Below are positions 1 through 64,000 of a DNA stretch of 64,000 bases, one piece after another. The first letter of the stretch is position 1. Every line of letters begins with the position of its first letter. Location of the stretch: contig JAHDPL010000044.1 in the NCBI GenBank assembly GCA_018434355.1, positions 1-64,000 on the forward strand, read 5' to 3'. Under the pieces are notes generated by a model. The model did not search any database, had not been told where the DNA came from, and saw only the letters and a program-made list of their open reading frames with translations. The DNA is from Sporomusaceae bacterium (GTDB lineage Bacteria > Bacillota > Negativicutes > UBA1444). The position numbers and the translations under genes are program-made.

Positions 1-150
1 CGCGGTTTATTTCCCGTACCCCAAATCCACATCGCGACCAGTAGACATAGTCTTTCCGAAGAAATGGCCCAACGTGATTAATGTGAAAAACTGCGATAGA
101 ACGAGGAAAACGAAGAAAAACGTTTGATTATTAAGGGAGGTGCATCCCTT

Positions 151-1299
151 TTGTCAATTTACTTGGACAATGCCGCTACATCCTGGCCCAAATCGCCGCA
201 GGTGATCGCCGCGATGCAGGAATATCTCGGCGAATGCGGCGGCAGCCCAGGACGGGCTGGTCATGGCAAATCCCTGACATCTTCCCGCATGGTTTACGAT
301 ACGCGTGATCAGCTGGCCACGTTGTTCAACGCCGCATCGACCGACCGGGTCGTATTCGCCAAAAATGCCACCGAAGCGTTGAACATGATTCTGTTCGGCT
401 TTTTGAATCCCGGAGATCATGTCGTGACGAGCGGCATGGAACATAACGCTGTGATGCGGCCGCTGCGTCAGTTGGAGTCTGGCGGCGTCAATCTGTCAAT
501 CGCCGCCTGCGACGGACAGGGTCGGCTCGATCCCGACTCGGTTCGACGTCTGCTGACACCGAAGACCCGTTTAATCCTCATCAATCAAGCATCAAACATA
601 ACAGGTACCATCCAACCGATCGCCGAAATCGGCGCGTTGGCAAAAGAGGCCGGAGTCCGTTTCGCTGTCGATGCGGCCCAGACAGCCGGCGTCTGCCCGC
701 TTGATATGCAAGCGGCTTCAATAGATTTTCTCGCATTCACTGGGCACAAAAGCCTGGGTGGACCGCAGGGGACTGGCGGCCTGGCGCTGGGACCAGACGT
801 CGACCTACGTCCTCTGGTTTTCGGTGGTACCGGCAGCGCTTCCGAGTCAGAACTCCAGCCGGACTTCTTGCCGGACAAACTGGAAAGCGGCACCCTGAAC
901 GCGATCGGTCTGGCCGGACTGGGAGCTGCGTTGGCTGACTTAAATGCCTACGGCATCGACAAGGTATTGCCTCATGAACAGAAACTGCTGCACCGGTTCC
1001 GCGACGGCTTGCGAGAGCTGCCCGCGATCGTGGTCTACGGCCCCGCCGATCCGGTTGAGTCTGTAGGAGTTCTTTCACTCAATATCACAGGCATCCCCTG
1101 CGATGAAGTCGGCGTCCATTTGGAACAACAATTCGCCATCTTTACCCGCACCGGCCTGCACTGCGCTCCCGCCGCCCACCGCAGCATCGGCACCCTCAGC
1201 AAAGGCACGGTCCGGTTCAGCGTCAGCCGCTTCACAACCGAAGCGGAAATCGATGCGGCACTGGCCGCACTGGCAAGCATAGCACGCGGCAATAACTAG
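151..1299 (+). CDS. Cysteine desulfurase family protein (class V aminotransferase fold)
   Basis: PLP-dependent enzyme of the SufS/CsdA-like branch, expected to release sulfur (or selenium) from cysteine as a persulfide. The N-terminal YLDNAATSWPK motif, the PLP-binding lysine in FTGHKSLGG (about residue 200) and the catalytic cysteine in RTGLHCAP (about residue 338) are all present, so the enzyme looks active. The start is taken as the TTG at 151 because AAGGGAGGTG lies 8-9 bases before it; an earlier in-frame TTG at 124 has no such site. Length 382 aa is normal. No Suf or Isc scaffold gene is adjacent, so the acceptor is unknown. Confidence 0.9.
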   Translation: MSIYLDNAATSWPKSPQVIAAMQEYLGECGGSPGRAGHGKSLTSSRMVYDTRDQLATLFNAASTDRVVFAKNATEALNMILFGFLNPGDHVVTSGMEHNAVMRPLRQLESGGVNLSIAACDGQGRLDPDSVRRLLTPKTRLILINQASNITGTIQPIAEIGALAKEAGVRFAVDAAQTAGVCPLDMQAASIDFLAFTGHKSLGGPQGTGGLALGPDVDLRPLVFGGTGSASESELQPDFLPDKLESGTLNAIGLAGLGAALADLNAYGIDKVLPHEQKLLHRFRDGLRELPAIVVYGPADPVESVGVLSLNITGIPCDEVGVHLEQQFAIFTRTGLHCAPAAHRSIGTLSKGTVRFSVSRFTTEAEIDAALAALASIARGNN

Positions 1300-1353
1300 C
1301 AGCATCGCTGGACTGATTGGCAAAGTCCAATCTGAGAACCTCATAACAATCGC

Positions 1354-1404
1354 AAAAACCTCCCAATACAGCTGGTTTCAGCTGACGTCGGGAGGTTTTT
1401 TATT
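1354..1404. terminator. Bidirectional terminator between the desulfurase gene and hemL
   Basis: AAAAACCTCCC pairs with GGGAGGTTTTTT around an inner hairpin (CAGCTG...CAGCTG). T-runs occur on both strands, so it can end both convergent transcripts. Confidence 0.85.
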
Positions 1405-1428
1405 TCTCTTCGCTTTTCGGCAAATCTG

Positions 1429-2739
1429 TTATTGTTTGTTGCTTTTCGCGACAGCTTGCATCGCAACCTTGGCCGCCTGTAGCGTCTTCTCGATATCGGC
1501 GTCGCTGTGAATCGCCGACATGAATCCTGCTTCGAATTGGGACGGCGCGAGATAGACTCCCTGTTCCAGCATCGTGTGGAACCAGACTTTGAAAGCCGCT
1601 TGGTCCGAGGTGGCAGCACTGGCGTAATCGGTCACCGGGTTAGCGTTGAAGAACAGGCCGAACATGCTGCCTAGTTGATGCGACTGAATCGCCACACCGG
1701 TTGCCGCAGCCGCGGCGCCGATGCCTTCGCACAGCGCTTTGGTTTTCGCAGTCAGCTGCGGGTAAAAATCCGGATTATCCATGATTTCGCCGAGCGTCGC
1801 CAAACCCGCCGTCATCGCCAGTGGATTGCCGGACAACGTCCCCGCCTGGTATACCGGGCCAGACGGCGAAATGCAGCTCATGATGTCGTGTCGTCCGCCG
1901 TAAGCGCCGACCGGCAGTCCGCCGCCGATCACCTTGCCCAGACAGACCAGGTCCGGCTTGATGCCGAAGTGGGCCTGCGCCCCGCCGAGGGCCACCCGGA
2001 AACCGGACATCACTTCGTCAAAAATCAGCAGAATCCCATAATGGGCAGTCAATTCGCGAACTTTGGCCAGATAGCCGTCCTGCGGCAGAACCATGCCCAT
2101 ATTGCCAGGCACTGGTTCGATAATCACCGCGGCGATCAACTCGCCCTGCTGCACGAACAGTTCTTCCATCGCTGCAATGTCGTTGAACGGCAATGTGAGC
2201 GAAGTGTGCGCAACCGAAGTCGGTACGCCGGGACTATCCGGCACGCCAAACGTGGCGGCGCCTGAACCGGCTTTAACTAAAAGACTGTCATGATGCCCGT
2301 GGTAGCAGCCGTCAAACTTGACGATCCGGTCCCTCTTGGTAAAAGCGCGGGCTAGCCGCAGTGCGCTCATCGTCGCTTCGGTTCCCGAATTGACCATCCG
2401 CACCAGTTCCATCGCCGGAACAGCCTGACGGACCTTCTTGGCCAGCTCGGTTTCCAGCAGCGTCGGTGCACCGTAGCTGGTGCCACGCAGTAAGGCGGAC
2501 TGCAGAGCCGCAGTCACTATAGGATGAGCATGCCCGAGGATCATCGGCCCCCAGGAACCTACATAGTCGATGTATTCGTTGCCGTCGATATCGACAATCC
2601 GGCTGCCGGAGGCACTGGCGATGAATGGCGGTGTGCCGCCGACCCCCCGGTAAGAACGGACCGGACTGTTCACGCCGCCCGGCATATTCTGTTTCGCTTC
2701 GGCAAATGCAGCCGCTGATTTATCCAGATTCAGAGCCAT
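1429..2739 (-). CDS. hemL: Glutamate-1-semialdehyde 2,1-aminomutase
   Basis: Converts glutamate-1-semialdehyde to 5-aminolevulinate, the last step of the C5 route that starts with HemA. The protein (436 aa) begins MALNLDKSAAAF, has the family's PGGVNSPVR motif near the N-terminus, the DEVMSGFR motif and the PLP lysine in LGKVIGGGLP. The start at 2739 follows GGGAGGGAGCGGGG; the open frame extends about 60 codons further upstream into unrelated sequence. It is the last gene of the tetrapyrrole operon, 25 nt behind hemB, and is followed by a terminator. Confidence 0.97.
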   Translation of the reverse strand: MALNLDKSAAAFAEAKQNMPGGVNSPVRSYRGVGGTPPFIASASGSRIVDIDGNEYIDYVGSWGPMILGHAHPIVTAALQSALLRGTSYGAPTLLETELAKKVRQAVPAMELVRMVNSGTEATMSALRLARAFTKRDRIVKFDGCYHGHHDSLLVKAGSGAATFGVPDSPGVPTSVAHTSLTLPFNDIAAMEELFVQQGELIAAVIIEPVPGNMGMVLPQDGYLAKVRELTAHYGILLIFDEVMSGFRVALGGAQAHFGIKPDLVCLGKVIGGGLPVGAYGGRHDIMSCISPSGPVYQAGTLSGNPLAMTAGLATLGEIMDNPDFYPQLTAKTKALCEGIGAAAAATGVAIQSHQLGSMFGLFFNANPVTDYASAATSDQAAFKVWFHTMLEQGVYLAPSQFEAGFMSAIHSDADIEKTLQAAKVAMQAVAKSNKQ

Positions 2740-2764
2740 GATTCCCCGCTCCCTCCCTGCTTGG

Positions 2765-3736
2765 TTAACGCAGCCACGCGGCGGCGTCCAGCGCATGATA
2801 GGTGATGATGATATCGGCGCCGGCCCGTTTGATGCCGGTAAGGATTTCCAGCGTGGTCCGCTGCTCTTCCATCCAGCCATTGGCTGCCGCCGCCTTGACC
2901 ATCGCATATTCGCCGCTGACATTGTAGGCGGCTACCGGCAATTCGAAACTTTCGCGTACTTTGCTGATCACGTCCATGTAAGCCATCGCCGGTTTTACCA
3001 TGATGATGTCGGCCCCTTCGGAAACATCGAGATCGACTTCTTTCATCGCTTCCCGCACATTGGCCGGGTCCATCTGATAAGCGCGGCGGTCGCCGAACTT
3101 CGGCGCCGAATCGGCCGCTTCACGGAACGGCCCGTAAAACGCCGAGGCATATTTGGCGGAATAAGCCATGATCGAACGTTGGGCAAAGCCTTCGACATCC
3201 AGCGCTTCGCGGATCGCCGCCACCCGTCCGTCCATCATGTCCGACGGCGCGATCACATCAGCGCCGGCCTTAGCCTGACTGACCGCCACCCGGGCCAACA
3301 GGTCGAGCGTCGGGTCGTTGTCGACTTCCTGCCCTTTTAACAGGCCGCAGTGACCATGATCGGTGTATTCGCACAGACAGACATCGCCGATCACCACCAG
3401 GTCCGGCAATGCTTTTTTGATCAGCATCATCGCCCGTTGCACCGGACTTTTCATGTCCCAGGCGCTGGAGCCTTTTGCGTCCTTGTATTCCGGCAAACCG
3501 AACAGCAGTACGGCCGGTATCCCCAGCGCCGCCGCCTGCCTGGCGATTTCCAGCGCCTGGTCGGCGGACAGGTGATACTGTCCCGGCAACGACGGAATTT
3601 CTTTACGGATATTGATGCCTGGTACGACAAAGATCGGATAGACAAAATCATGCACCGACAGCTGGGTTTCTCTCACCATGTTGCGAATGCCGGCCGAAGC
3701 CCGCAAGCGACGCGGCCGGTAAAGGATCTCACGCAT
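2765..3736 (-). CDS. hemB: Porphobilinogen synthase (5-aminolevulinate dehydratase)
   Basis: Condenses two 5-aminolevulinate molecules to porphobilinogen. The metal-binding cysteines CLCEYTDHGHCG indicate the zinc-dependent type; the two active-site lysines lie in SAKYASAFYGPFR and IMVKPAMAY. 323 aa, as usual. The ATG at 3736 is preceded by GGGAGGGG and overlaps the end of cobA-hemD by 8 nt, implying translational coupling. The frame upstream of this ATG belongs to the preceding gene's region and is not conserved HemB sequence. Confidence 0.97.
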   Translation of the reverse strand: MREILYRPRRLRASAGIRNMVRETQLSVHDFVYPIFVVPGINIRKEIPSLPGQYHLSADQALEIARQAAALGIPAVLLFGLPEYKDAKGSSAWDMKSPVQRAMMLIKKALPDLVVIGDVCLCEYTDHGHCGLLKGQEVDNDPTLDLLARVAVSQAKAGADVIAPSDMMDGRVAAIREALDVEGFAQRSIMAYSAKYASAFYGPFREAADSAPKFGDRRAYQMDPANVREAMKEVDLDVSEGADIIMVKPAMAYMDVISKVRESFELPVAAYNVSGEYAMVKAAAANGWMEEQRTTLEILTGIKRAGADIIITYHALDAAAWLR

Positions 3737-5258
3737 GCTGTTCCCCTCCCATTTCGCGAATGATACTTTCCGCCAGGCCCTTGATTGTATATTCGGTTGC
3801 CACGACCGCCGGTTGCAAACTTTGCTCACGGCAGGTATCGGCAGTCACCGGTCCGATACAGGCTATTTTCACGCCGCTTAGCAACTCCTTGGCCTTGTCG
3901 CCGAGAATCGCCAGCAGATTGGTCACTGTCGAAGAACTGGTGAACGTCACCATGTCGATTTCTCCAGCTGCCAACATTTCTGCCAGTTGGGCCGAATCGG
4001 CATCACCAAGCACGGTCTTATACACCGGCACAACATCGACTGCTGCACCAAATCGGATCAGTTCCTGCGGCAGCACTTCCCGTGCTTCGGCTGCCCGGGC
4101 GATCAGCACCCGGTCCTGCGGACCGACCTTGCCTTCAAGTGCTGCTGCAACCGCTTCCGCCCGGAACTCGGCCGGGACAATATCGGCAACAATGCCGCAG
4201 CGTTCCAGTTCGGCGGCTGTTTCTGAGCCGATTACGGCAACTTTGAGCCTTCCCAGATAACGGGCATCTTTGCCGTGCAATTTGAGACGGCTGAAGAAAG
4301 CTTTGACCCCATTGGGGCTGGTAAAGGCAATCCAAGTATAACGATCGATTGCCAAAATGACCTCATCCAGGGCTGCAAAACTGTCCGGTTCGGTGATCCG
4401 GATCGTCGGCGCTTCCACGCACTGCGCCCCTGCCGCTTCCAGTTCCTCGGTGAGTCGACTGGCCTGCTCGCGGGCGCGGGTCACCAGAATCCGCTGGCCG
4501 AACAACGGCCGTTCGTCAAACCAGCGCAACCCTTGCCGCAAATTCACGACTTCGCCGACCACAAAGATCGCCGGCGGGGTCATCCCCTGCGCCGCCACAT
4601 CGGCAACCGCGTTGCCAACTGTTGTAATCAGGGTTTTCTGCTGCGGTGTCGTACCCCAGCGGATGACGGCGGCCGGCGTGTCAGCAGCCCGACCGTTGGC
4701 AATCAGCTGACTGGTGATATTCGGCAGATTTTCGACTCCCATCAAAAACACCAGCGTATCGACTGCCGTGGCCAGTTTGTCCCATTGCATGCCGGACTCG
4801 GTTTTTTCCGGGTCTTCATGGCCAGTCACCACGGCAAACGAAGTGGCGATCGCCCGGTGTGTCACCGGAATTCCGGCGTAGGCCGCCACGGCAATCGCCG
4901 AAGTGATGCCGGGTACGATTTCAAACTCCACGCCATGCTCACGCAATACTAGTGCTTCTTCGCCGCCGCGACCGAACACAAACGGATCGCCGCCCTTAAG
5001 CCGCAATACCGCTTTGTTCTCTTTGGCCAGACGCACCAATAGCGCATTGATTTCTTCCTGCCGCAGCGTATGGCGATTGGACGCCTTGCCGACATAAATC
5101 AACTCGGCATCGCGTCGCGCCAGCGCAACCAGGCGTGGCGATACCAAACGGTCGTATACGATTGCATCGGCCTGTCGGATACATTCCATAGCCCGATTGC
5201 TGATCAAACCCGGATCGCCAGGACCGGCGCCGGCCAGTACCACTCTTCCTTTTATCAA
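3729..5258 (-). CDS. cobA-hemD: Fused uroporphyrinogen-III C-methyltransferase / uroporphyrinogen-III synthase
   Basis: Two enzymes in one 509-aa chain. Residues 1 to about 245 are a SAM-dependent uroporphyrinogen-III methyltransferase (AGAGPGDPGL near the N-terminus, GGDPFVFGRGGEE, FLMGVENLPN) that makes precorrin-2. Residues from about 255 to the end are uroporphyrinogen-III synthase (ILVTRAREQA, TWIAFTSPNGV, VTFTSSSTV), which closes hydroxymethylbilane into uroporphyrinogen III. The fusion channels the branch-point intermediate towards siroheme and cobalamin. Such fusions are common in Firmicutes. It sits between hemC and hemB in the operon. Confidence 0.95.
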   Translation of the reverse strand: MIKGRVVLAGAGPGDPGLISNRAMECIRQADAIVYDRLVSPRLVALARRDAELIYVGKASNRHTLRQEEINALLVRLAKENKAVLRLKGGDPFVFGRGGEEALVLREHGVEFEIVPGITSAIAVAAYAGIPVTHRAIATSFAVVTGHEDPEKTESGMQWDKLATAVDTLVFLMGVENLPNITSQLIANGRAADTPAAVIRWGTTPQQKTLITTVGNAVADVAAQGMTPPAIFVVGEVVNLRQGLRWFDERPLFGQRILVTRAREQASRLTEELEAAGAQCVEAPTIRITEPDSFAALDEVILAIDRYTWIAFTSPNGVKAFFSRLKLHGKDARYLGRLKVAVIGSETAAELERCGIVADIVPAEFRAEAVAAALEGKVGPQDRVLIARAAEAREVLPQELIRFGAAVDVVPVYKTVLGDADSAQLAEMLAAGEIDMVTFTSSSTVTNLLAILGDKAKELLSGVKIACIGPVTADTCREQSLQPAVVATEYTIKGLAESIIREMGGEQHA

Positions 5259-5291
5259 CGCACTCGCTCCTATCTTCAGTGACGAATCGGC

Positions 5292-6218
5292 TTAAACCAA
5301 ACCAATCTCAGTCAAAATTTGCCGCGCACCATCGTTCAGTAGTCGCTCTGCCAACTCCTGCCCCATTTTCGCTGCATCAACACTTTCGCCAACGATTGCG
5401 CCTTCGACGCAACGTGCGCCGTCCAGCGACAATATCCGCGCCTTAAGCACCAGTTTCGCTTCATCAAAGCGGGCATAAACGCCAATCGGCGCCTGACATC
5501 CACCCTGCACGACATCGAGAAAACGACGTTCTGCCGTCACGCAGCTCCGGGTGGCCGCATCATCCAATTGCGCCACCAACGACAGCACTTCCGGGTCATC
5601 TGCCCGGGTCTCGATTGCCAGCACTCCTTGCCCGACCGCCGGCAGGCAGTCCTCGGCCGACAACAGTTCGCTGATCCGCGAGCTCCAGCCCAAACGCCGC
5701 AAGCCCGCCGCCGCTAAAACAATCGCATCAAACTGTCCATCATCCAGTTTTTGCAGCCGCGTGTCCAGATTGCCGCGCAGGTTGACAATGTTTAGGTCCG
5801 GCCGGAGCCGCAACAGCTGCGCCTTGCGACGCAGGCTGGATGTTCCCATGGTTGCCCCGATCGGCAGATCACGCAAGCTTTGCACCTTGCAACTGATGAA
5901 AGCATCATAAGGGTCAAGCCGCTCGGTTGTCGCCGCCAAGGTCAACCCCTGCGGCAATTCGGTTGGCATATCCTTCAGACTGTGCACGGCGAGGTCGATC
6001 TCGCCGGCCAGCATCGCCAGTTCCAACTCCTTGGTAAATAAAGCCTTGCCGCCGATTTGCGCCAACGGCACATCCAAAATCTTGTCGCCGGTGGTCACGA
6101 TTCGCTGCAATTCGACTGTCAGGCCAGGGTTCAGCTGGCGCAGCCGGTCCGCAATGTGTCCGGCTTGCCAAAGGGCCAGTTTACTTCCGCGCGTGCCTAC
6201 GATTATTCTTGACTTCAC
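5292..6218 (-). CDS. hemC: Hydroxymethylbilane synthase (porphobilinogen deaminase)
   Basis: Polymerises four porphobilinogens to hydroxymethylbilane. The dipyrromethane-cofactor cysteine is in VQGGCQAPIGVYA, and RIVGTRGSKLAL-type N-terminal residues (IIVGTRGSKLALWQ) are conserved. 308 aa. The start is a GTG at 6218, with AGGAGC about 12 nt upstream, placed inside the 3' end of hemA (38-nt overlap), so hemA and hemC translation are probably coupled. Confidence 0.96.
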   Translation of the reverse strand: MKSRIIVGTRGSKLALWQAGHIADRLRQLNPGLTVELQRIVTTGDKILDVPLAQIGGKALFTKELELAMLAGEIDLAVHSLKDMPTELPQGLTLAATTERLDPYDAFISCKVQSLRDLPIGATMGTSSLRRKAQLLRLRPDLNIVNLRGNLDTRLQKLDDGQFDAIVLAAAGLRRLGWSSRISELLSAEDCLPAVGQGVLAIETRADDPEVLSLVAQLDDAATRSCVTAERRFLDVVQGGCQAPIGVYARFDEAKLVLKARILSLDGARCVEGAIVGESVDAAKMGQELAERLLNDGARQILTEIGLV

Positions 6219-7503
6219 AGTGTGTCGGCGCTCCTAACTCATTCAATTTAAACAAACGGGTCAATGCCTGGACACAGGCGTCCTCTTCGCCGCGGGCCGC
6301 CGCCTCGTTGGTGCAGATCACCGGATCTCGCAGCAGCTTTCGTACCAGCATGCGGGACATGTTTTCCATCACCCGCCGGTCATCCGCGCTGAGATCCGGC
6401 AATTTTGCCAACGCCCGTTTGATCTCGCGTTGGCGGATCAGTTCCGCTTTTTCTTTCATCTGGCTGAGTACCGGTTGGTAGGACAGATAGCGGAAACGAT
6501 CGATCAGCTCTTTTGCCTCCGCCTCGAGGATTTTTTCCGCCTTACGGGCTTCTTTCAGCCGGTCGCGCTGATTGGAGTCGACCACCGCGTTCAGGCTGTC
6601 GATGTTATATAGACTTACTCCGCCAATTGCCGCCACTTCCGGCTCCACGTCCCGCGGCACGGCAATATCGATGAAGATCAGCGGTCGAGCATCGCGTTGC
6701 GGCATAATATGCGCGACGTCCAGGGCCCGCACTATATAGTGCGGCGCTCCGGTCGAGGCGATGATGATGTCAGTCTGGGCTGCCCATTTCATGAACTTTT
6801 CAAACGGCACGGCCGTTCCTTGAAATTTTTTCGCCAGTTCTTCGGCCCGGTCATGGTTGCGGTTGGATACAAAAACTGTCTTAACGCCGCTGGCGACCAG
6901 ATGGCGCGCGGTCAGTTCGCTCATTTCACCGGCGCCAAGAATCATCACGCTGGCCGCAGACAAGTCGCCAAGCAAGTTTTTCGCCAATTCGACCGCTGCA
7001 TAACTTACCGAAACCGCACTATAAGCGATGCGGGTTTCAGTACGGATCTTCTTGCCGGCGGCGATCGCACGGTGAAACAGGGTATTCAGCACGGTTGAGG
7101 TCGTACCGCAATCCTTGGCGACCAAATAGGCCTTTTTGACCTGACTGAGAATCTGTCCTTCGCCGATCACCAGCGAGTCAATGCTGCCGGCGACCCGGAA
7201 CAAATGACGGATACAATCGTCACCCGAATAATAAAACAGATATTCCGGCGAAATGTCATACCCTTCCGGTCCCGCCAGTCGCGCAATAAAAGCCAGCAGC
7301 GTCGCCGGCGGATCCTCGACATCATCGAGCACGGCGTAGACTTCGGTTCGGTTACAAGTTGACAGTACTACACATTCAAGGATATCTTCGAATTCTTCCA
7401 AACGACGCAAGGCCTGCTTGATCGTGTCTTCCGGGCAGGCCAGGCATTCGCGCACATCCACCGGCGCCGTCTTATGATTGAGTCCCAGTACAGCCAATAT
7501 CAT
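6181..7503 (-). CDS. hemA: Glutamyl-tRNA reductase
   Basis: Reduces glutamyl-tRNA(Glu) with NADPH to glutamate-1-semialdehyde, the committed step of tetrapyrrole synthesis. The N-terminal GLNHKTAPV motif and the catalytic cysteine in LSTCNRTEVYA are present, followed by the NADPH domain (ILGAGEMSELTARHL) and the helical dimerisation region. 440 aa from the ATG at 7503, which has a GGAGG upstream. It overlaps the 3' end of the precorrin-2 dehydrogenase gene by 32 nt and the start of hemC by 38 nt. No membrane HemX gene is adjacent, unlike Bacillus. Confidence 0.96.
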   Translation of the reverse strand: MILAVLGLNHKTAPVDVRECLACPEDTIKQALRRLEEFEDILECVVLSTCNRTEVYAVLDDVEDPPATLLAFIARLAGPEGYDISPEYLFYYSGDDCIRHLFRVAGSIDSLVIGEGQILSQVKKAYLVAKDCGTTSTVLNTLFHRAIAAGKKIRTETRIAYSAVSVSYAAVELAKNLLGDLSAASVMILGAGEMSELTARHLVASGVKTVFVSNRNHDRAEELAKKFQGTAVPFEKFMKWAAQTDIIIASTGAPHYIVRALDVAHIMPQRDARPLIFIDIAVPRDVEPEVAAIGGVSLYNIDSLNAVVDSNQRDRLKEARKAEKILEAEAKELIDRFRYLSYQPVLSQMKEKAELIRQREIKRALAKLPDLSADDRRVMENMSRMLVRKLLRDPVICTNEAAARGEEDACVQALTRLFKLNELGAPTHCEVKNNRRHARK

Positions 7504-8146
7504 GTCTGAATCTGACCTCCGCCTCTTCATACCGCCCCTGTCGGAGCAGTTCCAGCACTTCGCGATTAAACTGCCTCACTTCACTCCATCTTTGGCAACG
7601 CTCCTGGCTCGAATCGCAGGTTGTCTGCCATTCCTGGCGCAACCGGGCGACGATTGCCAGATAATCGGCATACTCTTTGCCATACCTCTCGGCCAGCTCA
7701 TCGCGCAAGACACGCGCCAAAGCCGGGCTCTGGCCGCCGGTCGATACGGAAATCGACAAATCTCCCTGCAATAATCGCGCAGGTATCGTAAAGTCGCACA
7801 ACTCAGGCTGGTCAGCCACATTCACCAAGGCTCCGGCTTGTTTGGCGAGACGCGCCGCCTGCGCATTCACTGATGGCGAATCGGTTGCGCATAATACCAG
7901 TAGATAGCCATGCAAATTTCCGGTTGAAAATGCCTCCGCCCTATGAACCATCCGGCCAGTAGCCGCCCAGGCCGCCATCATTTCGGTCAATGTCGGGCTG
8001 ACCACGGTCACCTGTGCTCCGGCCTGCAACAGCGCGGCGACCTTTCGTTCGGCCACTTTGCCGCCGCCAATCACCAGACAGGGCCGGTTTTCAAGATTCA
8101 GATTGACGGGATAATCAGACGTTGGCCGCGCCAGTTTATCCGCCAT
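7472..8146 (-). CDS. Precorrin-2 dehydrogenase / sirohydrochlorin ferrochelatase (CysG N-domain type)
   Basis: Oxidises precorrin-2 to sirohydrochlorin with NAD and may insert iron to give siroheme. The Rossmann motif VIGGGKVAERKVAALL is at about residues 25-40, and SVSTGGQSPALAR matches the Met8p/CysG-N family. 224 aa, without the C-terminal methyltransferase of CysG; that activity is supplied by the CobA half encoded downstream. Its start overlaps the preceding LCP gene by 11 nt. Whether it chelates iron or only dehydrogenates cannot be decided from sequence. Confidence 0.92.
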   Translation of the reverse strand: MADKLARPTSDYPVNLNLENRPCLVIGGGKVAERKVAALLQAGAQVTVVSPTLTEMMAAWAATGRMVHRAEAFSTGNLHGYLLVLCATDSPSVNAQAARLAKQAGALVNVADQPELCDFTIPARLLQGDLSISVSTGGQSPALARVLRDELAERYGKEYADYLAIVARLRQEWQTTCDSSQERCQRWSEVRQFNREVLELLRQGRYEEAEVRFRHDIGCTGTQS

Positions 8147-9662
8147 AATCCTGCCCGATCAGCACGCGGACCGGAATCGGCCGACTGTTGTCTTCCGCGA
8201 TGTTCAGCACGTATTTGAAAGGCAAATCGGTAAGCTTGGCCACGACCGATGGATTTTGCGTATAGGAAGTGACCACCGTGGTGCGTATCGGGTTCACCGT
8301 TGATATGCCGGACACTTCAAAACCGCGATTTTCCATGATGCTGGCGATTCTGTCGCTGGCTTCCGCTTGCCCGCTGGCATTGACCAGTTCTGTCGCCAGA
8401 CGGACCGGCGCAGTGGAAGTCGATGGGGTGGTGCCAGGCTTGGGTGCCGCAGGCTTGGCCGGCGTCGTTGTCGAAGGCTTGGCCGGAGTGGTTGCGCCCG
8501 GTTTGACCGGCGTTGTCGCTCCCGGTTTGGTCGGCGCTACGGTCCCCGGTTTGAGCGGTGTTTTGACCGGTGGTTTCTCACCGGGTTTCAGCGGTTTTGC
8601 CTTGTCCTTGTCCTTATCCATGCCAGGATAATAGGTTCCGTCATCGAGATGCGCATTGGCCGGAAAAGCGTTCCTGTATTCTTCGTCGGCGCGACGGGCC
8701 GCTGCTTCTACCACGCCGGTAAACGGCACACCCTGCATTTCCGCCACCACCCGGCGTAGTTTCATGATATCAGGCACCCAATAGCTGATATCGTTGATGT
8801 AATATGGCAGCCCTTCGACCATGTGCGTCTTGAATCCACCGCTCAAACCACTTTTGAACTTCCGGGCCACGCCCAGCATCAGGCCAACCGGCATGTCCGT
8901 GTCCAGCGAAGCAAATATCTCGCGAATAATACTCGGCGCTTTCAAAATAATCGCCGGTGAACTGACTTCAGCCAATACCGCTTTAATAAACTTCTGTTGC
9001 CGGGCCACCCGGCCGATATCGCCGTCTTCATCGCGATAACGAACGTATTGCAGGGCCGTTCGCCCGTCCAGGCGCTGCACGCCGGGCTGCAGGTCAATCA
9101 CATAATGATCCCAGCTATCTTCATACTGCATCCGCTTTTCGACGTCGACCGTCACCCCGCCGATGGCATCGACAATCCGGCCAAAACTGTCCAGATTCAC
9201 TTTGACATAATAATCCATCGGGATGCCGAGAAAATTTTCGGTTGTTTGTCTGGTCAACGTTTCCTTGCCGACCAGATAGGCATGGTTGACCTTGTCCCAG
9301 CCCAGGCCTTTGACCCGCACCCGGGTATCGCGAGGAATCGAGATGATTGAGGCTTCCCGCGATTCCGTATCGATCGTCATCACCAGCAAAGTGTCCGAAC
9401 GACCGGGGTCGTCCTCCTGCGGCCGGTCATCCACCCCCATGACCAAAATATTCAGTTTGTTCGGCGGCACAATGAAATGCTCCGCCTCTTCGGACCGTTT
9501 GACGATCACGCGAGGGGTTGTTATTTTTCCGCTGCCAAACCACCAGTAAGACAATGCGCCTGCCGCAATCAAAAGAAGCGGTAGCAAGCTAAGCGCGACC
9601 CACATGTTCCGGCGGCGGCGTTTGCGTTTTTTATTTAGCCGTTCTTCCAGTTTTGCTGCCAT
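8136..9662 (-). CDS. LytR-CpsA-Psr (LCP) family cell-wall ligase with LytR_C domain
   Basis: LCP proteins attach polymers to peptidoglycan outside the membrane. Here a basic cytoplasmic start (residues 1-20), one membrane helix (about 21-42), the LCP domain (NILVMGVDDRP, DTLLVMTID, SIPRDTRV, QYVRYRDEDGDIGR) and, after a Pro/Thr/Lys-rich linker of repeated KPG-TT-P units (about 365-425), a LytR_C domain at the C-terminus. 508 aa from the ATG at 9662 (AAGGTG upstream). It is unexpectedly the first gene of the tetrapyrrole operon, overlapping the next gene by 11 nt. Confidence 0.92.
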   Translation of the reverse strand: MAAKLEERLNKKRKRRRRNMWVALSLLPLLLIAAGALSYWWFGSGKITTPRVIVKRSEEAEHFIVPPNKLNILVMGVDDRPQEDDPGRSDTLLVMTIDTESREASIISIPRDTRVRVKGLGWDKVNHAYLVGKETLTRQTTENFLGIPMDYYVKVNLDSFGRIVDAIGGVTVDVEKRMQYEDSWDHYVIDLQPGVQRLDGRTALQYVRYRDEDGDIGRVARQQKFIKAVLAEVSSPAIILKAPSIIREIFASLDTDMPVGLMLGVARKFKSGLSGGFKTHMVEGLPYYINDISYWVPDIMKLRRVVAEMQGVPFTGVVEAAARRADEEYRNAFPANAHLDDGTYYPGMDKDKDKAKPLKPGEKPPVKTPLKPGTVAPTKPGATTPVKPGATTPAKPSTTTPAKPAAPKPGTTPSTSTAPVRLATELVNASGQAEASDRIASIMENRGFEVSGISTVNPIRTTVVTSYTQNPSVVAKLTDLPFKYVLNIAEDNSRPIPVRVLIGQDYGG

Positions 9663-9700
9663 CGGACACCTTCGTTCTGTATTAATCGTTAGACATGAGC

Positions 9701-9725
9701 AAACAAGCCCCCGCATGCGGGAGGC
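9701..9725 (-). terminator. GC-rich hairpin downstream of copZ, at the 5' end of the LCP/hem transcript
   Basis: On the minus strand GCCTCCCGC pairs with GCGGGGGC and is followed by TTGTTTG. It may end copZ transcripts, but the hem operon promoter lies just upstream, so the same hairpin would also begin the hem mRNA. The T-tract is weak. Confidence 0.45.
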
Positions 9726-9733
9726 ATTGATTT

Positions 9734-9762
9734 AGTATATCAAAGCAGTCTGACAGCGTCAA
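9734..9762 (-). promoter_or_regulatory. Sigma-A type promoter for the LCP-hem operon
   Basis: TTGACG (9762-9757) and TATACT (9739-9734) are separated by 17 nt on the minus strand, about 70 nt before the LCP start codon. Confidence 0.75.
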
Positions 9763-9766
9763 GGAA

Positions 9767-9979
9767 TCAGGCGACCTCGAACCCCACGTCTTCTATCGCT
9801 TGGCGAATCATTGCCATATCGGCCTTTTCATTGTCATATTCAACCTGCAGCGTTTTTTCCGCCAGGTTCACCTCAGCTGCTGCGACACCCGTTATTTTTT
9901 TCACCGCTGCCTCCACCGCCATCTTGCAGTGGTTGCAACTCATCCCGTCGACCTTGATCATTTCATTTTGCATTGGCAT
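9767..9979 (-). CDS. copZ: Copper chaperone / heavy-metal-associated domain protein
   Basis: A single HMA domain of 70 aa with the metal-binding MSCNHC motif (about residues 13-18), expected to carry Cu(I) in the cytoplasm. The start has GGAGGG seven nt upstream. A copper P-type ATPase is usually the partner, but none is nearby: the gene instead follows an ABC ATPase and a Nudix hydrolase. The function in copper handling is family knowledge; the partner is unknown. Confidence 0.9.
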   Translation of the reverse strand: MPMQNEMIKVDGMSCNHCKMAVEAAVKKITGVAAAEVNLAEKTLQVEYDNEKADMAMIRQAIEDVGFEVA

Positions 9980-10001
9980 TGTTCACCCTCCATCCTGTCT
10001 A

Positions 10002-10634
10002 TCATTTCAGCGAGCGGCAGATGTTTAGGAAGCCGAACAACACACGGGCCGTCAGTCCCCAGATGACATGGCCGCCATATTGGTAGAACAGCACCGGATA
10101 TGTCGTGCGTCGTTTCCAGTCCTTGGCGTAGGAGTTCTCCAGCAGTTCCAGCGGGAAATCGGGCAATGGACGGGTCGCCAGTTCCATATGGGCAGTCAAG
10201 GGTTCACTGTTTAGCAGATAATCCAGCGGCGCAACGAAAACCTCAGCCACTTCGCCATGATTGGGGCGAATCAAATCGTAATCCTTGATATATGCGGCAA
10301 AGGGGTACAGCATCACGCCAATCGGGCTGACCATATAACTCAGCGGCCCCAGCACTTCGATCGCCGATTCCGGCAGTCCAAGTTCCTCCCTGGTTTCCCG
10401 CACCGCCGCTTCCATCGGTCCGGCATCATCCAGTTCGATTCGCCCGCCGGGAAAACAAATGTCGCCCGGTTGCCAGTTCAGTCCTGCCGACCGTACTTCG
10501 AATAATACGCCAAGTCGCCCATTATGCCTGACCAGGGGCACCACCACGGCCGAAGTGAAATAATCGCTCTCATTCTCGATGTCACAGCCCCGGTTTTGCA
10601 ACACAGTGCCAAGACGGCTACAGAAATCACTCAT
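10002..10634 (-). CDS. Nudix hydrolase of the CoA pyrophosphatase type
   Basis: Likely hydrolyses CoA or its derivatives to phosphopantetheine and 3',5'-ADP. The Nudix box is visible (GGRIELDD...AVRETREELGL), preceded by the LNWQPGDICFPGG segment typical of the CoA-specific UPF0035 branch (family pattern ending in FPGG). 210 aa from the ATG at 10634, which has AGAGGTG upstream; earlier in-frame codons lie inside the end of the preceding gene. It starts 4 nt after that gene's stop. Confidence 0.88.
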   Translation of the reverse strand: MSDFCSRLGTVLQNRGCDIENESDYFTSAVVVPLVRHNGRLGVLFEVRSAGLNWQPGDICFPGGRIELDDAGPMEAAVRETREELGLPESAIEVLGPLSYMVSPIGVMLYPFAAYIKDYDLIRPNHGEVAEVFVAPLDYLLNSEPLTAHMELATRPLPDFPLELLENSYAKDWKRRTTYPVLFYQYGGHVIWGLTARVLFGFLNICRSLK

Positions 10635-10638
10635 CGTT

Positions 10639-11382
10639 TCACCTCTGTATCCCAGCTTCATCCAATATCCGGCCGTCACTCAACAGTTCGACTCCCCCGT
10701 CAGCAATCAATCGATGATTGTCGCCAATAATCCAAACCCGGTCAGCCAGTTCGCGGGCGGTTTCCAGTACATGCGTCGCCGTGATCACCGTCTTTCCGGC
10801 ATCACCAAGTTGGTTTAGCGCAGTCACCAGCCATTTTTGATTTTCCAGGTCCAAATCATTGGTCGGTTCGTCAAATATCATCACTTCAGGATTTTCCGCC
10901 AGCATCGCGGCAATCGCCACCATTTTCTTTTCACCGCCACTGATATTTTGCGGCAGACGATGAACCAGACGGCGGATATTGCAAAAATCAAGGACCTGTT
11001 CGGTCCGCGCTTTGGCTTCTTCGCGATCCAGGCCATTTTTTAACGGCCCGAACATGATTTCGTCTAATACCGATGCACAGACCACCCGAAACTCGATTTG
11101 TTGGAACACCGCGCCGACACGTCTGCGATAGGCGGCGCTCTCATTTTGGTTATGGATCTCTTTCAATGTCAGCGGTTTGCCAAACGCGCTGAACCTTCCT
11201 TCGGCAGGCAAGAGACCTGCCAATATCTTTTCCAACGTTGTCTTGCCCGCGCCGTTCGGTCCGAGGATTACGATTTTTTCACCGGCCTTCACGCTAAGGT
11301 TAATGTCCAGCAAAGCCGGTTCATGCGGGCGATAGCGGTAGCTTACATGCTTCAGTTCAAAAATTGGTTCACGGTAAGTCAA
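10639..11382 (-). CDS. Orphan energy-coupling-factor/cobalt-type ABC ATPase
   Basis: An ATP-binding subunit resembling CbiO/EcfA: Walker A GPNGAGKTT (about residue 41), Q-loop VFQQIEF, signature ISGGEKK, Walker B VMIFDEPTNDLD and switch histidine ATHVLE. 247 aa. No EcfT, S-component or second ATPase is adjacent; the following genes are a Nudix hydrolase and CopZ, so the transporter it powers must be encoded elsewhere. The start is a TTG at 11382 with AGGAG 12 nt upstream, and is somewhat uncertain. Confidence 0.88.
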   Translation of the reverse strand: MTYREPIFELKHVSYRYRPHEPALLDINLSVKAGEKIVILGPNGAGKTTLEKILAGLLPAEGRFSAFGKPLTLKEIHNQNESAAYRRRVGAVFQQIEFRVVCASVLDEIMFGPLKNGLDREEAKARTEQVLDFCNIRRLVHRLPQNISGGEKKMVAIAAMLAENPEVMIFDEPTNDLDLENQKWLVTALNQLGDAGKTVITATHVLETARELADRVWIIGDNHRLIADGGVELLSDGRILDEAGIQR

Positions 11383-11487
11383 TGCGGACTCAGTCTCCTC
11401 TGCAAAATTATGTTGGCTCCCGATTGCAACAGAGTCATTATAATTTTATTCCCCTGTCATACGGCAAACTCCTGCAAAAGCAACAAA

Positions 11488-11510
11488 GGATAGCTTGCGA
11501 AAAGCTACCC
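11488..11510 (-). terminator. Terminator after bofA
   Basis: On the minus strand GGGTAGCTT and AAGCTATCC form a stem with a short TTCGC loop, followed by TTTGTTGCTTTTG. It closes the dnaX-ebfC-recR-bofA transcript. Confidence 0.7.
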
Positions 11511-11542
11511 TTTGTCCGTCCGGCATCTTGAAAAAAGCCATT

Positions 11543-11818
11543 TCATATCGGTTTGCCGCCGATGAACATAAAATAAATTGCCAGAATCGCAACTCCAGGC
11601 AACCCGAGGAACCCAACAATCAAAGCGGTCCATACCGTAATCGGCAAAACGAAACCGAACCCGGCGCCAATCAAGTTGATCAGCCATAAAGCAACGCCGC
11701 CGATCAAGCCATTATAGACCAGCTTAAATACAATTTTTAGCGGAATCACCATAAAAAAGCCGAGCAACAGGATCAGCACGATTCCAAAAGCATAGGCGCC
11801 TACAATCGGCAACGTCAC
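11543..11818 (-). CDS. bofA: BofA-family pro-sigma-K processing inhibitor
   Basis: A 91-aa protein made almost entirely of membrane helices with the BofA pattern (VFKLVYNGLIGG, GLPGVAILA). In Bacillus, BofA holds the SpoIVFB protease inactive in the outer forespore membrane until the engulfed forespore signals. Its place directly after recR is the same as in B. subtilis (where yaaL intervenes; here yaaL is missing). Start is GTG at 11818 with GAAGGG upstream. It suggests the organism forms endospores; it does not prove that sporulation is intact. Confidence 0.85.
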   Translation of the reverse strand: MTLPIVGAYAFGIVLILLLGFFMVIPLKIVFKLVYNGLIGGVALWLINLIGAGFGFVLPITVWTALIVGFLGLPGVAILAIYFMFIGGKPI

Positions 11819-11835
11819 AGTCAGCCCTTCTTTCT

Positions 11836-12447
11836 TCAGATTTCGCGGCGGTTTTCCAGTGCTTTAGCCAACGTTTCCTCGTCGGCGTACTCCAGATCAC
11901 TGCCTGTCGGCAAGCCGCGGGCGATCCGGGTGACCTGAATGCCAAGCGGTTTCAGCAAACGAGCCACATAAGTCGCGGTCACTTCGCCTTCAAGATTCGG
12001 ATTGGTGGCCATGATCACTTCTCGGACATCCCCCGTCTGAATCCGTTCGACCAGTTCCCTGATCCGAATATCTTCCGGTCCAATCCCATCAAGCGGCGAC
12101 AACGTTCCCTGCAAGACATGATAAGTACCTTGGTAACCGCGATTTCGCTCGTGACCGCGAGTCCGTTCCATCGCCGCCACGTCGCGCGGTTCCTCCACAA
12201 CGCAGATCGTGTGGTGATCTCGCGTTTGCGAGCGGCAGATGGCGCAGGGGTTTTCGTCTGTCAGGCTAAAACACACCGAACAGTAGGCGATCTTGTCTTT
12301 TGCCGCGATGATTGAATTGGCCAATGCCAAGGCCCGCTCCCGTTCCATTCCCAAAACATGATAGGCCAAGCGGGCCGCCGTCTTGGGGCCGATGCCCGGC
12401 AAGCGGCGGAACTGGTCCATCAACTGCGCAAGCGGCAACGGAACCAT
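11836..12447 (-). CDS. recR: Recombination mediator protein RecR
   Basis: Works with RecO/RecF to load RecA on single-stranded gaps. The 203-aa chain shows the helix-hairpin-helix [13 protein letters not shown] (about residue 16), the zinc finger CSVC...CAIC (about residues 56-71), and the Toprim domain ([20 protein letters not shown]). Length is typical. It starts 6 nt after the ebfC stop, in the order dnaX-ebfC-recR found across bacteria. Confidence 0.97.
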
Positions 12448-12452
12448 CTAGC

Positions 12453-12782
12453 TTACAACATCCCCTTAGGCAGATTCAAACCCGAAGTCAGTTTGCCCAT
12501 TTCTGTCGAAGTCATTTCATCAACTTTCTTGACAGCTTCGTTAAATACGGCAGCCAACATATCTTCCAGCATTTCCAGATCATCCGGATCAACTGCCTCC
12601 GGCGCGATTTTGATTGAACGGATTTCCTTGTCGCCAGTGATTACGACTTTTATCGCACCCCCTCCGGCGGTTACTTCCATCGTCCTTTGCTTCAGCTCTT
12701 CCTGCAGTTTTGCCATATCTGCCTGCATTTTCTGGACCTTTTTCATCATACCGGCCATGTTGCCGGCGCCGCCTCCGAACAT
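12453..12782 (-). CDS. ebfC: YbaB/EbfC family nucleoid-associated protein
   Basis: A 109-aa dimeric DNA-binding protein; the Met-rich start (FGGGAGNMAGMMKK) followed by a charged helix and VTAGGGAIKVVITG strand motif are diagnostic. Lies between dnaX and recR, 5 nt after dnaX, as in many bacteria (yaaK in Bacillus). Its exact role is not established; binding to DNA and influence on recombination/replication genes are known for the family. Confidence 0.95.
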   Translation of the reverse strand: MFGGGAGNMAGMMKKVQKMQADMAKLQEELKQRTMEVTAGGGAIKVVITGDKEIRSIKIAPEAVDPDDLEMLEDMLAAVFNEAVKKVDEMTSTEMGKLTSGLNLPKGML

Positions 12783-12787
12783 TTCGT

Positions 12788-14431
12788 TTACTCCTCCTCA
12801 ATTTTCGTGATATTGCCGCCAAAAATCTGTTGTACTTTCAATACCGCCGGCGGAATTTCTTCCTGCTTCGGCTTGCCTGGCGCCGCGTCGGCTTTTGTTG
12901 ACGGTTGGTCCGCCACGCAGTGAATCCGCATCGGCATCGCCATCATTTTGGACATCAGGTCTTCCAGCCACTTGCGTATCTCGTCCTGCGCCACCCGCTC
13001 ACGGATAGTGTCCCGCTGGAAAACCAGCGTGGCGATCCCGTCGGAACATGCAGCCAGCCGCGCATCAGCCAACTGGGCTTTCACAGATCGTTTGCCGGCC
13101 TGTTCCACCCTTTTCAACAAATCATCCATGACCCTCGCCAGTCCGTCGGCATCCAAAACATAGCCTTTGGCCTGACTGCCGGGAGCTGGTCCGCCGACCG
13201 GCGGTGATCCGACCGTTTTTTTCTGCTCGCCGACCGCGCTCTTCGCTGGTTCAGCAGCAGTTGTAGCGGAGGGGATGACCGGCCTTTCCTGCCGTGGCGT
13301 CGCACTTGCCGGTTGGACCGGCGCCGGTTGCAATACTTCTTGCCTGGCGCAAGCCGTTAATATCGCCATTTCCGCGGTGATCCGCGGGTCAACCGACCAC
13401 CGGGCATCGCTGGATGCTTGATAAAAATGTTCCACCAGTCGGACCAACTGCGCATGGTCGGTTTTTTTGCTATCCGCCGCCAACCGGTCCGGACTGAACG
13501 CCGCTAACACCGGGCTATCCAAATTGGGGGCGGCTCGATACAGCATCAGGCTACGGCAGTAACCGGCCAGTTCGAGCAATAGTTGTCTAGCGTCTTTGCC
13601 GCGCAGCATCTGTTCTTCAAGGACTGACAAACCCTGCGCTCCATCACAAGCGGCCACCGCCGCGAACAATCCATACACCGACTCCTGGCCGACCAATCCC
13701 AACAATTCGCGCACTTCCGATTCTGTCACTCCGTCATCGCCAAGCACGCTACATTGATCAAGAATACTGACCGCATCGCGTACGCCACCATCGGCCTGCA
13801 AAGCGATCAACCTGAGCGCCTCCGGAGTTGCGGCAATACCGGACTCTTTAGCGATGTGCGCCAAATGGTCCGTCAGTTCCTTAAGCCCGACCCGGCGAAA
13901 ATCATAGCGCTGGCAACGCGACAAAATCGTCGCCGGAATCTTGTGCGGCTCGGTGGTCGCCAAAACAAAAATCACATGGGCCGGCGGTTCCTCCAGCGTT
14001 TTCAGCAGAGCATTGAACGCCTCGTTCGTCAGCATGTGGACTTCGTCAATAATATAAATCTTGTAGCGCGACTGAGCCGGAGAAAACTTCACATTTTCCC
14101 GCAAATCGCGAATCTCATCGATGCCGCGGTTCGAAGCCGCATCAATTTCATATACATCCATGGCTGAGCCGTCATTGACCATCTCGCAGGAACGGCAGCG
14201 ATTACAAGGGTTTTCAGTCGGACCGGTTTCGCAGTTCAACGCTTTGGCCAGCACTTTCGCCGTACTGGTTTTGCCGGTGCCGCGCGGCCCGGTGAACAGA
14301 TAGGCATGCGAAATCCGACCGGTAACAATCGCGTTCTTCAATGTAACGCCTACATGTTCCTGTCCGATCAGTCCTTCAAAGTCTCTTGGACGCCATTGTC
14401 TGTACAGTGCTTTGTAAGCGATGGTTTCCAC
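12788..14431 (-). CDS. dnaX: DNA polymerase III subunit gamma/tau
   Basis: The clamp-loader ATPase. Visible parts: Walker A GPRGTGKTS (about residue 48), a four-cysteine zinc module (C..CNRCRSC, about residues 69-82), Walker B IIDEVHML, the sensor LATTEPHKIP, then a proline/alanine-rich linker (about 370-420) and a C-terminal domain for polymerase contact. 547 aa. The start appears to be GTG (METIAYKALYRQW); the purine-rich AAAAAGGG abuts it. A shorter gamma form by frameshift was not looked for in detail. Confidence 0.96.
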   Translation of the reverse strand: METIAYKALYRQWRPRDFEGLIGQEHVGVTLKNAIVTGRISHAYLFTGPRGTGKTSTAKVLAKALNCETGPTENPCNRCRSCEMVNDGSAMDVYEIDAASNRGIDEIRDLRENVKFSPAQSRYKIYIIDEVHMLTNEAFNALLKTLEEPPAHVIFVLATTEPHKIPATILSRCQRYDFRRVGLKELTDHLAHIAKESGIAATPEALRLIALQADGGVRDAVSILDQCSVLGDDGVTESEVRELLGLVGQESVYGLFAAVAACDGAQGLSVLEEQMLRGKDARQLLLELAGYCRSLMLYRAAPNLDSPVLAAFSPDRLAADSKKTDHAQLVRLVEHFYQASSDARWSVDPRITAEMAILTACARQEVLQPAPVQPASATPRQERPVIPSATTAAEPAKSAVGEQKKTVGSPPVGGPAPGSQAKGYVLDADGLARVMDDLLKRVEQAGKRSVKAQLADARLAACSDGIATLVFQRDTIRERVAQDEIRKWLEDLMSKMMAMPMRIHCVADQPSTKADAAPGKPKQEEIPPAVLKVQQIFGGNITKIEEE

Positions 14432-14490
14432 CCCTTTTTCGCATCTGTTATTGTTCTACACAGCCATACGGATTCCCTGCGCCGGGTTAG

Positions 14491-14514
14491 AAAAAAAGAC
14501 AGCCGCTGCTGCCT
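14491..14514 (-). terminator. Intrinsic terminator of the SRP RNA gene
   Basis: AGGCAGC pairs with GCTGTCT around a 4-nt loop and is followed by seven T residues on the minus strand. Confidence 0.85.
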
Positions 14515-14698
14515 GAAAAGATTGCAAGGTCGGACCACGATATGCCGGAGGTGTCCGGCTTCCTTGCGGCACATGAAGGGGGTCACTTACCGTTGCTTCC
14601 TTCCGGACCTGGCGGGGTTCATGACTCTCCATTGCGCAAGACCCGACACACGCCATATCGTGGTCCCACCTTGCCATCAACCCTTGAATAAGGTCTAG
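14491..14698 (-). ncRNA. ffs: Signal recognition particle RNA (4.5S/SRP RNA)
   Basis: The minus strand carries the invariant domain IV core CCAGGTCCGGAAGGAAGCA at about 14613-14595. Flanking strands pair into the long helix 5: GGGACCACGATATG near the 5' end with CATATCGTGGTCC near the 3' end. The transcript probably begins near 14698, seven nt after a -10 box, and ends in an intrinsic terminator with its T-run at 14497-14491. At about 200 nt it is longer than the ~110-nt enterobacterial form. Position just upstream of dnaX matches scr in Bacillus. Confidence 0.93.
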
Positions 14699-14703
14699 CA
14701 GTA

Positions 14704-14732
14704 ATTTTACCAGCTATGCAGAAGTGCGTCAA
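14704..14732 (-). promoter_or_regulatory. Promoter of the SRP RNA gene
   Basis: TTGACG (14732-14727), 17-nt spacer, TAAAAT (14709-14704) on the minus strand; the predicted start fits the 5' end of the SRP RNA fold. Confidence 0.8.
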
Positions 14733-14760
14733 GGTTGCCGGTATCATCCTGCAAAATGCA

Positions 14761-14792
14761 AAGAAGTTTCGCCATCTGGTGCGAAACTTCTT
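14761..14792 (-). terminator. Terminator-like hairpin after tRNA-Ser(GGA)
   Basis: AAGAAGTTTCGC and GCGAAACTTCTT form a 12-bp stem; the minus-strand T-tract (CTTCTTTGCATTTTG) is interrupted. Confidence 0.6.
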
Positions 14793-14805
14793 AAATATTA
14801 CTAAA

Positions 14806-14896
14806 TGGCGGAGAGTGAGGGATTTGAACCCTCGAGGCGCTTATCACGCCTACACGATTTCCAGTCGTGCTCCTTCGGCCGCTCGGACAACTCTCC
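14806..14896 (-). tRNA. tRNA-Ser (anticodon GGA)
   Basis: Acceptor GGAGAGT with GCTC D-arm motif, anticodon stem CACGA / TCGTG around CT-GGA-AA, a long class II variable arm, T-arm with GGTTCAAATCC, and an encoded CCA end (14808-14806). Confidence 0.95.
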
Positions 14897-14943
14897 GTGT
14901 CGATGATGGCGAATCGGTCAGTACTATTCGATTAAAAAATAAA

Positions 14944-15033
<90 letters not shown>

Positions 15034-15041
15034 GTAACACG

Positions 15042-15515
15042 CTATCCTGTTATTTCAGCTGCGCCAGAACGACGCTTCCCGCGAAAAAAAGCCTGCATTG
15101 CTGCAGCGCACTCTTCCTGCCGTATTCCTGCGGTGACTTCCAATCGGTGATTCAGCGCCGGATGTGAAGCGATATTGAATAACGATTCCACAGCGCCAGC
15201 CTTATAATCAGAACTTCCGTAAACCAATCGGTCTACCCTGCTCATCACCAGAGCCCCTGCACACATCGGGCAAGGCTCTATGGTTACATAAAGAGTTGTT
15301 CCCGATAATCGCCAACGACCAAGTTTTTGGCATGCATCCCGAATCACGAGCATCTCGGCATGGGCAGTGGCATCCTTGTCATTTTCCCGCCGATTGTGCG
15401 CCCGGGAAATCACTGCGCCATTTTGCACCAGAACAGCGCCGATGGGGACTTCTCCCTCTTCAGCTGCCAATTGGGCCTCCGCCAGGGCCAGTCCCATAAA
15501 ATCGAAATCAGTCAA
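15042..15515 (-). CDS. tadA: tRNA(adenine-34) deaminase
   Basis: Deaminates A34 to inosine in tRNA-Arg(ACG). The zinc/catalytic motifs HAE (in ATAHAEMLVI) and PCPMCAGAL are intact; 157 aa. The start is a TTG at 15515 giving an N-terminus (MTDFDFMGLALAEAQ) that aligns in length with the family; the first ATG would remove six residues. Its substrate tRNA-Arg(ACG) is encoded about 120 nt upstream in the same transcription unit, so enzyme and substrate are made together. Confidence 0.95.
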   Translation of the reverse strand: MTDFDFMGLALAEAQLAAEEGEVPIGAVLVQNGAVISRAHNRRENDKDATAHAEMLVIRDACQKLGRWRLSGTTLYVTIEPCPMCAGALVMSRVDRLVYGSSDYKAGAVESLFNIASHPALNHRLEVTAGIRQEECAAAMQAFFRGKRRSGAAEITG

Positions 15516-15542
15516 GCCCGGTCACCACTTCAGCGAAATTTC

Positions 15543-15619
15543 TGGTGCGCCCGGGAGGACTCGAACCACCGGCACACGGTTTAGGAAACCGCTGCTCTAT
15601 CCACCTGAGCTACGGGCGC
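15543..15619 (-). tRNA. tRNA-Arg (anticodon CCT)
   Basis: Acceptor GCGCCCG, anticodon stem CGGTT / AACCG around TT-CCT-AA, class I length (77 nt) with encoded CCA. Confidence 0.95.
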
Positions 15620-15635
15620 GTTATGAAAATAAAAA

Positions 15636-15712
15636 TGGCCTGCCCGGCAAGATTCGAACTTGCGACCCCTTGATTCGTAGTCAAGTACTCTATCCAGCTG
15701 AGCTACGGGCAG
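15636..15712 (-). tRNA. tRNA-Arg (anticodon ACG)
   Basis: Acceptor CTGCCCG, anticodon stem CTTGA / TCAAG around CT-ACG-AA, encoded CCA. This is the tRNA whose A34 is edited by TadA, encoded just downstream. Confidence 0.95.
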
Positions 15713-15726
15713 AGAATCCAAAAGGA

Positions 15727-15755
15727 ATGATATCATACACAACATGCAAAGTCAA
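15727..15755 (-). promoter_or_regulatory. Promoter for the tRNA-Arg/tadA/tRNA-Ser unit
   Basis: TTGACT (15755-15750), 17-nt spacer, TATCAT (15732-15727) on the minus strand, about 15 nt before tRNA-Arg(ACG). No terminator is visible before tRNA-Ser(GGA), so five genes probably share it. Confidence 0.7.
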
Positions 15756-15775
15756 ACATTTGATGAAAGATATTT

Positions 15776-16072
15776 TTATTCCGCAGGTCGACTCCAGTCA
15801 ACATAAATGCCTGTATGTTGCCACAGTCTGGTCAACGCTAGTTTAAAGCTGTCCAAACTATCAGTCGGCACAACCGTTTTGGCGTGAAAAGTCTGCAAGT
15901 CATTGCCGTCAGCTTGCTGAATCACATGGGACTGGGACAGGTATTTTTCGACAGCCTGCCGCTTGGGTTCATCCGACAGCAAAACGCGAAAGGACTTTTT
16001 GTTCGCATCGTACTCTACCTGGCCATACTCAGCCGCAAAGTGAATGACAAACTTGTGGATGCTTTGGCTCAT
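15776..16072 (-). CDS. Conserved-looking small protein of unknown function
   Basis: 98 aa, not recognised. It is soluble, with no signal peptide or membrane helix, and a mixed alpha/beta look (KFVIHFAAEYGQVEYD, then SFRVLLSDEPKRQAVEKYL). The start has GAGGG four nt before ATG, and codon use resembles neighbouring genes, so I regard it as real. It is divergent from ppx and upstream of the tRNA-Arg promoter. No function can be inferred from position. Confidence 0.7.
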   Translation of the reverse strand: MSQSIHKFVIHFAAEYGQVEYDANKKSFRVLLSDEPKRQAVEKYLSQSHVIQQADGNDLQTFHAKTVVPTDSLDSFKLALTRLWQHTGIYVDWSRPAE

Positions 16073-16231
16073 GGTTCCCTCTTACACCTCGAATCAACCG
16101 AAAAAATCTTGCCTGGCAATAAAGAAAATAGTTTGCGTTTTATTGTAACAAGCAGGAGAAGACCGAGTCAAGCAGAATTGATTGAATGACAAGATTTTAT
16201 CCCAGCACAGTATCACAGAAGGAGTGACTTT

Positions 16232-17752
16232 ATGTCCGAGCGAGTGGCCGTCATCGACCTGGGTTCCAACTCAGCCCGCCTGATCATCCTGCACATTTAC
16301 GCCAACGGCGCTTACAACCTGGTGTATCATCAGAAAGAAAGCGTCCGGCTTGGCGAAGGCATGGGGCGGGATCAGATGCTGCAACCGGCCGCGATTGAAC
16401 GAGCTCTTTCTGCGCTACGCAACTGCGGCCAAATGTGCCGCATCATGAAGGTGGACACGATTCTGGCCGTAGCCACCGCTGCTGTTCGCAACACCCGTAA
16501 CGGTCCCGATTTTCTTGCTCTGGCGGAAAAAGTGACCGGCCTGCCGATCCAGGCAATCAGCGGCGAATCCGAGGCGCTGCTGGGTTATCTCGGCGCCACC
16601 AACACCCTCGACGTCCGTGACGGGGTCTTTTTTGACCTGGGCGGCGGCAGCACGGAAATTTCTCTGGTACGGGACCGCAAAATGATCGAGGCGATCAGCC
16701 TGCCGATCGGCGCGGTCAATTTGAGCGACGAGTTCAAAACGCAGGATAAAGTATCCAAAACGACGCTGGCCCACTTGTGCGGCTTCATTGACCGCCAGTT
16801 GAAGAAAGCGCCCTGGTTGCAGGCCATGTCGCTACCGCTGGTCGGGATCGGCGGCACGGCCCGCAATATCGCAAAAATGGATCAGGCCCGCAAAAACTAT
16901 CCTTTCGCCAAAGTCCACAACTACCGCATGGGACCGATTGCCCTGGAAGACCTGTTCCGACTGATCACCAGCGCCAATCTAGTGCAGCGCAAGCGAATGT
17001 CGGGTCTTAGCAGCGAGCGCGGCGACATCATCGTGGCAGGCATCGCGGTGGTCAAGCGGCTGTTTGAACAAGTCGGGGCCAGCAACCTGATCATCAGCGG
17101 TTGCGGCGTACGTGAGGGGTTGTTCTTCCGGCACTATTTACGCCACGATTATACTCCGGATGTCATTCCCGACATTCTCAGCCACAGCACGCTCAACATG
17201 CTGCGGTTTTACAAAGTGAACGAGCAACATGCCCTGCATGTCACCGATATGACCATGCGTCTGTTTGACGGTTGGGCTCCCCTGCACCACCTTGATGCCC
17301 GCGACCGCAAACTGCTTTATTCCGCCGCAATGCTGCATGATATCGGCATCAGTATCAATTACTACGATCACACCCGCCACAGCGCCTATCTGGTGGAAAA
17401 CGCCCGCCTGTTCGGCCTTACCCATCGTGAGCAAATCCTGACGGCGGTCATTGCCGGTTGGCACAGTAACATCTCTGCCAAATTATTGCGCAATCGCCTT
17501 TACAATGAGTTTCTCGATGAAACAGACTGGACCAAGGCCCGTAAAATGGCCTCAATTCTTGCCGTAGCCAATAGTTTCGACTCCACGCATCGTCAATTGA
17601 TCACCAATCCGATGGCTTCGGTCAGCCCAAATACAGCTACAGTCGTCGTCAGTACCGACGGCGACTGCAGTCTTGAAATCCAGGCGGTGGAAAAGCAACG
17701 CAAGGCATTCCAACGCGAACTGGGCGCGGAACTTCAGGTTGTTTTCAAATGA
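16232..17752 (+). CDS. ppx: Ppx/GppA-type exopolyphosphatase with C-terminal HD domain
   Basis: Likely removes terminal phosphate from polyphosphate and/or pppGpp. Residues 1 to about 300 form the ASKHA-fold phosphatase: VIDLGSNSARLIIL at the N-terminus, VATAAVRN, the phosphate loop FFDLGGGSTEISL and GIGGTARNIA. The C-terminal third has HD-hydrolase residues (AMLHDIGISINYYDHTRHS, later a GWH motif). 506 aa, the long Ppx type. Start at 16232 follows AAGGAG. Its 3' end overlaps the convergent peptidase gene by 19 nt. Confidence 0.92.
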   Translation: MSERVAVIDLGSNSARLIILHIYANGAYNLVYHQKESVRLGEGMGRDQMLQPAAIERALSALRNCGQMCRIMKVDTILAVATAAVRNTRNGPDFLALAEKVTGLPIQAISGESEALLGYLGATNTLDVRDGVFFDLGGGSTEISLVRDRKMIEAISLPIGAVNLSDEFKTQDKVSKTTLAHLCGFIDRQLKKAPWLQAMSLPLVGIGGTARNIAKMDQARKNYPFAKVHNYRMGPIALEDLFRLITSANLVQRKRMSGLSSERGDIIVAGIAVVKRLFEQVGASNLIISGCGVREGLFFRHYLRHDYTPDVIPDILSHSTLNMLRFYKVNEQHALHVTDMTMRLFDGWAPLHHLDARDRKLLYSAAMLHDIGISINYYDHTRHSAYLVENARLFGLTHREQILTAVIAGWHSNISAKLLRNRLYNEFLDETDWTKARKMASILAVANSFDSTHRQLITNPMASVSPNTATVVVSTDGDCSLEIQAVEKQRKAFQRELGAELQVVFK

Positions 17753-18864
17753 GCAGTCTGTTTAATGATTTGCAACACCCATTCTGTCGTCTGATATAGG
17801 TGCTCTTCTCGAATGAATTCTTCTTTGGTATGGACCTTTGACATTCCAGTTCCGAGTACCGCATTGGGAACGCCGTAGCGATTGAAAAAATTGGCGTCGC
17901 TACCGCCACCGCTGCCTTCGAGCACCGGCGACAAACCTGCCGCCTGTGCAGCTTGCACAGCGCTGCGGATTACCAGCGAGTCTTCCGCCAATACATAAGG
18001 ATCATATTTTTTTGTAACCTGGCACTCAGCCTGTCCGCCGTTCTTCTCAACTGCTGCGCTAAACGCCGCAACGATTTCCTCGGTCAGACGGGCCAATTTT
18101 TCTTGGTTGCGGCTACGCGCTTCTACCGTAATTTCAACCCGGTCCGGCACAATATTCGTAGCCACGCCGCCTTTGATCAATCCGACATTGCAGGTGGTCT
18201 CAAAATCAATCCGTCCCTGCGGCATCTCCGACAGCGCTTTGCCTGCCAACACAATCGCATTGATCCCCGCCTCAGGTTCCAGCCCGGCATGGGCAGTCTT
18301 GCCGTGAACCACCATTTGCAGATGATTCTGCCCAGGCGCCATGGTAGTGATAACCCCAGGTACGCCGCTGCCATCCAACGCATAGCCGAAATCGGCCCGG
18401 ATTTTTTCCGGGTCGATATTTTTTGCCCCGTTCAGTCCGCCCTCTTCAGCCACGGAAAAAACGACCAGAATTTCGCCATGCGGTAATTTTTCCGCCTGTA
18501 TCACCCGCAGGGCTTCCAGAATAGGCACAATCCCCGACTTGCAGTCGGAGCCGAGAATCGTATCGCCGGCGGATGTAATCACGCCGTCTTTGCGTTGCGG
18601 ACGAATCCCGCTGCAGGGCTCCACCGAATCCATGTGGGCGCTCAGCATGATGCAGGGCGCACCGGCAATTGTGCCCGGCAACCTGGCGATCAGATTCCCC
18701 GCATTGCCGCCGATTTTCTCGCCGGCATCGTCTTCCTCCACCGCCAACCCTATTTCCGTCAGCTTCTGTTTCAACGCATCGGCGATCTGGCGCTCCGCCC
18801 GGCTGGAAGACGGAATCGCCACCAGTTCCATGAACTCCTTCAAGATTCTTTCCTTGACAATCAT
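17734..18864 (-). CDS. M20 family metallopeptidase (tripeptidase T-like)
   Basis: A di-zinc aminopeptidase-type enzyme. Metal ligands and catalytic acid are seen in SAHMDSVEP, GSDCKSG and VAEEGG, with a dimerisation domain in the middle (MVVHGKTAHAG) and GGSDANFF near the C-terminus. 376 aa from the ATG at 18864 (GGAAGG upstream). The length and GGxDAN motif favour the PepT-like/YgeY branch; the true substrate is not known. It begins 1 nt after the dinB stop codon, so the two are probably one transcript. Confidence 0.85.
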   Translation of the reverse strand: MIVKERILKEFMELVAIPSSSRAERQIADALKQKLTEIGLAVEEDDAGEKIGGNAGNLIARLPGTIAGAPCIMLSAHMDSVEPCSGIRPQRKDGVITSAGDTILGSDCKSGIVPILEALRVIQAEKLPHGEILVVFSVAEEGGLNGAKNIDPEKIRADFGYALDGSGVPGVITTMAPGQNHLQMVVHGKTAHAGLEPEAGINAIVLAGKALSEMPQGRIDFETTCNVGLIKGGVATNIVPDRVEITVEARSRNQEKLARLTEEIVAAFSAAVEKNGGQAECQVTKKYDPYVLAEDSLVIRSAVQAAQAAGLSPVLEGSGGGSDANFFNRYGVPNAVLGTGMSKVHTKEEFIREEHLYQTTEWVLQIIKQTAHLKTT

Positions 18865-18865
18865 A

Positions 18866-20059
18866 TCAATTATCCTTCCTTTCACGTTTTGTCTCAGACA
18901 AAGGTTTTGCAACCATACGGCCAGGCAACAGGGCTGCTGGGCCAAATTTTTCACGCAACCGATCCATCACGTTTGAAATTTGCCGACCCTTCTCTTCTCT
19001 GTCATCGAACAGGGAGGTTTCCATCCGTTCGGCCGATTCAAAATGAGAAACAGTGATGCCAAGCAATCGGATACCGTTTGTCAGCGTCGCATGTTGCGTC
19101 AGCAAGTCCAGCGCCGTCCGATAGATTGTTTCATCGGCCTGTGTCGGTCTGGTCAGTTTTCGTTGCCGGGTCAACGTCTGAAAATTGCCGTAGCGCAACT
19201 TCAAGGTAATCGTCCAGGCAGCGAAGTGCTCCTGGCGCAACCGGGCGCCGACCCGATTCGCCATTACGGTCAGCATCGTGCGCATTTCATCGGCATCCGT
19301 CAAATCATAGGGGAAAGTCTCCTCGGCGCCGATCGATTTCGATTCGCGACCAGGAACTACCGGCCGGTCGTCAATGCCGCGAACCAGTTTGTAAACAGTT
19401 GCGGCAGCCTGTCCAAAAAATGGCTTTAACCCTGCTTCCTCCAGCAGCGCCAATTGGTTGATTTTCGCAAACCCTTTGGCCCGCAGCGACTTTGCCGTCA
19501 CGTCCCCCACGCCCCAAAGCTTCTCTATCGGCAACTCCGCCAAAAACTCCTGTTCACCGCCATGTCGAACGACAACCAGACCATCCGGTTTTTGCAGATC
19601 CGACGCCATCTTGGCCAAAAACTTGTTTGGCGCCAGCCCAGCCGATACCGTCAGTTGCAATTCTTCGCGAACTCGCCGTTTTATTTCCCGGGCAATATCA
19701 ATCGGTGAGGCAAAAATCAGCTCCATGCCGGAAAGATCGAGGAATGCCTCGTCCAACGACAACGGCTCGACAAGCGGCGAATAGTCGGCCAAAATCGCCA
19801 TGATCTGCGCCGAAACCTCAGCATATTTATCATGGTCGCCGGCAATGAAAATGCCCTGCGAGCAAAGCCGTCGAGCCGTTTCCATCGGCATCGCAGAATG
19901 CACGCCAAACTTCCGTGCTTCGTACGACGCGGTCGCCACAACGCCGCGCCGACCGACTCCTCCTACGATGAGCGGTTTGCCGCGATACTCCGGATGATCG
20001 CGCTGCTCCACCGAAGCATAAAAGGCGTCCATATCCACATGCAAAATCCACCGCGCCAT
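18866..20059 (-). CDS. dinB: DNA polymerase IV (Y-family translesion polymerase)
   Basis: Error-prone polymerase for bypassing damaged template. Catalytic carboxylates are in HVDMDAFYASVEQ (residues 7-12) and SLDEAFLDL; the palm motif SAGLAPNKFLAKMASD, the helix-hairpin-helix LWGVGD and a little-finger domain follow. 397 aa. No Gram-positive LexA operator (GAAC-N4-GTTC) is visible in the 170-nt upstream gap, so SOS control is not supported. The C-terminus (KPLSETKRERKDN) lacks an obvious clamp-binding motif at the extreme end. Confidence 0.95.
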   Translation of the reverse strand: MARWILHVDMDAFYASVEQRDHPEYRGKPLIVGGVGRRGVVATASYEARKFGVHSAMPMETARRLCSQGIFIAGDHDKYAEVSAQIMAILADYSPLVEPLSLDEAFLDLSGMELIFASPIDIAREIKRRVREELQLTVSAGLAPNKFLAKMASDLQKPDGLVVVRHGGEQEFLAELPIEKLWGVGDVTAKSLRAKGFAKINQLALLEEAGLKPFFGQAAATVYKLVRGIDDRPVVPGRESKSIGAEETFPYDLTDADEMRTMLTVMANRVGARLRQEHFAAWTITLKLRYGNFQTLTRQRKLTRPTQADETIYRTALDLLTQHATLTNGIRLLGITVSHFESAERMETSLFDDREEKGRQISNVMDRLREKFGPAALLPGRMVAKPLSETKRERKDN

Positions 20060-20178
20060 ATCCCTGATCTCCGCCGCCTCGTTCAACCAACATTCCGTTA
20101 CTAGATTTGTTTCGCGATGCGGCAGCAAGTTCCTGCCTTAATCTTCTGAGAAAGCATTTCCCGTTTTCTCAGCGCAAC

Positions 20179-20212
20179 AAAAAAGCCTGCTGCAAATCGA
20201 AGCAACAGGCTT
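20179..20212 (-). terminator. Terminator after the DUF1445 gene
   Basis: AAGCCTGTTGC pairs with GCAGCAGGCTT on the minus strand and is followed by TTTTTT. Confidence 0.85.
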
Positions 20213-20231
20213 GGGGTTGGCAAACGAATAA

Positions 20232-21023
20232 TCAGAGCACCGCCAGCTCTTCGTCGCGAAGGTCGCCGATAAACATGTAACCGGGAGAATGCGTAATCAT
20301 CAGCTCCGGCTTGACTGCCATCGCCACCGCCTGGGGCGTGACCCCGCATGCCCAGAAAACCGGAACTTCGCCGGGCTTTATCGTGACAGCATCGCCGAAA
20401 TCCGGTTTGTTCACATCCCGAATCCCGATCGCCGCCGGATCGCCGATATGCAGCGGGGCGCCATGCACCCCGGGAAAACGCGAAGTCACCTGAACTGCAC
20501 GGATTGCTAACTCCGGCGGCATAGGACGCATGCTGACAACCGTCGAGCCGTGAAAAAATCCGGCAGGCCGGCAGGCGATATTCGTCAGATACATCGGCAC
20601 ATTGCAGTCCTCTTCAATATGACGGACCGGAACCATCGCCTTGAGCAGGGCCGTTTCAAAAGTAAAACTGCAGCCGATCAAAAATGCCACCAAATCGTCA
20701 CGCCAATACCGGGCAACGTCCATCGGTTCATCCACCATTTCGCCATTTTTCCACACCCGGTACTTGGGGATATCGTAGCGCAAATCGGCGCCTGGTCCGA
20801 GTAGTCGAGGTTCCGGCGAACCGACATCAGTCACGTCAAGAATCGGACAGGGCTTTGGGTTGCGTTGACAGAACAGCAAGAAATCATAGGCCAAATCCTT
20901 TGGCACAATTGCCAAATTCGCCTGGACATGGCCCTGACAGAGTCCTGCAGTTGGCCTGACCAGTTCATTGCGGCGAATCATCTGTCGAACCTGCCGGGGA
21001 GTCGCACTTGTCAGGTTTTCCAT
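20232..21023 (-). CDS. DUF1445 / D-glutamate cyclase N-domain-like putative hydro-lyase
   Basis: 263 aa matching the putative hydro-lyase (DUF1445, YcsI-like) family: [15 protein letters not shown] near the start, [14 protein letters not shown] in the middle, [12 protein letters not shown] and [11 protein letters not shown] at the end. The ATG at 21023 has GGGAGG seven nt upstream; a TTG two codons earlier is less likely. In animals this domain is fused in front of DUF4392 in the mitochondrial D-glutamate cyclase DGLUCY. Here the DUF4392 gene is directly upstream (15-nt gap), so the two probably act together. Confidence 0.85.
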
Positions 21024-21038
21024 TTTCAATCCTCCCGG

Positions 21039-22082
21039 TTATTTTTTACGTTTAAGCAGTTTTATTTGTTGTATCGCCGCTTCCCGCATCAGCTGGACAA
21101 TCGCCAGTTGGGTTTCCAGTGGCGACCCGTCGACACTGCCGCAAACTTCTCCATAAATCGCGTCGTGAAAGCCTGCCGCTGCGGCAGCCTCCAATACTCG
21201 TTTTTCTCTGGCCGAATCCGGCAAGGCCTCCTTCATACCGGAAACTGCCGCCAACATAGCAGTCAAGGCATACACACCCCAATTGCTGACTGCAGCCGGC
21301 ATCAGAAGATCCACTTTCGTAGCAGGCGCCAAACCGCCGCCGCAACCGCAGGCGCACTTTTCGCCAAACGGAATGAATCGACGGATACACTCGGCAACAT
21401 TCGCCATGCCGATTTCATTGCCCCCATCGCCGATACCCAGCGTCAAAACGCCTTTATTCGAAGCAAGCCGGAAAATTGCATCAAGTTTTGCCTGTGACGC
21501 ATTGGTATCCATGCCGGCCATATTATGGATTACACCTTGCTCGTTCATGCCACCGCGTTCAATCGCAATACAGGCAGACGGGGAAAACTCATAAAAAATC
21601 CGTTCAGCTTCCGCCTGCGCCGCATGCCAATCGTCCGGGAACGGCAACACCGACAAGGTCAGCAATTTGTTCATCGATATCGAATAATGCAGGTGCTCCG
21701 GTTCGACGCACTGAAAACCGGCAGCACGGGCCAACTGACTGATTCCATCGACCAAACAGGCATCCGTCAAAATGATCGGCCGCGCTTTGCAGATCAACCG
21801 CAACGCCCGCGCCAAAGCGACCGCACCCGGCGGTCCATCCGTTTCACCATGCCCAGGGTCTACCAATGGTTGATCGACCCAACCGGTGGCAATAAAGACG
21901 GAATCACCCGGCTTCACGCACTGCAGCAAAATCTCTGCCGCTTTCAGCACCAACGGTCCACCATGCAGGTCTGTCGCCGCCTCATGCAGCGGATTGATCA
22001 CACCGCGACAGGCGATATCCAAAGTCATCAATTGTTCCAGTCGATTTGCCAACGAACGATAACTATCCAACTCGTTCGACAT
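21039..22082 (-). CDS. DUF4392 protein (D-glutamate cyclase C-domain-like)
   Basis: 347 aa, alpha/beta, with glycine-rich loops FIATGWVD, GHGETDGPPGA, GIGDGGNEIGMANV and a cysteine/glycine cluster CACGCGGGL that could bind metal. It corresponds to the C-terminal DUF4392 domain of vertebrate DGLUCY, which converts D-glutamate to 5-oxo-D-proline. The gene is first in a two-gene operon with the DUF1445 gene. The reaction is inferred from the animal fusion; bacterial members have not, to my knowledge, been assigned the same substrate with certainty. Confidence 0.8.
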   Translation of the reverse strand: MSNELDSYRSLANRLEQLMTLDIACRGVINPLHEAATDLHGGPLVLKAAEILLQCVKPGDSVFIATGWVDQPLVDPGHGETDGPPGAVALARALRLICKARPIILTDACLVDGISQLARAAGFQCVEPEHLHYSISMNKLLTLSVLPFPDDWHAAQAEAERIFYEFSPSACIAIERGGMNEQGVIHNMAGMDTNASQAKLDAIFRLASNKGVLTLGIGDGGNEIGMANVAECIRRFIPFGEKCACGCGGGLAPATKVDLLMPAAVSNWGVYALTAMLAAVSGMKEALPDSAREKRVLEAAAAAGFHDAIYGEVCGSVDGSPLETQLAIVQLMREAAIQQIKLLKRKK

Positions 22083-22140
22083 CGTCCCATCCCCTATTCG
22101 CCTTCACATTTTCCTAATATTGTAGCACATTTATATATAA

Positions 22141-22172
22141 AAAAGCCTCTACAGAACCGCTTCTGTAAAGGC
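22141..22172 (-). terminator. Terminator after the 58-aa gene
   Basis: GCCTTTACAGAA pairs with TTCTGTAGAGGC around GCGG, followed by TTTTTTAT on the minus strand. Confidence 0.85.
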
Positions 22173-22250
22173 ATCTTCGCCCGAATCATTTTCTTCGCCA
22201 AAATGATATCACGAAACGACAGCTCTGTAAACATACACCATGTTCAACGA

Positions 22251-22427
22251 CTACTTGGTATAAACATTTAAGCCGATTTTAATCTCCTCATGCCCCGGCA
22301 CCGACTGATTGCCTTCGGTACTGGCGACAATCGTCGATTTGCCGCTGCTCGACTTGCCAAACCGTTGAGCGAGGTCGACTTTTATTGTCAAAACATTACC
22401 CTCGATGGACATCTCAATATTCTTCAT
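22251..22427 (-). CDS. Small uncharacterised protein, 58 aa
   Basis: Reads MKNIEMSIEGNVLTIKVDL at the start and ends EIKIGLNVYTK. GGGAG lies 9 nt upstream of the ATG and a clean terminator follows, so it is a self-contained gene. The sequence alternates like beta strands and has a conserved-looking central FGKSSSGKS / VASTEGN stretch. I recall similar small proteins in other bacteria, none with a known function; this is memory, not a search result. It is not an open frame long enough for usual gene-size cut-offs. Confidence 0.75.
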   Translation of the reverse strand: MKNIEMSIEGNVLTIKVDLAQRFGKSSSGKSTIVASTEGNQSVPGHEEIKIGLNVYTK

Positions 22428-22539
22428 TCCGGCTCACTCCCATGCATTTTTCGTTTATTTTTGTAAATCAGTTTATCATATCTGGCGATTCCTGGCGAGA
22501 TAGTCGATTTGTTGGCGCAAATCCCCAAAAATGGTTGCG

Positions 22540-22567
22540 TTGCATTTGGAAAGACTTCTGATATAAT
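22540..22567 (+). promoter_or_regulatory. Promoter of the chemoreceptor gene
   Basis: TTGCAT (22540-22545), 16-nt spacer, TATAAT (22562-22567), about 65 nt before the start codon. It resembles a housekeeping promoter rather than a flagellar sigma-28 site. Confidence 0.65.
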
Positions 22568-22634
22568 AATTATAGGAATATTTTGTAATTTGTTCGGTTA
22601 TTCACATAGATATATGAAAAGGAGGACCTCCCGC

Positions 22635-24617
22635 ATGAACAGCATTCGCGCCCGCTTGCTTATCGTAATGCTCCTGATTGTCAGCTTGTCGCTGGCAATT
22701 CTCGGCGGAATCAACTACTGGAAAACCAGCGAAATCCTTTCGCGCGAAGTGGAAGCCACCATGAACGAAAAAGTAGGCGATAATGCGGCTGCAATCAGCG
22801 CCTGGTTCGCCGAGCGTCAGGCTGAAATCAAAGTCCTCGCCCGTTCGCCGGTGATCGTCTCTGGCAATGAAGAGGCGATCTTAGCCTATCTGAATGAAGA
22901 GATCAAAAAAAACCCGGTCTATAACAATTTCCTGTATTTTGATGCAGCAGGCAATGCACTGGCCGCCAATCGGGCCCGTTCGGCCGTAGGAGACCGGGAT
23001 TATGTAAAGCAAGTCGTCGCCGGCGGCAAGGCCAGTTTCGTCAATGATCCCTATGTGGCCCGCACCACCGGAAAAACTGTAACCACTATTTCTGCACCGA
23101 TCGTCCGTGATGGAAAAATTGTGGGCGGAATCGGCGGCAGCGTCGAACTGGATACCATCGTAAAAATGGTCAGTGATATAAAAATCGCTAAGACCGGATA
23201 CGGCTTCATGCTGCAGGGCGACGGATTGATGATCGCTCACCCGGACAACAAGCTGGTCATGAAACAAAATTTGCTCAAGGACGAAAAAACTTCAGCGAGT
23301 CTAAAACAAGTGCTGGATGCCGGCGCGATCAAACGGTCCAGTGGTTTTGCCGGGTACGAATACAATGGAGAAAAGAAGTTCGCAGCCTATAGTCCGATCC
23401 GCGGAACGAGTTGGGCTCTTTATGTAACCGCACCTGCAGCTGAGTTGACAGTTGCTCTGTCCGAGTTGCAACGCAATTCGATTCTGATCACATTGATCAT
23501 GCTGGTCCTAGCCGGCTTGGTTGCCTATCTCTTCTCCGGTCAGATTGCCGGCAATGTCAAAAAACTGAATGAGGTGGCCGGAAAAATCGCCGGAGGCGAA
23601 TTGCGCATCGGTAAGTTGCCTGTATCGTCTAAAGATGAACTTGGCCAGTTGGCCAGATCTTTTGAAGTGATGGCGCAGAATTTATCCAACCTCGTACGCA
23701 AAGTTTCCGGCAATTCCGAACAGGTTGCCGCATCATCTCAGCAACTGACCGCCAGTGCTCAACAATCGGCGGAAGCAGCCAACAATGTCGCCGAATCAAT
23801 CACCCATGTCGCCGATGGCGCAGCACTACAAGTCAATGCAGTCAACGAAGTCTCGGCTATCGTGGAGGAGATTTCCGCCACCATCGAGGAAGTTTCGGCA
23901 ACATCTCAAATGGTATCCACATTAGCAACCGAAACTGCTAAAGCTTCTGATGGCGGTCAAAAATCGGTCGACGCAGCCGTGAGCCAGATGGGAGAAATGG
24001 GAGCGCAAGCGCGCCAGGCGCAAGACGCAGCCCGTGAACTCTCGGCCAGTTCAAAACAAATCGGTGAAATCGTCGGCCTGATTTCCAACATCGCCGGACA
24101 AACTAACCTGCTTGCGCTTAATGCCGCAATCGAAGCGGCAAGAGCCGGTGAACAGGGTCGCGGCTTTGCCGTCGTGGCCGAAGAAGTCCGCAAACTGGCC
24201 GAACAATCGGAAACTGCCGCGCATCAGATCACGGCCCTGATCAGCCGCAACAACCAGAGCATCGACAATGTGGTCGGTTCAGTCGACCAGGCAATCGGCA
24301 GCATTGACAAAGGGATCTCCCTGGTCAACACAGCCGGCGCCGGTTTTAAGGCAATCGGCCATCAGATCGACCAAGTTACCGGTCAGATTCAAAATATCTC
24401 GACTGCACTGCAAGAAGTTGCGACCGGCAGCCAACGGATCGTTTCTTCTGTGCGCGACGTTGAAACTGTAAGCAAAAATTTGGCGGACGAAGCCACCAAC
24501 GTTTCCGCTGCCACGCAAGAACAGTCGGCATCAATGCAAGAAATCGCATCTTCCAGTCAAAGCTTGGCCATGGTAGCGCAAGAACTGCAAACAGCAGTCT
24601 CGGCATTTCGGGTATAA
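22635..24617 (+). CDS. Methyl-accepting chemotaxis protein with dCACHE sensor
   Basis: 660 aa: membrane helix (about 7-28), a periplasmic double-CACHE sensor (about 35-275; [43 protein letters not shown]), second membrane helix (about 280-300), HAMP, and a cytoplasmic signalling domain whose hairpin tip reads [20 protein letters not shown]. It senses a small ligand (dCACHE receptors often bind amino acids or carboxylates; the ligand here is unknown) and controls CheA. The ATG at 22635 follows AGGAGG; no che genes are adjacent. Confidence 0.95.
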
Positions 24618-24656
24618 TTTGCGCATACAGACTTGATCCGATTATGAACAGTCATC

Positions 24657-24697
24657 ATAAATTGACGGGTTCGATTAAATCGAACCCGTCAATTTAT
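24657..24697. repeat. Perfect 20-bp inverted repeat with a single central base
   Basis: Arms 24657-24676 and 24678-24697 are exact reverse complements around A24677, with core TGACGGGTTCGATT. It follows the chemoreceptor gene and may act in transcription termination or mRNA 3'-end protection. A second element with the same design lies at 47397-47447. Confidence 0.85.
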
Positions 24698-24713
24698 CCA
24701 GATAATACAAAAT

Positions 24714-24752
24714 GAGCGATTGGAAATGTAATTCCAATCGCTCAACTTTTTT
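24714..24752. terminator. Terminator between chemoreceptor and tRNA-Ser(GCT)
   Basis: GAGCGATTGGAA pairs with TTCCAATCGCTC; a T-run (AACTTTTTTT) follows on the plus strand and a weaker one (ATTTTGTATT) on the minus strand, so it can serve both convergent units. Confidence 0.85.
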
Positions 24753-24755
24753 TAA

Positions 24756-24846
24756 TGGCGGAGTGGGAGGGATTTGAACCCTCGCGGGAGTTTCCCCCCC
24801 TATCGGTTTAGCAAACCGACCTCTTCGGCCTCTTGAGTACCACTCC
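24756..24846 (-). tRNA. tRNA-Ser (anticodon GCT)
   Basis: Acceptor GGAGTGG, anticodon stem CGGTT / AACCG around TT-GCT-AA, long variable arm, encoded CCA. Confidence 0.95.
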
Positions 24847-24889
24847 ATATTTTTATAACCGTGACAACGCAATCTATGCCGCAAGGAAA

Positions 24890-24978
24890 TGGCGGAGGGG
24901 GCGGGATTCGAACCCGCGGTCCCTTGCGGGATCACTGGTTTTCAAGACCAGCTCCATAAACCACTCGGACACCCCTCC
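24890..24978 (-). tRNA. tRNA-Ser (anticodon TGA)
   Basis: Acceptor GGAGGGG, anticodon stem CTGGT / ACCAG around CT-TGA-AA, long variable arm, encoded CCA. With the other three, the window holds all four serine isoacceptor types. Confidence 0.95.
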
Positions 24979-24995
24979 GTGTCCGGCACGAAAGT

Positions 24996-25025
24996 ATTAT
25001 AACAGGCGGCCTCCGCCTTTGTCAA
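24996..25025 (-). promoter_or_regulatory. Promoter of the tRNA-Ser pair
   Basis: TTGACA (25025-25020), 18-nt spacer, TATAAT (25001-24996) on the minus strand: both hexamers are consensus, as expected for stable RNA genes. Confidence 0.85.
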
Positions 25026-25036
25026 ACACCGATTTG

Positions 25037-25801
25037 TTAACCCCAGCCCCGTTTAATCATTGTCTGTTTGATCTCACGGTCAAAACTGAAGATAGGAATC
25101 CGTCGCAATGCATACGGATTGCTGGTATGGGCGCAAGTGCCGTACTCGACTGAAAACCCGCCATTGTAAGCCGCTTCATTGGCGATCTTCGCCGTGAACT
25201 CGTTGTAACTGCCTTTGGGATAGGCGATAAAGTTCACCGATCGCTGCAACAACCCTTCCAAATACAACCGGGACAACGACATTTCACTTGCTGCTTCTTC
25301 GGTGTCCATCTCGCCCAATTCACGGTGTGAAACGGTGTGTGACCCGATCGACATCCCGTTGGCGGCGATCTCGCGAATATGAGCCGGTGTCAGCCGGTCG
25401 GCCTCCCCCACCATGCCGGTGATAATATAAAAGGCGGCAGTCATTCCATATTCCCGCAGCAACGGATATGCATTCAGAAAATTATCGAGGTAACCGTCAT
25501 CAAAAGAAATCATCAGTGGGTTTTCCGGCAATGGCGTTTCGGGGTCCGCAAGATATCGACGGAATAAATCCAGCGATATTGTGGAAAACCCCATGTCTTT
25601 GAGGTTGGCCAAGTCTGTTGCAAATCGCTTTGGCGATACCGTCATGTGGCCTTGCGTATCTCCGACCCGATGATACAGCAGCACAGGAATATCGGTGCCT
25701 GTCGCAGCCCGCGCCCGAGAACGCGAGAACGGCGACCCGCCGATTCCCATGGCTACTGTCGCCAACAGGCATTTTTGCAGGAAACGTCTACGGCTTAGCA
25801 T
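25037..25801 (-). CDS. Tat-exported polysaccharide deacetylase
   Basis: A NodB-fold deacetylase for N-acetyl groups of an envelope polysaccharide (peptidoglycan or exopolymer not distinguishable). The N-terminus MLSRRRFLQK with a following hydrophobic stretch is a twin-arginine signal. Catalytic/metal residues: SFDDGYLDN and SHTVSHREL; the substrate groove motif FIAYPKGSYN follows. 254 aa from the ATG at 25801 (GAGGTG upstream), nine codons inside the longest frame. Tat export implies that the enzyme folds before crossing the membrane. Confidence 0.9.
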   Translation of the reverse strand: MLSRRRFLQKCLLATVAMGIGGSPFSRSRARAATGTDIPVLLYHRVGDTQGHMTVSPKRFATDLANLKDMGFSTISLDLFRRYLADPETPLPENPLMISFDDGYLDNFLNAYPLLREYGMTAAFYIITGMVGEADRLTPAHIREIAANGMSIGSHTVSHRELGEMDTEEAASEMSLSRLYLEGLLQRSVNFIAYPKGSYNEFTAKIANEAAYNGGFSVEYGTCAHTSNPYALRRIPIFSFDREIKQTMIKRGWG

Positions 25802-25903
25802 CCAACACCTCAACTCTACTGCAGGCATTTCGCCATAAAACAGTGCTCACTTTTTTCATAATAGCGTTTTCGACCGGTTCTTGCAAGCAGCCTTTCGCAA
25901 ATT

Positions 25904-25928
25904 AAAAAAGACGGTCAGCGCGACCGTC
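25904..25928 (-). terminator. Terminator after the 40-aa gene
   Basis: GACGGTC and GACCGTC form a 7-bp stem, followed by TTTTTT on the minus strand. Confidence 0.8.
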
Positions 25929-25968
25929 TCCTGTGAGTAAACACTAAAATCATTGCGCTACGATTCAA

Positions 25969-26091
25969 TCAACCTGCTTTTTTTGTCAGTTCGGCGCCTT
26001 GTGCGCTCACCCCCCACTTTTCAAAATAATAGAGAATTTGCATGTGCAACGGCATTTTTACGATTTCTTCCGGTTTCAGGTGATCCATCAT
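25969..26091 (-). CDS. Small uncharacterised protein, 40 aa
   Basis: Reads MMDHLKPEEIVKMPLHM, then an aromatic stretch QILYYFEKWG, and ends ELTKKAG. A perfect AAGGAGG lies 8 nt before the first ATG and the gene has its own downstream terminator and an upstream terminator from cca, so it is an independent unit. Soluble, no signal peptide. Not recognised; it could be a regulatory micro-protein, but nothing in the sequence says so. Confidence 0.65.
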   Translation of the reverse strand: MMDHLKPEEIVKMPLHMQILYYFEKWGVSAQGAELTKKAG

Positions 26092-26128
26092 CACAAGGGC
26101 CTCCTTTCATCTTTACCGATATTCGGGT

Positions 26129-26167
26129 AAAAAAACAGACTCCTCCGCTATCTTAGACGGAAGAGTC
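26129..26167 (-). terminator. Terminator after cca
   Basis: GACTCTTCCG pairs with CGGAGGAGTC (one mismatch) and is followed by TGTTTTTTT on the minus strand. Confidence 0.8.
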
Positions 26168-26238
26168 GCCTTTGACTCCCTGTCAATTACCCTTGACCAA
26201 ACTATACAACAACTAGTTAAATATCGTCAATATGTTTG

Positions 26239-27660
26239 CTAATTGTATACATGATTCTTTTGTTGTTGCCTTGTACTCCTTTTGTTAAGCGCTTCCATTT
26301 GGTCTTCAGGCGTATTCAACAGTTCCCCTGTCTGTATCCTCGCAAGTAAGGTTCGCTGAAATTCACCCACTGCTCTGCCCTTTCCCAAGCGCCTAGAGAT
26401 GGTTTCGCCGGTCACCGCCAATTGTTCCGGGTAAAAGGGGACTGAGGCCAATATTTGTCGTAGCATATCGGCAATTCTTTCCCAGCCTGACATACCGGGG
26501 TCACGATGCCCGGCCAGCCGGTCGGCGCGATGAATTTCCAATAGCGCTTCGATTGCTTCCTGCAAGTCAACCGCGCGTTTGAATTCGCGGGCCCGCCTCC
26601 GCAGCCACCGGATGCAGGCCTCACGTTCGGCTGGCGGAAGACGCAGATGATGCCGCACCAACCAGGGAACGCTGCGCCGCCAATACGCAGGAAACCTTAG
26701 CCGCGAGGCAATTCCCACAGCAATATGCGCGCCGGTGATTTCATGCCGATGCTCTATCACTTCTCCGTGACTATTGTAGCAGCGGACATCAGGCAATCCT
26801 TTTGCAATGTCATGCAACAGCGCCGCCCAGCGCAAAATAGGATGCGGACGGATTTCCGCCACCATCGCCAAGGTGTGTTCCCATACGTCCAAACGATGAA
26901 ACCGTTCGTTTTGCGCAAGTCCGCGCAGGTGGGCAAGTTCCGGCAAAATGGGGATGCTGGTTTGTCTTGAATCGTCGCGAACCCGGCACATTTCGTTGAA
27001 AAGGCCCTGCTCCATCAATACCCTAAGTCCCCTTGGCGCAAACCGGCCGAGCAATGTCTTGTCGATTTCACTGCGAACCCTTTCTACCGATAGCCCGCGC
27101 ACCCGATACAAGTTAGGCGGAATCGCCGCCAGAGTCACCGGGTCAATCGAAAAGTCAAAGGTTGCAGCAAACCGAGCTGCCCGAAACATCCGCAACGAAT
27201 CTTCCTGGAACCGCAATAAAGGATCTCCGACGGTGCGAATAATGCCATGTCGCAAGTCTTTCTGCCCATCAAAATAATCGATAATCTGTCCGGTTTCATC
27301 CATCGCCATTGCATTGATGCTGAAATCGCGCCGCGCAAGATCATCCTTGAGCGATACGGCAAATGAAACCATCTCGGGGCGATGGCTATCCGCGCCGTAG
27401 GTTTCGGTTCGAAACGTCGCCACATCATAGGGGTCTCCCTCAACAACCACAACGACCACGCCAAAGAAAACGCCGGTTTCCACCGTGCGCCAGCCCATGC
27501 TTTGCGCCGTCGCGATAATTTCTCGCGTATGGGCCGAAGTCGCAATATCAATATCCTGCGGTGTGACTCCCAACAAATGATCCCTCACCGCGCCGCCGAC
27601 CACAAAGGCTTCCTGACCGGCTTGCCGCAACGCAGTTAAAATTCGCCTTGCCTTTTCCAT
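26239..27660 (-). CDS. cca: CCA tRNA nucleotidyltransferase with HD domain
   Basis: Adds or repairs the 3' CCA of tRNAs. The class II nucleotidyltransferase motif VVGGAVRDHLLGVTPQDIDIAT is at about residues 18-40, with the RRDFSINAMAMD motif and the RNA-binding helices after it; an HD pair occurs in WAALLHDIAKG (about residue 285). 473 aa from the ATG at 27660. All six tRNAs in this window already encode CCA, so here the enzyme is probably mainly a repair activity. Confidence 0.93.
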   Translation of the reverse strand: MEKARRILTALRQAGQEAFVVGGAVRDHLLGVTPQDIDIATSAHTREIIATAQSMGWRTVETGVFFGVVVVVVEGDPYDVATFRTETYGADSHRPEMVSFAVSLKDDLARRDFSINAMAMDETGQIIDYFDGQKDLRHGIIRTVGDPLLRFQEDSLRMFRAARFAATFDFSIDPVTLAAIPPNLYRVRGLSVERVRSEIDKTLLGRFAPRGLRVLMEQGLFNEMCRVRDDSRQTSIPILPELAHLRGLAQNERFHRLDVWEHTLAMVAEIRPHPILRWAALLHDIAKGLPDVRCYNSHGEVIEHRHEITGAHIAVGIASRLRFPAYWRRSVPWLVRHHLRLPPAEREACIRWLRRRAREFKRAVDLQEAIEALLEIHRADRLAGHRDPGMSGWERIADMLRQILASVPFYPEQLAVTGETISRRLGKGRAVGEFQRTLLARIQTGELLNTPEDQMEALNKRSTRQQQKNHVYN

Positions 27661-27852
27661 GTCAGCCACCCCTATTTGTTTCTCAGTTATTTTTTCGCCA
27701 TAATGAGCGGTTTTACCTGCGCCAAACAAAATGCTTGCAGATAAAGCTCTCGCTGCAGGATTTTTCGTCGCGGCAGCAAATACTTATTATACAAATCTTT
27801 GTGCAGATTGAATCGCCAGTTGCTATTAATTTCCGTGAAGGGAGTCAATTTT

Positions 27853-29946
27853 ATGATTTGCCCGGCATGTTTTATGGAAACATTTAATAACGGAACCTGT
27901 TCGTCTTGCGGCTTTGACGAAGCTGCACAACAAAGCCCCTTGCTGCTGCCGCCCGGCACACCGCTGATGAACGGACAATACCTGGTAGGAAAAATCCTCG
28001 GCAAGCCCGGCGGTTTTGGCATCACATATCTGGGTTGGGATAGCCAATTGGCAACCTTTGTCGCCATCAAGGAGTATTTGCCGCGCGACGTAGCTGGTCG
28101 CCACTTTGACCGACTGACTGTTAGCGCTCACACTGCTGCCGATACAGAGCACTTCCGCTATGGAATGGAACAATTTTTGTTGGAAGCCAGAACTTTAGCT
28201 CAATTCGACCATCCTAACGTGGTGCGGGTACGGACATTCTTCCAAGAAAACGGCACTGCGTATTTGGTGATGGATTATTTGCAGGGCAACAGTTTGCATG
28301 ACCACTTGGCGACCGTCGGTGGCCGGATGTCCGAAAAAATGGCTCTCGACACCATGTTGCCAATCCTGGAAGGCTTGCGTGAAGTCCATGCCAAAGGCTT
28401 TCTTCACCGGGATATTAAGCCGCAGAACATCTATATCACGACAAACGGACGACCGATTCTGCTTGATTTCGGCACCGCCAGACAAGCAATGAGCGGCCTG
28501 AACCGGGGCATGACGACAATATTAACGCCCGGCTACGCCCCCTGGGAACAATATCACAGACACGGCAAGCAAGGCGCCTGGACCGACATTTATGCCTGCG
28601 CCGCTACTTTGTATCATCTGGTAACAGGCTCTGTTCCTCCGGAAGCAGCCGAACGGGTGGCGCAAGATACACTAGTTCCGCCAGCCCAGCTTTCGCCAGG
28701 ACTCTCACCGCATTTCAATTTCGCCGTCATACAGGCCTTGTCGATCGATCCGGCAAACAGGCCGCAAGATGTCGCAGCCTTCCAATCTGCTCTATCAGGG
28801 AAAACAGCTTCTGTTCCTCCGCCCCCCCCTCCGCAAAGTCAGGCAGCCCCGACGCCTTATCCACCGCCGCCGGTTCCGCCTTCTCCCTATACCCAGCAAC
28901 CGGCTTATTCGGCGACACCGCCAATAAGTTATCAACCAAGCGCTCCGCCCGCTCCTGGCTGGGCGCCGCCACCACCTCCGCCGGCCAATTCCGGTTGGCC
29001 ACCTGGCCCGCCAGCTCAGCAACCGTATCCGGCAAGCCCCCCCGCCTATCTGCCACCGCAAGCCAAATCCGGCGGCAAAGGCCGTAAACTGCTGATCGGT
29101 GTCGCTGCGGCTGTTGTTCTGATCATCGGCGGAATTGCCGTTTCGTACAGCAGCATGAACGGTCATCAGACCATCAGTCATAAAAACGGGACTTATGAAG
29201 GCAATGTCAGTTGGGGAACGCCATCCGGCAAAGGAAAACTGACTTACGCCAGTGGTTCGGTTTATGTCGGCGACTTCGCCTCTGGCCAACGGCAAGGCAC
29301 CGGTGTCTTTCGTACCAACAAAGGAGATGTGTACGAAGGCCAATGGAAAAACGACCGCTTTGACGGCAACGGAAAACTGACTTTAGCTGATGGTTCTCGC
29401 TATGAAGGAAGCTTCAAAGAAGGCAAACGGCACGGAACAGGCACGCAAATTTATGCGGACGGACGTCAATACACCGGCGCCTGGATCGACGACAAGAAGA
29501 ACGGCAATGGCACTTATACCCTAAAGAACGGAAGCAAGTATACCGGCCCGTTTAAAGACGACTTTGCCGAGGGTGAAGGAACCATCGTGAACAGTCGCGG
29601 CGACAAATATGTTGGCGGCTTTTTACGCGGTGTAAAAAGCGGTCAGGGCACTTTCACCTTTGCCAACGGCAATGTCTACCAGGGCTCTTTTGCTGACGAT
29701 CTGCGCAATGGTCAGGGAACGATGCGCTGGACCAGTGGCAGCTATTATAACGGTGAGTGGAAAAATGACAAACGCCATGGCAAAGGAATACAAGCTTTGA
29801 TGAACAGCGGAGCGGTGATCGCCGAGTATGTCGGGGAGTACCGCGAAGATGTACCATACAGCCCCAACGGTCAGTTCCGCGTCATCCTGAAAAAGGACAA
29901 CAGGGCCGTTATCGCGTCCTACCGAGACGGCTCCTTCTACTGGTAA
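27853..29946 (+). CDS. Membrane Ser/Thr kinase with zinc ribbon and nine periplasmic MORN repeats
   Basis: 697 aa in clear blocks. Residues 3-19: zinc ribbon (CPAC, CSSC). About 42-320: Hanks-type kinase with glycine loop LGKPGGFGITYLG, ATP lysine K73, HRDIKPQN (185-192), DFG (205-207). About 320-405: proline-rich linker. About 412-432: one membrane helix. From 448: nine MORN units, each starting Y-x-G, at an exact 23-residue pitch (448, 471, 494, 517, 540, 563, 586, 609, 632). With the kinase inside, the MORN array faces outwards, perhaps as an envelope or lipid sensor. Ends in FYW. Start has GGGAG upstream. It opens the signalling island and converges with the CsgG-like gene. Confidence 0.92.
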   Translation: MICPACFMETFNNGTCSSCGFDEAAQQSPLLLPPGTPLMNGQYLVGKILGKPGGFGITYLGWDSQLATFVAIKEYLPRDVAGRHFDRLTVSAHTAADTEHFRYGMEQFLLEARTLAQFDHPNVVRVRTFFQENGTAYLVMDYLQGNSLHDHLATVGGRMSEKMALDTMLPILEGLREVHAKGFLHRDIKPQNIYITTNGRPILLDFGTARQAMSGLNRGMTTILTPGYAPWEQYHRHGKQGAWTDIYACAATLYHLVTGSVPPEAAERVAQDTLVPPAQLSPGLSPHFNFAVIQALSIDPANRPQDVAAFQSALSGKTASVPPPPPPQSQAAPTPYPPPPVPPSPYTQQPAYSATPPISYQPSAPPAPGWAPPPPPPANSGWPPGPPAQQPYPASPPAYLPPQAKSGGKGRKLLIGVAAAVVLIIGGIAVSYSSMNGHQTISHKNGTYEGNVSWGTPSGKGKLTYASGSVYVGDFASGQRQGTGVFRTNKGDVYEGQWKNDRFDGNGKLTLADGSRYEGSFKEGKRHGTGTQIYADGRQYTGAWIDDKKNGNGTYTLKNGSKYTGPFKDDFAEGEGTIVNSRGDKYVGGFLRGVKSGQGTFTFANGNVYQGSFADDLRNGQGTMRWTSGSYYNGEWKNDKRHGKGIQALMNSGAVIAEYVGEYREDVPYSPNGQFRVILKKDNRAVIASYRDGSFYW

Positions 29947-29950
29947 TATA

Positions 29951-29987
29951 AAAATTCCCGGTTGCCCTAATGACAACCGGGAATTTT
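29951..29987. terminator. Bidirectional terminator between the MORN kinase and CsgG-like genes
   Basis: AAAATTCCCGGTTG and CAACCGGGAATTTT form a 14-bp stem with A/T tails on both sides. Confidence 0.85.
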
Positions 29988-30027
29988 TATGCCTATTATG
30001 AGTTTTAAACTATTATTCTGCAATCAA

Positions 30028-30984
30028 TTACGGCAATTGAACGAACATGCCCTTGGCAATCTGATCGATATTTCCATTGGTCACTGTTGCGATTGCGATT
30101 TTTTCCCGCACGCTATCGACCCGAATATTGGCTAACGTCGAAAAACTGACATCCAGCACTTCGCCTGTGCTGGGGTCACGCAAAGCTTCAGCTGTACCGA
30201 CGACAAACTCCATCCCTTCGGTCACCCCTTCGCGGGTACCACGATTGATATAAACATTTCCATCTTTCACCATCACAACATTGCCGCGCCAAGTTACTTT
30301 GGGCAGTTGTTCGATCATCCATTGCACACCCTGTTGCACTGCGTTCTCAACGGCTTTTCCCACATTGTCGCTTTTGAATCCACCCGCGCCGGCGCCCCAG
30401 CCGCTACCGGAATAGCCAATGAAGCCGCCGGACTTGTTTGACTTGCCTACCACACTTTTGGACGCCAAAATCTGTCCGGTCGAGGTATGCACCATATACA
30501 TCGTCACATTGACCTGCGAATTGGCGCTCGCGCCGCCCAATGTCACACCGCCGAAGGACACTCCGCCGCCACCGCCGCTGGTATTGTTCTGCACATGCGT
30601 AATCGCGCCTTTGACCAGAATCTGAGCCGGTGTCATATTGCCGACACCGGGAGTGATTGCGCCTTGCGCGGTTCTCCCGGATGCTGCCAAGTCCTGTTCG
30701 GCCATTGCTTCCTTACGCATGTCGGTTTCCGCTAACACGATAAATTTCCCTGTCTGATTAAGAATATCCGTCATAATGATGCCCCAGCCGTCGCCGAGGT
30801 CCCATTGACCGCGATAACCGGCCCGGTTCTCAAATTTGGAAACGGATACCGTATAGCGCAACCCCCCGGTTGCATTTCCGGCAGGCATCGTCGAAGTTGC
30901 AGGCGCTGCCATGACCGACAGCGGAGCCAAACTAGCGATCGCCACCATCACCACGGCTACCAATAACGCAATTCTTTTTTTCAT
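30028..30984 (-). CDS. CsgG/HfaB-like secreted protein
   Basis: 318 aa with a type I signal peptide (MKKRIALLVAVVMVAI..., cleavage after VMAAP region). The CsgG pattern is seen in VSKFENRAGYRGQWDLGDGWG, GDGWGIIMTDIL and ILVKGAITHV, followed by glycine-rich strands and NAVQQGVQWMIEQLP. A C-terminal strand domain (MVKDGNVYINRGTREGV) resembles FlgT-like extensions. Classical CsgG is an outer-membrane lipoprotein pore; here no lipobox cysteine is visible and no curli genes are near. Last gene of the minus-strand signalling operon. An envelope role is inferred. Confidence 0.8.
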   Translation of the reverse strand: MKKRIALLVAVVMVAIASLAPLSVMAAPATSTMPAGNATGGLRYTVSVSKFENRAGYRGQWDLGDGWGIIMTDILNQTGKFIVLAETDMRKEAMAEQDLAASGRTAQGAITPGVGNMTPAQILVKGAITHVQNNTSGGGGGVSFGGVTLGGASANSQVNVTMYMVHTSTGQILASKSVVGKSNKSGGFIGYSGSGWGAGAGGFKSDNVGKAVENAVQQGVQWMIEQLPKVTWRGNVVMVKDGNVYINRGTREGVTEGMEFVVGTAEALRDPSTGEVLDVSFSTLANIRVDSVREKIAIATVTNGNIDQIAKGMFVQLP

Positions 30985-31020
30985 TTTCTAAACCATCCTT
31001 CCTTATCCAGCTAACTATTT

Positions 31021-31452
31021 CTACCAAAGCGAGGTGGGTTTGCCCTGTTGATTGGGTATAACCGCTCCCGGAGTAACAGGCGCAGCCGGTGGCGGACAGG
31101 CGGCCATCGAACTGTAGGGAAGCGGCTTTTGCACCAACACCATGTAGCACTGCCCCGATTCCGGACAAAATCCGAATGCCGGCATACCCATGTAAGAAGT
31201 CATTCCCGGCGAAACGCCTGAAGCGGCTACAGGCAGCATCAACGCGTTCCAATAGGGCGTTCCGTTCGACATCTTTAAATGATAATCCTGCTGTAAAATC
31301 GTCTGCATGAAAGAACCCCAGCCATTTCCTGATGCTCCCATCCATACAACGCCGCCGGTAGCAGCAGATACGCCTGAAGTCATGCCAATCATTCCAGCGA
31401 GTATGATGCAGACCAATAATAGTTGAATACGTTTAAGCTTTTTTTCGGTCAT
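31021..31452 (-). CDS. Small secreted protein of unknown function
   Basis: 143 aa: signal peptide (RIQLLLVCIILAGMIGMTSGVSA, cut after about residue 31), then a Gly/Ser/Met-rich mature part with a possible disulfide in FGFCPESGQCYM and a proline-rich tail ending TSLW. The same three last residues, encoded by the same 12 nt, end the kinase encoded just upstream. AAGGGG precedes the ATG. Not recognised; position suggests a periplasmic partner of the signalling island. Confidence 0.75.
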   Translation of the reverse strand: MTEKKLKRIQLLLVCIILAGMIGMTSGVSAATGGVVWMGASGNGWGSFMQTILQQDYHLKMSNGTPYWNALMLPVAASGVSPGMTSYMGMPAFGFCPESGQCYMVLVQKPLPYSSMAACPPPAAPVTPGAVIPNQQGKPTSLW

Positions 31453-31500
31453 GGCTTGTCACCCCTTTCATTTACATTGGTTTCGGCGCACATTTCGCGA

Positions 31501-33135
31501 CTACCAAAGCGAACCTTGCTCACGTTTTGGTGGCGCGGGCGTCGTTGGTTTATTCGCCGGCGGTTGCTGACGCACTGCCGGTTGTTGTCGTGGTTGCGCC
31601 GGCGGTTCTGCCGGTGGCGGAGTTACCTCTGCAGGCGGTTTGGCCTGTTCGCTTGGCGTGTTGGGAGTCGACGGGGTTGGTCCGGCAGCTGCCGGCGGTT
31701 TATTGGCTTCGACCGGTTTTTGCGGCGGTAGCGGTTCAAACGGCTGTTTATCGGTCGGTTTAATTGTCTGGACATCACTCGGCGCCGACTTTGCCGGCGG
31801 GGTTGCAATCGGTGCAGTTTTCTTGGCGGGTTCTTCCGTGCCGCTCAAAAAATACCAGCCAGCCGCAGCCACAACCAACAAAATCCCAGCCACAGCCAAC
31901 CAGGTTCCGGCGGATGACTTTTTTCCAGCGGGCGGGGGTTGTTGCTGCGGATAGTGTTGCGGCGGATACGCCGGTCCTTGCGGTGTATAATGGGGTGGAA
32001 CGGCAGCGGGCGGCAAAACAGGAGTTGGTTCAGCCGGTCGGACCGCAACCGCCGGCGGAGGAGTTGGCGCAATGACGGGCGGCCCCGCATTTACAGGCAA
32101 GGGTGGCGGTGCTGCGGCAGCAGCAAATGTAGCGGCAGGCGGCGGAGCGTTTGCCGAGTCCGCCGTAGCCCGTCCATGCAGGATATCGCGGAAAATGAAG
32201 ACATCTTGCGGTCGTCCTGCTGCTTCCAGAGACAGCGATTGCATGATGGCTGACTCTAGGCCGGTTGAAACTGTCGGCGCCAGTTGCCTTAGCGGAATCA
32301 ATTCGTCAGAAGCCACCCGTTCCGGTGCATCCGGGGGCGCATGACCGGTAAGCAAGTAATAGTACGTGGCCGCCAACGCATAGATGTCGGTCCAAGGCCC
32401 CTGTTCGCCGCGCCGGTGGTATTGTTCATAGGGGGAAAATCCTGGCGTGAGAACAACCGAAAGACTCCTACTGCGTTCCCCCATCGCTTGGCGGGCCGCG
32501 CCAAAATCGAGCAGAATCGGTCGCCCTGTCGATGTGACATAGATGTTCTGCGGCTTAATGTCCCGGTGAAGAAAGCCCTTGGCATGAACCTCCTGCAATC
32601 CGTCCAATATGGGCAGCATGATTTCGCCGGCCTGTTGTTCGTTCAGCCGACCGCCCTTCGACGCCAGATACTCGGATAAGTTAACGCCCTGAAGATAATC
32701 CATCACCAGATACGCCGTCCCGTTCTGCTCAAAAAAGCTACGGGTACGCACCACGTTCGGATGGTCAAATCTCGCTAATGTGCGGGCCTCCTGCAAAAAT
32801 TGCTCCAGCCCAAAACGAAACAGACTGGCATCTTCCCTAGAATGCGCCATGACCGAAGCATGATCGGAATCCCGCCCGGCGTAATCGCGCGGCAGGTATT
32901 CCTTGACCGCCACCAGCGTGGCCAGGTTGATGTCCCAGCCCAGATAAGTGATGCCGAAACCGCCTGGTTTACCCAATACTTTCCCCACAATGAACTGTCC
33001 GTTTAGAACGGTTCGATGCGGCAATACCAAAGGCGTCCGGCGCTCGGATTCATCGTAGCCGCAATAGGGACAAACCGCAACCGCGCCTTTTTCGGCAAAA
33101 CAACCCGGACATAGCGTCTCCCATGCGTTCATCAT
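31501..33135 (-). CDS. Membrane Ser/Thr kinase with zinc ribbon and proline-rich periplasmic tail
   Basis: 544 aa. Zinc ribbon C9-x2-C12 / C22-x2-C25; Hanks kinase about 48-335 with LGKPGGFGITYLG, lysine K78, HRDIKPQN (190-197) and DFG (210-212); proline/alanine-rich linker; one membrane helix (about 410-430); then an outside tail of about 110 residues rich in Pro, Thr, Lys and Gln, ending GSLW. The kinase half is a close paralogue of the MORN kinase, but with a different sensor. It sits between the FHA and small secreted genes. The tail could contact peptidoglycan; this is inference. Confidence 0.92.
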   Translation of the reverse strand: MMNAWETLCPGCFAEKGAVAVCPYCGYDESERRTPLVLPHRTVLNGQFIVGKVLGKPGGFGITYLGWDINLATLVAVKEYLPRDYAGRDSDHASVMAHSREDASLFRFGLEQFLQEARTLARFDHPNVVRTRSFFEQNGTAYLVMDYLQGVNLSEYLASKGGRLNEQQAGEIMLPILDGLQEVHAKGFLHRDIKPQNIYVTSTGRPILLDFGAARQAMGERSRSLSVVLTPGFSPYEQYHRRGEQGPWTDIYALAATYYYLLTGHAPPDAPERVASDELIPLRQLAPTVSTGLESAIMQSLSLEAAGRPQDVFIFRDILHGRATADSANAPPPAATFAAAAAPPPLPVNAGPPVIAPTPPPAVAVRPAEPTPVLPPAAVPPHYTPQGPAYPPQHYPQQQPPPAGKKSSAGTWLAVAGILLVVAAAGWYFLSGTEEPAKKTAPIATPPAKSAPSDVQTIKPTDKQPFEPLPPQKPVEANKPPAAAGPTPSTPNTPSEQAKPPAEVTPPPAEPPAQPRQQPAVRQQPPANKPTTPAPPKREQGSLW

Positions 33136-33164
33136 CTACACTCCCTCTGCGGTTACCGGAAAGC

Positions 33165-33830
33165 CTATTTATCAGCTGGCTCTTCCTTGCCTTGATCCCA
33201 GTTGAATCGGTCGCCGCACAAAGCGACGAACATCAGTTGGGTCTCCCCCAATTCAATAATATCATAAGATTTGATATCTGAGGCCTGAACCACTTCATCT
33301 CCGTTGAGATAAACCAGACCGCGTCCGTCGCCGGGACGGATGCTAAAAGTGCGTTTGCGCGGCTCGTAAACAAGAAAGGCATGGTTTTCGCGTGAAACCG
33401 TGTCGTCGCCGGCAATTTGCACATCCATTGCTTCGGACCGCCCAATCCCGTTGCGCCCGCTGCGAATCCGGTAATCTCGGCCGCGCGACGGTCCTTTTAC
33501 ACAAATCAGCCAACCAACGACCGGGTCAATCCCGACCTTCTTCATATCTACAGCTACAGTTCTGCCTTCTTCCGCACCTTTTTTGACGCCAATCGGCGGC
33601 GGACCGGCCGGTCGCAAAGGCACCGTCGGCCCTACAACCGGAGGAGGATTATCGCGTAGCGGCCTGGTTGCGCCAACCGGTGCAGGCCCGCCAACCATTG
33701 GCGGCGGAGCCATCGGCGGTTGCGCCTCCGTTGCGCCGGGACCTCCGGCAGGCATGCTGCCGCAGTAAGGACAGACATTATGTCGGGACGGGTCATAGAA
33801 ATGGCCTTGTTGGCAACGAATCAGCGCCAT
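33165..33830 (-). CDS. Soluble zinc-ribbon FHA-domain protein
   Basis: 221 aa, cytoplasmic. N-terminal metal-binding C6/H10 and CPYC (20-23), then a Pro/Gly-rich linker to about residue 85, and an FHA domain with the phosphothreonine-binding pattern GRNGIGRSE, TVSRENHAF and VYLNGDEV. FHA domains bind phosphothreonine, so this is a likely target or adaptor of the two kinases. No membrane segment. 30 nt upstream of the kinase gene in the same operon. Confidence 0.9.
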   Translation of the reverse strand: MALIRCQQGHFYDPSRHNVCPYCGSMPAGGPGATEAQPPMAPPPMVGGPAPVGATRPLRDNPPPVVGPTVPLRPAGPPPIGVKKGAEEGRTVAVDMKKVGIDPVVGWLICVKGPSRGRDYRIRSGRNGIGRSEAMDVQIAGDDTVSRENHAFLVYEPRKRTFSIRPGDGRGLVYLNGDEVVQASDIKSYDIIELGETQLMFVALCGDRFNWDQGKEEPADK

Positions 33831-33901
33831 GGTTTTATTCCCCTTTCATGTAAGCATCTCCGGTAATTCCGGGTGTCAGCAGTCTATTCCTTGGTGCCCA
33901 A

Positions 33902-35008
33902 CTATTGAGCCTTAGGTTTATTTGCACCCTGTGCGTCCTTTTTCTCCGCCGGCTTCTCCGATGACTTCAAAGGTTTCTCCACAGATTTTTCAGTTGACTT
34001 TGGTTCCGCCTTGTCAGACATACTTTCTGTCACCGGCCCGGTCGCGCTGTTTTCAAAATAGTAACGCCCGCCCCAGAAAGCTGCCACCGCCAGTACCAGC
34101 AGAAGCAAGCCGACTTTAAGAACGGTTCCGGCAGTCTTTTTTTTCTGGCGCGGTTTTTCAGCCACAGTTGCGCCTGGTTCCGCCTTGCGCAGTTGCGTTT
34201 CCGCCAATGGCGGCGGAGGCGGCAAATCATAGCCCAGAATGGCAACGGTAATATTGTCCTGATAGGGATGTTGCCGTTTGAGGGTTGCTTCAATTAAGTC
34301 TTCAGCTGCATGTTGCGGTGTCTGAACCATCAGCAAAGCGATTTCTGTTTCGTCCAAGAAACCAAACAGTCCGTCACTCGCCAGCAGGATTTTGTCACCA
34401 GACTGCAAAGCCAGCGGTTTGTCTGTCGGCGAATCGTACTCGTCTACCTCTTCCTTGCCAAGATAACTGGTCAATGCGGCGCGGGAAGGATGGGCGGCAG
34501 CTTCACTGCGACTGATCTCTCCATTTTCGGCCATACGGTCGAGCACCCGACCGTAGTTGAAATCCGTCGTCAGTTGCCGTAACGCACCGTCACGGAATAA
34601 ATAGATTCGACTATCTCCAGCGGCGATACGGTAGAGCATTCCCTCGTGGATGACAACCGCGACCAAGGTGGTACCGGCTTCGCCTTCCACGCCGACTTCC
34701 GCCGCTTTTCGGTTGACCGCCCGATTGGCTGCATGTAGCCCGCGTACCATGACCGCGCCGATTTTTTCTTGCTTTTCTTTGGCTGCATAGGAGGCAAGAA
34801 AGGTCCGAACGGCGATAGCGCTAGCTTCCCGCCCCATTGCCATTCCGCCCATTCCATCGGCAACAATCGCCAACACACCGGCATGTTCAACAAATTCCGC
34901 ATCATCAAACGCCGAAAAACCAAAGGCATCCTGCTGTTCGCTGCGAGCACCCACATGTTGAGCATTGCCGGGGGTCACCGCCGGCAATTTGGTTTTCTCA
35001 TTCGTCAT
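33902..35008 (-). CDS. Membrane-anchored PP2C-family Ser/Thr phosphatase
   Basis: 368 aa: PP2C catalytic domain (about 12-260) with metal residues in IVADGMGGMAMG, AAGDSRIYLF, LLASDGLFG and DNITVAIL; the usual N-terminal R-x-x-N-x-D is ARSEQQD here. A cytoplasmic linker precedes one membrane helix (about 297-315), and a Lys/Glu/Pro-rich outside tail follows (repeats of EK-KP type). It starts 4 nt after the other phosphatase stop, with GGGAG upstream. It would reverse kinase phosphorylation at the membrane. Confidence 0.9.
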   Translation of the reverse strand: MTNEKTKLPAVTPGNAQHVGARSEQQDAFGFSAFDDAEFVEHAGVLAIVADGMGGMAMGREASAIAVRTFLASYAAKEKQEKIGAVMVRGLHAANRAVNRKAAEVGVEGEAGTTLVAVVIHEGMLYRIAAGDSRIYLFRDGALRQLTTDFNYGRVLDRMAENGEISRSEAAAHPSRAALTSYLGKEEVDEYDSPTDKPLALQSGDKILLASDGLFGFLDETEIALLMVQTPQHAAEDLIEATLKRQHPYQDNITVAILGYDLPPPPPLAETQLRKAEPGATVAEKPRQKKKTAGTVLKVGLLLLVLAVAAFWGGRYYFENSATGPVTESMSDKAEPKSTEKSVEKPLKSSEKPAEKKDAQGANKPKAQ

Positions 35009-35012
35009 CTAC

Positions 35013-35747
35013 TCATACTCCCGGGAATCGAACTGCGATGGCGGTGTAATTGTCGTGTTCCGGTTCAGCACGTTCCAACACCCTTCGTTCCAGCAGCGCC
35101 AGATACTCTGTTGCCGAAGCCGCCCTTGCCCAATCCGCTTCCAGTTCCGGTTCCAAAACATAGGTCCAGATCCCGTCGCTGCATAGCAGCGCCGCATCAC
35201 CAGGCTGCCATGTCAAAGGCTCCGAAAGTACCGATGTTTTCAACGTTCCTGGTTGCCCTACCGCCCGGGTCAGTCGATTTTGATCCTCATGCCCCCGAAT
35301 TTTCAACGGGTCCAACTTTCCTGCATCAACCAGCATTTGCGGCACACTATGGTCTTTTGTTTGGTGGATAATTTTTCCCCGGCGAAACCAATAAAGCCTT
35401 GAATCGCCGACATGTCCCCAAACGACTTGCTTTTCTGCGCAGACTGCAACGACCAAGGTGGTCCGCATTGCCGACAACTCATACTCTGCGGCAGCTTTGA
35501 CCCGAATGGCCTGATGTGCGGTTTGCAAGCAAGACTCAATAAACGCTGATGAAACCTCGGCTTCCTGACGAAATCTCGACAAAACCGAATCCACGGCCAT
35601 GCGGGAGGCGGTTTCACCGCCCGCATGACCGCCTAGTCCATCAGCAACGACCCAACAGCCTTTAGTTTGATTCGCCTCGTAACCAAACGAGTCCTGATTG
35701 CTTCTGCGCCCACCCGTCTGGGATAGGAAGGCAGTATCGAACATCAT
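35013..35747 (-). CDS. Soluble PP2C-family Ser/Thr phosphatase
   Basis: 244 aa consisting only of a PP2C domain: SNQDSFGY, VVADGLGGHAGGETAS, GHVGDSRLYW, LLCSDGIW and DNYTAIAV are all present, so both metal sites look complete. No membrane segment. Translation starts at one of two tandem ATGs (35747 or 35744); a TTG at 35753 would overlap the preceding stop. It directly follows the protease-FHA gene. The second phosphatase of the island; the two may act on different substrates. Confidence 0.9.
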   Translation of the reverse strand: MMFDTAFLSQTGGRRSNQDSFGYEANQTKGCWVVADGLGGHAGGETASRMAVDSVLSRFRQEAEVSSAFIESCLQTAHQAIRVKAAAEYELSAMRTTLVVAVCAEKQVVWGHVGDSRLYWFRRGKIIHQTKDHSVPQMLVDAGKLDPLKIRGHEDQNRLTRAVGQPGTLKTSVLSEPLTWQPGDAALLCSDGIWTYVLEPELEADWARAASATEYLALLERRVLERAEPEHDNYTAIAVRFPGV

Positions 35748-35749
35748 CG

Positions 35750-37111
35750 TCAATCCGCACGCAATTCGAACAAATGCGTCGGATCACTCAGGTAGAATCT
35801 TTCGCCGGACCGCAACCGCGCTTGTCCGTTAATTTTCTGTCCGTTCACGAAGAACGTTCCGTTCGTGGACCTGTCCTCAACTGTGAACGACTGGCTGGCG
35901 GCATCATAGGTCACGATGCAGTGCACCCGACTGATTTCGCTCATTTCCGAAGGAAATACCAGCTGAGCCTGTTGCGGGTCACGCCCGATCAACATCGGTC
36001 TGCCGGACGCGATTTCAATCGTCTTGCCAGCGAAAAATCCGCTTACGCCACTAATCGTCGTTCGTTTCACTGCAGCGGCAACTGTAGGTTTTGGCGCAGC
36101 CGGCGGCGCTCCCTGGGGAATCTGTTGCGGCGGCATCTGCGGTTGCATGTGAGGTTGCATCGGCATTTGCATCTGGGGCGGGCTCTTTTTCCGCGACATC
36201 ATATAGCCGATGATACCGATTAGAATCAATACTACCGCTCCGCCACCCAGCACCATCGGATTTTGATAGAAGGGCTCGGGGGGAGGCGGAGGAGGCGGTG
36301 TTGCCGGTTTCGTGTCCGTAGCCGGCGGCGGAGTCACCGGTTGCTCCTTGGTACCTGAGATCGAACCGGCCGCAGGCGCACGCTCGGCAACCGCATTGGT
36401 GCGCTTGATTACTTCCATGATTTCATCGGAATCGACAGCATAGTTGAGTGAAGATGATCTGCCTTTCAGCGTGGACATCCCGATCACATGACCCCGGCTA
36501 TTGAATACCGGACCGCCGGAGTTGCCGGGATTGATGTCAGCTGTAATCTGAACCATATGGGCGCCGCCGCCCAAACGCAACTTTTGCACTACTTGCCCCG
36601 GCGTCGGGGTAGCCGGTGCGTTCAGCCAGTCTTCATCAACCCGGTCGCTGGTCCCGGGGAATCCGACGGCGATCACCTGTTCCGCCGCTTTGATATCTTC
36701 CCGGCGCACCAGTTTCACACTGGGTTTGGCCAACTTCTGATCGACCGATAAGACGGCGATATCATTTGCCTGCGATGTAGCGCGAATCTCCAGCGCGCGC
36801 AATAAGTCACGACCGCGACCTAACGCCACCCAAGCTTGCGCTCCCTGTTTTTCGACCGCTTCAATGACGTGATAGTTTGTCACGATGTGTTTTCCGTCAT
36901 CAATGACAAACCCGCTACCTTTGCCCAGCAGGCGGCCACCCTGTGTAATCAGCACCCGGACCGAGCTGTTCTTCATTGTTTCGATGTCCGCGTCGGTTGC
37001 CGCAGCGACTACCGGCATAACGGCGGTTACCGACAATACCATGAACGTCAGAATGATTGCCAGACATTTTTTCACCGATCGTTGCATTGTCCCTGGACTT
37101 TGGTTCAACAT
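35750..37111 (-). CDS. Periplasmic trypsin-like protease joined to a cytoplasmic FHA domain
   Basis: 453 aa. Signal-anchor or signal peptide (about 13-38), then an S1C-type serine protease with catalytic H81 (TNYHVIE), D117 (ANDIAVL) and S198 (NPGNSGGPVF); a proline-rich linker; a membrane helix (about 288-308); a Met/Pro/Gln-rich stretch; and an FHA domain (about 355-453) with canonical LIGRDP, SRVHC and STNGTFFVNG. No PDZ domain. The layout puts protease outside and phosphothreonine reader inside, a way for kinase signals to control proteolysis in the envelope. ATG at 37111 has AAGGTGG upstream; 37132 is an alternative. Confidence 0.88.
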   Translation of the reverse strand: MLNQSPGTMQRSVKKCLAIILTFMVLSVTAVMPVVAAATDADIETMKNSSVRVLITQGGRLLGKGSGFVIDDGKHIVTNYHVIEAVEKQGAQAWVALGRGRDLLRALEIRATSQANDIAVLSVDQKLAKPSVKLVRREDIKAAEQVIAVGFPGTSDRVDEDWLNAPATPTPGQVVQKLRLGGGAHMVQITADINPGNSGGPVFNSRGHVIGMSTLKGRSSSLNYAVDSDEIMEVIKRTNAVAERAPAAGSISGTKEQPVTPPPATDTKPATPPPPPPPEPFYQNPMVLGGGAVVLILIGIIGYMMSRKKSPPQMQMPMQPHMQPQMPPQQIPQGAPPAAPKPTVAAAVKRTTISGVSGFFAGKTIEIASGRPMLIGRDPQQAQLVFPSEMSEISRVHCIVTYDAASQSFTVEDRSTNGTFFVNGQKINGQARLRSGERFYLSDPTHLFELRAD

Positions 37112-37209
37112 TTTTACCACCTTCCCAATCATTAGTCGATTCCCTGCCGGATTTCGCTAGAGGAGCACGAGAGACTACGCGGACATATTGCGGCGTGACA
37201 GTTTTTTGT

Positions 37210-38721
37210 TCAAGAGGAAGGAAATGAAATTCTCATTGCGGTGTGACCCAATTGCAGGATATCTTGTTCTTCAATCCGCTGACGTTCAGTGAGAACAACC
37301 CCGTTTAAACAAGTACCGCCTGGCGACGCCAAGTCCTGCACATATAAGAGTCCGGTTTCAAAAACGATTTCGCAGTGGGCAGCGGCAATTTCATCATCCT
37401 GTTCAATCACCAAATGGCTGACGCGGGGGTCACTGCCAATAATCACCCGATCAACAATCTCCAAATCAAACGGCTCAGGTTGTGTCCCAGCCTCCACACG
37501 CGAAAACCGAACCAAAACCCCAGGTTGCCGGCTGGGTTGCACCGCCGGCGGAGCAGGTTCCGGCGCCACCGGGGCCGGTTTGGCCGGCGAATTTGAGCGG
37601 CGTCGCAACAGCATTATCCCTCCGACGCACAAAATGGCGACCAGGCCCGCCGCAATCCACAGCCACTGATTTCCACCTGACGAAGAATCTTTGCCAGCGA
37701 CCTTTCCTCCCGGAGCGGTTGGTGCGTCCGTTTGCTTTGCCGGTGCTGCCACTATCGCGCCACCCGCTGGAATCGTCAGGTCCAGTTTTTCGGTCCAGAC
37801 CTTATTCGCGGCCGAAAGCGTCAGCGAAACCGGAAAAACCGCGCCTTCCGAGCGAAGATTCGTCGCCTCCGCTTCAATCACAAATGCGCTGCGAATTGCC
37901 CGGGAAATAGCAAAATAAATACCCCGCCATTCGCCGCCGCGACCATCGTAGTAGCGACCGCCCGATAGGCGGGAAAAAGTCTTCATCACGCCAATGGCGC
38001 TTTCTTCTTCGGCAGACGGCTTGCCTGGCACAAAACCAATCAGATATAACGGAACCGGATCGGCTTTCAACCGTTCCGCGATATCCCCTTTGCTAACACC
38101 GCCAGTCAGGTCGTTTACCCCGTCAGTCAACGTGATGACGACCCGGCGACTGGGAATATCCGCGCCGCCGTTTCTGGCAATCGCAATCGCTTTGTCGATC
38201 CCGCTATAAAAGGCAGTTTCGTCATCTGTCGGCGACAAAGCGGCGATATGGTCCTTGATCTTGCTGCGATTTGCAGTATAATCCTGAATAACTTTGACTC
38301 CTTGGCCAAAAGTTGCCAGTGCTACCCGGTCTGATTCCGCCATCGAATCGACAAAAGCAGCAAGTGTACTTTTCATCAGCGAAAACTGCGCCGGTGACAA
38401 GGACTTGGAAACATCAACAAGCAACACAAATCCAACGCCTTCTTTGGCGTCTTCGAACGGAGTCACGCGGGTCACTTTAGCAGTTGTCCCGCCGACCATC
38501 GCCTTAAAATCTTCCAGTTTCAATCCTTTAGCCGGCACATCGCCGCTACCGATAATATCGGCGTATAACTTGACCACCGGCAATGCCGCAGTTCCCTGAA
38601 CCAGTCTGAAATCATAGACTGTCGGCGGCGCGGCAGAAGCCGCCGGGGAATACTGCACCCACAATAATGACAGGACTGACAAAAAAACTAACCAATGGCA
38701 ACTTCGACGCCATTCCCTCAT
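37210..38721 (-). CDS. Periplasmic von Willebrand A domain joined to a cytoplasmic FHA-like domain
   Basis: 503 aa. Signal peptide (about 9-30), a vWA domain (about 95-280) with a complete metal-ion adhesion site: DVSKS, a threonine in DDETAFYSG and LTDGVND. After a beta-rich segment there is one membrane helix (about 350-370), a Pro-rich linker and a C-terminal FHA fold (about 405-503). In that FHA the usual binding residues are changed: IGSDP for GR and AAAHC for S-x-x-H, so phosphopeptide binding is doubtful. The start at 38721 is chosen for its GGAGG; an ATG at 38790 lacks one. First gene of the eight-gene minus-strand operon. Confidence 0.88.
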   Translation of the reverse strand: MREWRRSCHWLVFLSVLSLLWVQYSPAASAAPPTVYDFRLVQGTAALPVVKLYADIIGSGDVPAKGLKLEDFKAMVGGTTAKVTRVTPFEDAKEGVGFVLLVDVSKSLSPAQFSLMKSTLAAFVDSMAESDRVALATFGQGVKVIQDYTANRSKIKDHIAALSPTDDETAFYSGIDKAIAIARNGGADIPSRRVVITLTDGVNDLTGGVSKGDIAERLKADPVPLYLIGFVPGKPSAEEESAIGVMKTFSRLSGGRYYDGRGGEWRGIYFAISRAIRSAFVIEAEATNLRSEGAVFPVSLTLSAANKVWTEKLDLTIPAGGAIVAAPAKQTDAPTAPGGKVAGKDSSSGGNQWLWIAAGLVAILCVGGIMLLRRRSNSPAKPAPVAPEPAPPAVQPSRQPGVLVRFSRVEAGTQPEPFDLEIVDRVIIGSDPRVSHLVIEQDDEIAAAHCEIVFETGLLYVQDLASPGGTCLNGVVLTERQRIEEQDILQLGHTAMRISFPSS

Positions 38722-38899
38722 CGTAGCAACATCCTCCGCAACACCATCGTCACTATGGTTACTGCTCTTGTTTTTGTAATAATTAGCCATCCATCGGCGA
38801 ATTCCTGTCAGTCGGCCCGCTTTTTATCATCAAATATTTTTCATCTCATTCCATATTAATAATTGTACCGCACGCTCAAGCAAAATTATACACTTTTGC

Positions 38900-38928
38900 T
38901 TGACACAACGAATTTTCACTGCGATAAT
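38900..38928 (+). promoter_or_regulatory. Promoter of the leucine operon
   Basis: TTGACA (38900-38905), 17-nt spacer, GATAAT (38923-38928), just upstream of the T-box leader. Confidence 0.8.
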
Positions 38929-38934
38929 GTATAC

Positions 38935-39191
38935 ATAATCCTCACAATTCGTGAGGAAAATTTATCTTACTACGGCGATGACTGGGACTAAAGTTTCGGT
39001 TAGAAGCACTTCAGAGAGCCGGTGTTGGCTGCGAACCGGCGTGCTTTCCGCAAACGAAAACTCACCCACGAGCTCTGCCTCTGATAAGGATGCGGCGTAT
39101 CCGGGCGTTAACCGGTAAAAGTCATAATGTAGGGTGGTACCGCGAATATCCGCCCCTATGGTCTTAACCGACCATAGGGGCGGTTTTTTTT
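38935..39191 (+). promoter_or_regulatory. T-box leader, probably leucine-specific
   Basis: Senses uncharged tRNA and lets transcription continue into leuA. The T-box sequence AGGGTGGTACCGCG is at 39131-39144. Stem I shows the distal motif CAGAGAGCCGGTG followed by CTGCGAACCGGC (about 39012-39040). CTC at 39061-39063, in the GAAAA-CTC-ACC context, is the likely specifier codon (Leu), which agrees with the downstream genes. The leader ends in a strong terminator; the antiterminator would use the T-box bases. Confidence 0.92.
39150..39191 (+). terminator. Regulated terminator of the T-box leader
   Basis: CCGCCCCTATGGTC pairs with GACCATAGGGGCGG around TTAACC, followed by eight T residues. Confidence 0.92.
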
Positions 39192-39234
39192 ATATCTTGC
39201 CAACAAAATACCAGGAAAGAAGGAGGAAAACAAC

Positions 39235-40788
39235 ATGGGAAACCGGCGCATCCAATTTTTTGACACCACCCTTCGCGATGGCGAACAAAGCCCCGGCATC
39301 TGTCTGGGAATCGAAGAGAAGGTTGAAATCGGCCTATCCCTGGCGCGTCTCAAAGTAGACGTAATCGAAGCCGGATTCCCCGCAGCTTCTCCCGGCGACC
39401 TCGCGGCAGTCCAGGCGGTGGCGGCCAGGGTAAAAGGACCGGCAATTGCCGGCTTGGCCCGGGCCAACCGAAAAGACATCGATCTGGCCTGGGAAGGCGT
39501 CCGCAAAGCGGAACGACCGCGCATTCATACGTTCATCGCAACCAGCGACATCCATTTGGAGTACAAGCTGAAAATGAGCCGGGCCGAGGTGTTGGAGGCG
39601 GCTGTAGCCGCTGTCCGTTACGCCCGCAGCCTCACACCGGATGTCGAGTTTTCCGCCGAGGACGCTTCGCGCAGCGACTGGGCCTTTCTGACGGAGATCT
39701 TTGGCGCGGTGATTCGTGAAGGCGCCAGTGTAATCAACGTGCCTGACACGGTTGGTTATGCCATGCCGGATGAATTTGCCCGACTGATTACGCATCTGAG
39801 AAACAATACGCCGGATATCGAAAAAGCAATCATCAGCGTACATTGCCATGACGATCTCGGCATGGCGGCAGCCAACTCGATCGCCGCGGTAATGGCCGGC
39901 GCAGGACAAGTCGAATGCACCATCAACGGCATCGGCGAGCGTGCCGGCAACGCAGCGCTCGAAGAAATCGCCATGGCGCTGGCAACCCGTCGCGAACACT
40001 TCGGTGTAGAAATCGGCTTGGATACCCGGCAAATTTATCGAGCTTCACGATTGGTGCAAAACCTGACCGGCTTCAACCCGCCGCCGAACAAAGCGGTGAT
40101 CGGCGACAACGCCTTTGCCCATGAGTCAGGCATCCACCAGCACGGAATTCTTAACAACTCATTGACCTATGAAATAATGAACCCGGAAAGCGTTGGCGTT
40201 CCCCGCAATTCATTGGTGCTTGGCAAACACTCCGGCCGCCACGCGTTCGAGGACCGGTTACGGGCTCTAGGCCATGAACTGCCTGCAGCCAAAGTCAACG
40301 AACTGTTCGCCCAGTTCAAAGAACTGGCAGATAAGAAAAAAACCGTATTCGACCGGGACATCGAGGCGTTGGTCGAGCAGAAACCCGTCGCCGGCCCCGA
40401 ACATTATCAGCTCATCGGCCACCATGTCGTAAGCGGCACGCAGGGCCCGGCCATGGCTTCAGTCCGAATTTCCAGCGCTGGTCTGAAAACCCCGCTGTCA
40501 CAGGCGGCAGTCGGCGATGGACCGGTGGATGCCATCTTCAACGCCATTGAAACTGCGGTCGGTTTTTCCGTGACGCTAAAAGATTACCAGCTAAAGGCTG
40601 TGACTTCAGGGCAGGACGCGCTCGGCGAGGCAACTGTCTGGTTGGAACGGGACAAGCAGATCTTCATTGGCCGCGGACTAAGCACCGACGTGGTGGAAGC
40701 CAGCGCCAGAGCCTTTGTCAATGCAGTAAACAAAATGACGGCGGTCTGCGGACTGCCTTCAGAAAACCAGGTAGCAGGAGGGATATAA
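39235..40788 (+). CDS. leuA: 2-isopropylmalate synthase
   Basis: Condenses 2-oxoisovalerate and acetyl-CoA, the first committed leucine step. The HMGL-like catalytic barrel has [14 protein letters not shown] at the start, [10 protein letters not shown] and [23 protein letters not shown] contributes the metal ligands. The C-terminal leucine-binding regulatory domain (about 390-510) is present, so feedback inhibition is expected. 517 aa. AAGGAGG precedes the ATG, 43 nt after the T-box terminator. Confidence 0.96.
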
Positions 40789-40793
40789 ACGCA

Positions 40794-42052
<1,259 letters not shown>

Positions 42053-42056
<4 letters not shown>

Positions 42057-42544
42057 AATTCACCGGAAAAGTCTGGCGTTACGGCGACAACATAGATACC
42101 GACGTGATCATTCCCGCCCGTTACCTGAACACATCCAATCCGCAGGAACTCGCCCTGCACTGCATGGAAGACATTGACAAGTCCTTCGTTACAGGTGTGA
42201 AAGCTGGCGATATCATGGTAGCCGACAACAATTTCGGTTGCGGATCGTCGCGCGAACATGCGCCTGTCGCAATCAAGGCCAGCGGCATCACCTGCGTAAT
42301 TGCAGCCACCTTTGCCCGGATATTCTACCGCAACGCGATCAACATCGGATTGCCGCTGCTGGAAGTTGGCGATGATGTGAAAAAGATCAAGGCGGGCGAT
42401 GTCCTGTCGGTTGACCTGGAAAGCGGCGAAATCGTCAATACCACCAGCGGCGAGACAATCAAGGCCACCCCGCTGCCTGGCTTTATTCAGGATATTGCCA
42501 AGGCTGGGGGCTTGATCAACTACGTGAAAGGATCGGCGCAATGA
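42053..42544 (+). CDS. leuD: 3-isopropylmalate dehydratase, small subunit
   Basis: The swivelling subunit of the dehydratase: [15 protein letters not shown] near the start and [11 protein letters not shown] in the middle are diagnostic. 163 aa, the short type that pairs with type 2 LeuC. Its ATG overlaps the leuC stop by 4 nt. Confidence 0.96.
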
Positions 42545-43617
42545 TGCAGGAAAAAAACATCGTTGTGATTCCCGGCGATGGAATCGGACCGGAAGTCACC
42601 TCGGCAGCTTTAACCATCCTTCATGCCGCAGCCGGGCGCACCGGCATGAAGTGCAACTGTGCAACCCACCTCGCCGGCGGTGCAGCGATTGACGTGCATG
42701 GAATTCCTCTACCGCCAGAAACCGTCGCAGCGGCCCGCGCAGCTGACGCCGTGCTGCTTGGCGCGGTCGGCGGACCCAAGTGGGACTCCGTTGCCCCGGA
42801 AATCCGGCCGGAAAAAGCTATCCTTGGCTTGCGCAAGGAACTTGGGCTATTCGCCAATCTGCGTCCGGTCAAAGTCACTGCCGCCATGTCGGATTATTCT
42901 CCGTTGAAACCTGAACGGGTCTCTGGTGTAGACATTTTAATCCTGCGCGAACTGACCGGCGGCATCTATTTTGGCAAACGCTGCGAGTCGGAAATGATCG
43001 ATGGCGTGGAACACGCCTGGGATACAGAACAATACAGCGTTCCTGAAGTGGAGCGGATTGTCCGCATGGCATTTCAGGCTGCTGCAGGCCGGCGCGGCAA
43101 AGTGACCTCTGTCGACAAGGCTAACGTGCTTGCCTCTTCCCGGCTCTGGCGACGCACCGCCGGCAAAATCGCGCCTGAGTACCCGGCAATTCAGTTGGAA
43201 AACATGTATGTTGACAACTGCGCCATGCAGCTGGTCATGGCGCCGAAGGCGCTTGATGTGGTTGTCACCGGCAATCTGTTCGGCGATATTCTCACCGATG
43301 AAGCCGCCGTCATTACCGGATCGATCGGCATGCTGCCCTCCGCCAGTCTCGGTAGCGGCACCGGTCTGTACGAACCAATTCATGGCTCGGCACCCGATAT
43401 CGCCGGCAAGCAGATTGCCAATCCGCTCGGCACGATCCTTTCGGTCGCCATGATGTTCCGCCATTCTTTGGCGAACGAAGCGGCTGCCGTGCTGATTGAG
43501 AAAGCCGTTGAAAAAGTGCTGGCTGCCGGTTATCGTACCGGCGACATGATGCAAGACGGCCTGACTCGCTGCTCGACGAATGAAATGGCGGAGAAAGTGC
43601 TGGCCGAGCTTCAGTGA
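42541..43617 (+). CDS. leuB: 3-isopropylmalate dehydrogenase
   Basis: Oxidises and decarboxylates 3-isopropylmalate with NAD to 2-oxoisocaproate. Visible: [11 protein letters not shown] at the N-terminus, [25 protein letters not shown] and the NAD-binding [10 protein letters not shown]. 358 aa. Start overlaps the leuD stop by 4 nt. Confidence 0.97.
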
Positions 43618-43658
43618 GGAAGGAGTGATCGATCATCTATAACCCGCAAGCCTCAGTA

Positions 43659-44534
43659 TTGCGACGACTACTGTCCGGTCCCGATTTTTTGGTGCTGCCG
43701 GGGGTATATGACGCATTAACAGCCAAAATCGCCGAACGTGTCGGATTTCAATGTCTCGTCATGGGCGGTTACAGCATTGCCGCCTCACGACTCGGTCAGC
43801 CGGATGTCGGCTACCTGACCATGACCGAGATGGCGCAAGCTGTCAAAACCATCTGCGATGCTTCGCCGCTTCCCCTGTTCGCCGACGGCGACACCGGTTA
43901 CGGAAATGCACTAAGCGTTCAGCGCACTGTGATTGAATATGAAAAAGCCGGCGCCGCTGCGATATTGTTCGAAGATCAGGTCTGGCCGAAACGCTGCGGA
44001 CACATGCAGGGCAAGGAAGTCATCTCATCTGATGAACATGCGATGAAGATCCGAGCTGCCAAAGATGCCTGCAGCAATCCGGATACGGTCATCATTGCCC
44101 GAACCGACTCGCGCGCCGTTTTGGGACTTGACGAGGCGATCCGGCGCGGTCATCAGTATTTTGACGCTGGTGCGGATGCCTTGTTCATCGAAGCGCCGCA
44201 GGATGAAAATGAACTGGCTGCCATCGGCAAGGCTTTTCCCGGAAAAATCCTGCTCGCTAACATGATCGAAGGCGGCAAAACACCGATTCTTACGCCCGAG
44301 CAATTGCAGAACCTCGGTTATAAAGCCGTTTTCTGGCCATGCACGGCGCTGTATGCGGTATTGAAATCGCTGGAAGAGGTGTTTTCGGAATTGCATCGCA
44401 CAGGAACCACCACCGGGGTTGGCGACCGTCTTCACTCTTTCTCCCATTTCAATCAGTTGATCGGCTTAAGTAACTACGCCTCTCTAGAAAAGAAATATGG
44501 CATCAACAAAAAAAACGAGGAGGTTTCCCCATGA
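43659..44534 (+). CDS. Isocitrate lyase / PEP mutase family lyase
   Basis: A TIM-barrel enzyme that breaks or moves a C-C or C-P bond of a 2-oxo/2-hydroxy acid; relatives include methylisocitrate lyase, 2,3-dimethylmalate lyase and oxaloacetate decarboxylase. Motifs: LVLPGVYDALTAKIAE, FADGDTGYG, FEDQVWPKRCGHM (catalytic K-x-C-G-H) and IARTDSRA. 291 aa from the only canonical start, a TTG at 43659, but that has no ribosome site; GGAAGGAG sits at 43618-43625, 6-9 nt before ATC codons at 43632/43635 in the same frame, so initiation there is possible. It is 14 nt behind leuB in translation-signal terms and overlaps dctP by 4 nt. Substrate unknown. Confidence 0.85.
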   Translation: MRRLLSGPDFLVLPGVYDALTAKIAERVGFQCLVMGGYSIAASRLGQPDVGYLTMTEMAQAVKTICDASPLPLFADGDTGYGNALSVQRTVIEYEKAGAAAILFEDQVWPKRCGHMQGKEVISSDEHAMKIRAAKDACSNPDTVIIARTDSRAVLGLDEAIRRGHQYFDAGADALFIEAPQDENELAAIGKAFPGKILLANMIEGGKTPILTPEQLQNLGYKAVFWPCTALYAVLKSLEEVFSELHRTGTTTGVGDRLHSFSHFNQLIGLSNYASLEKKYGINKKNEEVSP

Positions 44535-45574
44535 AAAAACGCAGTTTCACCCGTTGGTTTGTTCCGGCACTCGCCGCCATCTTCTTGCTCGCCTTTGTCG
44601 CTGGTTGCGGCGGCGGCGCAAAACCAGCTGCGCCGGCAACTCCGGCCGCCGCGGAGAAAGTCACTCTGAAATTCGCTCACAATCTGCCGATTACCAACCA
44701 CATGGCCCGCGGCATGGACAACTTCGCCAAAAAAGTCAGCGAAAAATCCAAAGGTTCCGTCACCGTGCAAATTTATCCGTCCGGTCAGCTCTATAATGAT
44801 AAAAGCATGAATGAGGCGCTGATGTCCGGCGGTATCGACATCGGACTCAACTCCACCGCAATGTGGGCTTCGGTCATCCCGGTCATGGAGATTTTTGATG
44901 TCCCGTTCCTGTTCCCCAGCTATGAAAAAGTCGCCAAGGCTCTTGAAGGCGGCGTTGGTGAAAAACTGGCCGCCGAAATGGAGAAAAAAGGCGTCAAACC
45001 GCTCATCTGGGTTGACTATGGTTTTGTCCAATTCGCCAACAACAAACGCCCGCTGACCAAGCCGGAAGACTTCAAAGGCCTCAAACTCCGCGGTTATGGC
45101 GAGCTGCCTTCCGAAACGATCAAAGCGCTCGGCGCAGCGCCGGTCACCATGGGCGCGGGCGAAGTTTACATGGCGTTGCAACGCAACACGATTGACGGTC
45201 AGACTTCCGGCACAACAGCCATGATGGACCGTAAAATGTATGAAGTCAGCAAATACCTGACCATCACCAATCACGCTTTCCCCGAGTTCATCGCCAGCAT
45301 GAATCTGAAGTCCTGGAACAAGCTTTCCGCCGATCAGAAGAAAGCAGTGCAGGAAGCAGCCAAGGAAGTGGAAAAAGAAATCCGCGCCCAAGTAAAGAAC
45401 GAAGAGGATAAGGCATTGAAAGGCCTCAAGGAAAAAGGCATGCAGGTCCATGTCGTTCCCGAAAACGAGATTGCTGCCTGGCAAAAAGCTACTGAATCTG
45501 TGCATGCCCTGTTCATCAAGCGCACTGGCGAAGTCGGCAAACAAATGGTCGAGTTCTGCAAAAACCTGAAGTAG
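44531..45574 (+). CDS. dctP: TRAP transporter solute-binding lipoprotein
   Basis: Periplasmic binding protein for an organic acid. Signal peptide with lipobox FVAGC (Cys about residue 26), Ala/Pro-rich linker, then a DctP fold: LKFAHNLPITNHMARGM, VQIYPSGQLYND, LRGYGELPSETIKALGA and NTIDGQTSGT. The conserved arginine that salt-bridges the ligand carboxylate (LKLRGYG) is present. 347 aa. Its ATG overlaps the lyase stop, so the lyase and importer are probably co-translated; the ligand could be the lyase's substrate. Confidence 0.93.
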   Translation: MKKRSFTRWFVPALAAIFLLAFVAGCGGGAKPAAPATPAAAEKVTLKFAHNLPITNHMARGMDNFAKKVSEKSKGSVTVQIYPSGQLYNDKSMNEALMSGGIDIGLNSTAMWASVIPVMEIFDVPFLFPSYEKVAKALEGGVGEKLAAEMEKKGVKPLIWVDYGFVQFANNKRPLTKPEDFKGLKLRGYGELPSETIKALGAAPVTMGAGEVYMALQRNTIDGQTSGTTAMMDRKMYEVSKYLTITNHAFPEFIASMNLKSWNKLSADQKKAVQEAAKEVEKEIRAQVKNEEDKALKGLKEKGMQVHVVPENEIAAWQKATESVHALFIKRTGEVGKQMVEFCKNLK

Positions 45575-45586
45575 GCGGTGGTTTAA

Positions 45587-46090
45587 ATTAGAACATTCAT
45601 TGTCAGGCTGGCCGCCTGGGCCAGTCGTGTCAGTGGCGTAATCGCGGGGATTTGCATCCTCGCGACCGCCATTATTGTTGCTTATGAAGTGGTGTTGCGC
45701 TTTGTCTTCAATGCTCCGACCGAATGGGTCAACGAAACCTCGGTCTATCTGGTCATGGTCAGTGCCTTTCTCGGTTTTGCCCCAGCGCTGGCTTCCGGCA
45801 AACACATCAGTGTCGACCTGGTTGTCAGTAACTTGTCTCCGACGGCAACCAAGGCGCTCAAGCTACTTGTCTCCTTGTTGGGCCTGCTGTTCAGCCTGGT
45901 TTTTCTCTATACCAGCACTGAAATGGTCCTCAACTCCTACCAGTTGAATATGCTTTCGGTAAGCACCCTGCGCGTTCCGCTGTATCTGCCGCAGATGGCG
46001 CTACCGGTCGGCTTTGCATTGCTTTCATTGCAATTCATCGCCAACCTGCTGGATCCTGAGTCTGCAGCTGCAGAGAAGGGAGGCCACTGA
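45587..46090 (+). CDS. dctQ: TRAP transporter small permease (DctQ), non-AUG start likely
   Basis: Four membrane helices link DctP capture to DctM. The conserved EVVLRFVFNAPTEWVNE motif follows helix 1. The first canonical in-frame start (GTG at 45689) would delete helix 1. The frame is open back to a TAA at 45584-45586, directly before ATT at 45587, with GGCGGTGG 5 nt upstream, so an AUU start is the best fit; an ATT at 45599 and CTG at 45608 are alternatives. 167 aa from 45587. Stop overlaps the dctM ATG by 1 nt. Confidence 0.85.
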   Translation: MRTFIVRLAAWASRVSGVIAGICILATAIIVAYEVVLRFVFNAPTEWVNETSVYLVMVSAFLGFAPALASGKHISVDLVVSNLSPTATKALKLLVSLLGLLFSLVFLYTSTEMVLNSYQLNMLSVSTLRVPLYLPQMALPVGFALLSLQFIANLLDPESAAAEKGGH

Positions 46091-47367
46091 TGCTTACGAT
46101 TGTCGGCTCCCTGTTCTTTCTGTTGCTTATCGGGCTGCCTGTCGCATTCAGCCTCGGTCTGACCGGCATGGCAGGGTTCGCCGTGTTAATGGGCCCCCAG
46201 TCGCTGACGCAGATTCCGATTATCGCCTATAAAACGCTGGATGACTTCGTGCTGTCCTCCATCCCGCTCTATATCCTGCTCAGTCAAATCCTGCTTACCG
46301 GCAGAGTCGGCAATGATTTGTACGAAGTCGCCAGCAAATGGGTCCGCCACTTGCCGGCCGGCCTCGGTATTGCCACCGTGCTCGCCTGCGCCGCGTTTGC
46401 GGCGATTTCCGGTTCCAGCGTCGCCACCGCAGTCACAATCGGCATGGTGGCGATTCCCGAGATGGTTTCGCGCGGTTACCCAAAAGAGCTTGTGCTCGGA
46501 TTGGTTGCCGGCGGCGGTACACTAGGCATCCTGATCCCGCCGAGCATCCCGATGATCCTGTTCGGGGCCATCACCAGCGAATCAGTCGGGGAGCTGTTTA
46601 TGGCCGGCGTAGTGCCGGGGATTCTGTTGACCGGACTGTTCATCCTATATGTGGTTTTGTTCGTCTCAAAAAAAGTTCCGTCGCAAGATCCTGCAACCTG
46701 GGCCGAACGGATCGCAGCACTGCGGCACTCCAGTTGGGGACTGTTCCTGCCGGTGCTGATTATCGGCGGCATTTACGCCGGAATTTTCACGCCGACGGAA
46801 GCTGCCGCGGTCGGCACAATATACAGTTTGTTCATCACATTCTTCGTCTATCGTACGCTGACTTTGCGCGACTTGCCAAGCATCCTGGTCGAAACAGCCA
46901 AAAGTAACGCCATGGTGCTGGCCATCGTCATCGGCGCCATGCAGTACGGTTTTATCCTGACCATCATGCAGATTCCCCAGCAACTCACCGAGCTGGTGAC
47001 AGGAATGGCTGTCAGTCGCTGGGTCGTGTTCCTGGCCATCAATGCACTGCTGTTGTTCCTTGGTTGTGTCCTTGAATCGATCTCCATCATTTTGATTACG
47101 GTTCCACTGCTTTATCCCTTGATTTTAAAACTCGGCTTCGATCCGATCTGGTTTGCCGTGATCATGGTGATCAATCTTGAATTGGCACTTATTACGCCGC
47201 CTGTCGGTATGAATCTGTTCGTAATCCAGGGGATTTCGCCGGGAACCCGAATGACGGAAATTCTGCGCGGCGTGCTGCCTTTTGCCCTACTGATGGTGCT
47301 CACGATCGCCATCGTTGCCTGGCAACCCGACCTGGCGACCTGGTTGCCGAATTACCTGAAGAAGTAG
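46090..47367 (+). CDS. dctM: TRAP transporter large permease
   Basis: The ion-coupled transport subunit: 425 aa, about 12 membrane helices, with family motifs SSIPLYILLSQIL, AFAAISGSSVATA, GTLGILIPPSIPMIL and YAGIFTPTEAAAVG. Uses a sodium or proton gradient rather than ATP. Last gene of the leucine T-box unit; the long inverted repeat at 47397 follows. Confidence 0.95.
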   Translation: MLTIVGSLFFLLLIGLPVAFSLGLTGMAGFAVLMGPQSLTQIPIIAYKTLDDFVLSSIPLYILLSQILLTGRVGNDLYEVASKWVRHLPAGLGIATVLACAAFAAISGSSVATAVTIGMVAIPEMVSRGYPKELVLGLVAGGGTLGILIPPSIPMILFGAITSESVGELFMAGVVPGILLTGLFILYVVLFVSKKVPSQDPATWAERIAALRHSSWGLFLPVLIIGGIYAGIFTPTEAAAVGTIYSLFITFFVYRTLTLRDLPSILVETAKSNAMVLAIVIGAMQYGFILTIMQIPQQLTELVTGMAVSRWVVFLAINALLLFLGCVLESISIILITVPLLYPLILKLGFDPIWFAVIMVINLELALITPPVGMNLFVIQGISPGTRMTEILRGVLPFALLMVLTIAIVAWQPDLATWLPNYLKK

Positions 47368-47396
47368 CTTAACTCAAAATATCAATAACAATCTTA

Positions 47397-47447
47397 TTAG
47401 GAAAAAATGACGTCTTCGATTCAATCGAAGACGTCATTTTTTCCTAA
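47397..47447. terminator. Perfect 25-bp inverted repeat, bidirectional terminator
   Basis: Arms 47397-47421 and 47423-47447 are exact reverse complements around C47422. A/T tracts (TTAGGAAAAAA / TTTTTTCCTAA) flank the core TGACGTCTTCGATT. It separates the convergent dctM and HAD-phosphatase genes. Design matches the element at 24657-24697. Confidence 0.85.
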
Positions 47448-47448
47448 T

Positions 47449-48249
47449 CTACTCTTTCCCGTCCGCCTGCCGCAATGCCGCATGCAGTTCCGTCAGGCCG
47501 CCCATCACAAAATCAGGTTTAATCGGTGCACTCTCGATATCTGCCCGTTTGGCCTCGCCTGAAAGAACCAATATCGAAGTTACACCGGCATTATGCCCCA
47601 TCACGATATCAGTGTAAAGCCGGTCACCGACCATCGCAACCTGCGATCGCGCCACCGGCTTCTTGCGAAACATCGCATCGATGATTTGGCGGTTTGGTTT
47701 GCCGATCACCTGGGGAGTCACTCCTGTCGACGCCGTAATCAGGGCGATCATTGCGCCGCAGTCGGGAATGTAGCCGGTTTCGGTCGGGCAGTTGAAGTCG
47801 GGGTGCGTGGCAATGAAAGGCACTCCGGTGCGAATCAGATCGCAGGCCCGTACCAGCTTGTCGTAAGTCAGGGTCATGTCAAAGCCAAGCACCACATAAT
47901 CAGGCTTTTCATCAGTCAATATAAAACCATGTACGGCAAATTCCTGTTCCAAGTCCGGCGTGCCGAGCAAGTAAACCCGTGCGGACGGCTTGAGTCCACC
48001 CAAGTATAGAGCAGTCGCCTCGCCGGAGGTCAGCACTTCATCCGGCTTGGCCGGCCATCCGAAGCGGGTCAGTTTTTCTGCGTAATAATTTGCATTACGC
48101 GATGAATTATTGGTCAGAAACAGATGATCTCTTCCCGTTTCGCCCAGATAGCGCAAAAAATCAAGGGAACCGGGCAACAGCCGGCTCCCCAGATAAACAG
48201 TGCCATCCATGTCCAGCAAAAACAGCCGAATGTCAGCCAACGAACTCAT
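47449..48249 (-). CDS. HAD-IIA family phosphatase (NagD/PGP-like)
   Basis: 266 aa, cytoplasmic. HAD motifs: nucleophile LLDMDGTVYLG (D14/D16 region), LTNNSS, and MVGDRLYTDIVMG; the C2-type cap domain lies between, with GFDMTLTYDKL. Members dephosphorylate sugar phosphates, nucleotides or glycerol-/glycolate-type phosphates. It overlaps the ABC ATPase gene by 4 nt, so it is likely the intracellular phosphatase for what that importer brings in. Confidence 0.9.
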   Translation of the reverse strand: MSSLADIRLFLLDMDGTVYLGSRLLPGSLDFLRYLGETGRDHLFLTNNSSRNANYYAEKLTRFGWPAKPDEVLTSGEATALYLGGLKPSARVYLLGTPDLEQEFAVHGFILTDEKPDYVVLGFDMTLTYDKLVRACDLIRTGVPFIATHPDFNCPTETGYIPDCGAMIALITASTGVTPQVIGKPNRQIIDAMFRKKPVARSQVAMVGDRLYTDIVMGHNAGVTSILVLSGEAKRADIESAPIKPDFVMGGLTELHAALRQADGKE

Positions 48250-49289
48250 TTCGGGAACGCCATCACATGACCGAAGCTTAGAAAGACATCTTCCCCGTCG
48301 CTATATTCGGCAAATGCGGCACCGCGGTCAATCACCCGCAACTCTGTATCGCCAACCAATACCCGACAGTCTGTAGAATCGCCAAGGTAAAATTTGTTAA
48401 CCAGCTTGCCGCGCAAGTAACCATCGGTTTTGGAAATACGAATATGCTCCGGTCGAACGGCAACCCGCGCCGGTCCTTCAAAAGAAACATTCGCCGGAAT
48501 CCCGCAGCCAAGCGCCTTGAATTGGATTTGCCCCGCAGCGGCTTCCCCTTCCAGAAAGTTGACCAGGCCGATAAAGTCGGCCACGATCGGATTGGCAGGG
48601 TGCTCATAAACGCGAATCGGTTCATCAACCTGTTGAATGACCCCTTTATGCATGACAATGATCCGGTCGGACATTGCCATCGCTTCTGCCTGGTCATGCG
48701 TAACATAAACCACGGTGATGCCGAGTTTTTTCTGCAATTCCTTAATTTCAAACCGCATGCTTTCCCGCAGTTTGGCGTCAAGGTTTGACAACGGTTCGTC
48801 CAGCAGCAGCAGTCCCGGTTCCGCAACCAAGGCCCGCGCCAATGCAACTCGTTGCTGTTGTCCCCCTGACAGCTGATTGGGGAAACGCGCCGCATATTCC
48901 GCCAGATGGACCAGATCCAGCGCCTGTTCCGTCCGCTCTTTCAGCTTGTCTGCCGGCACTTTCTGGATTTTGAGCGGATATGCCACATTATCAAATACAT
49001 TCATGTGCGGCCAGACGGCGTAGGATTGGAAAACCATACCGATATGGCGTTTTTCCGGCGGCACAAAGATCCCGGCGTCCGATTTGCTGACGATCTGGTC
49101 GCCGATAGCGATTTCGCCTTCGGTCGCCCGCTCAAAGCCGGCAATCATCCGCAACATTGTCGTCTTGCCACAGCCGGATGGTCCTAGAATCGAAACAAAC
49201 TCGCCATCCTTGATCAAAGCATTGAAATTGTTTACTGCAAAAACATCGCCGAATTTCTTGGTTACGGAAGTGATTTTTACATCTGCCAC
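48246..49289 (-). CDS. ABC importer ATPase, FbpC/AfuC type (system 1)
   Basis: 347 aa: Walker A GPSGCGKTT, Q-loop VFQSYAVWPH, signature LSGGQQQRVALARA, Walker B LLLLDEPLSNLDA, switch THDQAEA, then a TOBE domain (VAVRPEHIRI). Start is GTG at 49289 with AAGGAG. The family serves ferric ion, spermidine-like or organophosphate importers. It lies between the permease gene and the HAD phosphatase gene. Confidence 0.92.
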   Translation of the reverse strand: MADVKITSVTKKFGDVFAVNNFNALIKDGEFVSILGPSGCGKTTMLRMIAGFERATEGEIAIGDQIVSKSDAGIFVPPEKRHIGMVFQSYAVWPHMNVFDNVAYPLKIQKVPADKLKERTEQALDLVHLAEYAARFPNQLSGGQQQRVALARALVAEPGLLLLDEPLSNLDAKLRESMRFEIKELQKKLGITVVYVTHDQAEAMAMSDRIIVMHKGVIQQVDEPIRVYEHPANPIVADFIGLVNFLEGEAAAGQIQFKALGCGIPANVSFEGPARVAVRPEHIRISKTDGYLRGKLVNKFYLGDSTDCRVLVGDTELRVIDRGAAFAEYSDGEDVFLSFGHVMAFPK

Positions 49290-49308
49290 AATCCTGGCTC
49301 CTTTCAGG

Positions 49309-50991
49309 TCAAATCCCGATCTGGCCGCGTGAGACCTTGCGCAGAGCGAGGTTTCCGACCAGAACGATCAATAGAATGATTACGGCCAACACCGATGCGT
49401 CCTGCGGATCGGCATAGGTTTGGAGTTCGTACAGCAATACGCCGATGGTTTTGGTCTGTGAACCGTAGAGGATGATCGACATTGTCAGTTCATAAAACGA
49501 CGGCATGAAGACAAGGAACCAGCCTGCCACAACCGAAGGCCGGATCAGCGGCCACATGATGTCACGCAGCGACTGCAACCAACTAGCGCCGGAATTTAAC
49601 GCAGCTTCTTCCAACGATGGGTGAACTTGGCTGAGCGAAGCGGAAATCGTGCGGACTGACATCGTCAGGTATTTGACAATATAGCCCACCACCAGAATCG
49701 TCATCGTTGAATACAAGTTCAGGCCAAAATTGCCTGAAAAAGTAATAATCAGCGCCAGCGCAATAACAATACCCGGTGTGGCGCCGCCAAGCGTCGCCAG
49801 TGCGTCGGGAATCTTGCGGCCCTTCGCTTTGGTTTTCATCAACAGATATGCGATGAATATGCCGATGATAGTGGCGATGGTCGCCGCAGCTATCGCCAGG
49901 ATGAAGCTGTTCATCAACGGCTCAGTGTACTGGGTGTTTTCCAGCGCCGCTTTCCAGGTCGCCAGCGTCAGATTGTCCCAGGTCACCGGCCTTGACATTG
50001 ATTTGATCAATGACGTTACCAGTACGGAACCGATCGGCAGGAAAACCGAAATCGCGCCATAACCCATCACGATCGAAAACGCAGGCCATTTCCATTTGCC
50101 GAGTTCGACCAGATTGGGGCGGGTGCTCTTGCCGCCGATTGTTACATATTCTTTCTTGCCCAGGCCAAACATCGACAGGTACAACAGCCCATTGGCCGCC
50201 AACATCAAAGATACCGCCAGCGCGGTCGCTTCCTGGATGCCTTTGGTGTCACCCATGTAGATGTAGGTCACGATACGGGTCGTCAACACTTCGATATTTG
50301 CCGGCATACCGACAATCGAAGGTGTGCCGAAAGCCGAAGCGACCCCGATAAACACCAGGATGCCCCCGGCCAGGATGCTCGGATACATCAGTGGGATCGT
50401 TACATTCCATAGCGTCCGCAGCGGAGATGCCCCGGAGACGCGAGAAGCCTCTTCCAGCGTCGGATCCATCTTTTCCATGGCCCGGGAAATCGTGATAAAA
50501 GCAAACGGCGCATAGAACAGCGTCAAACACCAGACCATGCCGGTCATCGAGTAAATGTTGAACGGCGCTTCCGCCAGATGCAGATTTTCTACCAAAAACT
50601 TGTTGACGTAGCCGACCCGCGGGTTCAATAGCTGAATCCAGGCAATTGCCCCGACGTAAGGCGGGATCATGTAGGTCGCTACAAACAAGGTACGGAAAAA
50701 ACCTTTCCAAGGCAAATCGGTGCGACCAATCAACCAGGCTAGCGGAAACGAAATCACAACAGCCAGAATCGTCGAGTACAGCGAAATTTTCAATGTGTTG
50801 CTCAGTGCATTCCAGTTGACAACCTTGCTATATACGGTTTGATAATGATGTATGTCCAGAGTTCCATTGATGATGAAGCTCTTGTAGACCAGATAAAGCA
50901 TCGGCAAAACAACAAAAACCACTAATGAAGCCACTGCGGTCAGAATCAACATCCATTTGGTGTCCCACTGGGGAAGCCATTTTTTTCCCAC
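49309..50991 (-). CDS. ABC importer permease, FbpB/AfuB type, fused two-domain (system 1)
   Basis: 560 aa and about 12 membrane helices: two MetI-like permease halves in one chain. Each half has its own ATPase-contact loop (EEASRVSGASPLRTLWNV and EEAALNSGASWLQSLRDI). GTG at 50991 is preceded by AGGGGG at a good distance; a TTG two codons earlier is too close to that site. Same length as the system 2 permease, to which it is clearly related. Confidence 0.9.
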   Translation of the reverse strand: MGKKWLPQWDTKWMLILTAVASLVVFVVLPMLYLVYKSFIINGTLDIHHYQTVYSKVVNWNALSNTLKISLYSTILAVVISFPLAWLIGRTDLPWKGFFRTLFVATYMIPPYVGAIAWIQLLNPRVGYVNKFLVENLHLAEAPFNIYSMTGMVWCLTLFYAPFAFITISRAMEKMDPTLEEASRVSGASPLRTLWNVTIPLMYPSILAGGILVFIGVASAFGTPSIVGMPANIEVLTTRIVTYIYMGDTKGIQEATALAVSLMLAANGLLYLSMFGLGKKEYVTIGGKSTRPNLVELGKWKWPAFSIVMGYGAISVFLPIGSVLVTSLIKSMSRPVTWDNLTLATWKAALENTQYTEPLMNSFILAIAAATIATIIGIFIAYLLMKTKAKGRKIPDALATLGGATPGIVIALALIITFSGNFGLNLYSTMTILVVGYIVKYLTMSVRTISASLSQVHPSLEEAALNSGASWLQSLRDIMWPLIRPSVVAGWFLVFMPSFYELTMSIILYGSQTKTIGVLLYELQTYADPQDASVLAVIILLIVLVGNLALRKVSRGQIGI

Positions 50992-51072
50992 GAACAAACC
51001 CCCTGCATACTGGCATTATACGGAGGTGGAACAATAGCTCCACCTCCGCCTGCGTTTGGATAACGAAGTCAG

Positions 51073-52110
51073 TTATTTCTTTTCCAATACACGGGTCCGG
51101 AACTGTTCTTTCACTTTTTCATTTTCTTTCGCCAGTTGGTTCCAGTCAATTTTGAGTGCGGTCGGCATCAGTGTCTTCAGAGCAGGTGCGCCTTTGGGCG
51201 CGGCTACATCGTCACGCACCGAATGCATCCAGCCTTTCACCACCATTTCCTGGCCTTCCTTCGACAGCCACCAGTCGGTCAGCGCTTTGGCGGCTTCCGG
51301 ATTTTGGGCGCTGGAGAAAATCGCGATCGGGCTCGGGTTGATGATTGCTCCGTCGCTCGGATAGGCAACCTTTACCGGTTCTCCTTTGTCCGCCATCTTG
51401 AGGATATTTTCTTCCAAAATGATTACCACGTCATATTCGCCCTGGACCAGTTTATTCTGCAATGCAGTATTGCCTGACTCCACTTTGACGCCGTTCGCTT
51501 TCAGCTTGTCAAAGTATTCCCAGCCGTATTTTTGGGCCAACGCGCCAACCCCAACGTAGGCCGTGCCAGACAAAAGCGGGTTGGCCATGGCGATGCGGTT
51601 CTTCCATTTCGGATCAGTGAGTTCTTGCCAAGTTTTCGGCGCCTCTTCCGGTTTGACTTTTTTCGTGTTGTAGGCCATCACGATCGCATTGATCCGTACG
51701 CCAGTCCAGTACCCTTCGTTGTCCTTGTTGCCTGTGATATCTTTGCGCATCGGTGAATCGTATTTCATCAGCAGGCCCTTGTCTTTGAGCGTCAGATAGT
51801 AAGCCGGGTCGGCTACAAGCAGCACATCAGCCTGGACTTTTTTGGCTTCGATTTCACCGGCCAGTTTGGCCATAACCTGCTCAGATCCTGCTTGGAACCA
51901 GTTCACTTTCAGGTCCGGAAACTTCTTGGCGATCGCCGGTTTGACGAGCTCAACAATGTCCGGATAAATCGAAGTATAAATCATTAAAGTTCCAGAAGGC
52001 CCCTTGGCCTTGGGTTGTTCGGCCGGCTTCTTATCTCCGCCGCCGCATCCTGCGACAACCGCCGCGATGACAAACATCGCCAACACCAGGATTACTGTTG
52101 CTTTTCTCAT
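51073..52110 (-). CDS. ABC importer solute-binding lipoprotein (system 1)
   Basis: 345 aa with signal peptide and lipobox VVAGC, a short Lys/Pro linker, then a class II periplasmic binding fold: GTLMIYTSIYPDIV, FQAGSEQVMAKLAGE, GYWTGVRINAIVMAYN, AMANPLLSGTAYVG and DWWLSKEGQE. Close paralogue of the binding protein at 57906. These are annotated generically as Fe(3+) or 2-aminoethylphosphonate binders; iron-binding tandem tyrosines are not evident. First gene of the system 1 operon. Confidence 0.9.
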   Translation of the reverse strand: MRKATVILVLAMFVIAAVVAGCGGGDKKPAEQPKAKGPSGTLMIYTSIYPDIVELVKPAIAKKFPDLKVNWFQAGSEQVMAKLAGEIEAKKVQADVLLVADPAYYLTLKDKGLLMKYDSPMRKDITGNKDNEGYWTGVRINAIVMAYNTKKVKPEEAPKTWQELTDPKWKNRIAMANPLLSGTAYVGVGALAQKYGWEYFDKLKANGVKVESGNTALQNKLVQGEYDVVIILEENILKMADKGEPVKVAYPSDGAIINPSPIAIFSSAQNPEAAKALTDWWLSKEGQEMVVKGWMHSVRDDVAAPKGAPALKTLMPTALKIDWNQLAKENEKVKEQFRTRVLEKK

Positions 52111-52229
52111 CCCACTACCCCATCCTTTCAATTTTAACTATATCCCCTCGGTCGGCTCAGCGACCGCAAAGCGCAGAAGTTTTTTCGTTATCTAGATTTC
52201 GCCCTATGCCAGCTAATTCCTGCAGCAGG

Positions 52230-52907
52230 TCATTCCAACCAAACATCGCCTACGCCTTCAATCGCCTTCAACCCCTCCAGAATATCCGGCAGCATCCGAC
52301 GATCGGTAATGTCAACGATCACCGAAATATGAATCTCATTTTTGCCTACTTCATCAATTTTTATATCACAAATGGCAACATTTTTTGTACCGAGATAGGA
52401 ACCGACCCGACCGATCTGTCCCGGTTTGTCAACCGATTTGACGATCATCGCGACCTGTGACGGCCCGCAACCGTAAAGCCGTTCATACCGGGGCAAGTAA
52501 GTCAACGCCAGTACCGACAGTACTGTTGTCGCCACAGCGCCGACATAGTAACCGCCGCCAACCGCCAGGCCAACTCCTGCGACCACCCACAGACTGGCCG
52601 CCGTGGTCAGCCCTTTGATCGTCAATCCTTCTTTCATAATCGTTCCCGCGCCAAGAAAGCCGATCCCGCTGACCACCTGCGCGGCCAAACGGGCTGGATC
52701 GGCGTTTGTCAGCCCCTGGACACCGGTATAGATTTTAATCGAAATCACCATGACCAAGCAAGACCCAAGGCTAACCAAAATATGGGTCCTTAAGCCTGCC
52801 GACTTATGCCGCTGCTGCCGTTCCAAGCCGACCACACCGCCGAGAATTGCTGCAATCAAAAGGCGCATGACATCGGTCAATTCGCCAAGTATCCATTCCA
52901 TAGGCAA
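52230..52907 (-). CDS. MgtC/SapB family membrane protein
   Basis: 225 aa: four to five membrane helices with the MgtC signature AAILGGVVGLERQ and GIGFLGAGTIM, then a cytoplasmic ACT-like domain at the C-terminus (VAMIVKSVDKPGQIG, IHISVIVDI). Family members help survival at low magnesium and can influence phosphate/ATP homeostasis. The start is likely TTG at 52907, 8 nt after GGAGG; ATG at 52901 is close. It lies between phoU and the system 1 operon, on the same strand. Confidence 0.9.
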   Translation of the reverse strand: MPMEWILGELTDVMRLLIAAILGGVVGLERQQRHKSAGLRTHILVSLGSCLVMVISIKIYTGVQGLTNADPARLAAQVVSGIGFLGAGTIMKEGLTIKGLTTAASLWVVAGVGLAVGGGYYVGAVATTVLSVLALTYLPRYERLYGCGPSQVAMIVKSVDKPGQIGRVGSYLGTKNVAICDIKIDEVGKNEIHISVIVDITDRRMLPDILEGLKAIEGVGDVWLE

Positions 52908-52970
52908 GGCCGCTGCCTCCCCCCGTTTCAAATCTACGTCGCTTGTTGGTCAGTTAATATAATATGTTGC

Positions 52971-53642
52971 TTATTTTTTGTTATCGGGAAAACGGTAACC
53001 GGTTACGGCATAGTACACATATTCCGCGATGTTGCCGGAACGGTCCGCTACCCGCTCGATATAGCGCACCGCCGTATGAAAGTCCATCGCAAGTTCATTG
53101 GCATATTTTTTTACGGTGGCCATCGCCAGGATATTGCGGAACAAGTCTTTGTTCAACCGATTAACCAACGCATCTCTTTTGGGGACCAACATCGCCAAAT
53201 CTGCATCATTTTTTTCATACGCAGCCAGCGCTTCCGTCAGCATGCTGACCGCTTCACGCGACATGATATCGACCGCCGGTTTCAACGATTCGGTCGGCGA
53301 CATATCTTCACTGGAGAACTTGCGTTGTACCATCTTGGCAATATTGTTGGCGTAATCGGCAATTCGTTCGATTTCCGTGGCTATCTTAAGCGTTGAGACA
53401 AGAAACCGCAGGTCGCCTGCCATCGGTTGCTGGGTCGCGATACTAACGATGCATCGGTCGTCAATCTGCCGATACAACACATCGACTTCCTTTTCCAAGC
53501 TTCGCGCCTTGCCTGCGATATCCGCATCATTGTTTATCAGCGCTTGCGCAGCAAACCGAACTGCTTCAACGGTCTTCTGTCCCATTTCCAGCGTAAGTTG
53601 CTTAATTGCAGCAAGTTCGTTCGAATACAACTTTCTTTCCAT
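52971..53642 (-). CDS. phoU: PhoU-family phosphate signalling protein
   Basis: 223 aa, all-helical, two tandem three-helix PhoU repeats (KARSLEKEVDVLYRQIDDRC and the metal-binding E-x-x-x-D pattern in TEIERIADYANNIA and RYIERVADRSGNIAE). In other bacteria PhoU mediates between the Pst phosphate transporter and the PhoR kinase. No pst genes are nearby; it is an orphan beside MgtC and organophosphate-type importers. ATG at 53642 has AAGGGTGG upstream. It has its own promoter and a structured leader. Confidence 0.93.
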   Translation of the reverse strand: MERKLYSNELAAIKQLTLEMGQKTVEAVRFAAQALINNDADIAGKARSLEKEVDVLYRQIDDRCIVSIATQQPMAGDLRFLVSTLKIATEIERIADYANNIAKMVQRKFSSEDMSPTESLKPAVDIMSREAVSMLTEALAAYEKNDADLAMLVPKRDALVNRLNKDLFRNILAMATVKKYANELAMDFHTAVRYIERVADRSGNIAEYVYYAVTGYRFPDNKK

Positions 53643-53698
53643 GCATGCCACCCTTCCTCATCGATGATTTTGTCTCAATAAAAATAGAAACACAAAAC

Positions 53699-53735
53699 CC
53701 CGGACGGGTGACAAAAAAATCACCAACATGCCGGG
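53699..53735 (-). promoter_or_regulatory. Stem-loop in the phoU 5' leader
   Basis: CCCGG pairs with CCGGG and an inner TCACC/GGTGA-type stem closes a T-rich loop; GTTTTGTGTTT follows on the minus strand. It lies between the phoU promoter and start codon and could act as a weak attenuator. No known riboswitch class was recognised. Confidence 0.45.
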
Positions 53736-53801
53736 AATTTCTCTTGCTTTCTCTCTCCCCATCGCTGCCGAGAATATGTCGCATATCTAAATATTAAAAC
53801 T

Positions 53802-53830
53802 ATTATAACTTGGATTGACCAAGGCGTCAA
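53802..53830 (-). promoter_or_regulatory. Promoter of phoU
   Basis: TTGACG (53830-53825), 17-nt spacer, TATAAT (53807-53802) on the minus strand, about 160 nt before the start codon. Confidence 0.8.
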
Positions 53831-53845
53831 ACAAGGGATTTCCGA

Positions 53846-53875
53846 TTGACGCACTGCTTTTTAAAGCGCTATACT
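53846..53875 (+). promoter_or_regulatory. Promoter of the system 2/3 importer operon
   Basis: TTGACG (53846-53851), 18-nt spacer, TATACT (53870-53875). It is back-to-back with the phoU promoter, only 15 nt apart, so the two units may be co-regulated. No further promoter or terminator is seen up to the window end. Confidence 0.75.
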
Positions 53876-53938
53876 AATGGTGAATTCAGCATATACTGCG
53901 TGTGACGGTCCACAAAGAAAACGGAGGGGATTATTAGC

Positions 53939-54979
53939 ATGAATCGAAGCAGTTTGAAATTCTCCAGTTTGTTGATCCTGGTCCTGTTCGTCGCCTCATT
54001 GGCTCTGGCTGGATGCGGTGGCGGTGCTCCCGCTAAAACGGAAACCAAGCAGTTGAAGCTGACATTATACTGTGGACTCATGGAAGATCATATGGCCAAA
54101 GCGATCCAGGAGTTCCAGAAAGACACCGGCATCAAAGTCGACGCGGTCCGGATGAGTTCGGGCGAAGTCCTCGGCCGGATCCGGGCCGAAAAGAATAATC
54201 CCAAGGCCAGCGTCTGGTGGGGCGGACCGGCTGACGCCTTTATCGCCGCCAAAACCGAGGGACTGCTGGAAAAATACCAGTCGCCGGTCGCTGCTAAAAT
54301 CCCGGCCAAGTTCAAGGATGCCGAGGGGTATTGGACCGGCATCTATGTCGGATATCTCGGTTTTTCTTCCAACGCGAAGCTGCTAAAAGAAAAAGGCATT
54401 CCAGTGCCGCAAACCTGGCAGGACCTGCTGCGTCCTGAACTGAAAGGACAGGTTTCGATGGCCAACCCCGGCGCCTCCGGCACCGCGTATACGATGCTGG
54501 CAACCATCGTCCAGCTGATGGGCGAAGAAAAGGGCCTGGAATACATGAAGAAACTTAATGGACAAATCAAAGTATACCAAAAAACCGGCACGGCGCCGGC
54601 CCGAATGGCCGGACAAGGCGAAGTGACCGTGGGTCTGACCTTCCTGCATGACGCGATCAAGTATCAGGAAGAAGGAATGAAAGATCTGGTGCTGTCAGCC
54701 CCGGCCGAAGGCACCGGTTATGAAATTGGCGCCGTTGCGATCATTAAAGGTGGTCCGGATCAAGAAGCAGCCAAGAAATGGGTTGATTGGGCTTTGTCGA
54801 AAAAAGGCCAGGAATTCGGTCAACTTGTCGGCTCCTATCAGTTCCTGACCAATCCGGAAGCCAATCCGCCCAAACAAGCCGAACCGATCAAAAACACCAA
54901 GCTGATTGACTATAATCTCGATTGGGCCGGCAAAAACCGCAGCGCCCTGGTCGAAAAATGGAATAATGCGATTAAATAG
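53939..54979 (+). CDS. ABC importer solute-binding lipoprotein, AfuA-like (system 2)
   Basis: 346 aa: lipobox LALAGC, then YCGLMEDHMAKAIQEF, ASVWWGGPADAFIAA, GYWTGIYVGYLGFSSN, MANPGASGTAYTM and TGYEIGAVAIIKG. Paralogue of the protein at 58981 rather than of system 1. The W-x-G-G-P-A-D segment is typical of the AfuA/FbpA-like group; AfuA of Actinobacillus binds hexose phosphates. Ligand here unknown. Start has GGAGGGG upstream. Confidence 0.9.
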   Translation: MNRSSLKFSSLLILVLFVASLALAGCGGGAPAKTETKQLKLTLYCGLMEDHMAKAIQEFQKDTGIKVDAVRMSSGEVLGRIRAEKNNPKASVWWGGPADAFIAAKTEGLLEKYQSPVAAKIPAKFKDAEGYWTGIYVGYLGFSSNAKLLKEKGIPVPQTWQDLLRPELKGQVSMANPGASGTAYTMLATIVQLMGEEKGLEYMKKLNGQIKVYQKTGTAPARMAGQGEVTVGLTFLHDAIKYQEEGMKDLVLSAPAEGTGYEIGAVAIIKGGPDQEAAKKWVDWALSKKGQEFGQLVGSYQFLTNPEANPPKQAEPIKNTKLIDYNLDWAGKNRSALVEKWNNAIK

Positions 54980-54988
54980 AGCTTGATT

Positions 54989-56671
54989 GTGAATATACTG
55001 CAGCGCAAACTTGACGAACTTCGCCTGATTACGCGCGACCCGATTCTTGCCGCCACGATTTTGCTCGTGGCGGCTTCTCTGGTGTTATTCATCCTCTGGC
55101 CTCTCTATGAAGTGCTATGGGAGGGTTTCTTCAACGAGCAGGGCGAGTTCACGCTCAAATACTACCATGACTCTCTGGGCAAGACCGAAAACATCCGTAC
55201 TCTGGGCAATACGGTCTGGTTAGGCGTATTTGTCAGTGCCGTTTCGACTTTTGTCGGATTTCTGTTCGCCTATGCCGATGCGTTTCTCAAGATACGGTTC
55301 AAAGCCATTTTCAATACTTTGGCAATCCTGCCGATCATCTCGCCACCATTCGCCTTGTCGATGTCTTTCATCATGCTGTTCGGTCAACAGGGATTTGTCA
55401 CCCGCACCCTGCTCGGCCTTAAAGAAACCAATATTTATGGATTTGAAGGACTAGCAATCGTTCAGGTGCTGACCTTCTTTCCGGTTGCTTATCTGGTACT
55501 GGCCGGTCTGCTGCGCCAGATCGATCCGGCGATGGAAGAAGCGGCCCGTAATATGGGCGCCTCACGTGGTCATATTTTTCGGACGATCATTTTTCCCCTG
55601 GTACGTCCCGGTATAGCCAACGCATTCTTGCTGGTGTTCATCCAAAGCGTGGCCGACTTCGGCAATGCAATGGTAATCGGCGGCAACTATAACACCTTGG
55701 CGGCCCAGATTTACATGCAGGCCATGGGCAACTACGATATGAAGGGCGGCACCGCACTGGCGACCATACTGCTGAGCGTCTCCGTCCTGATGTTCGTGAT
55801 TCAAAAATATTGGGTCGGGGACAAATCGTATGTCACAGTAACCGGCAAACCTTCCCGCGAAAGAGAGTTGGTGGCGGATCCGCTACCTTTAATCTTGGTC
55901 GGCGTTCCCTGCCTGGCGGTCAGTCTGTTTATCCTCGTCCTGTATGCGCTAATCCCCTATGGTTCACTGGTGAACCTCTGGGGCATCGACTACACACCGA
56001 CACTCAAACACTACAAATATATCGTCGATCTTGGTCTGAAACCGATTCTGGACACTACCTGGCTGGCGCTTATTTCCATGCCGGTCACCGGCATTCTCGG
56101 CATGGTCATTGCGTTTCTGATCGTACGCAAGAAGTTCCTCGGCCGCGGACTAATCGAATTTTCATCTTTACTCTCGATGGCCATCCCCGGCACCGTCATC
56201 GGCGTCGGTTATGTGCTGGCTTACAACAAGGAGCCGCTCATCCTCACCGGCACCGCCACGATCATCGTTCTCTCCTTCGTCTTCCGCAGCATGCCGGTCG
56301 GGATACGCGCCGGCATCGCCTCCCTGCAGCAGGTCGACCCGGCAATTGAGGAAGCGGCGCAGGATCTGGGCGCCAGTTCGTTCAAAGTCTTCACTTCTGT
56401 CACGATTCCTTTAATCAAATCAGCTTTTTTCAGCGGTCTTGTCTACAGTTTTGTCCGCAGCATGACCGCCGTCAGCGCGGTGATCTTCCTGGTATCGGCC
56501 AGCTACAGTCTGCTGACCGTATCGATCATGTCGCAGGTTGACGGCGGAAAACTAGGAGTCGCCGCGGCGTATTCCACCGTCCTGATTCTGATCGTCCTTG
56601 TGGTCACAGGCATACTCAAACTGCTGCTCAACCGGATGGGTGTAAACATCTCGGACGTGCAGGGCGGCTAA
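54989..56671 (+). CDS. ABC importer permease, fused two-domain (system 2)
   Basis: 560 aa, about 12 membrane helices, two permease halves with loops EEAARNMGASRGHIFRTI and EEAAQDLGASSFKVFTSV. GTG at 54989 (or TTG at 54983) starts it; the ribosome site is poor and the gene begins only a few nt behind the binding-protein stop, so translation probably depends on coupling. Confidence 0.9.
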   Translation: MNILQRKLDELRLITRDPILAATILLVAASLVLFILWPLYEVLWEGFFNEQGEFTLKYYHDSLGKTENIRTLGNTVWLGVFVSAVSTFVGFLFAYADAFLKIRFKAIFNTLAILPIISPPFALSMSFIMLFGQQGFVTRTLLGLKETNIYGFEGLAIVQVLTFFPVAYLVLAGLLRQIDPAMEEAARNMGASRGHIFRTIIFPLVRPGIANAFLLVFIQSVADFGNAMVIGGNYNTLAAQIYMQAMGNYDMKGGTALATILLSVSVLMFVIQKYWVGDKSYVTVTGKPSRERELVADPLPLILVGVPCLAVSLFILVLYALIPYGSLVNLWGIDYTPTLKHYKYIVDLGLKPILDTTWLALISMPVTGILGMVIAFLIVRKKFLGRGLIEFSSLLSMAIPGTVIGVGYVLAYNKEPLILTGTATIIVLSFVFRSMPVGIRAGIASLQQVDPAIEEAAQDLGASSFKVFTSVTIPLIKSAFFSGLVYSFVRSMTAVSAVIFLVSASYSLLTVSIMSQVDGGKLGVAAAYSTVLILIVLVVTGILKLLLNRMGVNISDVQGG

Positions 56672-56685
56672 GGGAGGCAATCGGT

Positions 56686-57759
56686 TTGTCAGCATCCAAA
56701 AGCGTCAGCGTAAAAAACCTCAGCAAAATATTTGATGGTTCCGGCGGCAAAAAAGTAACGGCGGTCAACAACGTATCGTTGACCATCAACCCCGGAGAAT
56801 TCGTCACCCTGCTTGGCCCCTCCGGCTGTGGCAAGACAACGATCCTTCGGATGGTGGCAGGCTTTGAAACCCCTACTGCTGGCGATGTCCTGATCGGTGA
56901 TGAGCGGGTCAACACGCTCACGCCTGACCGGCGGGATACGGCAATGGTGTTCCAAAGTTACGCCCTGTTTCCTCATCTCAATGTATTTGAGAACATTGCG
57001 TATGGCCTCAAGATAAAGAAACTAAAGCCGGATGTCATCCGCGCCAAGGTCAAAGAAATTCTCGGCCTTGTCGATCTGCATGACCTGGAAACCCGTTCGC
57101 CCAATCAACTCTCCGGCGGACAGCAGCAACGGGTCGCTTTGGCCAGAGCGCTGGTCATGGAGCCTTCGGTGCTGCTGTTTGACGAACCGTTATCTAATCT
57201 GGACGCTAAACTACGCATCCACATGCGGCGGGAAATCCGCAAGATTCAGCACCAGTTCGGTATCACCAGCATCTATGTCACGCATGACCAAGCCGAAGCG
57301 ATGAGCATGTCCGACCGGATCATCGTGATGAACAAAGGCGTCGTCGAGCAAGTCGGCACGCCCCGCGAGATTTACGCCACGCCGGCCAGCCAGTTTGTCG
57401 CCGACTTTATCGGCACCGCCAATATCATTCCCAGCCAGGTGGTGGCTGTAAATAGTGAGCGTACTGAAGTATCGGCCCTGGGAACAAGTTTTCACGTGAA
57501 AACCTCCCTTTCGCTGCAGCCCGGCGACACTGTCAAATTGATCGTCCGCCCGGAAGCGATCACGCTTTCCTGCGACGCAGGAATTCCGGCCACCATCTCA
57601 TCCTCGGTGTTCATGGGGGCTTACCAGGATTATGTCATTTCTTCGCATGGCCAAAACCTGCTGCTGGTGGATGCCGATCCGGCCAATCACCAGACATTCG
57701 AAGCCGGCGAGCAGGTATTCCTGGTCATCGCACCGAACAAACTCCATATCGTAAAGTGA
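56686..57759 (+). CDS. ABC importer ATPase (system 2)
   Basis: 357 aa with Walker A GPSGCGKTT, VFQSYALFPH, LSGGQQQRVALARA, LLFDEPLSNLDA, THDQAEAMSM and a C-terminal TOBE domain (LIVRPEAITL). TTG start at 56686 with GGGAGG upstream. Close to the system 1 and 3 ATPases in sequence. Confidence 0.92.
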   Translation: MSASKSVSVKNLSKIFDGSGGKKVTAVNNVSLTINPGEFVTLLGPSGCGKTTILRMVAGFETPTAGDVLIGDERVNTLTPDRRDTAMVFQSYALFPHLNVFENIAYGLKIKKLKPDVIRAKVKEILGLVDLHDLETRSPNQLSGGQQQRVALARALVMEPSVLLFDEPLSNLDAKLRIHMRREIRKIQHQFGITSIYVTHDQAEAMSMSDRIIVMNKGVVEQVGTPREIYATPASQFVADFIGTANIIPSQVVAVNSERTEVSALGTSFHVKTSLSLQPGDTVKLIVRPEAITLSCDAGIPATISSSVFMGAYQDYVISSHGQNLLLVDADPANHQTFEAGEQVFLVIAPNKLHIVK

Positions 57760-57905
57760 ATCTCTGCTGTATCCGAACTGAATTAATTGCTCAGAATGCA
57801 TCCGTGGGACAGAGAAATGAGAGAAAATCCGGGATGTCCGTGTGGATGTATGTCCATATGGGCATCTCGGTTTGTTTTCACAAAGAGAGGGAGGGGTATC
57901 AAACA

Positions 57906-58961
57906 ATGAAAAAGAGGAAACTGGTGGTCTTTCTCATGGTCCTGGCAATGCTTGCCACACTCATCGCCGGCTGCGGCGGCACAGACAAAAAGCCCGCCGA
58001 AAAACCGGCAACTCCGGCCAAACCGGCTGGACCTTCCGGGAAACTGATGATTTACACATCGATGTTCCCGGATATCATCGAAGCGGTTAAACCTGAGTTG
58101 AAGAAAGCATTCCCCAACTTGGACGTGCAATGGTTTCAAGCGGGCTCCGAACAAGTCATGACCAAACTGGCCGGTGAAATCGAAGCCAAAAAAGTCCAGG
58201 CCGATGTGCTGATGGTCTCTGATCCGGGCTATTACATCACGCTTAAAGAAAAAAATTTGTTACTGAAATTTGACGCGCCGAATCGTCAGTTCGTCGACGC
58301 CAAGTACAAAGACAGCGAAGGATACTGGACCGGCGTCCGTTTAAGCTATATGTTGATGGCTTACAATACGACGAAGGTAAAACCGGAAGAAGCGCCGAAG
58401 TCATTCAAAGACTTACTTGATCCCAAATGGAACAACAAGCTGGCGATGGCCAATCCTCTGCTGTCCGGTTCGATCCTGACCGTCACCGCCGACTTGTCGC
58501 AACGCTATGGCTGGGATTATTTCAAAGCACTGAAAGCAAACGGGATGAAGATCGAAGGTGGCAACACGGCAGTGCAGAATAAGCTGGTTACCGGCGAATA
58601 TTTTGTCGGGATCATCGGCGAAGAGAATATCCTGAAAGTCTCCGCCAAGGGCGAACCGCTCAAGGTTGCCTACCCGACCGACGGCGCAGTCATTCTGCCC
58701 AGCCCGATCGCCATCTTTGCCAGCAGCCAGAACCCGGAAGCCGCCAAGGCAGTAACTGACTGGTGGTTGTCCAAAGAAGGCCAGCAGGCGATTGTCACCA
58801 AAGGATGGATGCATTCGGTCCGCAACGATGTGGCCCCACCCAAGGGCGCGCCGGACAAAGCGGTGATCACCAAGAATTCGCCGATGCTGGATTGGGCCAA
58901 GTTTGCCAAAGAAGCCGAAATCGTTAAGGAGACCTTCCGCAAAACAATGATGGAAAAATAA
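57906..58961 (+). CDS. ABC importer solute-binding lipoprotein without its own permease
   Basis: 351 aa: signal peptide, lipobox TLIAGC, Lys/Pro/Ala linker and a binding fold nearly parallel to the system 1 protein (LMIYTSMFPDII, FQAGSEQVMTKLAGE, AMANPLLSGSIL, DWWLSKEGQQ). It lies directly before another binding-protein gene, with no permease of its own, so it may feed the permease of system 1, 2 or 3. The ATG at 57906 has GGGAGGGG upstream; earlier in-frame starts lie in poorly coding sequence. Confidence 0.9.
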   Translation: MKKRKLVVFLMVLAMLATLIAGCGGTDKKPAEKPATPAKPAGPSGKLMIYTSMFPDIIEAVKPELKKAFPNLDVQWFQAGSEQVMTKLAGEIEAKKVQADVLMVSDPGYYITLKEKNLLLKFDAPNRQFVDAKYKDSEGYWTGVRLSYMLMAYNTTKVKPEEAPKSFKDLLDPKWNNKLAMANPLLSGSILTVTADLSQRYGWDYFKALKANGMKIEGGNTAVQNKLVTGEYFVGIIGEENILKVSAKGEPLKVAYPTDGAVILPSPIAIFASSQNPEAAKAVTDWWLSKEGQQAIVTKGWMHSVRNDVAPPKGAPDKAVITKNSPMLDWAKFAKEAEIVKETFRKTMMEK

Positions 58962-58980
58962 CAACAGGGAGGCAAAACTC

Positions 58981-60027
58981 ATGCAATCAAAACGTTCCTT
59001 CGTGCTCTTGTTCCTGGTGTTTTCACTGTCTTTGTTACTCGTAGGCTGCGGCGGCGGCGATAAAAAGCCCGACGCCAAACCGGCAGCTCCGGCAAAAACT
59101 GAAACGATCAATATTTACACCATCTGGCCGGAGAAGTACTCCTCGGCGGTGTTTGCCGCGTTTACCAAAGAAACCGGCGTCAAAGTCAATTTTCTGCGGT
59201 TTTCTTCCGGTGAAGCCCTAGCTCGTGTAGTTGCCGAGAAAGGCAACCCGCAGGTTGATGTCCTATTTGGCGGCCCAGCTGACACATTTGCCGCCGGTGT
59301 GGAAAAAGGAGTGTTTGAGCCCTACGCCCCCAAAGGGGCCGACAAAATACCGGCCAAGTTCAAAGACCCGCAGAACAACTGGGTCGGCGTGGCAGTCAAT
59401 CCGATCAGTTTCATGTTCAATAACAAAGTTCTCAAGCAAAAAAACCTGCCTGCCCCAACCTCCTGGGATGAACTGCTGAATCCGGCCTTTAAGAACGGCC
59501 TGCAGACGGCGGACGCCCGCACCTCAGGCACCGCCATTTCGCGAATTCTCAGCCTGACCTATACCATGGGCGAAGACAAAGCGTATGATTATCAAAAGAA
59601 ACTGCACCAGAACATCCAGATGTATACCAAGAGCGGCGCAGGCGGTGCCTTGCCGGTAGCCAACGGCCAAGCGGCCGGCGGCATTTTCTTCCTGGTGGAC
59701 ACGTTGGAAATCAAAGCGCAGGGGCATGACGTCGTAATCAGCTACCCCAAAGAAGGCGTTGCCTATGCGGTCGAAGCGATGGCGCTGATCAAGGGCGCCA
59801 AGCAACCGGCGCTGGCCAAGAAATTCCTTGACTGGGCCTCCACCGCCGATATGCAGAAACTGTATGAAACCAACAAGATCTTCTTCATCCCGACCAACCC
59901 GGATGTGAAAGTGCAGGATCCGGCTCTCGACATGAGCAAGGTCAAGCTTGTTGAAGTCGATATCCTGAAAGCAGGCAAAGACCGCCAGCGCCTAGTCGAC
60001 CGCTGGATCAATGAAGTAATCAAATGA
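58981..60027 (+). CDS. ABC importer solute-binding lipoprotein, AfuA-like (system 3)
   Basis: 348 aa: lipobox LLLVGC, linker, then INIYTIWPEKYSS, VDVLFGGPADTFAA, NNWVGVAVNPISFMFN and DARTSGTAIS. Related to the system 2 binding protein. GGGAGG precedes the ATG; the stop overlaps the permease ATG by 4 nt. Confidence 0.9.
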   Translation: MQSKRSFVLLFLVFSLSLLLVGCGGGDKKPDAKPAAPAKTETINIYTIWPEKYSSAVFAAFTKETGVKVNFLRFSSGEALARVVAEKGNPQVDVLFGGPADTFAAGVEKGVFEPYAPKGADKIPAKFKDPQNNWVGVAVNPISFMFNNKVLKQKNLPAPTSWDELLNPAFKNGLQTADARTSGTAISRILSLTYTMGEDKAYDYQKKLHQNIQMYTKSGAGGALPVANGQAAGGIFFLVDTLEIKAQGHDVVISYPKEGVAYAVEAMALIKGAKQPALAKKFLDWASTADMQKLYETNKIFFIPTNPDVKVQDPALDMSKVKLVEVDILKAGKDRQRLVDRWINEVIK

Positions 60028-61661
60028 AACGCGACCCTGCCCTAGTTTCTGCAATCGCAACCCTGTGGCTGGCGTTGGGGGTATTTGTCTTATACCCCTT
60101 CGCCCGCCTGTTGCAGGTCACTTTTTTTGCTGACGGCTATTTCAGCCTAGCCAGTCTGGAGCGCGTCTTTACCAACTGGTATGACCGGGCCGCAGTCTTC
60201 AACAGCCTGCAGCTGGCCTTCGCCGTTGCGCTGGCCGGTGTACTGCTGGGCTTTATCTTTGCGTTTGCCGTGACCCGAATGAATCTACCGAAACCGACCA
60301 AGTGGTTCCTAGGCGCCGTTCCAGTGTTGCCGCTGATTTCGCCGCCGTTTACCAGCAGCATTGCGATTACCCTGGCACTGGGCCCTAATGGAATGTTCTT
60401 CCGCTGGTTCGGCTTGCCGGAATTCACGATTTACGGTTTTTGGGGCACCTGGTTGTCAGAGACGCTGACCGTCTTTCCGGTGGCCTTTCTCACGCTATCT
60501 GCCGTACTCGCCGCGATCGACCCGAACCTGGAGGACGCCTCGCTCAGTCTGGGACGTTCCCGGCTTGGCACCTTCGCGTCTGTTACCCTGCCACTAACCA
60601 CGCCGGGTCTGGCCAATGCTTTTTTGTTGCTGTTCGCCAGCTCGCTGGCCGACTTTGCCACGCCACTGGTGCTTGCCGGGCATTCGTTTCCTGTCCTGCC
60701 AACCCAGGCCTATCTGCAGATCACCGGGTTGCACGACTTGCGCGGCGGTGCTTCATTGTCGTTCATCCTGCTGATTCCGGCGCTGATCGTGTATTTCCTG
60801 CAACGCTACTGGATCGGCGAAAAGAGTTATGTCACGATCAGCGGCAAATCAGGACCGCGCACCGGTATCCGCAGTTTGGGCCTCGCGCCGGAAGTCGGCG
60901 TGATGACAGTTTGCCTGCTTGTTTCGGTTTTCATTCTGTTTTTGTATGCGATCATCTTCCTCGGTTCGTTGGTCAAGGTCTGGGGGGTCGACTACCGTCC
61001 TACCTTCGAGCATTATGAGTACGTATTCAACCGGGGCATGAAAGCGATCAAGGACACGATCCTTATCGCGCTGGTCGCCACCCCGATTGGCGCGATTCTC
61101 GGCACCGCCTTCGGTTACATCACTTCGCGAATGCGGTTTCCAGGCCGGCGGTTCATGGAGTTCACCGCACTGCTGAACTATGCCCTGCCAGGCACGGTTG
61201 TCGGTATTTCCTATGTTATCGCATTCAATACCGGCCCGCTGGTACTGACCGGGACGATGGCGATCATTGTGGCCGCCTATGTGTTCCGTTATGATGCCAC
61301 CGGCATCCGCTCGACGGTTGCCTCGCTGCAGCAAATTGACCTGTCGCTGGAGGAAGCGTCGCTCTCGCTCGGCGAATCAGCCTTCGGCACATTTCGCAAG
61401 GTTACTCTACCGCTGATCATCCCTGCCGTGACCGCCGGCATGAAGTTTCTGTTCATCCGGGCGATGACGGCGATCAGCGCTACCATCTTCCTGATTTCGG
61501 TCCACTGGACCCTGCTCACCACCCGCATCCTCGAATGCATGACCGAACTTCAGTTTGCCCAGGCTTCGGCCTTTTCCGTCGTGCTGATCCTGATCGTATT
61601 TGCCGCCAGCGGCCTGATCTCACTGATGTTCCGTCTGGCATACCCGCGTTATTCCCGCTAA
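60024..61661 (+). CDS. ABC importer permease, fused two-domain (system 3)
   Basis: 545 aa, about 12 membrane helices, two permease halves (loops LEDASLSLGRSRLGTFAS and LEEASLSLGESAFGTFRK). Start codon overlaps the preceding stop, so translation is coupled. Differs from the 560-aa permeases 1 and 2 and pairs with the binding protein and ATPase on either side. Confidence 0.9.
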   Translation: MKRDPALVSAIATLWLALGVFVLYPFARLLQVTFFADGYFSLASLERVFTNWYDRAAVFNSLQLAFAVALAGVLLGFIFAFAVTRMNLPKPTKWFLGAVPVLPLISPPFTSSIAITLALGPNGMFFRWFGLPEFTIYGFWGTWLSETLTVFPVAFLTLSAVLAAIDPNLEDASLSLGRSRLGTFASVTLPLTTPGLANAFLLLFASSLADFATPLVLAGHSFPVLPTQAYLQITGLHDLRGGASLSFILLIPALIVYFLQRYWIGEKSYVTISGKSGPRTGIRSLGLAPEVGVMTVCLLVSVFILFLYAIIFLGSLVKVWGVDYRPTFEHYEYVFNRGMKAIKDTILIALVATPIGAILGTAFGYITSRMRFPGRRFMEFTALLNYALPGTVVGISYVIAFNTGPLVLTGTMAIIVAAYVFRYDATGIRSTVASLQQIDLSLEEASLSLGESAFGTFRKVTLPLIIPAVTAGMKFLFIRAMTAISATIFLISVHWTLLTTRILECMTELQFAQASAFSVVLILIVFAASGLISLMFRLAYPRYSR

Positions 61662-61673
61662 GGAGGCTAATTC

Positions 61674-62756
61674 ATGTCGGTTGGTATTTCTATCGAGCAT
61701 CTGACGAAAGTTTTCATCAAAGATAAGAACCAATTCCGGGCAGTCGATGATGTTCACCTGAGTGTCAGCAAAGGAGAACTGGTAACGTTTCTCGGCCCCT
61801 CCGGCTGCGGCAAAACCACCCTATTGCGGATGATCGCCGGCTTTGAAACGCCCACCGCAGGACGGATCCTGTTCGATGACCGCGATGTCACGGAAATCAT
61901 GGTCAACAAACGGGATATCGGTTTTGTGTTTCAGAATTACGCCCTGTTTCCCCACATGACGATTTTCGACAATGTTGCTTATGGACCGCGGGCCCGCAAA
62001 CTCTCGGAAACAACCATCCGGCAGAAAGTCAGCGACAGCCTGGCTCTCGTCGGACTACCCAATGTTGCCGCCCGTTATCCCAATCAACTTTCCGGCGGCG
62101 AGCAGCAGCGGATTGCACTGGCCCGGGTACTGGCGATGGAACCGCAGGTTCTGCTGATGGACGAGCCGTTGTCGAATCTGGATGCCAAGCTGCGGATCCA
62201 GATGCGGATCGAGATCCGTCGGATTCAAAAACAGCTCGGCCTGACCTGCCTGTATGTGACCCACGACCAAAAAGAAGCCCTGACACTTGCCGACCGGATC
62301 GTCGTAATGAATAAAGGCCGTGTGGAGCAGGTGGATAGTCCGTTCGGGCTATATGCCAACCCGGCCACTTTATTTGTGGCGGACTTTATCGGACAGGCCA
62401 ACGTGCTGAAGGGAATCGTCCGCGACGCAACGGAAAAATCTGTAACGGTTGACTTGTTTGAGAAACCCTATACCGTCCGCGCTTTGCCGCATAGTCGCTA
62501 CCAACCCGGCAACCTGGTTTCACTGGTCGTGCGACCGGAAAGTCTACGCTTGGGCCCGGTCGGCGGCAACAGCATGGCCGGTTGTGTCCAGCTGCGCACC
62601 TTTGTCGGTGATCGACTGGAATATGAAGTCACTTTGCCGGACGGCCGGATGATCCATGTGGAAGAACCCTACATGACCAATACCCCGGTCTGGAACGAAG
62701 GCGACCAGGTCGGCGTCATCGTCTCGGCGCCTGATATCGTAGCCTTAGCGGACTGA
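61674..62756 (+). CDS. ABC importer ATPase (system 3)
   Basis: 360 aa: GPSGCGKTT, VFQNYALFPH, LSGGEQQRIALARV, LLMDEPLSNLDA, THDQKEALTLADR and a TOBE domain (LVVRPESLRL). AAGGAGG precedes the ATG, 12 nt after the permease stop. Completes importer system 3; deoC follows after 38 nt. Confidence 0.92.
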   Translation: MSVGISIEHLTKVFIKDKNQFRAVDDVHLSVSKGELVTFLGPSGCGKTTLLRMIAGFETPTAGRILFDDRDVTEIMVNKRDIGFVFQNYALFPHMTIFDNVAYGPRARKLSETTIRQKVSDSLALVGLPNVAARYPNQLSGGEQQRIALARVLAMEPQVLLMDEPLSNLDAKLRIQMRIEIRRIQKQLGLTCLYVTHDQKEALTLADRIVVMNKGRVEQVDSPFGLYANPATLFVADFIGQANVLKGIVRDATEKSVTVDLFEKPYTVRALPHSRYQPGNLVSLVVRPESLRLGPVGGNSMAGCVQLRTFVGDRLEYEVTLPDGRMIHVEEPYMTNTPVWNEGDQVGVIVSAPDIVALAD

Positions 62757-62794
62757 ACAGGCGCAACCGCCTGATTGAAGGAGGAATCCCGTAA

Positions 62795-63463
62795 ATGACC
62801 CGTAATGAGTTTGTCCAGACTTTTGATTACTCGATTTTGAAACCCACAGCCACCGCCAAAGACATCCTGGTTGGTTGCGAAGTCGCCAAAAAACACGGCT
62901 TCAAATTGCTGATGGTCCAGCCCTGTCATCTGGAACTGGCGGCTATCACGCTGAAAGGCAGTGGCGTGTTGACCGGCGCCGTTCTCGGCTTTCCCCACGG
63001 CACGGATTTGACCGAAGTAAAAGCTTTTTCCGCCGCCCGGCTGCGCGCGCTCGGCGCTGACGAACTCGACATGGTGCTTGATCTCGGCTCGTTCAAGGCC
63101 GGCGACCATGCGAAAGTGATCGCCGATATCGCCGCCGTTGTGAAGGCGGCGGATGGCGCACCGGTCAAGGTCATCCTGGAAACCTGCGAGTTGTCGACTG
63201 ATGAAGTCGTTACTGCCTGCAAATTGGTGCAGCAAGCCGGCGCACATTTCGTCAAAACTTCGACCGGCTTTGCCAGCAAAGGGGCCGATGCTGCGCATAT
63301 CAAGCTGATGCGCGATACGGTCGGGCCGGTCATGGGAGTCAAAGCCTCCGGCGGCATCCGGACTCTCGACCAAGCCCTGGCTATGCTGGAAGCAGGCGCC
63401 AATCGCATCGGCGTCAGCGCTGGCGAAGAATTGCTGCGTGAATGGGATGCCCGTTTTGCCTAA
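62795..63463 (+). CDS. deoC: Deoxyribose-phosphate aldolase
   Basis: Splits 2-deoxy-D-ribose 5-phosphate to glyceraldehyde 3-phosphate and acetaldehyde. TIM barrel of 222 aa; the Schiff-base lysine is in HFVKTSTGFASKG and the second catalytic lysine in VKASGGIRT; ELDMVLDLGSFKAG is also conserved. The usual deoR, deoB or deoD partners are absent; instead it follows an importer and precedes a secreted phosphatase, suggesting use of imported (deoxy)sugar phosphates. AAGGAGG precedes the ATG. Confidence 0.93.
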   Translation: MTRNEFVQTFDYSILKPTATAKDILVGCEVAKKHGFKLLMVQPCHLELAAITLKGSGVLTGAVLGFPHGTDLTEVKAFSAARLRALGADELDMVLDLGSFKAGDHAKVIADIAAVVKAADGAPVKVILETCELSTDEVVTACKLVQQAGAHFVKTSTGFASKGADAAHIKLMRDTVGPVMGVKASGGIRTLDQALAMLEAGANRIGVSAGEELLREWDARFA

Positions 63464-63493
63464 GTAGTATACGAGAGAAGTGAGGTGTGACTG

Positions 63494-64000
63494 ATGCAAT
63501 CATCCCCTCGTGCAAACAACCGATTCTGGCTGATTCTGCTCGTTTGCTCGCTCCTGATTGCGACGTTGCCGCAGCCGGTTAACGCCGCTCCCGCCAAAAA
63601 TGTCATCCTGTTGATGACGGACGGCACCTCAGCGACCCATATCACACTGACCCGCTGGTACAAAGGCGCTCCGCTTGCTCTCGACAGCATTCTTGTCGGC
63701 GGTTTGCGGACGTATAGCGCAGAATCGATCATCACCGATTCCGCGCCAGCGGCTACCGCGTTTGCCACCGGTCATAAATCCAACAGCAAATTTATTGGGG
63801 TGTTGCCGGAAAAAACAACCGTGCCTGGCGTTAGCGCGCCGGCAGCCGGCGATGAAATCAAACCGATCGCCACAGTCTTGGAAGGAGCCCGCTTGATGGG
63901 CAAGTCAGTCGGTCTGGTCGCCACCTCGCAGGTGCAACATGCCAGCCCGGCCGGATTTTCCGCCCATACACCGTTCCGTGACCGCTATGAACTGATTGCC
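63494..64000 (+). CDS. Secreted alkaline phosphatase, N-terminal part (cut by window end)
   Basis: The first 169 codons are in the window. A signal peptide (FWLILLVCSLLIATLPQP, cut near VNAAPA) is followed by NVILLMTDGTSATH, the metal-binding aspartate region, and TDSAPAATAFATGHK with the nucleophilic serine of alkaline phosphatases. It would release phosphate from esters outside the cytoplasm. GAGGTG is upstream of the ATG. Downstream sequence is needed for the remaining metal ligands. Confidence 0.9.
   Translation, partial: MQSSPRANNRFWLILLVCSLLIATLPQPVNAAPAKNVILLMTDGTSATHITLTRWYKGAPLALDSILVGGLRTYSAESIITDSAPAATAFATGHKSNSKFIGVLPEKTTVPGVSAPAAGDEIKPIATVLEGARLMGKSVGLVATSQVQHASPAGFSAHTPFRDRYELIA

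Follow-up and report, generated by a model that had tools for sequence, protein, structure and literature searches.

Where bacteria combine kinases, phosphatases and FHA proteins, these sets have mostly been described as controlling secretion machines or cell-wall growth. In the TerY-P triad, a vWA protein is combined with a PP2C phosphatase and a zinc-ribbon kinase; the TerY-like vWA proteins are cytoplasmic and stand-alone, and occur with ter genes. The threonine phosphorylation pathway of type VI secretion systems (T6SS) consists of PpkA, PppA and Fha1, with TagQRST (PMC12133291, PMC3953482), and PpkA carries a C-terminal vWA domain (PMC1262709). FHA domains bind phosphothreonine (pThr; PMC1262709, PMC3953482). 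Among type VII systems (T7SS), T7SSc to T7SSj of Bacillota and Actinomycetota hold kinases with a transmembrane (TM) segment, PPM phosphatases, vWA proteins and FHA proteins (Garrett et al. 2024, PMC11217815).

The window analyzed here is a stretch of 64,000 nucleotides from genome G000, which belongs to a member of the Negativicutes; G001 is a sister of the same genus (UBA1444), and other G numbers denote further genomes compared. Nine open reading frames occupy positions 27853-38721 (Table 1), at the coordinates given in the preliminary description of this DNA, and the identities proposed for them there are borne out by these coordinates, by Pfam matches and by intact motifs. Eight of the genes follow one another on the minus strand from 38721 to 30028 with intergenic gaps of at most 77 bp, which makes the proposed single operon plausible, and the kinase with MORN repeats converges on it. 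The inverted repeat between the two units is a terminator-like site that may act in both directions. Annotated flanking genes in the window encode a D-glutamate cyclase, an MCP, a polysaccharide deacetylase, cca, leu genes, a TRAP transporter and ABC transporters; no secretion genes are found among these metabolic, chemotaxis and transport genes. Composition gives no signal of horizontal transfer, because the GC content of the island (0.54-0.57) stays within the spread of its flanks (0.48-0.57).

Table 1. Features of the island; minus-strand genes are listed in their order from 38721 to 30028.
Feature	Position	Strand	Characteristics
vWA-FHA	37210..38721	-	Signal peptide, then vWA outside (MIDAS intact), TM and FHA in the cytoplasm (pThr site degenerate)
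Protease-FHA	35750..37132	-	External HtrA/trypsin-like domain, no PDZ, TM 293-311, cytoplasmic FHA with canonical GR/SRxH/NG
Soluble PP2C phosphatase	35013..35753	-	Start TTG 35753 or ATG 35747; metal-binding Asp intact
PP2C-TM phosphatase	33902..35008	-	C-terminal TM helix; second PP2C family, distinct from the soluble one
Zn-ribbon FHA, soluble adaptor	33165..33830	-	N-terminal zinc ribbon and FHA (GR, S, NG present)
Zn-ribbon Ser/Thr kinase-TM	31501..33135	-	N-terminal zinc ribbon, TM, Pro-rich external tail; K, HRD, DFG intact
Small secreted protein, no recognised fold	31021..31452	-	Own genus only
CsgG-family protein with FlgT_C-like end	30028..30984	-	Signal peptide, no lipobox Cys; own genus only
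MORN Ser/Thr kinase	27853..29946	+	N-terminal zinc ribbon, TM, 7 external MORN repeats; convergent; own genus only
GC-rich inverted repeat with flanking A/T runs (AAAAATTCCCGGTTG...CAACCGGGAATTTTT)	29948..29993	.	Between convergent units; read by eye

Pfam recognizes MORN (E-value 1.8e-43), Pkinase (2e-32) and CsgG (4e-25) domains in the island, Trypsin_2 (1.2e-23) and FHA (1.8e-13) in the protease-FHA, VWA (1.5e-14) and FHA (3.1e-9) in the vWA-FHA, and PP2C_2 in both phosphatases (9.9e-20 and 5.5e-14). The soluble Zn-ribbon FHA is matched weakly (2.2e-5) and has one residue too many in its SxxxH motif; relatives at 40-47% identity confirm it as an FHA protein. Active sites are preserved throughout: residues K, HRD and DFG in both kinases, the invariant Asp set in both PP2C families, the triad H88, D124 and S205 in the protease, and the MIDAS of the vWA domain (D103, S105 and S107 in DVSKS, T169, D200). 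The protease domain matches HtrA structures in the PDB; Pfam finds no PDZ domain in this protein, and an FHA domain stands in its place. Hydrophobicity and the positive-inside rule place the kinase, PP2C and FHA domains in the cytoplasm and the MORN repeats, protease and vWA outside, in agreement with the topology first proposed. The signal peptide of the CsgG-like protein ends in LSVMAAPATS with no Cys, so this is no typical CsgG lipoprotein, the CsgG domain itself being present. AlphaFold models built from two-row alignments reached a mean pLDDT of 45 for the small secreted protein and 42 for the CsgG-like protein, and were discarded.

The kinase domains also match the PADLOC models PDLC04138 (8e-49) and PD-T4-6, and these matches to mad6 and PD-T4-6 would point to anti-phage defence by kinase and phosphatase. 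They are, however, confined to the generic kinase domain: the NCBIfam MAD6 model yields 123 bits where its cut-off is 460, no other MADS parts were seen, and the surroundings are housekeeping genes. We consider a defence function very improbable.

The gene set is real and conserved, yet rare. The whole nine-gene locus recurs with the same flanks in the sister genome G001, where it lies between cca and leuA; a search of genome contigs for further close relatives returned this sister MAG only, and a plasmid search gave only generic trypsin matches. The vWA-FHA is encoded by 3 of 380 Negativicutes genomes (G000, G001 and G021), and within this class the full-length protease-FHA is also present in G020. 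G020 and G021 come from other families, and their copies of the core lie in different chromosomal surroundings. The order is kinase, FHA, PP2C-TM, protease-FHA, PP2C, membrane FHA, vWA-FHA in G021, and FHA-winged-helix regulator, FHA, PP2C-TM, protease-FHA, PP2C, membrane FHA, kinase (at the contig end) in G020, where the winged-helix gene heading the cluster suggests a transcriptional branch. The core families—Zn-ribbon TM kinase, Zn-ribbon FHA, two distinct PP2Cs, protease-FHA and vWA-FHA—recur, in changing order and with some parts exchanged, in eight further genomes: the sister G001 and seven that come from other families (G021, G020, G694, G677, G442, G382 and G560). The CsgG-like protein, the small secreted protein and the MORN kinase were seen, among the loci examined, in their own genus only, and therefore stand outside the conserved system. 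Thus the expectation that the genes stay together in relatives holds for the core in other families and for all nine genes in G001, but not for these three genus-specific genes.

A fixed phylum sample of 398 genomes contains the Zn-ribbon FHA in 19 genomes, with neighbourhoods of two types. Type A loci (our own and those of G694, G677, G442, G382 and G560) combine TM zinc-ribbon kinases and one or two PP2Cs with FHA-tethered ectodomains: protease, vWA or Ig-like Big_2. The ten type B loci hold Hsp70-like, DnaJ and TPR-PP2C genes, and about half of them a VgrG-like protein; their Zn-ribbon FHAs form one clade. The locus of G706, with a DUF6382-FHA protein, three PP2Cs and three large kinases, was rejected as a member of the module; its FHA branches beside the Hsp70/DnaJ type. 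Relatives of the core recur, with no secretion machine attached, in several distant Bacillota families. In scans of whole genomes the full-length protease-FHA was found in 6 of the 398, five of which have the Zn-ribbon FHA in the same loci (hypergeometric p ~8e-7, a figure that overstates independence: the test is partly circular, because some seeds of the protease-FHA and vWA-FHA profiles come from FHA loci); under the same limit, all four genomes with a vWA-FHA have the Zn-ribbon FHA in the same loci. The single protease-FHA orphan (G723) has no kinase, PP2C or Zn-ribbon FHA within ~9 kb on either side. What would serve as output differs between loci: that of G442 is devoid of a protease-FHA, and G677 and G560 carry an Ig-like-FHA in place of the vWA-FHA. 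Shuffled and swapped parts would also fit unrelated regulatory genes that lie near one another without sharing a function, but the same specific families, including two PP2C lineages, are adjacent in nine genomes of eight families and in unrelated contexts. Such a loose gathering is already disfavoured and retains a minimal probability.

The absence of an attached T6SS, noted in the preliminary description, agrees with marker searches: VipB/TssC (PF05943) is absent from G000 and 11 other genomes, including all type A genomes tested, the E. coli control being positive. No WXG100 protein was detected in G000, G001, G020 or G021; among the genomes tested, only G677 has such proteins, and its T7SS (WXG100 and EssC) lies ~400 kb away from the module. 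The EssC model reaches at best 108.7 bits on G000 against a cut-off of 778.4, which is the level of FtsK, for a model trained on T7SSb that covers distant TsxC types less well. No secretion genes were recognized beside the module in the loci read. Membership of a known T6SS or T7SS cluster, the case named beforehand as contrary to a distinct system, was thus not found with the VipB, WXG100 and EssC tests. The island might instead regulate a secretion or injection machine, T7SS-like or contractile-like, that is encoded elsewhere or escapes recognition. In keeping with this idea, a protease-FHA homologue (25% identical) resides inside an EssC/FHA cluster of G519 (L084) together with small WXG100-sized ORFs, Zn-ribbon FHA and PP2C relatives adjoin the Hsp70-like, DnaJ and VgrG-like genes of type B loci, and T7SSc-j include kinases, PP2Cs and FHA proteins (PMC11217815). 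The gene content of T7SSc-j and the EssC locus of G519 indicate that single parts are common to the module and to secretion systems. Weighed against the missing markers in G000, the distant T7SS of G677 and the lack of secretion genes next to the module, regulation of such a machine appears quite unlikely.

The two FHA-tethered ectodomains differ in their pThr sites. Among the protease-FHAs compared, the GR/NGT residues are kept in 8 of 8, and SRxH and the catalytic triad each in 7 of 8. The triad is lost in G560, and the protease part of such lineages is therefore likely a binder, so that proteolysis would not always be the output. In the vWA-FHA of the island, GR is replaced by GS (GSDP) and SxxH by AxxH (IAAAH) while NG is kept; the sister G001 has the same changes, and of six relatives just two, G021 and G442, have the canonical motif. 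As this FHA domain is devoid of the pThr-binding Arg and Ser, pThr control of the vWA protein is unlikely in this genus. The earlier proposal that pThr reading steers either proteolysis or the vWA protein is accordingly divided: judged by motifs, such reading could credibly govern the protease, but not the vWA protein in this genus.

The housekeeping locus of G020 and G021 reads rlmN, FHA, FHA, PP2C, RodA-like, PBP-like, PASTA kinase (prkC), rsgA, rpe, with the RodA-like and PBP-like genes called by position, length and membrane pattern rather than by profile search. In G000, rlmN directly adjoins prkC on a 365 kb contig; the FhaA-FhaB-PrpC-RodA-PBP block is missing, and the PASTA kinase (G000:C50) has no FHA or PP2C neighbours. 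Searches of the whole G000 assembly (55 contigs) yielded two PP2C_2 matches, both island genes, and two FHA matches over the cut-off, both also in the island, the third island FHA (the soluble one) falling below the Pfam cut-off. At least one PP2C_2 protein is present in 14 of 14 other Negativicutes tested. The simplest reading of the PP2C_2 search is that G000 has no erasers of this type left besides the two phosphatases of the island. Because the Fha-PrpC block is absent and the island holds the only detected FHA and PP2C_2 proteins, the island may also reset the PASTA kinase (PrkC). Standing in for PrpC is not what the module does in general, since G020 and G021 have both the module and the PrpC block. 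It could be argued that the island is mainly a cell-wall or division module, which took over the pThr reading and erasing of FhaA, FhaB and PrpC while its protease and vWA proteins act on wall synthesis. The block missing between rlmN and prkC and the want of any other PP2C_2 or over-cut-off FHA in G000 fit this explanation; the coexistence of block and module in G020 and G021 does not, and the island contains neither RodA nor PBP, nor, by Pfam, a PASTA domain in its kinases. We regard a primary role in the cell wall as unlikely, though to be taken seriously.

We tentatively favour, at somewhat less than an even chance, the view that the genes form a transmembrane module of Ser/Thr phosphorylation that stands alone and serves the cell envelope, with kinases that sense, FHA domains that recruit a protease and PP2Cs that erase. 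The observations behind this model are the gene content, the conserved motifs, the topology by rule, the conservation of the set, the absence of T6SS and T7SS markers and the absence of the FHA-FHA-PP2C block beside prkC; its receptor-like form rests on knowledge of the FHA family (PMC1262709, PMC3953482) and on the conserved set, from which we infer binding partners, recruitment, substrate and signal. The membrane kinases would sense the envelope through their outside parts—MORN repeats or a short Pro-rich tail—and respond by autophosphorylation and phosphorylation of partners. Once phosphorylated, the kinases would be bound by the Zn-ribbon FHA adaptor and by the FHA domain that forms the tail of the HtrA-like protease. 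The protease ectodomain would thereby be gathered at activated receptors and may act, on the outside, on these receptors or close to them. The vWA protein may serve as a metal-dependent envelope scaffold, its FHA domain no longer dependent on pThr in this genus. Two PP2Cs, one held in the membrane and one soluble, would erase the phospho mark. Resetting by the module probably extends, in this genus, to the housekeeping PASTA kinase. Signalling across the envelope may run in two directions. A possible but rather improbable version is that periplasmic proteolysis is controlled from inside the cell: an FHA domain in the cytoplasm would read kinase phosphorylation and position or switch the HtrA-like protease, in a self-contained system that is no secretion accessory and forms the only pThr reader and eraser set of the cell in this genus. 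A set that recurs with neither a secretion machine nor cell-wall growth genes, and whose readers are fused through the membrane to protease, vWA or Ig-like domains, would constitute an independent signalling unit resembling a receptor. Since the PASTA kinase locus of this genus has lost PrpC together with the two Fha genes, it lends itself to a simple test of whether the island erases the mark cell-wide.

No description of the combined gene set was found in the open-licence literature searched, consistent with the initial impression that it is not a described system. For comparison with the TerY-P triad, the vWA domain of the module is extracytoplasmic and fused to FHA. The PASTA kinase/FhaA-FhaB/PP2C/RodA/PBP cluster shares its phylum and the logic of envelope kinase, PP2C and FHA; the module, by contrast, has no PASTA, RodA or PBP, uses another kinase subfamily with an N-terminal zinc ribbon, and adds protease and vWA ectodomains. 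HtrA (Do/Deg) proteases have the same catalytic triad, whereas the island protease bears FHA and no PDZ. The protease-FHA of the G519 EssC locus and the Hsp70-like/DnaJ/VgrG-like loci offer homologous single parts, but with other machinery attached and the rest of the set missing. T7SSc-j likewise bring a TM kinase, a PPM phosphatase, vWA and FHA proteins into one locus; the module differs in having no TsxC/EssC ATPase or WXG100, and its vWA is extracytoplasmic whereas TscE is cytoplasmic. The T6SS threonine pathway resembles the module in its membrane kinase, PP2C, FHA reader and vWA, with envelope events the likely input, and departs from it in that the module has no T6SS genes, two PP2Cs and an extra FHA-tethered protease. 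Compared with PpkA, the vWA domain resides here on a separate FHA protein, and the kinases bear MORN repeats or a Pro-rich tail. The module is a variant of the kinase/PP2C/FHA theme rather than a new category.

In a homologue of the protease-FHA protein in genome G560 the catalytic triad is gone from the trypsin-like domain, leaving a pseudoprotease. In G723 the protease-FHA gene is an orphan, with kinase, PP2C and FHA genes all absent nearby. A trypsin-FHA membrane protein is also encoded within a T7SS-like locus of G519.

An uncharacterised Hsp70-like/DnaJ cluster is conserved among Bacillota; its proteins of about 145 aa and about 720 aa are without Pfam match, and some of the loci also encode a VgrG-like protein. 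In relatives, FHA-FHA-PP2C-RodA-PBP separates rlmN from the PASTA kinase gene, unlike in the source genome (G000), where the two genes immediately adjoin; this housekeeping block seems to have been lost from G000.

Features at the module and at compared loci
Feature	Location	Strand	Content or score
Pseudoprotease homologue	L066 6823-8388 (G560)		
Orphan protease-FHA	L077 9303-10586 (G723)		
T7SS-like locus	L084 (G519:C18) 1475-10118		EssC whose N-terminus is FHA-like, small ORFs of WXG100 size, additional FHA protein
Hsp70-like cluster	L065, L067-L075, L083		Hsp70-like (about 880 aa), DnaJ, TPR-PP2C, PP2C, zinc-ribbon FHA, membrane FHA
rlmN-PASTA kinase	L085 (G000:C50:258000-277000) 10733-13623		
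T-box leader, 5' of leuA	window 38969-39160	+	87.5 bits, E 1e-19; slightly below Rfam gathering score
FHA/OmpR-type winged-helix regulator	L037 2941-3687 (G020)		immediately upstream of module

The leuA T-box leader is oriented opposite to the island operon. The domain content of the G020 regulator recalls that of EmbR.
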